This document shows positions 1 to 32,389 of a DNA stretch of 32,389 nucleotides, one piece after another. Every line of letters starts with the position of its first letter. Position 1 is the stretch's first letter. The position numbers and the translations under genes are program-made. Where the stretch lies: positions 1 to 32,389 of the forward strand of contig DAOUQP010000010.1 of NCBI GenBank assembly GCA_030625575.1. Reading direction: 5' to 3'. The notes under the pieces were generated by a model, which was not told the origin of the DNA, made no database searches, and worked only from the letters and a program-made list of their open reading frames with translations. The stretch is from Eubacteriales bacterium (lineage in GTDB: Bacteria > Bacillota > Clostridia > Peptostreptococcales > Acidaminobacteraceae).

Positions 1-323
1 AAAAAACATAAAACTTCTTTAAAATTAATCATACGTAAACAGTATTTCGGTATTTCGACTTTTCAGCTTTTGTATTTTGCACTCGTTATCCGTTACTTAT
101 TATCCATTGTTTAATTATTTTATTTAAAAACTTAGTTTTCATATGCTTTTTACTTAATATTTTTGCTATGGAGAATTTTGCAAGCGCTTTCTGTGACGAA
201 ATGCAATGCAAAAGTGTAACACCCTAAATTGAATTTAATTGTTAGATTGTTTCATTAATGATTGCTTTAATCGCCAGCCGTCACAACTAAAAACAATCAG
301 ATGGCTGTGATGGACAAGTCTGT
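1..323. other. Intergenic stretch with no gene seen
   Basis: This is AT-rich DNA downstream of the chlD-like gene. I found no convincing ORF, RNA gene or U-tract terminator. There is a weak dyad with a 20-nt loop (CCGTCACA at 278-285 and TGTGATGG at 306-313), which has no T-run and is not called a terminator. Confidence 0.5.
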
Positions 324-2252
324 CTATGAGGGCAGCCGTGAACTGACCACTTGTTTAATTGCATCAACTAATTCTCCTTCTCTCAAATCTTCAATTCTCA
401 AATATAATGCACCTAATTGATCAGCCATTTTTTTTGCTAAACCCAATTTTAAAAATCCAGTCTCTGTATCAAGAACAACAAAGTCGACATTTTCTTTTGA
501 TGCAGCTTTAGATATTTCTTCAATTTCAGTAATTATTTTTTTACCAAACATTGATACATTCCCTCTACCATCAGAAATAATAACAACAATTGGAACAATA
601 TTATTATCTTTTGCCTTTTTGCTTTTTATAAAATCTACTGTAGTTTTGACTCCAAGAGCCAGAGGTGTTTTCCCGCCTGTCTGTATTTTTTGCAATCTGT
701 TAACAGCAAGATCTATACTTCGTGTTGGGTTAAGAATTACTTCTGCTTCATTTCCTCTGAAAGTAATCAATCCTACTGTATCTCTTTTTTGATAAGCATC
801 TTGCAGTAAAGAAAACACTGCCCCTTTTGCCTCTCTCATTCTTTTATCAATTCCCATTGAGCCACTTGCATCAACAAGAAACATAATCAGATTTCCGATA
901 CGTTTCTCTCTAATTTTTTCGCGAATATCTTCACATTTAATCGATATCAATAAATCAGATTTTTTACGACTTTTTTGATGTGGTGCTGCATTCCGCAAAG
1001 TTGCATCAAAAGCAATGTCAGTTATTTTACCTTTAGGTAATTTGTACTTTATATATCTTCCCATCTTACTATTACTTAAAGTTTTAGTTCTTCTTCCAGA
1101 TCCTTGAACTTTCAATCTTTTGCTAACTAAATCACTGAGAATGTCTCTTGCTACAAAGTTTTCATCGATATCAAAATATTCTTCTTCGAACTCCAACGGA
1201 GCATCTAACTCTTGATTTTCTAATTCATCCTCTAAGTCATTTTTATCTTCTAAATCACTTTCCTCTTTTGTTTCCGTCTCAGCTGTGTCTGAATCTGTAT
1301 TTTCAGGTTCAGAAGTATCTGCCTTGGTATTTTCTTGAGCTTCATTTTGTGATTGATCTTCATTATGATTATCATCTTGTTGTTCCATCATTGATGGTGG
1401 CGTTCTATATCGGTGAATTAACGCCAAATCAAGTATGTCTTGAATATCTTTCATCGAAACAATTTTTCTACCATCAAAAGCAGCGTTCGCCTTAGCTCCC
1501 AATGTTAATGAAATGTCCCCTCGATGACCGGAAACAAATGCCTCGGAACATAATTTTGCTATCACAGTTAGTAAACTATCAGGAATACTAACTGATTTTA
1601 GAAGATCTTTAGCCGTGGTTATTTTGTGAAATAGTTTTTCTTCATTTTCTTGAAATTTTGATATGAATTCATTGGGATTAGATTCGAATTCCAATCTGCG
1701 ATTAATTATCTCAATTCTTTCAGCAAGAATGTTGGAACCTTCAATCTCAACATAAAACCCAAATCTATCTAGTAATTGTGGTTTCAGATAACCTTCCTCA
1801 GGATTCATTGATCCTAGAAGTATAAAATTACTATCATGGCTATATGATAATCCTTCACGCTCAACTCGATTAACATGCATTGATGACACCTCTAATATCA
1901 AATTTGTAATAGCATCTGATAATAGATTGACCTCATCAATATATAAAATCCCATCATTTGCTTGATACAATAATCCTGCTTCAAACTCAATTTTACCTTC
2001 CATCAAAGCTATTTCTATATTTAATGATCCAAGAACTCTATCTTCTGTTGCATTTAGCGGTACCGTATGAACTTTAAGTCCTTTCATTAAATGCGTAATT
2101 GACCTTACGATAGTAGATTTAGCAGTTCCTTTTTGTCCTGATAACAATACTCCACCAATTTCAGGGCAAATAAGATTCAGAAGTATAGCTTTTTTTAGCT
2201 TTTCTTGTCCGACAATTGCGGTAAATGGATATAATGAATCATGCATTTTCAT
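324..2252 (-). CDS. Chelatase AAA+/VWA subunit (ChlD/BchD/CobT-like)
   Basis: This 642-residue protein is the D-type subunit of an ATP-dependent metal chelatase. The N-terminal third is an AAA+ module with Walker A GQKGTAKS (about residues 39-46) and a Walker B-like LYIDEVN. A very acidic Asp/Glu/Asn/Gln-rich linker (about 290-360) follows, and then a C-terminal von Willebrand A domain with the MIDAS motif DASGS (near residue 461). Family knowledge: D subunits form a ring with the I subunit and drive metal insertion by the large H/CobN subunit. Its start overlaps the end of the I-type gene by 14 bp, indicating translational coupling. With CobN upstream and B12-riboswitch control of the operon, cobalt insertion into a corrinoid precursor is the likely role; magnesium chelation is unlikely because no chlorophyll genes are seen. 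An intact Walker A in the D subunit is unlike plant/cyanobacterial ChlD. An internal ATG at codon 3 is a possible alternative start. Confidence 0.85.
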
Positions 2253-3282
2253 GTTCCTTATTATCCCACTTCATTAAAGCATCTACACTCAATCCGCTCT
2301 CATCAAATGGACTTCTCCTCATTCTATGAGGTAAAACCATTTCTGCCGCTTCAAAAATATCTTGTCTTTCAACATTTCTTCTTAAATGATAAGCTGCAAT
2401 TGTTTTAGCAGTCTTAATCATTGTGATGTCAGCTCTATGGCCATCTACACCTAATTCAATAGATATTTCTGCAGTTAATGACAATAATTCTGGTGCTACA
2501 TTTACAATTTTCAGCATCTCTTTTGCTTTTGATATTTGCACTGAAATTTCTTCGTCGGAACTTATATAATTCTCACAAAATCCTTTGTGTTCTTCTTCAA
2601 ATGCTAGTCTTCTTTTAATTACTTCAACTCTTTTATCAATTTCCTTTTCACCAACAACTTCGACAGTTAATCCGAATCTATCAAGCAATTGTGGTCTTAG
2701 ATCTCCTTCTTCAGGATTCATTGTTCCTATTAGAACAAATTTTGCGGGATGGCTATATGACACACCTTCGCGTTCTACAATATTTTTACCCATTGCAGCT
2801 GAATCAAGAAGGATATCGACAATATGATCATCTAAGAGATTAATTTCATCGACATACAAAACATTTCCATTTGAAGATGCTAAGATTCCTGGTTCAAATT
2901 TCTTCTTACCTTCTTTCAAAGCATATTCAATATCTAAAGTACCGACAACTCTATCTTCTGTAGCGCCTATTGGTAAATCTACAACTCTTATTTTTTGTCT
3001 TTCCGTTTCTAGTACATTTCCATTATCAAGTGATTGTTTACATTCATTACAAAATTGTGTTTCCGTTTCAGGTGAACAACCAAACTTGCAATTCTTAACT
3101 ATTTCTCTTTCAGGCAATAGATATACTAACGCTCTTACAGCCGTTGATTTGGCAGTTCCTTTTTCACCCTTAATCAACACACCACCAATACTAGGATTAA
3201 TTATATTTAAAATTAGAGCTTTTTTCATTTGTTCCTGTCCAACAATAGCTGAAAATGGATATATTCTTTTTATTTCACTCAT
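2239..3282 (-). CDS. Chelatase AAA+ ATPase subunit (ChlI/BchI-like)
   Basis: This 347-residue AAA+ ATPase is of the magnesium/cobalt chelatase I family. Walker A is GEKGTAKS (39-46), the Walker B region reads [10 protein letters not shown], and the segment [21 protein letters not shown] is the family's sensor/arginine-finger region. Between Walker A and Walker B lie four cysteines (C65, C69, C78, C81) in a CxxxC...CxxC arrangement that could bind a metal or form a structural knuckle. The first ~40 residues of this protein and of the D-type protein are clearly homologous (YPFxAIVGQE), as expected for this pair. A GGGG-type ribosome binding site precedes the ATG, and the 3' end overlaps the D gene. 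It probably works with the CobN-like subunit in cobalt insertion. Confidence 0.88.
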
Positions 3283-3376
3283 GACTGTCCCCTTTAACGT
3301 ATTTGATATAATGTATTTTTACGTACATTCACTGTGATCAACACTTCTACTTTCTAGGCGATTCTTCCTCTGCTAC

Positions 3377-4152
3377 CTATTCTCCAGAAAGTGTTTCATT
3401 TATTCTGTTTATTAAAGCATCATGGATTCCTTTATTTTCGCCCAATCCTTCTAGAATGCAAGTTACTTCAATGCCTCTTTCTTCAAGTAATGTTTTATAT
3501 GAATCCTCATCACCTGCCATATCATTCATTGCATGATCTCCAGCTACTATCATTAATGGCATTATCGTAACTTTTTTATATTTCTTAACAATAAGATTAA
3601 CTATGTGATTAATTTTAGGATATCCTTCTACATTCGCAATATGAATATCACTTCTTTTATCACTCAACTTATTTTGAAGCATACTATAACACGCATTTGC
3701 AAAATGTTGCGTTCCGTGTCCCATTAGTATAATTCCTTCATTATTTATCTCTTTTGGGAGTCTCTCTAGTAAAACATCAACTATGTTATCATAATGATGT
3801 TCTTTGTTAAGAAGAGGTGATCCTATAGTGATTTTAATATCAGTTTTATGTTTAACAATCGCTATAGCATTTTGGATTTTTTCATATTCAAATCCAGGAA
3901 TAACATGTAATGGTTGAATATGTAGCTCAACGATTCCTTCTGCTATCATCTTTTCTATCGCCTCAATAGGAGTATCTATATATTATCTCGTTCTTTAAGT
4001 TTCTTAATTATAAATTTTGAAGTAAATGCACGTTTTACATTATATTGTGAGTACTCTTTGCTAATTCTATTTTCAATACTATCGATACATTTTTCTCTGG
4101 TTTCCTTGAAACTTGTTCCAAAATTTACTACTAATAATCCTTTTGTCACCAT
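3377..4152 (-). pseudogene. cbiK: Sirohydrochlorin cobaltochelatase CbiK, frameshifted
   Basis: The two halves of a CbiK-type anaerobic cobaltochelatase lie in different frames. From the ATG at 4152 the frame reads MVTKGLLVVNFGTSFKETRE and continues to ...KLKERDNI, then hits TAG at 3976-3978. The next frame continues at once with IDTPIEAIEKMIAEG and runs to 3377. It contains the family's two active-site histidine segments, MGHGTQ and VAGDHAMND. Joined, the product would be about 250 residues, the normal CbiK length. The break lies in a short TA repeat (AATATATAGAT), which suggests a slippage indel, a sequencing error or, less likely, recoding; no canonical slippery heptamer is seen. CbiK inserts Co2+ into sirohydrochlorin without ATP. 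The gene starts 16 bp after the cobN stop. The 190-residue downstream piece alone would lack the N-terminal core strand. Confidence 0.85.
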
Positions 4153-4168
4153 ATCTCTCTTTAAACCT

Positions 4169-7100
4169 CTAAGTATTTTCTAATTCCCCTTCAATTTCTA
4201 AAAACCGCTCTTTTAATTTTGTTATCTCTTCATCAGAAGCATCCCAATATCCACGTTGATTATATTCAAGCATACTCTCAATTATATTGTTATATGCCCA
4301 TTTATTATTCTCTATCATTCGTTTTCGCAAAACATCATCATCGACGTACAAATTCATAAGTTCGTCAAATATCCATTGTTTTACGCTATTTGTGGTTGCA
4401 GCTAGACCTAATATATTTTCAAATCTCTGATGAATTTTTTGGACTCCATGGTATTTATGTTCAAGCATTCCATCAATCCATTTTGGATTAAGTAATCTTG
4501 TACGCACTCCTCTTTCAATCGATTTATTTACCCCTTCAGTTTCAATCTTCTCACCAGTTGTATCAGTAATATAAACTTTCGCTTTCTTTCCTTTAATCAT
4601 TTCTACTGACTTCGATAGTCCACCAAAATATTCGTAGTAGTGATCAAGATCAGTAACTTCATATTCATGATTACTTCTAATCTGAGAAACTATATCAACA
4701 CATTTCAAGTTTTGATTTAAAAGATATTCTGATTCATAGCCTCTATAGTTTTTACTATATACATGTTTCAAATTATCAATAAACATCTGACCGATATCCT
4801 CTTCATCAGTCCAATTTTTAGTTTCAATCAACTTTGAAATTCCAGTTCCATACTCCCCTTCAGCGGGGCCAAATAATCTAGAATAAGAAAGTTCTCTTGC
4901 TTGATCATGATTATAGCCTTTATCCAAAAGATCTATATATATCTTGTTTGAATTGGCTTTGAAAAAATTATCTTCATCACACTCGTCCAGTTCATAAATT
5001 CTTTTAAATATCCTATTAAAATCATCGACAATATTTGGGAACATATCTCTAAAAAAACCACACATATTAATAGTTATATCTATTCTAGATCTTCCTAATT
5101 TTTCAAGTGGAATAATCTCATATTCTGGTTCAAAATTCATTCCATTTCTTTTCACGTCAACACCTAAATAACTAAGTATTTGCCCTACTGTTTCCCCTTG
5201 TGTTCTAGATGTTTCTAATCCCCAAAGTATAATAGCTACGCTATTTGGATACTCTCCATGCTCTCGAACATAATTATTTATTGTATTGTCAGCAATTTCA
5301 GCTCCTCGACAAACAGCTGCTTCCGATGGAACTGCCAATGGATCAAACTGATATAAATTACTTCCAGAAGGGAAAACTTCCGGACTTCTAATACTATCAC
5401 CCGCAAGTTTCATATCAATATATTCACCAGATAATCCAGATATTAATCCTTTGAATTCATTATTGATTTTGCTAGTTTGGTAACAGCTAATTCCAAAATC
5501 GATTGTTGCTCGAAACTGGTTTTTTATTTCATCATTTATATATGAATAAAATTCAATATTGCTATTATAAAAATAACTATCAATATATTCGCCAGCTTCA
5601 ACATCTAAAGATGTAAGAAGTTCTGTTTTATCACTTTTTAATATCACATCATAATCAATTCCTGAGTTTTCAGCAAGAAGTCTCCTAATAGATTTTATTT
5701 TCCCTCTATCATATCTTAAAATGAATTTCATATAATCAATTGCTTCCTCTTCTCTATAACTTTCGCCAAATTTGTGAAGCCCATATGGAATTAAAGATCG
5801 TTTCATTCTATATAATTCTTTTTCAATTTCTTCAAAATCATTAGAATTCAAGTTAAGCTCTTCGGCTTTTTCCTTAATTACATTTTCAATTGTTATAAGT
5901 CTATTTGTATCTTTCCATTTTGCTTCCTCATATTCGTTTAGAACTACTTCCAAATTGAGATATCCCCCATAAAGCTCACCAACTTTGTATGTTGGCGGCT
6001 GATAACTGACCAAAGTCCCATGACTTCGTCTTTTAGCAATCATAGCTTCTGATGGATTCCCGCAATAATACAGATACAAATGAGGCATATCATCAATAAG
6101 TTTATCGGGGAAACAATCTCCAGACATCCCGCTTTCCTTTCCACCTAAGAATTCAATCGTTCCGTGTGTACCAATATGTATAATGACGTCTGCTTTGAAT
6201 TCCTCTTTTAACCATTTATAAAATGCAATGTATTGATGGGTTGGCAACAATTCTTTATCATGATACGCTTTTTCAACATTTTCATGAATTCCCCTCGTTG
6301 GCTGTAAACCAACAAACAAATTTCCATTAATTATGCCTGGAATTAGAAATGAATTTTTATCACTCATTACATCCCCTGGCGATTCACCCCACTGCTCGAC
6401 AATGGTTTTTTTATAAATCTCGGTTTCTAAAGATTCATCATATGCTTGTTTATCATATTTGATCATCGAATCATTATCATCTATCCATTCCCCCGAATTA
6501 ATGATTTTTTGCGTAAATGAATCCATCAAATCTTGAGCACTCATTTGAGCCAAATCATATTTTTCAAATTCAAGTATTTTTGTTATATTACTAATAGATT
6601 CAAAGGTATCAAGAAAGGCCCCTCCAAAAAGATTTGCTTCTCCAGGAGGATAATTGTATCCGATTATTGCTACTTTTTTTTCGCTGTTCGGTTTTTTTCT
6701 TAATATCAACCACTTTTCGATTCGATATATTAACCGTTCTACGCGTTCATCAATAAGTTCGATATCATTTAATTCAATACAATGTTTTTTATTGAATACA
6801 CCATCATTCAATGCACCAACAATAATATTATCAATACAACCATCAAGTTCTGGCATCATTAACGTAACTAAAAACTCTGAAGTATTCAATCCTTCTTTTG
6901 AATTTTTCCAATCTTTTATTTTTCTTCTTGTCATAAAAAACGGATGCAAAATTGGAACTTTAAGCTCTTTCAACACATTTACTGCTCCGTCAGCATCTCC
7001 ACCCATAGGACCGGCGCCTAATCTAAAAGGCATAAAATTCACAATCATATCTACTTGCTTATTCTCAATTGTATTAAACAAGAAATCTCGTAACTCCTCT

Positions 7101-7858
7101 TGTTTCCTCACCGTTGATTTTGTAAAAGCTATCGGTATAATATTCATGCGTTTTTCAAGTTTTTTGACTATCTTCCCTACAGCCGCAGCTGTATAATTCG
7201 GATAATTCCCTCCTGAATACAAAACAGCAACAGTACTTCGCTCTCTCTCATATAAATGATCTTCCGTATAATCATTATAAGTATTATAATACTTCATTAT
7301 TTCAGGATCACATATTCCTATTTCCCTTTCAACGGTAGGCTCTTGTGGTTTAGGTACAGTTTTTTCACCACCATATTCTGACAATATCAAAAACAACATA
7401 TTTAAAATATCTCTGTAATGTGAACTCCTAAGATATTTGCAAATAAGAAAATAATTTTCCGAATCTTTTGATGTATTTAAGTTCATCATCAAATTATCTT
7501 TTTCAGCCATACCGGATTTGCCCATCATGCTCGAAGACATTTTAAAGTCACCCAATTTTGCTAATTTTTTTAACGCTCCTTTTCCACCAAGTGAAACAAT
7601 ATCGGTAGAGCTAGTTTCACAACTTTCCAAAATTACTTTTACCAGTTCTTGTGGAGTTCCCATTAAATCAAGAATTACAAGATCGGCATTTTTTATAGCT
7701 AATTGTAATTGATAATTTTTTGTGTTTTGGATATTGCTAGCGACATAAAAAATCTCTAATTCAAAATTATCTGTATAGCTTTCTTTTATTTCATCGCTGG
7801 CTCTAACTAAATTGCTGAGTATCGTTCCCGAAACAGAAGCAATAACAATCTTTATCAT
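4169..7858 (-). CDS. cobN: Cobaltochelatase large subunit, CobN/BchH family
   Basis: This 1229-residue protein has the usual length for the CobN/ChlH porphyrin- or corrin-binding catalytic subunit. The hallmark HIGTHGTIEFLGGKE segment lies near residue 560 and is followed by YLYYCGNPSEA and RSHGTLVSYQPP. The N-terminal region (MIKIVIASVSGTILSNLVRA) is a typical flavodoxin-like start of the family. The start is supported by TTAGGAGGAGAAATAA before the ATG. It is followed by cbiK and the I/D ATPase genes, which together make a complete three-subunit chelatase. The B12 riboswitch at the head of the operon favours cobalt over magnesium. The exact tetrapyrrole substrate (hydrogenobyrinate diamide or another) cannot be read from the sequence. 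Confidence 0.88.
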   Translation of the reverse strand: MIKIVIASVSGTILSNLVRASDEIKESYTDNFELEIFYVASNIQNTKNYQLQLAIKNADLVILDLMGTPQELVKVILESCETSSTDIVSLGGKGALKKLAKLGDFKMSSSMMGKSGMAEKDNLMMNLNTSKDSENYFLICKYLRSSHYRDILNMLFLILSEYGGEKTVPKPQEPTVEREIGICDPEIMKYYNTYNDYTEDHLYERERSTVAVLYSGGNYPNYTAAAVGKIVKKLEKRMNIIPIAFTKSTVRKQEELRDFLFNTIENKQVDMIVNFMPFRLGAGPMGGDADGAVNVLKELKVPILHPFFMTRRKIKDWKNSKEGLNTSEFLVTLMMPELDGCIDNIIVGALNDGVFNKKHCIELNDIELIDERVERLIYRIEKWLILRKKPNSEKKVAIIGYNYPPGEANLFGGAFLDTFESISNITKILEFEKYDLAQMSAQDLMDSFTQKIINSGEWIDDNDSMIKYDKQAYDESLETEIYKKTIVEQWGESPGDVMSDKNSFLIPGIINGNLFVGLQPTRGIHENVEKAYHDKELLPTHQYIAFYKWLKEEFKADVIIHIGTHGTIEFLGGKESGMSGDCFPDKLIDDMPHLYLYYCGNPSEAMIAKRRSHGTLVSYQPPTYKVGELYGGYLNLEVVLNEYEEAKWKDTNRLITIENVIKEKAEELNLNSNDFEEIEKELYRMKRSLIPYGLHKFGESYREEEAIDYMKFILRYDRGKIKSIRRLLAENSGIDYDVILKSDKTELLTSLDVEAGEYIDSYFYNSNIEFYSYINDEIKNQFRATIDFGISCYQTSKINNEFKGLISGLSGEYIDMKLAGDSIRSPEVFPSGSNLYQFDPLAVPSEAAVCRGAEIADNTINNYVREHGEYPNSVAIILWGLETSRTQGETVGQILSYLGVDVKRNGMNFEPEYEIIPLEKLGRSRIDITINMCGFFRDMFPNIVDDFNRIFKRIYELDECDEDNFFKANSNKIYIDLLDKGYNHDQARELSYSRLFGPAEGEYGTGISKLIETKNWTDEEDIGQMFIDNLKHVYSKNYRGYESEYLLNQNLKCVDIVSQIRSNHEYEVTDLDHYYEYFGGLSKSVEMIKGKKAKVYITDTTGEKIETEGVNKSIERGVRTRLLNPKWIDGMLEHKYHGVQKIHQRFENILGLAATTNSVKQWIFDELMNLYVDDDVLRKRMIENNKWAYNNIIESMLEYNQRGYWDASDEEITKLKERFLEIEGELENT

Positions 7859-7912
7859 TTATTTCTCCTCCTAACCAATAAAACTTCGAGACATCAAGCC
7901 TCATAGTACGAT

Positions 7913-7934
7913 AGCCAGCCCAATTGGACTGGCT
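7913..7934 (-). repeat. Strong hairpin overlapping the importer ATPase stop codon
   Basis: On the minus strand AGCCAGTCC-AATT-GGGCTGGCT forms a 9-bp stem (one G-U pair) with a 4-nt loop. It overlaps the TAG stop of the ATPase gene and lies ~55 bp upstream of cobN. It lacks a U-tract, so it is more likely an mRNA processing or stabilising stem than a full terminator. A related 30-bp sequence (24/30 identical over 7915-7944) is in the operon leader at 10821-10850. Confidence 0.6.
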
Positions 7935-8724
7935 AATTAATAACATTTTTGGGATAATAAATAGCCCTTTCAAGTTCTGAATGATTAATTTCAGCAGCGT
8001 TTATTTTGAATACACTTTTTAGCACTTTATCATTAATAATATTCTCAGACAAACCTTCGATTACTACTTTCCCTTGATCAATAACAACTATTTTATCAGA
8101 ATATTGAATTGCTTGATTTATATCATGCAATACCATAACCACCGTTAATCCATCAGTTATATTTAGACTTTTAATCAATTCTAAAAGTTCTATTTGATGA
8201 CATAGATCCAAATACGTAGTAGGTTCATCCAAAAGCAGTACTTGAGGTTTTTGCGCTAAGGCCATCGCAATCCAAACTCGTTGTTTTTCACCACCGGACA
8301 AAGTTCCTAATTTCCTATTTTCAAATTCTTCAACACTGGTTCTTTTCATTGCCCAATTAACTATTTCTGAATCTTCTTTAGTTTCGCCACTAAACCAACC
8401 TGAATAAGCGAATCGCCCATAGCTTACCAGTTCTTTTACACTAATATCTTTTGGACAATCATATTGCTGAGATAATACTGCAACATTTTTTGCAAATATC
8501 ATTCCCTTAATTTTTTTTATATCTCTATTTTCAAAACAAATCATTCCACTCGATATTTTAACAGTCCTCGATATCGCTTTTATAATAGTACTTTTCCCTG
8601 ATCCGTTCGGGCCAACGATTGACAATATTTTACCCTTTGCTATTTCCAAATTCAAATTGTCTATTACCTTCTTTTTTTCATAATCAACATACAAATTTTG
8701 AATTGAAATAATCGTTTTATCCAT
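7933..8724 (-). CDS. btuD: Corrinoid/siderophore-type ABC importer ATPase (BtuD/FecE family)
   Basis: This 263-residue cytoplasmic ATPase has Walker A GPNGSGKS, a Q-loop region (VLSQQYDC), the ABC signature LSGGEKQRV, Walker B VLLLDEPT and the switch histidine in VLHDINQA. It belongs to the FecE/BtuD/FhuC family that energises uptake of B12, haem or ferric siderophores. Its ATG is 2 bp beyond the permease stop, so the pair is co-translated. Riboswitch control makes corrinoids the most likely substrate; this is inference from context, since the family motifs alone do not distinguish substrates. Confidence 0.85.
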   Translation of the reverse strand: MDKTIISIQNLYVDYEKKKVIDNLNLEIAKGKILSIVGPNGSGKSTIIKAISRTVKISSGMICFENRDIKKIKGMIFAKNVAVLSQQYDCPKDISVKELVSYGRFAYSGWFSGETKEDSEIVNWAMKRTSVEEFENRKLGTLSGGEKQRVWIAMALAQKPQVLLLDEPTTYLDLCHQIELLELIKSLNITDGLTVVMVLHDINQAIQYSDKIVVIDQGKVVIEGLSENIINDKVLKSVFKINAAEINHSELERAIYYPKNVIN

Positions 8725-8726
8725 AA

Positions 8727-9713
8727 TTATGCCCTCCTTAGAAGGTACAAAAAGAATGGTGCACCTAAAATTGCCATAACTATACCTACAGGTATTTCAA
8801 CCGGATTGAATATCATTCTCGCAAATGTATCACAAAGCATAACCACTGCTGAACCCAACACTGCAGATGCAGGAAGTAAATATTTGTGATTAGAGCCTAT
8901 TATCATTCTGGCCGTGTGAGGAACAATAAGTCCAACGAAGCCCAATAACCCAACAACTGAAACTGCACTTGCCGCAAGCAATGCAGCTATTGCAGTAAAT
9001 TTTAACCGCGTTGTTTCAACATTCATACCCAGGCCTTTTGCTACATCATCCCCTAAAACAAGAATATTTAATTTTTTTGACATTAACATTACTGCAATAA
9101 ATCCTGCAATTGTATAAGGTAAAATTGTATCTACTTGTGGCCAACTCCGTGTAGATAATCCTCCCGACATAAATGTTAACGCTCCGTGTACTTTATCACT
9201 ATTAAATATCATGAGTGCAGAAATTCCAGCTCCAAAAAGAGAAGATACTGCAACACCGGCTAAAATAACTCTCGTTGGCTGTATACCATTCTTCCATGCT
9301 AAAATATATATTAGTATTGCTGCAAACATCGATCCAACAAAAGCTGCAGGAGCTAACAACATTTGATGTTCAGGAAACAAAATCAAAACTAATATACCGG
9401 CAAATCCTCCACCAGCTGAAATGCCAATGATTCCTGGATCAGCCAGTGGATTTCTCATTACACCTTGCAAAATTGTTCCGGACAGAGCGAGATTGATTCC
9501 CACCAATCCCGCAACTATAGTTCTTGGTAGCCGAATGTTCCATATTACCAATCTATTATTATTCATTTCAGAATTGATCAAAGATTTCACAACATCAGAA
9601 ATACTCAAATCCATCGCACCATAAATATTACTCAGAAAAAATCCAATCATCATTAGTAATGCAAAGATCATGATTATCCCAATACGATAAGAATTACTCT
9701 GTATTTGATTCAT
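8727..9713 (-). CDS. btuC: Corrinoid/siderophore-type ABC importer permease (BtuC/FecD family)
   Basis: This polytopic membrane protein of about 328 residues belongs to the FecCD/BtuC family. Typical segments include RLPRTIVAGLVGINLALSG, MRNPLADPGIIGISAG and the C-terminal GxxVPHxAR-like stretch GLIVPHTARMIIG. I place the start at the ATG at 9713 (MNQIQSNSYRIG) because AAAGGTG lies ~8 nt upstream; the longer frame from 9737 adds eight residues without a better site. It overlaps the binding-protein gene by 20 bp. It forms the transmembrane channel with the adjacent ATPase. Confidence 0.85.
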   Translation of the reverse strand: MNQIQSNSYRIGIIMIFALLMMIGFFLSNIYGAMDLSISDVVKSLINSEMNNNRLVIWNIRLPRTIVAGLVGINLALSGTILQGVMRNPLADPGIIGISAGGGFAGILVLILFPEHQMLLAPAAFVGSMFAAILIYILAWKNGIQPTRVILAGVAVSSLFGAGISALMIFNSDKVHGALTFMSGGLSTRSWPQVDTILPYTIAGFIAVMLMSKKLNILVLGDDVAKGLGMNVETTRLKFTAIAALLAASAVSVVGLLGFVGLIVPHTARMIIGSNHKYLLPASAVLGSAVVMLCDTFARMIFNPVEIPVGIVMAILGAPFFLYLLRRA

Positions 9714-10737
9714 TACCAAACACCTTTGGATAAACATATTTCGCCATTATTTCTATCCCCTCACCATAATACTCACCTGGGTTATTCAAAAAATATTCTT
9801 GTGGTAGAAAATGTATATTACCTTCTTTAACGGCTCTTAATTCTCCCCATATTAGGTTATTTGAAATTTCACTTTTTAATTTTTCATCAGCAACTTCTTG
9901 CGATTTTACCATAGTTGTAAATAGTATTACATCTGGATCAAATTCAACAATTTTTTCCATACTAAAAGGCATAGTTTCGCCTCCCATTTTTACAGGTTGT
10001 TCTCCTTCAGAAATATTTTTAAGTTTCAATATTTTAGCAATATCACCCGCTATACTATTTTCCAATTTTATCGAAACTTCTTTTGAAGAAATATATAAAA
10101 TCGCAATTTTTTTAGGTGTTTCAGGTAATTTTGAAACAATTTCATCTCTTTTGCTAATCAATTTTTTAATTATTTTTTCTGCTTTTTCTTCTTCACCAGT
10201 TATCTTGGCAAACATATCAAATTTTTCAACAACATCATCAAATGTTTTAATTTCTAGTACAATTACTGGAATATTACTTTGTTCTAATATTGGTACAAGT
10301 TTATTGTGCAATCCTACTTGAGCAATAACAAGATCCGGATGAAGTGAAACCAATTTTTCAATATTTATATTATAAACGGCACCAACCGTTTCAAGAGCTT
10401 CCGTTCCCACCGGATCAAGACTCCCTTTCCCATCTGGTTTCGCAATGGACTCCCCACCAATTGAGTACAATATCCCTAGATTCGTTCCTGAAATCGCAGC
10501 AATTCTTTCAGGTATTTTTTCCAAAACAACAGTATTTCCTAAATCATCTGTTAATGTGATTGCTTCAAACTCTACCACTTCTGTTTGTAATGATTTAGCT
10601 TCTTCAGTCTTTGTTTCAACATTTGATGTAAGCGTTTCATCCATTACTTCTTCCTTTTTTGTACAACCAAACATACACATACACATACACAATAGCGCTA
10701 CTACAATTACTGCTAAATACTTCTTTTTCATTTTCAA
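9694..10737 (-). CDS. btuF: Corrinoid/siderophore-type ABC substrate-binding lipoprotein (BtuF-like)
   Basis: This 347-residue precursor has a lysine-rich start, a hydrophobic core rich in Cys and Met, and a lipobox ending MFGC, so it should be lipid-anchored outside the membrane. A Glu/Lys/Thr-rich linker follows. The mature domain is of the TroA/BtuF type: LGNTVVLEKIPERIAAIS, then HPDLVIAQ, and a C-terminal FLPQEYF...GEG region. TATAGGAGGATTTGAAA precedes the ATG. It is the first gene after the cobalamin riboswitch, which favours cobalamin or cobinamide as ligand, although iron chelates cannot be excluded from the fold alone. Confidence 0.85.
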   Translation of the reverse strand: MKMKKKYLAVIVVALLCMCMCMFGCTKKEEVMDETLTSNVETKTEEAKSLQTEVVEFEAITLTDDLGNTVVLEKIPERIAAISGTNLGILYSIGGESIAKPDGKGSLDPVGTEALETVGAVYNINIEKLVSLHPDLVIAQVGLHNKLVPILEQSNIPVIVLEIKTFDDVVEKFDMFAKITGEEEKAEKIIKKLISKRDEIVSKLPETPKKIAILYISSKEVSIKLENSIAGDIAKILKLKNISEGEQPVKMGGETMPFSMEKIVEFDPDVILFTTMVKSQEVADEKLKSEISNNLIWGELRAVKEGNIHFLPQEYFLNNPGEYYGEGIEIMAKYVYPKVFGNESNTE

Positions 10738-10890
10738 ATCCTCCTATACAATAAGTTTAGTATCATCAACTCACTTAAAACCAATCAAACTTCAATACAA
10801 CAATCCACTCAGAATAATATCCAGTCCAGTCGGGCTAGCTAATTAATAAGTTTTCAACTAAAAATAACTCAGCATCGCTGGTTTTTTTTG
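10738..10890 (-). other. Operon leader between terminator and first gene
   Basis: This leader segment ends in the btuF ribosome binding site. It holds a second, imperfect copy (10821-10850) of the hairpin sequence found at 7915-7944, and a small CAGC-GAT-GCTG dyad near 10870-10880. No reading frame here is supported. Confidence 0.5.
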
Positions 10891-10924
10891 CAAAAAAATA
10901 AAAGCCTTTCAACATGGAAGGCTT
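10891..10924 (-). terminator. Riboswitch-associated intrinsic terminator
   Basis: On the minus strand AAGCCTT (10918-10924) and AAGGCTT (10902-10908) form a perfect 7-bp stem around a 9-nt loop, followed by TTATTTTTTT. It lies ~85 nt after the riboswitch aptamer and before the first gene, the expected place for a B12-controlled attenuator. I did not establish the competing antiterminator helix. Confidence 0.8.
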
Positions 10925-11010
10925 AGTAGATAAAATCAAGAAAATACATAACTTATATATAGTCTTTTTTAAACACCTTCTCATCCTCGTGAGTAAATAG
11001 TAGCATTCTT

Positions 11011-11176
11011 TTATTGGCAGGTCTCCTGGCTCAGTCATAACAAATCCTATCTCCTTCCCATACTTTTATAAGTACAGTGGTAACGATAAAATTCTAGACA
11101 TTACAGTGGCGGGACCGCGTTGGATTTAAACCAACTTCCCTTTTAAACAATTAATTTTCATCAATTGTACCAATAA
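11011..11176 (-). ncRNA. Cobalamin (B12) riboswitch
   Basis: The minus strand carries the conserved B12-box features in order: GGTAC near the 5' end, TTAAAAGGGAA, a GGTTTAAATCC hairpin, GCGGTCCCGCCACTGT, GTATGGGAAGG, and GAGCCAGGAGACCTGCC. The ends TTATTGG (11170-11176) and CCAATAA (11011-11017) are perfectly complementary and form the closing helix P1, which fixes the boundaries. It sits just after a consensus promoter and before a terminator, so bound adenosylcobalamin should stop expression of the importer/chelatase operon. Confidence 0.96.
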
Positions 11177-11199
11177 TTTCTTTATTCAATTACAAGCAA

Positions 11200-11228
11200 A
11201 GTATACTTCATTTTTTTTTCTGTGTCAA
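11200..11228 (-). promoter_or_regulatory. Sigma-A promoter of the corrinoid operon
   Basis: A perfect TTGACA (-35, 11223-11228) and TATACT (-10, 11200-11205) are separated by exactly 17 bp on the minus strand. Transcription would start a few bases before the riboswitch P1 helix at 11176. Confidence 0.88.
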
Positions 11229-11240
11229 ACAAAATCATTG

Positions 11241-11871
11241 ATTCCCAGCTTTAAAAACCGCAAGTTTAAACACCACCCACATTTTGTCAATTTTGTATAA
11301 TGTTGAATATTTATTTAGGCGGATGTCAAGATCGGAGCGAAGTTCACTTTCCCTTGATATCCTTTTTATCAGCGGTCTATTCATCAGGCCGCCTGCCTAC
11401 CGGTGAGAACTGGGGTTTAGGGACAGCGGTCCCAAGCTCTATTTCTTTCAACTTACTATATCATTTGCTGATTTGTATCCTAATATCTTTCTTGGATAAT
11501 TGTTCATCCATCGCTCTATATACTTTATTGCTTTCTGACTTATCTTCCCTATATAAAATGCGAGTCTGCAACAAATAAACAAAACCACTTTAACTCTATT
11601 GAAGCTTCTGTAACGTGAGAAGTATCCTTTAATGCATTGGCAGGTATTATGATCTATATTGTATATTAGTGTTACATCTATCATATCTACTCACCTATAC
11701 CAAAAATAGAAGATTATCTATCGTGTCAACACAACTATCTCTCAGAATATACAGTTGACCGGTTTCCTGATAATATAAAACAGGGCTCTCCGGACAGTCT
11801 GCCACACGCCATGATTCTGACACAAAGTAGCAACCGCTGGAAAGCCTTATAATACAGTATTTTCAGCCTCG
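11241..11871. other. Gene-poor scar region with IS remnant and GC-richer tracts
   Basis: About 630 bp lie between the riboswitch promoter and the rRNA methyltransferase fragment. It contains an IS30-like remnant (separate entry) and two tracts (about 11315-11435 and 11770-11850) clearly richer in G+C than their surroundings. The minus-strand sequence near 11250-11280 (TGGTGTTTAAACTTGCGG) could be an old IS end. No intact gene is supported. Confidence 0.5.
11448..11549 (-). pseudogene. C-terminal remnant of an IS30-like transposase
   Basis: The last ~33 codons of a small frame read KISQKAIKYIERWMNNYPRK, then ILGYKSANDIVS and a stop. This resembles the extreme C-terminus of IS30-family transposases, where an intervening helix leads to a NxxPRKxLGYKTPxE-type motif. 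The upstream part of the frame does not resemble a transposase and no DDE catalytic core is visible, so only a fragment remains. The assignment rests on one short motif. Confidence 0.45.
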
Positions 11872-11925
11872 TTAACTTTCTACACATGACATCAAGACTA
11901 CGCACTCAACGTGGCTAGTATGTTC
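11872..11925 (-). pseudogene. 3'-end fragment of an RlmD/RumA-type 23S rRNA uracil methyltransferase
   Basis: A stop-free run of 17 codons before TAA reads EHTSHVECVVLMSCVES. It matches the conserved C-terminal HTSHVExVVLL/M segment of TrmA/RlmD-family RNA methyltransferases. A stop codon lies immediately upstream (11926-11928), and nothing before it looks like the rest of the enzyme. The 3' end of this gene (rumA) is, to my knowledge, an integration target of some streptococcal/clostridial ICEs. The piece may therefore be an attachment-site copy or a deletion scar. Confidence 0.65.
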
Positions 11926-12149
11926 TTAAAAGTACTTATAAACTTATTACAAATATCAAAATATGTTGATTTATTCTGTCGAATATATTGGATTTTACAA
12001 TCCAAACCATTCAAATAATCGTGTTTGTGCTATTTACACACACAATTCTTTACTTCACCATTCGCATAAATAACTACTTCCTATGCCTAATTCAATCTTT
12101 CATTATTAACATACTCAATAGAACCATTTCAATTTATATTATTACTCAA
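11926..12149. other. Intergenic, nothing recognised
   Basis: AT-rich DNA between the methyltransferase fragment and the terminator of the catabolic operon. I see no ORF, RNA gene or repeat that can be supported. Confidence 0.4.
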
Positions 12150-12187
12150 ATAAAAAACTGACTCTATTTTTTTTCATAAAGTCAGTT
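12150..12187 (-). terminator. Intrinsic terminator of the AtuA/Tct/IclR operon
   Basis: AACTGACT (minus strand, 12180-12187) pairs perfectly with AGTCAGTT (12156-12163) around an A-rich loop and is followed by TTTTATTT. It lies ~100 bp after the iclR-type gene and is oriented to end that operon. Confidence 0.8.
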
Positions 12188-12288
12188 CTAGTGCTAATCC
12201 ACTTCTTTATATCAAGTATCATTTTTCAAGACCATGATTACTTTGTTTAGCTTTATTTCAATATTTATATTCACATATCATACCCTTA

Positions 12289-13032
12289 CTAAAACGTATA
12301 TGATATCTTTTCTACTTCCCCTACTAATAATATTTTTAAAGAATCAATTTTATCCTCTATTCGGTATGCCGGTCCAGAAATTGTCATAGCTGCAACAATC
12401 TCTTTTGAATAATTAAAAATTGGTGCTGCAATAGAAACAATGTTCTCTTCTCTTTCACTGTTACTAATTGCATATCCACAATTTTTAATTTTTTCCAATT
12501 CATTATTCAAGTCTGTTAAATTGGTAATTGTATTTACTGTAAAAGCTTTTAATTCAGTTTTCTCAACAACCTCATCTATAATTTTTTGCTGAGAATAAGC
12601 TAACAGCGCCTTTCCTGCCGCTCCACAATACAATGGCATTGTGTCACCAATTTTACTAAAATTTTTCACTATATGATCTGTCGTTACTTGTTCGATACAA
12701 ATTCGATTTATACCATTAGGGATATACAAATTAATAGTTTCATTACACATTTCTTTTAGTTTTTCCATAATTGGTCTAACGGTGGTTCGTAAATCGAAAT
12801 TATCTAAAACCACATTGCTTAAATCTAAAAAAACGGGGCTTAAAAAATACGTGTTGTCATCTTTATTCATTACGAGATAACCTTCGTTGATCATTGTATG
12901 TAAAAACCTTAACAGAGTCGCCTTCGGCAACTCTGTTAATTCGTATAATTTTTTTAAACTCAGTGGTTTTCTTTCATTTCTAAATATTTCAATAATTAGT
13001 ATTGCTCTTTCAACAGATCTTATTATTTTCAA
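12289..13032 (-). CDS. IclR-family transcriptional regulator
   Basis: This 247-residue cytoplasmic regulator has an N-terminal winged helix-turn-helix (about residues 8-70: RAILIIEIFRNERKPLSLKK, then LPKATLLRFLHTMINEGYL). The C-terminal IclR effector domain includes PLYCGAAGKALLAY, AISNSEREENIVSIAAPIF and AAMTISGPAYR. It begins 2 bp after the tctA stop, so it is the last gene of the operon that it probably controls. IclR proteins sense aromatic or small carboxylic acids and act as repressors or activators. A palindrome near the operon start (17792-17811) is a candidate operator. The ligand is unknown. Confidence 0.92.
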   Translation of the reverse strand: MKIIRSVERAILIIEIFRNERKPLSLKKLYELTELPKATLLRFLHTMINEGYLVMNKDDNTYFLSPVFLDLSNVVLDNFDLRTTVRPIMEKLKEMCNETINLYIPNGINRICIEQVTTDHIVKNFSKIGDTMPLYCGAAGKALLAYSQQKIIDEVVEKTELKAFTVNTITNLTDLNNELEKIKNCGYAISNSEREENIVSIAAPIFNYSKEIVAAMTISGPAYRIEDKIDSLKILLVGEVEKISYTF

Positions 13033-13034
13033 TT

Positions 13035-14540
13035 TTATTCCTCACTATAATCCTGATTTTTGCTGTTTCTTCCTTTTTTAATAAACGAAAAAGCAAATAT
13101 TGTGATAAGAAGCAATATAATTCCTAAACTTACAGGTCGAGTTAAAAATATGCTGAAACTACCTCGCGACAGCATTATAGATTGCCTAAAATAATTTTCT
13201 GTAAGTGGCGCTAGTACAACCGACAGAATAAGTGGACCACTTGGATAATCAAACTTTTTCATAAAATATCCCAATACTCCAAATATCAATACAATCCAAA
13301 TATTAAACATTCCATAATTTAGAGAATATGCTCCCAAAATACATAAAACTGTAACAATAGGTGACAGATATTTCTGTATCATTCTTATTATATTAATAAA
13401 TACAGGAATTAGCAATATATTACTAAAAAGCAAAAATACATTCGCAATAATCAGTCCTGCTATCATTAACCAAACCAATCTCCCTGATTCAACCATAAGA
13501 AGCGGTCCTGGTCTCAAACCGTACATTATTAACGCTCCGAGCATGATAGCTGTTCCTCCAGAACCTGGAATTCCCAATGTAATAAGAGGAATCAACGCTC
13601 CTGGAACAGAAGCATTGTTTGCTGCTTCTGGTGCTGCTAATCCTTCAATTGCTCCATTTCCAAATTTCTCAGGATTCTTTGCAATTTTCTTTTCAGTCGC
13701 ATATGATAAAAACGTCGCTATAGTTCCACCTGCTCCTGGAAGTATACCTATCAGCGTTCCAATCAAAGAACCTCTCAATGTAGGCATTGTTATTTTTTTA
13801 ATATCACTAATAGATGGGATGAATTCTTTTACCTTGAAGCTGGGTTTTCCCATCTTCAAGTGAACTAAATTTTCAATATTCAAGAACACTTCCGATATTC
13901 CATACAACCCTATAATTATCGCTACAAAATCAACTCCTTCAATTAATTCTGGAGTGAAATCAAAACGAACAAATCCTGATACATAATCGCTTCCAACCAT
14001 ACCTAGAGCAAAGCCAACCAAAGCCATCATTACTGCTTTTGACATCGATTTTCCAGCAAGCAAGGTAATTGTCGATAGTCCTAAAACCATAAGCATAAAA
14101 TATTCAGGCGGTCCAAAATTAATTGCAACTTTTGATACTATAGGTGCTCCAAATACTAAAACAATTAACCCGAAAATTCCTCCGATAAAAGAACTGAATG
14201 CTGAAATCCCTAAGGCTAAACCACCTTTTCCTTGAAGCATTAAAGGATATCCGTCTTGTGCAGTCATAATTGCAGGAGCATCTCCAGGAGTATTGATCAA
14301 AATAGCCGTGATTCTTCCTCCATACATTGTACCCATATAAGCTCCTACCAATAAAGAGAGAGCCGATCCTACAGGCATTCCAAATGTCAATGGAATTAAT
14401 AATGCAATACCTGCCGACGGACCTAGTCCAGGCAAAGCGCCAACTATAGTTCCAAACATAGAACCAAGAAAAATAATTATCATATTATACACTGAAAAAA
14501 TATCATTGAATCCAATTAGTAAGTTTTGTATAGATTCCAA
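13035..14540 (-). CDS. tctA: Tripartite tricarboxylate transporter large permease TctA
   Basis: This 501-residue polytopic membrane protein has the TctA duplicated glycine/proline-rich signatures. The first includes GALPGLGPSAGIALLIPLTF, YGGRITAILINTPGDAPA and the following QDGYPL. The second half repeats them as GILPGAGGTIATFLSY and APEAANNASVPGALIPLITL. Family knowledge: TctA is the ion-coupled main channel working with TctB and the periplasmic-type binding protein TctC. It follows tctB by 18 bp and precedes the iclR-type gene by 2 bp. The substrate is probably a carboxylate but is not fixed by the sequence. Confidence 0.95.
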   Translation of the reverse strand: MESIQNLLIGFNDIFSVYNMIIIFLGSMFGTIVGALPGLGPSAGIALLIPLTFGMPVGSALSLLVGAYMGTMYGGRITAILINTPGDAPAIMTAQDGYPLMLQGKGGLALGISAFSSFIGGIFGLIVLVFGAPIVSKVAINFGPPEYFMLMVLGLSTITLLAGKSMSKAVMMALVGFALGMVGSDYVSGFVRFDFTPELIEGVDFVAIIIGLYGISEVFLNIENLVHLKMGKPSFKVKEFIPSISDIKKITMPTLRGSLIGTLIGILPGAGGTIATFLSYATEKKIAKNPEKFGNGAIEGLAAPEAANNASVPGALIPLITLGIPGSGGTAIMLGALIMYGLRPGPLLMVESGRLVWLMIAGLIIANVFLLFSNILLIPVFINIIRMIQKYLSPIVTVLCILGAYSLNYGMFNIWIVLIFGVLGYFMKKFDYPSGPLILSVVLAPLTENYFRQSIMLSRGSFSIFLTRPVSLGIILLLITIFAFSFIKKGRNSKNQDYSEE

Positions 14541-14558
14541 TTTGCTTTTCCTCCTTTT

Positions 14559-15011
14559 TTATAGATTTATGCCTGGTAAAGGTACTCTCAACCATATTTC
14601 AAATATCAAATAAAATATTATATTACTAATAATCGCCACTCTTATTGAAACAAACCAACTGTATTTCTCAACATACCTTAATATTACAATCATGAATACT
14701 ACCATAGAAATCAACAATCCAAATATTTCATTTAGTAAAAGCGCCCCAGTTAATACGGCGATAAAAATTCCCAACCGAGTTGCTCCTTCTTTTGAAATGA
14801 ACTTGGTATCAGTATCTAATTTCTTATACTTGTAAACACTTTGAACTATACAACTTATTGAAGAAATAAAAATTCCGATTCCAATAACAATCGGGAGGAA
14901 TCCAGGACCTATTGTATATTCAGATTTAATCGGCAGTTTTATTCCCTCATAAATAACTAGTCCCGAAAATATCATCATTCCAATAATAAATATTCTCTCC
15001 ATTAATTTCAT
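14559..15011 (-). CDS. tctB: Tripartite tricarboxylate transporter small permease TctB
   Basis: This 150-residue protein has four hydrophobic segments in the TctB/DUF1468 pattern. After the first helix comes the typical YTIGPGFLPIVIGIGIF segment. AAGGAGTTGAGAAT precedes the ATG. It lies between tctC and tctA and is the small membrane partner of the transporter. TctB proteins are poorly conserved, so the call rests on size, helices and position as much as on sequence. Confidence 0.9.
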   Translation of the reverse strand: MKLMERIFIIGMMIFSGLVIYEGIKLPIKSEYTIGPGFLPIVIGIGIFISSISCIVQSVYKYKKLDTDTKFISKEGATRLGIFIAVLTGALLLNEIFGLLISMVVFMIVILRYVEKYSWFVSIRVAIISNIIFYLIFEIWLRVPLPGINL

Positions 15012-15039
15012 ATTCTCAACTCCTTTTGTAACTTATAGC

Positions 15040-15061
15040 GGGGTGAAAAATCTTCCACCCC
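15040..15061 (-). promoter_or_regulatory. Intercistronic stem-loop between tctC and tctB
   Basis: GGGGTG and CACCCC (15056-15061 and 15040-15045) form a GC-rich 6-bp stem with a 10-nt loop just after the tctC stop. No U-run follows. Such stems commonly protect the upstream transcript and give more binding protein than permease; that role is inferred. Confidence 0.55.
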
Positions 15062-15068
15062 ACTTAGA

Positions 15069-16049
15069 TTATTTTATAATTTCCAGTTCTCTAAGAATTG
15101 TCTCATAGATTCCATTCATTTCGTTCAAGAACTCCTCATACTCTGCTCCATCCATATATCCTTCAACAATCATGTTTTTGCCTAAATAATCATCTTTCCA
15201 TGCTTCTGTTTGTACTAATCCTTTGATCATCTCTGTATAATAAGCTTTTTCTTCTTCTGATATTCCTGCTGGAGCTGCAACTCCACGGAACAAGCTAACT
15301 GTAATGTCGTATCCTAGTTCTTTAAAAGTTGGTACATCTGGCATCATATCAATTCTTTCTTCAGTACTTATTGCCAATGCTTTGAAATCACCTGATTTCA
15401 AGTAATCATAAGCAGTATTTGGATTTGTAATAGTAAAATCAATTTGATTTCCCATAAGAGCTGCAATTACTTCACCATCTCCTTGATAAGGAATATAGTT
15501 CAATTCTTTTCCTGACATTTTCTCAAGCATTACAGTTACAATATGCTCTATGGTACCTAATCCTGTACCTCCAACATTGATAGCCTTGTCACTCTTTAGA
15601 AAATCCTCCAATGAGGTAAACTCAGATTTCGAATTGATTAGAACCATCTCTGGATCGATTCCCAATCTTGCAATTGGAGTGAAATTTTTATAATTCAGTT
15701 CTAAATCCGAAGATAATGGTGTAGTGATAAATGATGATGTCGTAGACATTAAATAATGTCCGTCACCTGCATGAGAATTTACATATCCCATACCTACTGC
15801 AGCACTACCACCTGGTTTATTAACAACGTTGATAGTTGTATCGATTATCTTTTCATCAGTGATGATTTTCGCCATCGCTCTAAGCATTGTATCATGTCCG
15901 CCACCAGGACCATAACATGCTACGAATTCCAAAGGTCTTTCAGGAAAACTTGCTTGTTGATCACCGTCACCTGCATTTTGATCAGAACTCTGTTGACCAC
16001 ATCCCACCATTAGCATAACAATCATAATAAACAAAACTATTTTTTTCAT
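15069..16049 (-). CDS. tctC: Tripartite tricarboxylate transporter binding lipoprotein TctC
   Basis: This 326-residue precursor begins MKKIVLFIMIVMLMVGCGQQ, a lipoprotein signal peptide with cysteine 17 as the likely lipidated residue. The mature protein carries the Bug/TctC signatures: FPERPLEFVACYGPGGGHDT, INVVNKPGGSAAVGMGYV, NVGGTGLGTIEHIV and LKALAISTEER. It captures the substrate outside the membrane and delivers it to TctAB. Ligands of this family are mostly carboxylates and related small acids. It is preceded by a DUF4387 gene and an AtuA-family gene, suggesting the imported compound is processed by those proteins. Confidence 0.94.
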   Translation of the reverse strand: MKKIVLFIMIVMLMVGCGQQSSDQNAGDGDQQASFPERPLEFVACYGPGGGHDTMLRAMAKIITDEKIIDTTINVVNKPGGSAAVGMGYVNSHAGDGHYLMSTTSSFITTPLSSDLELNYKNFTPIARLGIDPEMVLINSKSEFTSLEDFLKSDKAINVGGTGLGTIEHIVTVMLEKMSGKELNYIPYQGDGEVIAALMGNQIDFTITNPNTAYDYLKSGDFKALAISTEERIDMMPDVPTFKELGYDITVSLFRGVAAPAGISEEEKAYYTEMIKGLVQTEAWKDDYLGKNMIVEGYMDGAEYEEFLNEMNGIYETILRELEIIK

Positions 16050-16075
16050 TTTTTCCTCCTTGTAAAAATTTTATT

Positions 16076-16399
16076 TTAAACGGGGATCTGAATTTCAATC
16101 AATGGAGCATGTTGTTGAGCTCCATATACATCTGTGTCCCCAATACTTCCTGAGTCTATTGGTCTTTTCATGGTTATTTTTATAGCCATCGCCGGTTCAT
16201 AAAAAATTATACCCGATATTTCTTCAACCGATATATTGTAAAGTTTACAAATAAGTTCATTTGTAATAATACCTGAATTCTTTACAACCCTATAATTTTC
16301 TTCTTTGTCAAATATTATATCTATAGTTAATTCAAATGGTCCAGAATTTTTACTTCTCAAGACCTTCGCAAGACTATACAACGATTTAGTTTGAATCAT
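16076..16399 (-). CDS. DUF4387-family protein, partner of AtuA-like protein
   Basis: This 107-residue soluble protein has features I associate with DUF4387: LAKVLRSKNSGPFELTIDII, then ISVEEISGIIFYEPAMAIK and the C-terminal SGSIGDTDVYGAQQHAPL. The family is almost always encoded next to, or fused with, AtuA/DUF1446 proteins. Here the genes overlap by 14 bp, which implies a complex and translational coupling. No biochemical activity of this small protein is known to me; it may be a subunit or stabiliser of the AtuA-like enzyme. Confidence 0.85.
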   Translation of the reverse strand: MIQTKSLYSLAKVLRSKNSGPFELTIDIIFDKEENYRVVKNSGIITNELICKLYNISVEEISGIIFYEPAMAIKITMKRPIDSGSIGDTDVYGAQQHAPLIEIQIPV

Positions 16400-17774
16400 T
16401 TTTTAATTCCTCCTTATTAAAAAGGTCAAAATATTCTATAGGAAATAATTCTTTAGGATCATCTACATTAATCAAATGATACAATGTAAATTTGTATACA
16501 GGACCAAATTCAATATCTGATGGAGAATATAAAAAAGCTAAATTACCAGCTGTTGATTTTCTACCTTCATATCCATAATGCAACATAGTAGACCTAGCTG
16601 CCGAACAAATCGTATTTGCAAGTTCTTGAGTAGAAGCTATCGCTTCAATAACTATACCTAATTCGTGTGATATTTGTTTACTCGGTTCTCTTATGCCCAT
16701 AACTCCATTCTTCCCATAAACGTGGTAGATAATTTGATACTCATCAGTGGGAATTTCATCAAAATAATTTTGAACTTGATTGATCACCTCTTCTTTAATA
16801 TCTTCTATGTTCTCAATCATAATAGGATCTCTTATTCCAGCAATGACCAAAGTTCTGTAGGCTACTTTAACGGCACCTTCTAGTTTAATAGTATATTGTT
16901 TAGGGAATTCAATTTCACTACCAGATACCTTAACTGTTGAATCAGAATACTGTTCAAATTTACATTCAGATAAATCTAGTTTTATTCCAGGTCCATGTAA
17001 TATATATGGATGATCCTTTTCGTAAAGTGTATGTCCAGCAACTGACGTAGTATAACATTTTCTTATAGGATTCAACGCTTCCACAATAAAGTGATCTTTT
17101 CTTAAATGTCCTATTATACAATCTTTTGTTGTTCCAGGTTCTGCACATAATGCCCCGCATTCTAAAATTTTTCCTAAATGATATGCTAAAGCTGGATCAA
17201 ATCCTTTTAATATTGGATATGCAGCAAATGCAGATGGATCGTATGCTCTTCCTGCCACAATTAGTTGAGCTCCATTCTCTAATGCTTCTATTATTGGTTC
17301 AACGCCCATTTGTCCAACAATATTATTAGTTTTCTCCAAATCATTTTCAGTTAATTGTGGTACAAATTTCATAGGAAAAAGATTATTTGTTTCTAATCTG
17401 TTTCGAACATATTCCTTTTCAATATCTGCATGTATAACTGCTGTTTTGAAAAATAATTTCTTCTCTTGAATAATCTCTTCAATAATTTCCATTGTCCATT
17501 CCACATGCTTCTTCGCTCCAGCTCCACCCGCTGAACCAATGATTATCGGAATTTTCAGATCGAATCCTCCTGCTAGTATTAATTCTAGGTCCTTTTTTAC
17601 AGCTCTCTTACTTACAATTCCTACTCCAGCACCTAATTTATGCGGACCAGCATCTGTTGATCCAGCATCTACAGCAATTACATCTGGTTTTTTTTCTAAA
17701 CCTCGTTGAAATGATTCTTTAGGAAATCCATACCCTAAAATTCCACAAGGTGAAAGAATTTTAATTTCAATCAC
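16386..17774 (-). CDS. AtuA-family (DUF1446) catabolic protein
   Basis: This 462-residue cytoplasmic protein starts with GTG at 17774, 10 nt after AAGGAG. The N-terminus (ILSPCGILGYGFPKESFQRG) and the segment VIAVDAGSTDAGPHKLGAG identify the AtuA family, named from acyclic terpene utilization in Pseudomonas. Other conserved parts are IIGSAGGAGAKKHVEW and LIVAGRAYDPSAFAAYP. It is the first gene of an operon with a DUF4387 protein and a tripartite carboxylate transporter, a recurrent arrangement. It probably acts on the imported acid or its CoA ester, but reaction and substrate are unknown; terpene use should not be assumed from the family name. Confidence 0.88.
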   Translation of the reverse strand: MIEIKILSPCGILGYGFPKESFQRGLEKKPDVIAVDAGSTDAGPHKLGAGVGIVSKRAVKKDLELILAGGFDLKIPIIIGSAGGAGAKKHVEWTMEIIEEIIQEKKLFFKTAVIHADIEKEYVRNRLETNNLFPMKFVPQLTENDLEKTNNIVGQMGVEPIIEALENGAQLIVAGRAYDPSAFAAYPILKGFDPALAYHLGKILECGALCAEPGTTKDCIIGHLRKDHFIVEALNPIRKCYTTSVAGHTLYEKDHPYILHGPGIKLDLSECKFEQYSDSTVKVSGSEIEFPKQYTIKLEGAVKVAYRTLVIAGIRDPIMIENIEDIKEEVINQVQNYFDEIPTDEYQIIYHVYGKNGVMGIREPSKQISHELGIVIEAIASTQELANTICSAARSTMLHYGYEGRKSTAGNLAFLYSPSDIEFGPVYKFTLYHLINVDDPKELFPIEYFDLFNKEELKNDSN

Positions 17775-17791
17775 TTGCTACATCTCCTTTT

Positions 17792-17811
17792 GCGTTTCAC
17801 TCAGTGAACGC
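17792..17811. promoter_or_regulatory. Palindrome upstream of the AtuA operon, candidate IclR operator
   Basis: GCGTTTCACTCAGTGAACGC contains a perfect 13-bp odd palindrome, TTCACT-C-AGTGAA, extended by GCGT/ACGC. It lies 18 bp before the GTG start and just downstream of a TATAGT-like -10 on the minus strand, a good position for a repressor. Assignment to the IclR protein is inference. Confidence 0.4.
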
Positions 17812-18277
17812 TCGTTTTACTATACGAACCTTTATTAATACATATTCTACGCTTTCTATGAAACTCCTCTTTTTTTTTAAAACTTTTTTTCTTTTCTTAA
17901 ATCTTATTGAATCACATCTAAAAATTAAACCTTAATAATTGAATAACGTTCTAGGCTAGAACCTATCAATTTACTCTTTTAGAGTCGCCTTCCTCATCCA
18001 ATAAAGGCACTCTATTCATTAGAAGGTTACCTATACAATAATGAATGACTCATTATATTCTGTTTTCAAAATTGTTGATTCTTTCGTGAATGTATCTATT
18101 TATTGCTTCATCAAAAACTTAGTTATGTCAATTTCCAAGGCTATCTTGTGCATAAATATTGCAATGGTAGATTATTAGGCATCAATTATAAAACTAAATT
18201 TCTTAAGAGAATTGCGTTTTGGCAATTGAAGTTTCCATCATTTTAGAAACAAATTTTTTATCAATTTAAACATTGCA
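17812..18277. other. Intergenic region with clustered dyads
   Basis: No gene is supported here. The interval holds an odd palindrome GTTCTAG-G-CTAGAAC (17948-17962). It also holds an imperfect stem AGAGTCGCCTT/AAGGCACTCT (17981-17991 with 18003-18012) and an ATTCATT/AATGAAT-type dyad near 18014-18045. None has a U-run. They could be leader structure of the AtuA operon or remnants of a mobile sequence. Confidence 0.4.
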
Positions 18278-18316
18278 AAAATAAAAACAGCTTAGAAAGT
18301 CACCCTTCTAAACTGT
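18278..18316 (-). terminator. Strong intrinsic terminator of the ADP-ribose operon
   Basis: On the minus strand AACAGTTTAGAA and TTCTAAGCTGTT form a 12-bp stem (one G-U pair) with an 8-nt loop, followed by TTTATTTTT. It sits ~85 bp after the last gene of the 18.4-24.3 kb unit. Confidence 0.88.
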
Positions 18317-18399
18317 TATGTTTATTCTTAATTTTCAAAACTATTTAATTTGTTTTTAAGCTCCACCAACACTATTTTGTACTATATAATCATAGCAAC

Positions 18400-18813
18400 T
18401 CAACTTAATATTTGAGATGCAATTTTATTCTTACTTAAATCCGTCATAGCTCTTGTTTCAATATATTTCTCGTTATTTGAAAACTCTACCATGTCTTCAC
18501 TAATCAAGAAAGCGATTATACCATCCTTATTTCCAATGTCTTCAAGTGCATCTGCATCAATATAGTAAGTAAAATTTGATATCTGATCAAGCGTCCAAAA
18601 TTCACATTTGTAAACATATCCTTCTGATGTAATTCCTTCTCCTGTAAAAATCGTTCTTTCATCTTCTCCATTAATACCAAACTTTTTATTTGGGATTACT
18701 CCTAAATCTAATCCAAAAACTGTTTCCAATAGTTCTCTTCCATATTTAAATAACCTTGATTCAGAAATTATAACATCTTTGCTCTTTCCTGGAAAAATCT
18801 TGTGTAATACCAT
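18400..18813 (-). CDS. Uncharacterised 137-residue protein
   Basis: I do not recognise this protein. It is soluble, with an N-terminal basic stretch (MVLHKIFPGKSKDVIISESR), a hydrophobic KYGRELLETVFGLDLG segment and an acidic C-terminal half. Its apparent ATG at 18813 lies 46 bp inside the preceding HD gene, with AAAGGA ~14 nt upstream, a long spacing. The real start could be later, or the two frames might once have been one longer gene. It is the last gene before the terminator of the ADP-ribose operon. Confidence 0.55.
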   Translation of the reverse strand: MVLHKIFPGKSKDVIISESRLFKYGRELLETVFGLDLGVIPNKKFGINGEDERTIFTGEGITSEGYVYKCEFWTLDQISNFTYYIDADALEDIGNKDGIIAFLISEDMVEFSNNEKYIETRAMTDLSKNKIASQILS

Positions 18814-19259
18814 TTTTGATGCATATATCCTTTATTGAATTTATCCCAGTTAATGCCTTCTGTTTCTATCTCGCTTTTCATCATTTCTAAGCTATTTACC
18901 TTATCTGCTAACTTAACCCATTTAGCACCAATTGGCATGTGCCTAATATTATAGATAGAATGGAGTTTACGATTATCCCATGATTTAGCATTGTCTTCAG
19001 ATAGTAGAGATACATATTCACCTACTGTTTCTCCAAAGGTATCATTGATTATTTCAATACTTACATTTGCATCTTCGACAACATCATGAAGAAGTGCAGC
19101 ATATAGAATATTATCATCCATAATGCCATGAGTCATTAGAAGAGAAGCTACACCGTTGACATGTGCCACATAAGGCACTTCTGTTCCTTTTCTAAATTGT
19201 TTGTTGTGCATCATAGCAACCCAATTTATTGTATTTGATAACGAAAATATATTCCTCAT
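18768..19259 (-). CDS. HD-domain hydrolase, SpoT/MESH1-like
   Basis: This protein of about 163 residues contains the RelA/SpoT-type HD domain. Its features are AMMHNKQFRKGTEVPYVAHV (first metal histidine and substrate loop), ALLHDVVEDANVS (HDxxED) and KWVKLADKVNSL (distal Asp). Stand-alone small proteins of this type hydrolyse (p)ppGpp or related nucleotides. I place the start at the ATG at 19259, because GGAGG lies between it and the upstream ATG at 19271. No synthetase domain is present. It follows the GIY-YIG gene by ~50 bp in the same operon; the substrate here is not certain. Confidence 0.82.
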   Translation of the reverse strand: MRNIFSLSNTINWVAMMHNKQFRKGTEVPYVAHVNGVASLLMTHGIMDDNILYAALLHDVVEDANVSIEIINDTFGETVGEYVSLLSEDNAKSWDNRKLHSIYNIRHMPIGAKWVKLADKVNSLEMMKSEIETEGINWDKFNKGYMHQKWYYTRFFQERAKML

Positions 19260-19310
19260 CTTTGCCTCCATTCATCTATAAATCATATTTTCATTATGTG
19301 CTTACTTTTT

Positions 19311-20048
19311 CTAATAACTATATTTAATAGGATTGGCAGCACCTTTTTTCCGATATTCACTAGGCAAAATTCTACCCACATAAAGTTGTCTTATTTCACA
19401 TTCCGCTTTGTTTCCTTCAAATCCATATCTATTCTCAGTATCTACATTTAAATTAGGAAAATTTGCTTTTGTTGCTTTAAGCCACTTTGTCGGCTTAAAA
19501 ACTTCTCTAATAATTCCATTTGAAACCGCAAATACATATTCAGCCTTTTCCGCTCTACTTTTATTCAGTTTCCACGCATATCTTGTTGCTTCATAAATTT
19601 TTCTCTCTAAACCACTTGCATTTATATTTATGATAATAACCTTATGTGAAATTTCAGCAACTTCAGCCTTGTACTTTCTAATTATCTCTTTTGAATTCAT
19701 CGGTCCATATTCATTACTATATTTTCCACCAACAATATTTTTCGCACTAGGATAAGCGTCGATAAGTGCTGCTTCTACAGCAAATGCAATTTCTTCATCC
19801 ATACCATGACGATGGATTATATGGATTACTTCTAACCCTGATAAATGAATTTCACGAATATTTTGTAGCTTATCATTCAATTCATCAAATTTATCCATAG
19901 AATTTGCAAGCTCAATATGCGAAAAAACTCTATTCCCCTTACCTTTACCCACATAGAATGTTTCTCCATTCCTTGGATCAATTAATCTATAAACATAGTA
20001 TTTTAATTCTTCAATTACCTCATTTGGAAAGAAACTTATATTGCCCAT
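19311..20048 (-). CDS. LEM-3-like GIY-YIG nuclease-domain protein
   Basis: This protein has about 245 residues. The start is set at 20048, where AAGGGGGTATTTT precedes ATG; a longer frame exists. The N-terminal domain is a GIY-YIG fold of the LEM-3 type: YYVYRLIDPRNGETFYVGKG with KGNR, then IIHRHGMDEEIAFAVEAALID, whose glutamate is the likely catalytic residue. The C-terminal ~90 residues (EYVFAVSNGIIREVFKPTKW, then FEGNKAE and a terminal KGAANPIKY) look like a separate small domain that I cannot name. Such proteins are candidate DNA/RNA nucleases in defence or repair. It sits 60 bp after the PD-(D/E)XK-like gene. Confidence 0.78.
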   Translation of the reverse strand: MGNISFFPNEVIEELKYYVYRLIDPRNGETFYVGKGKGNRVFSHIELANSMDKFDELNDKLQNIREIHLSGLEVIHIIHRHGMDEEIAFAVEAALIDAYPSAKNIVGGKYSNEYGPMNSKEIIRKYKAEVAEISHKVIIININASGLERKIYEATRYAWKLNKSRAEKAEYVFAVSNGIIREVFKPTKWLKATKANFPNLNVDTENRYGFEGNKAECEIRQLYVGRILPSEYRKKGAANPIKYSY

Positions 20049-20108
20049 AAAATACCCCCTTAACCTTGCTTTAATCTTTAATAACCGCCACAATTTCTAA
20101 TGAAATTA

Positions 20109-20579
20109 CTAGTTATAATGTTTAAAAATTATACTTGCTTTTCCAATCATTTCATCATATTCAATTATTGTGACTCCGACTGGTACCAAGTGTCCGTAAG
20201 TCCTTATATAGTATTCTGCGAGTGTTTCATTTCTCTTCTCAGAATAATCTTTAAGTATGAAAAAATATTTTTCAATATTCTTTGGTAGTAATGAAAAGTA
20301 AAGCATCGCTTCATTCCATACAGTGAGTTTTGCACTTGGAACGTTATTCCCAGAAGTCCACTTATGAGATTTGCATTCTACAACAAATTCTCTTCCATTA
20401 TTTTCAGTCCCACCCAAATCAAATTTGTGAATTTTCTTTTTATCAAATCCAAGTGAGATACCATAATTAAGCGATACATTTTTCATATTCTTCTTGAAAT
20501 ATTCCAGTACCATCTTTTCGAACGTAGCACCTACATGAGCATTGCTTCTAGATCCTTCTCTTTGAAAATTGTTATTCAT
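20109..20579 (-). CDS. PD-(D/E)XK-like nuclease-fold protein
   Basis: This protein has about 156 residues. The ATG at 20579 overlaps the stop of the ADP-ribosylglycohydrolase gene by 8 bp, with AAAGGTGA upstream. A likely restriction-nuclease-fold core is visible: E21, D54 in KFDLGGTENNGREF, and E68-x-K70 in VVECKSH. This gives the D...ExK arrangement of PD-(D/E)XK nucleases. A possible role is cleavage or recognition of nucleic acid, or a degraded structural version of the fold. I do not recognise the exact family. Confidence 0.65.
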   Translation of the reverse strand: MNNNFQREGSRSNAHVGATFEKMVLEYFKKNMKNVSLNYGISLGFDKKKIHKFDLGGTENNGREFVVECKSHKWTSGNNVPSAKLTVWNEAMLYFSLLPKNIEKYFFILKDYSEKRNETLAEYYIRTYGHLVPVGVTIIEYDEMIGKASIIFKHYN

Positions 20580-21366
20580 AATAATCACTCACCTTTGGAA
20601 ACATTTCATAGAAAGCAAGATATTTTGACTTCAAGAAACTATCCAAAATCTCCAATGCCTTCTCCTTAATTTCATCAGGAATGTCATACGCCGCCTCAGC
20701 TATACTTCCTGTTATTGCCGCCAATGTATCACTGTCTCCCCCTAATGAAATAGCATTTCTTATAGCATCTTCAAAGTCTTTACTTTCAAGAAATGCAACA
20801 ATCGCTTCTGGGACTGTCCCTTGGCATGAGACGTCAAAAGAATACGACGGTCTTATTTCATCAAGAGTTCTATTCAAATCATATCCATATTTATTCTCAA
20901 TGTATTCTTTTATATAATTCTTTGACTTTCCACTTCTAGCTAAAAATACACACGCAGCTGTCGCTATTGCGCCTTTAATACCTTCTGGATGATTATGAGT
21001 GACTTTTGCGGTTTTCTCTGCTAGTTTTTCAACTTCATCAATTGTATCTGCTGACCATGCAGTTGCAGACACCCTCATAGCAGATCCATTACCATAACTA
21101 TTGTATGGTAATGAATCATTTGAAGATAACCAAATCTTAAAATTACCACCATAACCCGCATTAGGATATTTTCTTCCAAAGTATTTCATTGAATCAATAA
21201 AATTCTTATCATTTCCACCATTAACAATTCCTTCAGCTATTGCCAATGTCATTACAGTATCATCTGTAAAAAAGCATTTGTCACTAAAAAAAGGGAAATC
21301 CTTAGTTTTAATATTGTTCCATTCATATATAGATCCAACTATGTCACCAATAATTGCTCCAAGCAT
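20572..21366 (-). CDS. ADP-ribosylglycohydrolase family protein (DraG-like)
   Basis: This protein of about 264 residues starts at 21366 (GAAAGGGGAAATAAA then ATG), 1 bp after the VWA stop; the longer frame to 21429 overlaps that gene. The start MLGAIIGDIVGSIYEW and the metal-binding segments FTDDTVMT and GGDSDTLAA are diagnostic of the dinuclear-Mg ADP-ribosylhydrolase fold. TYNSYGNGSAMRV-type sequence (here PYNSYGNGSAMRV) and HNHPEGIKGA are also present. The enzyme should remove ADP-ribose from a modified protein or nucleic acid, or act on O-acetyl-ADP-ribose. It sits beside a macro-domain gene, which supports ADP-ribose metabolism, but no ADP-ribosyltransferase is recognised. Confidence 0.92.
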   Translation of the reverse strand: MLGAIIGDIVGSIYEWNNIKTKDFPFFSDKCFFTDDTVMTLAIAEGIVNGGNDKNFIDSMKYFGRKYPNAGYGGNFKIWLSSNDSLPYNSYGNGSAMRVSATAWSADTIDEVEKLAEKTAKVTHNHPEGIKGAIATAACVFLARSGKSKNYIKEYIENKYGYDLNRTLDEIRPSYSFDVSCQGTVPEAIVAFLESKDFEDAIRNAISLGGDSDTLAAITGSIAEAAYDIPDEIKEKALEILDSFLKSKYLAFYEMFPKVSDYYE

Positions 21367-21367
21367 T

Positions 21368-22021
21368 TTATTTCCCCTTTCTTCTACTTTTGAAATCTTT
21401 TTCAATTCTATCTTTCCAATTTTGATCAATTGATTTATTTGTTCTTATCATACTAACCGTTTCACTAATTACTTCGTAATTTAAAACGGTTCCTTCTTTA
21501 TCTGGATTATAATTTACAGCTCTATCTTCATCAATTCCAAATTTTTCTGCAGTTGCAACAGCATCAATATTGGCACCTAAAAAAATAAATTCCCAGCCAT
21601 ATTTATTCTTTTGCCTCTCTATCATTGATTTAATATTTCTATAGGAATATTCTCTACTTACATTCTCCATACCATCAGTTGTGATTACAAATAGTATGCG
21701 TTCAGCTCTTTCACCTTCCGCTGTATGCTTTTGTACATTCCCAATTTTACTAATGGTTCTCCCTATTGCATCTAAAAGTGCAGTGCTTCCACGAACAAAA
21801 TACTCTTTATCTGTTACAAGAGATATCCCTTTTAAGTTGATACGATCATGCAAAAGCTCATATTTATCATCAAATAATACAGTAGTAACTATTGCTTCTC
21901 CATCTTCTGATTTCTGTTTTTCAAGCATACTATTATATCCACCTATAGTATCACTTTCAAGGCCACCCATTGATCCGCTTCTGTCTAAAATAAATACTAG
22001 TTCAGTTAATTTTTTTTTCAT
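21368..22021 (-). CDS. VWA-domain protein with intact MIDAS motif
   Basis: The ATG at 22021 follows TTGGAGGAAGAAAAA, so the upstream TTG frame is not used. The product has 217 residues and is almost entirely a von Willebrand A domain. MIDAS residues are in FILDRSGSMGG (DxSxS), the threonine in GSTALLDAIG, and the distal Asp in ITTDGMEN. No signal peptide or membrane helix is seen, so it is cytoplasmic. Small stand-alone VWA proteins of this type (TerY-like) act as metal-dependent scaffolds in stress and conflict systems. Here it precedes the ADP-ribosylglycohydrolase by 1 bp, implying coupled production. Confidence 0.88.
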   Translation of the reverse strand: MKKKLTELVFILDRSGSMGGLESDTIGGYNSMLEKQKSEDGEAIVTTVLFDDKYELLHDRINLKGISLVTDKEYFVRGSTALLDAIGRTISKIGNVQKHTAEGERAERILFVITTDGMENVSREYSYRNIKSMIERQKNKYGWEFIFLGANIDAVATAEKFGIDEDRAVNYNPDKEGTVLNYEVISETVSMIRTNKSIDQNWKDRIEKDFKSRRKGK

Positions 22022-22099
22022 TTTTTCTTCCTCCAATCATCTTTTATAATTAAAGGATAACACTTAGTAGATTTAAATAGGTAACCTACTACGCGACTT

Positions 22100-23113
22100 T
22101 TAAACACCTAGTAAATTTTGTTCAAATGCAAAAAGTGCTTCATTTATTTCGAAAATATTGTAATTTTCTTCTTCAATAAAGAAGCTAATAATAATATCAA
22201 ATTTGCTACTTCTTGATAAGGCAAATCCAGCCTTTTGAAGTATATCTTTAGTCTCATCTAAATTAAGTTCAAGTGCTATCGCAAATGCCAGCACGGTCTG
22301 CTTTGTTGGATTATAATTTGTACTATTTCTTATCTTTGAAAACGTTTGTTTTGTTACATTCGCCTTTTTATATACATCCGGATCCTTTAAATCTTTTTCA
22401 TCTATAAGCCTTAAAAGCATCTTTGAAAACGTTTCATCAATATTTTTCACAAAATCTTCAAGTTTCCTTTTTTTAGTTTTTGGGATTAGTGTACTTTCAC
22501 TACTCTTTTGAAGAGATACATCTTCAAAGTATATCGCTTCTTCTAATGATTCAGTTCTTCTATGCATCCTATTGAGATTGTGCTCGACAACATAGTTATC
22601 ATCAATATATTCTTCTATTGATGAAAAAAGTTTCTCTGAAAGTCTGTAGGCCTTTTGATCATAAACAACCAAATAAACCGTTAATTCATGATTTAATAAA
22701 AACTCTCCTATAGTTGAAATCGCTGTCCCTAGAGCTCTGTCTTTTGGATATCCAAATGTTCCAGAAGAAATAAGTGGAAATGCTATGCTTTCAAATCTTC
22801 TTTCTACAGCTAATGCCAATGAATTTTTATAGCACCCTATCAAAATATCTTCTTCTCCATCGTCACCGCCACTCCATACCGGTCCAACAGTATGTATTAT
22901 ATATTTTGACGGCATATTATATGACCTAGTGATTTTCACTTGACCAGATCTTAATTCTCCTAGCCTACTCGTTTCTTCACTAAGCCGAGTACCAGCAATC
23001 TTATGAATGGCACCATCAACACCTGCAGTCCCGAACATATTTGAATTTGTTGGATTTACTATTGCATCAACATGTATTTTAGTAATATCATTTCTAACTA
23101 TTTCTAAAGGCAT
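22100..23113 (-). CDS. Macro-domain protein with C-terminal helical HTH-like domain
   Basis: In this 337-residue protein residues 1 to ~160 are a macro domain. Visible signatures are VDAIVNPTNSNMFGTAGVDG with AIHKIAG, YIIHTVGPVW, and FPLISSGTFGYPKDRA (the diphosphate loop). The usual NAAN is NPTN and the glycine loop is FGTAG, so binding may differ from MacroD enzymes. Residues ~210-337 are helical and resemble an XRE-like region seen fused to macro domains in Firmicutes: ANVTKQTFSKIRNSTNYNPT, then ALELNLDETKDILQKAGFAL. AGGAGTGATGTA precedes the ATG. It probably binds or hydrolyses ADP-ribose derivatives; the C-terminal part may bind DNA or a partner. Confidence 0.88.
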   Translation of the reverse strand: MPLEIVRNDITKIHVDAIVNPTNSNMFGTAGVDGAIHKIAGTRLSEETSRLGELRSGQVKITRSYNMPSKYIIHTVGPVWSGGDDGEEDILIGCYKNSLALAVERRFESIAFPLISSGTFGYPKDRALGTAISTIGEFLLNHELTVYLVVYDQKAYRLSEKLFSSIEEYIDDNYVVEHNLNRMHRRTESLEEAIYFEDVSLQKSSESTLIPKTKKRKLEDFVKNIDETFSKMLLRLIDEKDLKDPDVYKKANVTKQTFSKIRNSTNYNPTKQTVLAFAIALELNLDETKDILQKAGFALSRSSKFDIIISFFIEEENYNIFEINEALFAFEQNLLGV

Positions 23114-23142
23114 TACATCACTCCTGATTCACAATACTATTC

Positions 23143-23382
23143 TTATAATCTTGTAAAAATTATATATTCTCCAAACGAAATTTCATCTACTTTCCACCCT
23201 GCATTCACCCATGAAAGAGAATGTTTATGGGCTTTTTCACCATTTGCCCACCATGCTGAATATTGGTAAGCTGATTTAGGCAAATTATCATCTAAAATAC
23301 TCTCGATTTCAGAATAAGTCATTTTAAGCGTTTCTCCATGTTGTCTTTCCAAATAATTTTCAAGAGGTGTATATTTATTCAT
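23143..23382 (-). CDS. Small DUF7662-type protein
   Basis: This 79-residue protein starts at the ATG at 23382, with AAAGGATTG upstream; the GTG nine bases earlier is less well placed. It reads MNKYTPLENYLERQHGETLK, then MTYSEIESILDDNLPKSA and the aromatic YQYSAWWANGE, matching the small DUF7662-type proteins found in Firmicutes. I know of no assigned function; the WW/W-rich fold suggests DNA or protein binding. It is 29 bp before the macro-domain gene. Confidence 0.72.
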   Translation of the reverse strand: MNKYTPLENYLERQHGETLKMTYSEIESILDDNLPKSAYQYSAWWANGEKAHKHSLSWVNAGWKVDEISFGEYIIFTRL

Positions 23383-23471
23383 TAAAATCACAATCCTTTT
23401 ATTAGTTTAAAATATTATTGTATATATGCAAAATACTCTGTTAAACAACGATACTTTAATTTTTTCTACTA

Positions 23472-24293
23472 CTATTTGTTTTGCTTTACAATCTTCATTC
23501 CAATAAATTGTTTTAGTATCTTATTACCATCTTCAGCTCTTTTAACTTTTAACTTAAGATAAACACCTTCCTTGGTAAAATCAAAACTTTCAACTGGGAA
23601 TCTATTCAGTATTTCATCTGTTAATTCTTGCACTTTAAATATAATATCCTTTGTATCACTTCTGTGCTTTTTGCCGAATTCATCAGGAATTTCCATACGA
23701 GTAAATTGTTTATCTTTAACCTCAATATCCATCATTCTTGAAATATAAACTTCTTCAAATTTCTTTGCTTTTATATCTCGTATAAGTAATTTCCAAATAT
23801 ATTCTTTTATTCTTAATTCATAAGGTTCTACTCTATATTTAATAAATTCTTTGCCTGTGAAATATTGAAACTCTATAATATGTCTTTCAATAGTTGCTAT
23901 TTTTAAGTGATGAAATTTATCTTGCATATTCAAAGAAATATCATCTGTATTTACCCATAAAGTTGCAGCTTCATTAAAGTATTGTTTCATCATTCTCAAT
24001 GCATAATCTAATTTAGCATTGGGTAATTTTTTAATATCTTCAAGTGCTTTTATTAAACTTTCTGTTTCAGATGCAGTCAGCTTTGTTTTATTTATTGCAT
24101 ACTTTTCATTTAAAACAATTCCACCATTAACTCCTTTTTGCATATAAATTGGAACACCTGCTTTTATTAAGTCTTCAACATCACGATAAATAGTTTTTGT
24201 TGATACATTAAATTTATCAGCAAGTTCTCTTGCTGTACTATGCCTTTTTTCTAAAAGCAAATATATCATTTCTAACATTCTACTTATTCTCAT
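23472..24293 (-). CDS. WYL-domain/DeoR-type HTH regulator (YafY-like)
   Basis: This regulator of about 273 residues starts at the ATG at 24293 (AAAGGTG eight bases upstream). It has an N-terminal HTH_11 winged helix (RMLEMIYLLLEKRHSTAREL, then FNVSTKTIYRDVEDL) and a WYL-type sensor region (IIEFQYFTG...YRVEPYEL...IWKLLIRD). WYL proteins often regulate defence and stress operons and can sense nucleic acids or nucleotides. It is the first gene of the unit that continues into the ADP-ribose genes, 89 bp before the DUF7662 gene. It is a plausible autoregulator and operon regulator. Confidence 0.9.
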   Translation of the reverse strand: MRISRMLEMIYLLLEKRHSTARELADKFNVSTKTIYRDVEDLIKAGVPIYMQKGVNGGIVLNEKYAINKTKLTASETESLIKALEDIKKLPNAKLDYALRMMKQYFNEAATLWVNTDDISLNMQDKFHHLKIATIERHIIEFQYFTGKEFIKYRVEPYELRIKEYIWKLLIRDIKAKKFEEVYISRMMDIEVKDKQFTRMEIPDEFGKKHRSDTKDIIFKVQELTDEILNRFPVESFDFTKEGVYLKLKVKRAEDGNKILKQFIGMKIVKQNK

Positions 24294-24519
24294 TTTATTC
24301 ACCTTTGCTTTAAATTTTCTAAGCTATCATATTATTTATCATTAAGCCAATAACTATTCACTATTAAATTTAATCTAAGCACAATAATTTAAAATACTAG
24401 ATTCTTTAAATCCTGTAATTATCGCAATTTATTCTTTATAAAGCAATACTATTTATATTACTATTATATTTTTAAAAAATATCTAACTTAGAATTAATAA
24501 CAAATATATAAAACTGTCA
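24294..24519. other. Gap between the regulator and the last cassette site
   Basis: About 225 bp of very AT-rich DNA containing the regulator's ribosome binding site. A TTGACA occurs on the minus strand at about 24514-24519, but no good -10 follows at 17 bp. No gene is seen. Confidence 0.4.
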
Positions 24520-24642
24520 AATAAGGTTGCCCACAGTTAGCACCGTATCCCATCTTTGTTTCGTTTTATTTTTTAATTTCATATCCAAGTAAATTACATT
24601 CTCTTTAAACACTAGGATATGAAGGGAACTGACGTGTTAGGC
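24520..24642 (-). repeat. attC-like site 5 (end of cassette 5)
   Basis: Read on the minus strand it starts with R'' GCCTAAC (24636-24642), continues with the shared arm ACGTCAGTTCCCTTCATATC, and returns through the complementary arm GGGATACGGTGCTAACTG. The R' position (24520-24526) reads CCTTATT, which has lost the GTT core. It is the most degenerate outer end, as expected for the array terminus. Confidence 0.7.
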
Positions 24643-24677
24643 GATGTGTTTTTCGGTGTATAACTATATAATTCGAA

Positions 24678-25595
24678 TTATTCTAGCTCAGAATCAGGCA
24701 CCATTTTTCTTACAGATATATTTCCTCCACCATTATGAGGTATAGTCTGTTTCATTTCTATTGTATCCAGTTTTAGTTCAGTGCCTTCTTCAGTAATACT
24801 GTGCCCAACTATATTTATCAATAATCCTAGAGTTCTCTCTTCACCTTTTTTTAATTCACCCATGTGATTCATAAATAGTGATTGAGAAAATGGTTCACTA
24901 ATACTCGATTTGCTTTCGAATAATGCCATTAACAACTTATTCATATCCTCAATACTTTTAATAATTGTATCAATAGCATCAATATCCTTTTCATATGTAA
25001 ATAATCTTACTGACTTAACTTCTGGATTGTCTGGCAAAATAACGGATATTTTCCCAATTCCATCTTTTAGAATATAAAAAGAGTTATCAACTAATGATGT
25101 ATGATGTTCATTAATATTTCTGATATCTCTAATGTACTTACCACCATTATTCCAATATTCTTTAACCAATTGATTCAACTCTTCAGAAAATCCAAATGAA
25201 GTTAGGTTTTTCTTCAGTGCTTTATTTAAACTACTTGGAGCGTTACCATTTACTTTAAAAGCCTTTTCACAAATTTTTAGTATTTGATTTTGCATAATTA
25301 CTATTTGAGACAATACAGAAGGAATTTGAGCATATATTTCAAAAAGTGGTTCAACCGAAACTGCAATTCTATCGTAATCACCAAGTACTATTTGACTCTT
25401 ATAAGCTTCTACTAATTGTAAAGCACTTTTTTCTGCAATTAACATCCTATCGACACTTACCATTGAGCATGAAACCCGATATAGAAAATGACTAACTAAC
25501 TCTTGCAATTGATGATCCGAACTAGCTTCATTAAGTATTGAATTTAGTACATTGAACATGTTCGCATCATTTAATCTTCGATATAAATACCTCAT
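24678..25595 (-). CDS. Cassette 5 protein, possible HEPN-like
   Basis: Start at 25595 is chosen because GAGGAGAGCGATT precedes this ATG; the frame could extend to 25622. The product has about 305 residues, is helical and soluble, and belongs to no family I recognise. Near residue 159 it has RNINEHH in the context RDIRNINEHHTSLVD, which fits the R-x4-H motif of HEPN ribonucleases or their inactive relatives. The C-terminal ~60 residues end in a Gly/Asn-rich NGGGNISVRKMV segment. It stands alone in its cassette, ending 36 bp before attC-5. A defence or toxin role is only a hypothesis. Confidence 0.7.
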   Translation of the reverse strand: MRYLYRRLNDANMFNVLNSILNEASSDHQLQELVSHFLYRVSCSMVSVDRMLIAEKSALQLVEAYKSQIVLGDYDRIAVSVEPLFEIYAQIPSVLSQIVIMQNQILKICEKAFKVNGNAPSSLNKALKKNLTSFGFSEELNQLVKEYWNNGGKYIRDIRNINEHHTSLVDNSFYILKDGIGKISVILPDNPEVKSVRLFTYEKDIDAIDTIIKSIEDMNKLLMALFESKSSISEPFSQSLFMNHMGELKKGEERTLGLLINIVGHSITEEGTELKLDTIEMKQTIPHNGGGNISVRKMVPDSELE

Positions 25596-25657
25596 AATCG
25601 CTCTCCTCTTATAGAAACTCAATATATTTTTATAAACTCTATATAGAAAAATATGTT

Positions 25658-25780
25658 ACATAACGTTTCGCCTGTTTACGGCGTATCCTATCTTTGCTTC
25701 GTTTTATCTTTAAACTTTATATCCAAGCAAATCACAATCTCTTTAAACACGAGGATATGAAGGGAACTGACGTGTTAGAA
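25658..25780 (-). repeat. attC-like site 4 (end of cassette 4)
   Basis: On the minus strand R'' is TTCTAAC (25774-25780), followed by ACGTCAGTTCCCTTCATATC, and R' is GTTATGT (25658-25664). The inner right arm (ATACGCCGTAAACAGGCGAA) has diverged from the family sequence ATACGACGGTAACTGCGGGA, which weakens pairing. R' is 5/7 complementary to R'' of the next site. Confidence 0.78.
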
Positions 25781-25803
25781 GATGTTTCTTGCCTTTAATA
25801 TAT

Positions 25804-27030
25804 CTATTCATAGTAATCAGTCATCATTTCAGAGCGATATTCCGCTTCAATTTCTGCTTTTATTTCATTATGTGATGACATCATGGCATTAACGCCACTT
25901 AAGAACGACAAAATCTCGCCAAAAAATAAATTAATGTGTTTGACATCAAGGTATTTGGGATTTTTAAAATGATATGTCAAGTACTTATTAACAGGATATC
26001 TAAATTTGTCGCTTTCGCCATCAAAATCGTTAATTTGTTTTATGTACAACCCTGCGTCTTTTGTCGTAGAATCTCCTTCTGGTGCATTCGCATGTTCACA
26101 TATTTCATCTTTGATTAAATTCCATAAACCCATTACCTTATGTTTTTTGTCATGTACATGCGCAATTGCTTCTTGAAAAGTATATGAACACTCTTCAACT
26201 AATGTTTCTTTTAATGATAGTTCTAAAGCATTTCTAAACAAATAGCACATTGGAAGAAATAAACTTTCAACATTCTCCTCTTCCTTTTCAATTTGCTTAA
26301 ATAGAAAGTCTGCTGACTCAGTATAGGCAGTCGTAAATAAATAAAATTTATAAGCAGAATATTTGTAACCTAAGACACTCTGATCATGATAATGTCCACC
26401 TTCTTCCAAAAAGATTGGTTCTAAATCAATATAATCAGTAATACTTCCAAAAGTTGAGTTATAGATATCACATAATAGTTCGTACGCTACTTCCATTTTA
26501 TTAGCAAAAGCTACTAAGTTAATATGTGTTTGCTTATTGAATATTGGCTTAATCGAGTATTCTCTATCAAAATTGATAGAAAATGGATATCTAAAAGAGT
26601 CTGACTCTTTATCAATTTCATTTATACTTTTGAAATAATTTGTTATCCATTCAATTCCATCAGCATCATCTGACAAAATAGATACTTCAAGTTGTTTTAC
26701 CATCTCGAATAATTCTCCAAGATTATGAAAAGTCTTTCTTAAAAATTCAATACCTTTTTTGCTATCCTTTATATGCTTAAAACATATAGATTTGAGTACT
26801 AATTCGATACTGTGTCTATATAAAAAAGCTAAAGGGAAAAAGTAACTATCCAGTGCTCGAATGTCATTTCCATTAATTAAATAGTCCACTAATAATGATG
26901 CGCTAGTTTTATACTTAATTGCATAATTATAAAAAGCCTTATCTAATGGCTCAGAACAAGATAAATTAACTTTTAATTTACTCTTTCTCGAATAGAAATT
27001 TGCATCTGGTACAACCCATTTAAAATCCAT
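25804..27030 (-). CDS. Cassette 4 protein with tandem HEPN-like repeats
   Basis: This 408-residue soluble helical protein is built from two homologous halves. Copy 1 has FFPLAFLYRHSIELVLK (64-80), a histidine in FHNLGELF (near 102) and ESDSFRYP (142-149). Copy 2 has FLPMCYLFRNALELSLK (258-274), a histidine in KKHKVMGLWNL (near 297) and ESDKFRYP (339-346). The spacing within the copies is almost equal. The RHxIExxLK...HxL...FRYP pattern resembles HEPN-like proteins seen near defence genes. GGAGATAGTAGA precedes the ATG. I cannot assign a function; RNA cleavage or an antitoxin-like scaffold are options. Confidence 0.75.
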   Translation of the reverse strand: MDFKWVVPDANFYSRKSKLKVNLSCSEPLDKAFYNYAIKYKTSASLLVDYLINGNDIRALDSYFFPLAFLYRHSIELVLKSICFKHIKDSKKGIEFLRKTFHNLGELFEMVKQLEVSILSDDADGIEWITNYFKSINEIDKESDSFRYPFSINFDREYSIKPIFNKQTHINLVAFANKMEVAYELLCDIYNSTFGSITDYIDLEPIFLEEGGHYHDQSVLGYKYSAYKFYLFTTAYTESADFLFKQIEKEEENVESLFLPMCYLFRNALELSLKETLVEECSYTFQEAIAHVHDKKHKVMGLWNLIKDEICEHANAPEGDSTTKDAGLYIKQINDFDGESDKFRYPVNKYLTYHFKNPKYLDVKHINLFFGEILSFLSGVNAMMSSHNEIKAEIEAEYRSEMMTDYYE

Positions 27031-27084
27031 TCTACTATCTCCATTTCATATGCTTAACTTCACTAAATCTAGGCAATAAATGTC

Positions 27085-27206
27085 TGCTACTGTTCCCGCA
27101 GTTACCGTCGTGTCCTATCTTTGCTTCGTTTTATTTTTAAATTACATGTCCAAGTAAATCATAATACTTTAAGCACGAGGATATGAAGGGAACTGACGTG
27201 TTATGG
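27085..27206 (-). repeat. attC-like site 3 (end of cassette 3)
   Basis: On the minus strand R'' is CCATAAC (27200-27206), an exact complement of R' of attC-2. The inner arms (ACGTCAGTTCCCTTCATATC and GACACGACGGTAACTGCGGG) pair well. The R' position (27085-27091) reads AGTAGCA instead of GTTAGAA, so this outer core is degenerate. Confidence 0.78.
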
Positions 27207-27240
27207 GATGGTTTTACAGGTACAGCTAACAACACGTTAA

Positions 27241-28086
27241 TTACTCTATCATTTCATTAGTTATTTCATGTTTAGATAAAAGCATACTATTACTAAGATT
27301 TGTATCATCTGAAAGTCTTAACACTGAGTTATTATGATCAAACAAATATTGTGGGTCAGAATCATAGTAGTCATATTCTCTATGTAAAATTCGAGTCACT
27401 AAATACTTTGTCTTTTCTCTGTCTAATAATTCCTGATTGTCATCAAATATTATTTGTGATTTTGGTATACAATATTCATAACAATAGAACTTACTATTAT
27501 TACAATAATCCCTGTCTATTTCATGATTATGTAAAAATCTAGCTAATATTTGGATAAATTCTGGCCCAAACCATAGCGACCGAGTATAGTCATTTTTATA
27601 AATTAGGTCTTTTAACGCAAATCCATTAATACAATGGTCAATTCTAGAATTATAACCTAAACGCAATCTTAAATAATGAACATCATTTAATGACGTATCA
27701 TCTAACGGCACATACATATTTTTATAGTATAAATCTAGTTTTCCATCATTCTTGAAAAACTCTATCTCATGTCTTTTTAGGAATAAACTCATAGAATTTT
27801 CTGTCGATAATAAATCTACTAAATTTAGTAAATCATCAGCTTCATCATAATCATTTAACCTACGCGACAAATGATAAAAAAGAATGTTATCAACACTATC
27901 ATCAACTAATTTTTCATCAATAAAATTGCCTAAAACCTCATTAAGAATGTCACCATCGACAACCTTGTCTTTTGTTGATAGTCTTCTAGCTTCATAAAAA
28001 ACCTCGTTTAATTCATTCATAGAAACATTTAAGTAACTGCAAAAACTACTCTCCATGCTCTCTTTAGAACGTGTATCTATATACAT
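27241..28086 (-). CDS. Cassette 3 protein, unknown
   Basis: The ATG at 28086 lies eight bases after GAGGAG; a GTG directly before it is an alternative. The product has 281 residues. It is soluble and rich in Asp, Asn and Tyr, with segments FYHLSRRLNDYDEADDLLNL, KLDLYYKNMYVPLDD and DHCINGFALKDLIYK. I recognise no known domain with confidence. It is a single-gene cassette, ending 34 bp before attC-3. Novel proteins of this sort are common cargo of cassette arrays. Confidence 0.75.
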   Translation of the reverse strand: MYIDTRSKESMESSFCSYLNVSMNELNEVFYEARRLSTKDKVVDGDILNEVLGNFIDEKLVDDSVDNILFYHLSRRLNDYDEADDLLNLVDLLSTENSMSLFLKRHEIEFFKNDGKLDLYYKNMYVPLDDTSLNDVHYLRLRLGYNSRIDHCINGFALKDLIYKNDYTRSLWFGPEFIQILARFLHNHEIDRDYCNNSKFYCYEYCIPKSQIIFDDNQELLDREKTKYLVTRILHREYDYYDSDPQYLFDHNNSVLRLSDDTNLSNSMLLSKHEITNEMIE

Positions 28087-28165
28087 CACATACTCCTCTT
28101 TATATATTTATAACTCTGCTTAGCGAAGAATACTTTGTATAACTCATTTTCTAAGTAAATCTTTC

Positions 28166-28287
28166 CCATAACGTCCCACAGTTACCGTCGTATCCTATCT
28201 TTGATTCGTTTTATCTTTAAACTCTATTTCCAAGTAAATCTCAATCTCTTTAAGCACGAGGATATGAAGGAAACTGACGTGTTATGG
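28166..28287 (-). repeat. attC-like site 2 (end of cassette 2)
   Basis: This is the best-formed site. On the minus strand R'' CCATAAC (28281-28287) and R' GTTATGG (28166-28172) are exact complements, extended to 8 bp. The inner arms CAGTTTCCTTCATATCC and GGATACGACGGTAACTG pair at 14 of 17 positions. Unequal unpaired spacers (ACGT and TGGGAC) separate inner and outer arms, as in folded attC sites. R'' begins 7 bp after the stop codon of the DUF2971 gene. Confidence 0.85.
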
Positions 28288-28294
28288 GAAGTTT

Positions 28295-29203
28295 TTATTC
28301 ATTCTTGAATTCTATTTTTTCAAAACTCTTTGTATTTTTCTTTTTAATTATTTCATAGTACTTAATTTTTTTTTCATTATATTCTTCGTAAAGATTGATA
28401 TAGCTTAATTTGTCTTCTCTAGAACATGTTAAACCAAAAACAATTTCTGATATTCTACCTGGATAATCAAATAACCCTTCTTCTTCTTCAACATATCTCC
28501 ACTCTTCTTCATAATTCCAATGTGCTGACTTTGTAGAAATAGCGTTTCTAAACGTACTATCCTCAATATTAATCTTTTTTTCTGGATAAGGACGACCCAT
28601 TTCATCCATATAAAAAGATGTAATGACCAAAAAACCTTTATTGTCAAAACTAGGGAATGTATCAGAATAATTCACTTCTAATAGTTTTCCAGATTCCTTA
28701 TTAATCTCATCATCAAATTCAAACCCAATTGCAATACCTCTTGATTCATCAGCATAATGCGACCACATTAATGGTGAAAAACAAGTTTTAGACATACTAA
28801 AAATTCCAACATTTTTTAATTGTTCATCAAACTTTTCAAATGTTTCTCGGATATCAGTAGGATAATAACCTGTTTTACCTTTAACGAACTCTCTAAAAAA
28901 TTTATATTTCCTAATAAGTGTAGGTTTTTTTCTAATCGTTTTTAATATTTTTTTCATTTCTATAGTTCCTAAACCGTAAAAGCTTAAATTATTCTCCAAA
29001 TGTGAAACTAGATTCATAGTAAATCCACTTAAATGAGCTTCCATATCCTTTTTTGCTTCTTTTGTCATCCAATCTGCAGCAATTTCTTGAATAGTACATT
29101 CAAAAGGATCGTTTAATCTTTCTGCACATGACAACCAAACTTTTTTTTCAGTAATTATTTTTTCAGTATTTTCAGATATACTTCTATATTTGTATAATTT
29201 CAT
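28295..29203 (-). CDS. Cassette 2 protein, DUF2971 family
   Basis: This 302-residue soluble protein shows the DUF2971 pattern: LYKYRSISENTEKIITEKKV (start), WLSCAERLNDPFECT, then FSMSKTCFSPLMWSHYADES with RGIAIGFEF, and HWNYEEEWRYV near residue 235. DUF2971 proteins are of unknown function and often occur in mobile islands and integron cassettes. TAGGTGAGAAATT precedes the ATG. The gene is alone in its cassette, starting 37 bp after the R' of attC-1. Confidence 0.88.
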   Translation of the reverse strand: MKLYKYRSISENTEKIITEKKVWLSCAERLNDPFECTIQEIAADWMTKEAKKDMEAHLSGFTMNLVSHLENNLSFYGLGTIEMKKILKTIRKKPTLIRKYKFFREFVKGKTGYYPTDIRETFEKFDEQLKNVGIFSMSKTCFSPLMWSHYADESRGIAIGFEFDDEINKESGKLLEVNYSDTFPSFDNKGFLVITSFYMDEMGRPYPEKKINIEDSTFRNAISTKSAHWNYEEEWRYVEEEEGLFDYPGRISEIVFGLTCSREDKLSYINLYEEYNEKKIKYYEIIKKKNTKSFEKIEFKNE

Positions 29204-29240
29204 AATTTCTCACCTACTTTTTATTTTGAATAAGAATTTC

Positions 29241-29363
29241 CCATAACGTTCCCGCAGTTACCGTCGTATCCCTATCTTTGCTTCGTTTTATCTTTTAATT
29301 TTATATCCAAGTAAATCGCAATCTCTTTTAACACGAGGATATGAAGGGAATTGTGTGTTAGAC
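29241..29363 (-). repeat. attC-like site 1 (end of cassette 1)
   Basis: On the minus strand R'' is GTCTAAC (29357-29363) and R' is GTTATGG (29241-29247). R'' differs from the R'' of sites 2 and 3 but is exactly complementary to the lone GTTAGAC at 31046-31052. This is what site-specific cassette insertion predicts. R'' lies 8 bp after the stop of the second gene of the cassette. Confidence 0.84.
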
Positions 29364-29371
29364 GAAGTAAA

Positions 29372-30502
29372 TTATGGTAGTATAACGAATTTTTTATGAT
29401 CTTCTAAAAACCACCTTGTCCTATTTTTATCTATATTTCCACTTACTTGAATTAATTTCTTATCTCTATGAGCATTACAAGCTGATTTATATTCTTCATC
29501 ACTAAGTTGTACTTTGCAATTATGTGTTTTTCTCTCAATACTTTCATACCAGCTTACAGAAATTACATTATCTATAAGTAGCCCTGTCATTGAGTCTTTC
29601 CATTTAGCATTCAAACTTGTAATCTTACCCATTATCATTATTTCTATATAATTTTCTTGATTCTTATAATATTCCGATAGAATTTTTAGTTTGATAAAAT
29701 CCGAATCCTTTAATTCAACTTTTATTTTTCCTTCATTTTTATATTCACTATCAAAATAGTTACTATATTTGATATTTGTTTCAATTTTCATTTTATTATC
29801 AATATCATTAATTTCTAACAAAGAATCACACATATTTGCGTTAAATCCAATTCTATACGATAACTCTTTTAAGCGTTCCATATCTTCTTCATTATTAATA
29901 AAGTTTAGCCCATTTTGTATTCTTTCTATTGCTCTTCTTACAATTGGAATCTCCGCATCTCCTGATAAAGTAATTTGTCTATCTATTGTGCAATAATTAT
30001 CTGATTCAATATTAAAAATAAAACTACCTATTCCAGTCTGCGCTAATCTAAAGGTCTTTAAAAAACTTCTAGATTCTCTTGAAAGTCTTCTATGATATGG
30101 ACGTTTATATTCCTCATTTCTAATAGAATGAACAATTAAATCTTTAATCCCCTTCAAAACATCTGCTGCTTCATCAAATGGAAGAGTTCCTTCGTTGGCC
30201 TTTTGTGAAATAATCCTAAACATCAATAAATCACGATAATTTTCTGCTAGCGAATAAACCGCTTGGTCTTTGTCAATGTTTTCTAACACTGAAAAAGTAT
30301 TTATTGCACTATCCAATCTCTCAAAATAATCAGAATACTTTTTTGACGAAGGAATAATAACAGTGTATTTTTTATCATATTTCACATAATACTTTTCTAA
30401 AATGATTATTTTATTGTTTGCATGATTATCAATACATTCCCAATCATAGTTTTTAAAATACATTTTTACAGATTCAGGGGTAATAGATTTATAAATACTC
30501 AT
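29372..30502 (-). CDS. Cassette 1, second gene: unknown 376-residue protein
   Basis: This soluble protein has no membrane segments and no family I can name. The N-terminal ~60 residues are basic and aromatic (KIIILEKYYVKYDKKYTVII). A helical centre contains KRPYHRRLSRESRSFLKTFR, and the C-terminal ~120 residues look beta-rich (IEIMIMGKITSLNAKWKDSM), possibly an OB-like fold. Its ATG overlaps the TGA of the DUF4365 gene by 4 bp, and AAAGGGGGATTACG is the ribosome binding site, so both proteins are made together. A partner or antitoxin-like role to the DUF4365 nuclease-fold protein is possible but unproven. Confidence 0.75.
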   Translation of the reverse strand: MSIYKSITPESVKMYFKNYDWECIDNHANNKIIILEKYYVKYDKKYTVIIPSSKKYSDYFERLDSAINTFSVLENIDKDQAVYSLAENYRDLLMFRIISQKANEGTLPFDEAADVLKGIKDLIVHSIRNEEYKRPYHRRLSRESRSFLKTFRLAQTGIGSFIFNIESDNYCTIDRQITLSGDAEIPIVRRAIERIQNGLNFINNEEDMERLKELSYRIGFNANMCDSLLEINDIDNKMKIETNIKYSNYFDSEYKNEGKIKVELKDSDFIKLKILSEYYKNQENYIEIMIMGKITSLNAKWKDSMTGLLIDNVISVSWYESIERKTHNCKVQLSDEEYKSACNAHRDKKLIQVSGNIDKNRTRWFLEDHKKFVILP

Positions 30503-31011
30503 CGTAATCCCCCTTTCTTAGCTTCTTCCATTAATTCAATTAATTTTGATGGTGTTAATAATTGATTTCGTGGAATTTTTATAGTCTTCGTTTTACTATT
30601 TTCACTAACCTTCAAACCTACCAGTGAAATATACCATGCACAATCTCTAAGAATAGTATTATCTTCGGAAACCTGCAACCATTCATGATTATCTTCAGGT
30701 AATTTCATAACAATAAGAATACGCGGTATTCCTCTATCAGATTTAATTAGATCATTATATGTATCAACCTCTAAATTGTATGTAATATAATCCTCATATA
30801 CAGTGATATTCTTTGTTGCTTTAAGCTGAAAATCGATAGCCCATCCAGAGTCGCTCATTTTATTGTTTGGCAGAACTTCAACTTCTCTATATGAACCATC
30901 TACTTTGTAGTCAAATTCAAATCCAACTGCACAGTTCATACCAGCTTTATAACCCACAGCTAGAGCATACGCCCTGCTCATTCCTTCCTTCATATGTTGA
31001 CTAGTAATCAT
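30499..31011 (-). CDS. Cassette 1, first gene: DUF4365 protein (nuclease-like fold)
   Basis: This 170-residue protein has the features of DUF4365: MKEGMSRAYALAVGYKAGMN, GFEFDYKVDGSYREVEV, and DSGWAIDFQLKATKN. The D60-x-Q62-x-K64 triad is a variant PD-(D/E)XK core (D/Q-x-K). GAGGCGATAAAG precedes the ATG. DUF4365 proteins occur in restriction-like, mobile and integron settings. It begins 34 bp after the GTTAGAC cassette boundary and overlaps the next gene by 4 bp, making an unusual two-gene cassette. Confidence 0.85.
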   Translation of the reverse strand: MITSQHMKEGMSRAYALAVGYKAGMNCAVGFEFDYKVDGSYREVEVLPNNKMSDSGWAIDFQLKATKNITVYEDYITYNLEVDTYNDLIKSDRGIPRILIVMKLPEDNHEWLQVSEDNTILRDCAWYISLVGLKVSENSKTKTIKIPRNQLLTPSKLIELMEEAKKGGLR

Positions 31012-31370
31012 CTTTATCGCCTCATTTATATTAATAATTTATTTTGTCTAACTCCTAGATTCTCGTATTGCAGAAACTCATCTAAAATAATAGACTTCCC
31101 GTACTTCGAAACTATTACTTATCTACAGCTTTTTTAACGTGACACAAATCATTCCTAATTAACACAATCATAATCTCTTATTCTAATATTTATTATTTTT
31201 AATTAATCTATTAATTACATTTTAGTATATGACAAGTTTTATGTCTATTTATTTCCAGTTTTTATTAATTTTTTCTATTTCTTTAGTATAGTAGACCTCG
31301 TTTTTGTCTTGTTTAATTGCGTTCGTTTATTTTTAATAGTATACTTAAATCAGAAAATCAAGAGGTCAAA
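31012..31370. other. Intergenic region at the head of the array
   Basis: About 360 bp separate the divergent first cassette and mobilization module. It contains the GTTAGAC boundary (31046-31052), AT-rich DNA and the ribosome binding site of the small membrane protein. A TATAGT on the plus strand at 31287-31292 is a possible -10, but I see no good -35. No integrase gene is present here. Confidence 0.5.
31046..31052 (-). other. Cassette-boundary core site GTTAGAC (attI-like)
   Basis: On the minus strand GTTAGAC fits the integron core consensus GTTRRRY. It is the exact reverse complement of R'' of attC-1. Sequence before it (CGAGAATCTAGGA) does not continue as an attC of this family, so it could be the attI junction or the end of an unrelated site. 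Confidence 0.55.
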
Positions 31371-31685
31371 ATGAAAATTTTAGGAAATATAATCTTACTA
31401 CCATTAAAATTAACCTGTCTTATTGGATTTGTTATTTCAATAATCGGAATTATATTATCAACAATATTTGAGCACTTATCTAATTTAATCCTTGGAATAT
31501 TTATTTCACTTAGCATACTTCTAATATTGGCCTACTTAATTTTATATGGAATAAACATAACTGAAGCTCCAATAAAGTCTACTATTATTGCTATGTTCAT
31601 TCTTACAATAATATTATCGCTAATACCTTATGTCTTTAAATGGCTAAAGAACATTTTTAAGAAAGGTCTAATTTTTTGGTTCTAA
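31371..31685 (+). CDS. Small membrane protein of the mobilization module
   Basis: The ATG at 31371 follows AAGAGGTCAAA; the open frame upstream has no ribosome binding site. The 104-residue product has about three hydrophobic segments (IILLPLKLTCLIGFVISIIG, then ILGIFISLSILLILAYLIL and a C-terminal helix) and a basic C-terminus. Small membrane proteins starting MKILG(N/K)I are, to my knowledge, frequent just before mobC in Tn1549-type elements; the role is unknown. Confidence 0.75.
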   Translation: MKILGNIILLPLKLTCLIGFVISIIGIILSTIFEHLSNLILGIFISLSILLILAYLILYGINITEAPIKSTIIAMFILTIILSLIPYVFKWLKNIFKKGLIFWF

Positions 31686-31716
31686 TAATTAAGAACTATC
31701 TTTAGTAGCAAGCACA

Positions 31717-31797
31717 GGAAGTGGGTACCCACTTCCGATTTTCACACTTCTTCCCTCTGGTTAGAATTGAAAAATGACTTGTTGGGGAAATCCCCAA
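31717..31797 (+). other. Palindrome-rich region, candidate oriT
   Basis: A perfect 20-bp palindrome (GGAAGTGGGTACCCACTTCC, 31717-31736) and a second dyad TTGGGGA-AA-TCCCCAA (31782-31797) lie directly before mobC. Origins of transfer commonly sit here, next to the relaxosome genes. The first dyad could instead be a terminator for the upstream gene, though only a weak T-stretch follows. No nick site is identified. Confidence 0.45.
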
Positions 31798-31831
31798 TCC
31801 CCTAAAAAAATTGAAAGGACTTATCACACTT

Positions 31832-32161
31832 ATGGCAGAAAGAGAAAGAAAACATCAACTTAAAATTTGGGTAACCAAAGAAGAGAAAGATATAATATTT
31901 GAAAGAAGAAAGCTTGCAGGTTTTAGAAATACTGGAGCATATATTAGAAAAATGGCTATTGATGGTCGTATTTTTAAAATAGATCATACACCTCTTAAAG
32001 AAACTTCTTCTCTAATGACAAGAGTATCAACTAATATAAATCAAATAGCAAAACGTGTAAATTCAACTAACAATATTTATAAAGATGATGTTGAAGAACT
32101 TAAGGAGATGACAAACGAAATATGGCAATTACTAAAATCCATCCTATCAAAACTACCTTAG
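31832..32161 (+). CDS. mobC: Mobilization relaxosome protein MobC
   Basis: The ATG at 31832 is preceded by AAAGGA 12 bases upstream; the TTG at 31811 would place the ribosome binding site inside the frame. The 109-residue product has an N-terminal ribbon-helix-helix-type region (KHQLKIWVTKEEKDIIFERR, then KLAGFRNTGAYIRKMAIDG). The C-terminal MobC helix is SSLMTRVSTNINQIAKRVNS. It binds oriT and recruits the relaxase. It overlaps the relaxase gene by 40 bp. Confidence 0.88.
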   Translation: MAERERKHQLKIWVTKEEKDIIFERRKLAGFRNTGAYIRKMAIDGRIFKIDHTPLKETSSLMTRVSTNINQIAKRVNSTNNIYKDDVEELKEMTNEIWQLLKSILSKLP

Positions 32162-32389
32162 ACTTTAGCATCGATTATATTTGCGATCCTAATAAAACTG
32201 ATGAACAAATTTTAATTTCATCTTATAGATGTGGATACAAAACTGCTGCTCTTGAGTTTAAAAATACAAAAGAATCAATGAATAGTTCTTCAAAAAATCT
32301 TGCAAGACATTTGATTCAATCTTTTATGCCTGGAGAAGTTTCACCAGAACTAGCTCATGATATTGGAAATGAATTATGTCTAGAACATC
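32122..32389 (+). CDS. Relaxase/mobilization nuclease, N-terminal part (cut by window end)
   Basis: From ATG at 32122 the frame is open to the last base (89 codons). It reads MAITKIHPIKTTLDFSIDYI, then CDPNKTDEQILISSYRCGYK, and LARHLIQSFMPGEVSPELAH with DIGNELCLEH. This is the start of a MOBP/Tn1549-type relaxase, which nicks oriT and pilots the strand during conjugation. The catalytic histidine triad would lie beyond the window. A weak AAGGAG lies 15 bases upstream, and translation is probably coupled to mobC. Confidence 0.85.
   Translation, partial: MAITKIHPIKTTLDFSIDYICDPNKTDEQILISSYRCGYKTAALEFKNTKESMNSSSKNLARHLIQSFMPGEVSPELAHDIGNELCLEH

Follow-up and report, generated by a model that had tools for sequence, protein, structure and literature searches.

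An integron-like cassette array without a recombinase gene in a probable mobilizable element of a Clostridia bacterium

The window, that is, the whole stretch of 32,389 nucleotides analysed here, is a single contig (C138) of a metagenome-type genome of 2.29 Mb in 215 contigs that is 73.6% complete. It carries five repeats of ~125 bp on the (-) strand between positions 24522 and 29363, placed between genes and each running from R'' through a short ACAC or ACGY spacer to L'', a central part, L', a spacer of the GGGAAC type and finally R'. Complementary R''/R' and L''/L' ends and cassette-specific cores mark these repeats as attC sites, with attC4 and attC5 decayed. They delimit five cassettes that are headed by an attI site, beyond which lie the genes of a mobilization module (Table 1). 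The two ORFs of cassette 1 form a candidate two-gene defence pair according to their PADLOC matches, and the first cassettes of the window are of interest as carriers of candidate defence genes. Exact core matches in cassettes 1 to 3, the lost GTT core of attC3 and the decayed stems of attC4 and attC5 show that the array is intact near the attI junction and decaying at its far end; given the decay of attC4 and attC5, part of it may be dead. As only attC2 clearly folds better as a single strand than shuffled sequences (z of -2.70, against a weak -1.36 for attC4 and ordinary values for attC1, attC3 and attC5), folding energy is not used here as proof, and a looser core finder gave a weak R'/R'' statistic for the window. 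Elsewhere in the same genome, contig C165 (locus L050) has two attC-like sites (15751-15866 and 16342-16475) flanking a deaminase-like ORF, without an integrase.

Table 1. Positions of the array, its attI head and the flanking genes in the window
Feature	Position	Strand	Remarks
HTH_11/WYL-type regulator	23472-24302	-	62% identical to the protein of relative G019 that adjoins the same mob genes
attC5	24522-24643	-	Decayed stem; GTT core lost
Cassette 5	24522-25663	-	ORF 24678-25622, no assigned function
attC4	25659-25781	-	Stem decayed
Cassette 4	25664-27089	-	ORF 25804-27030, no assigned function; R'' mismatches its start
attC3	27083-27207	-	R' core damaged (GTAGCAG); GTT core lost
Cassette 3	27090-28171	-	ORF 27241-28089, no assigned function; start and R'' complementary 8/8
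attC2	28165-28288	-	Best preserved of the five; folding z -2.7 against shuffled sequences
Cassette 2	28172-29246	-	Start GTTATGGG and R'' CCCATAAC complementary 8/8
Cassette 2 ORF, DUF2971, PDC-S31 (candidate defence family)	28295-29203	-	
attC1	29240-29363	-	Member of the repeat family; stem mismatched at 9 and 12, as also seen in relatives
Cassette 1	29247-31051	-	Two ORFs and attC1; R'' and start core match 7/7
Cassette 1 ORF, PDC-M02B	29372-30502	-	PADLOC E 3e-77
Cassette 1 ORF, DUF4365, PDC-M02A	30499-31011	-	PADLOC E 3e-56
attI site	31046-31102	-	Relatives' attI matrix; box spacing
attI core G|TTAGAC	31052-31046	-	Expected crossover between 31052 and 31051
attI CGAGAA box	31065-31060		At -13
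attI second box ACGGGAAG	31102-31095		At about -50
Promoter/operator-like region of mob operon	31210-31370	.	TTTTA.TA.A.GACA and TTTTTGTCTTGTTTA conserved with relatives
Small membrane protein of mob element	31371-31685	+	51% identical to G019 protein
MobC/NikA-like relaxosome protein	31811-32161	+	PF21983, PF05713
Relaxase (MobA/VirD2)	32122-32389	+	PF03432; 79% identical to G019 relaxase; cut by contig end

The preliminary description of this DNA had proposed that the heptamer GTTAGAC opens cassette 1 with no attC of the same family ahead of it. We found that GTTAGAC (31046-31052, (-) strand) is exactly reverse-complementary to R'' of attC1 (GTCTAAC, 29357-29363), and that none of the attC repeats lies upstream of it and all five lie downstream (about 24522-29363), in agreement with that proposal. 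The bare heptamer was discarded as evidence on its own, being at chance level (three occurrences in the window for 2.06 expected). An attI matrix built from seven sites of relatives, with the window site left out, ranked the array head first among all window positions, and equal or better scores occurred neither in 3 Mb of simulated sequence nor among 107,000 other positions of the genome itself. The second CGGGAA box stands at -49, compared with -53 in relatives G027 and G014. Both the matrix rank and the second box indicate that the head of the array, which adjoins the cassettes with an expected G|TT crossover at the junction CGAGAATCTAGGAGTTAGAC, is a true attI homologous to those of relatives rather than a generic junction, and the attachment-like character first ascribed to it is thus strengthened by its being the best matrix position, with boxes near native spacing. 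Loss of GTTAGAC among relatives had been named as a refuting test, but it is not an apt one, as only GTTR is kept among relatives because the remaining core bases belong to the cassette and pair with its own R''. A third match to the attI pattern in G027 (position 2400439) was rejected as a chance match inside a gene, which shows that a hit to this short pattern is no proof in itself.

We compared 41 genomes of the family (taken as Fusibacteraceae, Clostridia), among which clearly related repeats are present in the genome itself, G025, G026 and G027, and different attC-like repeats are found in other family genomes beside the same type of recombinase. In relatives, a tyrosine recombinase of 337-340 amino acids is encoded directly upstream of the matching attI and co-directional with the attC array, the attI lying about 65-145 bp past the recombinase stop. 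Two arrays, A and B, with at least 44 attC sites between them are present in the complete genome of G027; array A has a tyrosine recombinase of 340 amino acids just upstream in the same direction, and G025 is arranged alike. A CGGGAA-7 nt-GTTR site 3' of the recombinase gene opens the first cassette in G027, G025, G012, G014 and G015, and the core of the first cassette exactly complements R'' of attC1 in the window, G027 array A, G025 and G012. Cassette cores match 7/7 in 35 of the 44 G027 cassettes (permutation p 2e-5 per array, with the AACGTT core used for this R'/R'' statistic). The 17-nt attC stem is mismatched at positions 9 (T.C or A.C) and 12 (A.C) in 41/41 G027 sites, usually also at position 6, and covaries at position 3; positions 9 and 12 are mismatched as well in attC1 to attC4 of the window and in G014 and G012, whose stems are unrelated. 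By analogy with the extrahelical bases of classical attC sites, these conserved mismatches may serve to mark the strand. The attC stems of G015 (Fusibacter sp. 3D3; locus L072, 995-1107 and 2530-2642) contain what looks like an additional G without a partner, which is nearer to the classical extrahelical bases.

Array B of G027 offers a parallel to the window. Its attI shares 89% identity with the attI of array A over 90 bp, and ahead of it stands the recombinase 5' region only, the gene itself being gone. Whole cassettes are 100% identical across the two arrays (A8=B5, A11=B7, A12=B2=B6 and A16=B4=B17), these common cassettes stand in different orders in A and B, and some cassettes of array B, its first among them (B1=B12), recur there as exact copies, a pattern of cassettes moving as units in this relative. 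The identical cassettes and the duplicates in array B are most simply explained by a recombinase acting on it in trans. Homologous recombination between A and B could account for some of the sharing, but does not easily fit single cassettes bounded exactly by G|TT.

At the head of the window array the recombinase gene is absent from its usual place, and it is absent from the assembly. A translated search of the window for a recombinase or a remnant of one returned none (best E 0.79), no remnant lies between 31102 and 31371, and the assembled genome (73.6% complete) has no member of the cognate recombinase family, bearing out the earlier suggestion of an integrase-less array. Recombinases in the same assembly (again, 73.6% complete) are distant Xer-type and phage-type genes only. 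Its Xer-like genes C12, C119 and C78 were rejected as cassette recombinases, having partial matches at 25-46% identity, and the C12 protein groups with XerC/XerD in a tree. The divergent intI that was initially expected at attI is not the arrangement of this lineage, in which the recombinase is upstream of attI and reads in the cassette direction.

An additional domain is described as the defining trait of IntI (PMC2426708, PMC9668308); integron recombination has been said to depend on it, and it serves to identify integrons (PMC9668308, PMC2426708). The number of residues between the GKG and HxLRH motifs is 106-108 in five IntI, 68-73 in XerC/XerD-type proteins and 65-66 in 76 of 76 measured relatives of the G025/G027 recombinase, the IntI-specific domain being absent from every one of the 76. 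These recombinases have a HARP-like domain at the N-terminus, at or barely over the Pfam cut-off, and score 201-203 with TIGR02249, for which the cut-off is 265. They fall outside the IntI clade in a quick tree, where the IntI group (support 96) is separate from a HARP/XerA-like group (98) and both are apart from XerC/XerD (100). According to Foldseek, IntI4 and XerA are the best matches to the predicted fold, but the model is modest (pLDDT 79, pTM 0.54) and we base no claim on it. Searches with IntI1 in plasmids retrieved near-identical copies only. Because the defining feature of the enzyme was tested in relatives and found lacking, we do not file the array of the window as an IntI integron; judged from its sequence, it appears to behave as an integron array without being one of the IntI type.

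Several features are shared with chromosomal integrons (Vibrio IntIA, class 1 IntI1), namely an attI with direct repeats and a G|TTR crossover, attC sites with R'', L'', L' and R', co-directional, duplicated and shuffled cassettes and, with IntI, the recombinase C-terminus NPLDxL. Differences lie in the recombinase of the relatives, which has the shorter inter-motif stretch without the IntI-specific domain, has the HARP-like N-terminal domain and reads toward the array from upstream of attI, and in the attC stems, which have paired mismatches where those of chromosomal integrons have mainly bulged bases. The window resembles a cluster of attC sites lacking integron-integrase (CALIN) in having at least two attC sites and no integrase nearby, on a contig that ends 1.3 kb past attI, but unlike a CALIN it keeps a recognizable attI, sits in a mobilizable element and would have a cognate enzyme other than IntI. 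The XerA and HARP-domain tyrosine recombinases (NCBIfam NF040815, PDB 4a8e, 5hxy) are, together with IntI4, the nearest in sequence and fold, and the members studied here are distinguished by being tied to attI/attC arrays.

The place where an integrase would stand is occupied by a small membrane protein, a MobC/NikA-like protein and a relaxase, as had been read from the open reading frames (Table 1). The mobC gene, the start of the relaxase gene and the adjoining DNA to about 31698 share 75-76% identity with parts of G019, G029 and G030. These three genomes have the same small membrane protein ahead of the mob genes, their mob module lies 170-250 bp from a divergent HTH_11/WYL-type regulator, and they are the only ones with a regulator at the similarity seen here. 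In the window, that regulator sits past the far end of the array, away from the mob genes, and on the promoter side of the mob operon conservation begins at about 31210. The segment from about 24303 to 31210, which holds attI, the five cassettes and some hundreds of bp of unassigned flank, is therefore an insertion between the regulator and the mob operon. No attI-like site was found in the matching intergenic DNA of the three relatives. Neither a target duplication nor a transposase that would explain the entry of the array was found.

The mobC, relaxase and WYL-type regulator are those of Bacillota integrative and mobilizable elements with a serine recombinase, as in G019, where a large serine recombinase and a sigma-like gene are also part of the mob element, indicating that the element is probably integrative and mobilizable. 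The window copy contains the relaxase and relaxosome protein of such an element and differs in that an integron-like array separates the regulator from the mob operon; an integrase belonging to the element and its ends are unseen in the window, whose right end stops inside the relaxase. Scanned window genes included no T4SS or other transfer machinery, the element being incomplete at the contig end. The earlier proposal that the array is carried, or cut, by a conjugative element holds for carriage by an element with mobC and relaxase; it does not hold for cutting, as the array was instead inserted, and mobilizable is the better term than conjugative, transfer machinery being unseen in the window. 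The array-free mob element of G019 (locus L166, 3862-7926) has a 1354-aa SIR2-like protein as its regulator-side cargo. A GIY-YIG protein of the window (19311-20093) matches the defence family PD-T4-3 (E 2e-105) and is encoded near an ADP-ribosylglycohydrolase (20572-21429) and a macro-domain protein with HTH (22100-23113), which together are possible defence cargo of the element. Towards the other contig end, a cobalamin riboswitch (10999-11189; Rfam RF00174, E 1e-26) precedes a metal-chelatase-like and ABC-uptake-like gene group, named from reading.

The explanation we prefer, with a probability of about three in four, is that the window contains the attI and five cassettes of an integron-like system that is missing its recombinase gene at this site, has been inserted in a mobilizable element and is served in trans by a cognate enzyme of the HARP-domain type. 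Such an enzyme would be a XerA/IntI-like tyrosine recombinase without the IntI-specific domain, which would bind the attI repeats and the folded attC strand and exchange strands between G and TT of GTTR, resulting in insertion or excision of cassettes. For the window it would be supplied in trans, either from elsewhere in the cell or by a new host after mobilization. Under this scheme attC would recombine as a single strand, the window array would be open to activity in trans, and the array would be transferred along with the element, which would give an attI array without a recombinase a means of travelling on a mobilizable element.

A recombinase gene that is present in the organism but outside the assembly, perhaps on the same element past the relaxase, would make the array displaced rather than orphaned. 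This is compatible with the trans step of the preferred explanation, and the fragmented, 73.6% complete MAG, the end of the contig in the relaxase and the single recombinase for two arrays in G027 all speak for it. We nevertheless consider it only tentatively, since the recombinase of examined relatives is directly upstream of attI, where the window has mob DNA, and the genes that follow the relaxase in G019 are host-like and include no integron recombinase. Insertion off target, at some chance attG-like site near the mob promoter with a convergent likeness to attI, would correspond to the accepted origin of integrase-less attC clusters (PMC8618304), and the site is indeed intergenic; the presence of both attI boxes with spacing near native, a matrix score unequalled in 3 Mb and the absence of such a site from the corresponding intergenic DNA of three relatives make it improbable.

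Artefactual readings fare worse. The genome is of metagenome type, and its assembly might have misjoined an array contig to a mob-element contig, but we regard this as very improbable, as parts of the same element (regulator and mob genes) lie on both flanks of the array, which a random misjoin would not yield. Five similar intergenic repeats of ~125 bp might also be ordinary dispersed repeats (MITE or REP type) instead of recombination sites. Complementary ends specific to each cassette, fixed orientation and the cognate recombinase beside attI in relatives argue against this, and whole-cassette transfers with exact boundaries, seen in the identical cassettes of G027, practically exclude it.

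A genome-wide scan identified 80 loci with this type of recombinase in the Bacteroidota, Nitrospirota, Nitrospinota, Spirochaetota, Bacillota, Aminicenantota, Altarchaeota, Micrarchaeota and others, several of them with downstream same-direction repeats that have attC ends. A strict attI/attC test requiring an exact 7-nt core match and an exact 8-bp stem was positive for 15/47 downstream regions as compared with 2/47 reversed and 0/41 upstream controls, the cores being located 88-121 bp past the recombinase stop codon. It seems likely to us that a second class of integrons with HARP-domain recombinases, widespread in bacteria and archaea, has been missed, of which the window array would be a recombinase-free derivative in a mobilizable element, served in trans; if the class exists, it would have been overlooked because searches require the IntI-specific domain. 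The single complete integron and some CALIN reported in Firmicutes with IntegronFinder 2 (PMC9024848) fit a class missed by IntI-based searches. In the open-access papers searched, we found no description of this system, of integrases without the additional domain or of integrons in Fusibacter. If true, cassette-shuffling arrays with a domain-less recombinase would widen the definition of the integron, explain orphan attC clusters in phyla described as integron-poor (Bacillota, Bacteroidota, Nitrospirota and some archaea) and provide a natural test of the purpose of the extra domain of IntI.

On plasmid pHH1107 (locus L273, 3052-5150), a truncated TnpF/XerD-like recombinase with 51% identity to that of G025 precedes tet(X3). 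A GTTATGTG core stands 172 bp past the recombinase stop, and one half of a repeat resembling attC comes after tet(X3). By its appearance, tet(X3) is a stranded cassette belonging to a recombinase of related type, a reading that is only a lead because the core and R'' mismatch. The neighbourhood of xerD and tet(X) has been called unexplained (PMC7473080), and the position of tet(X3) beside a related recombinase suggests medical relevance.
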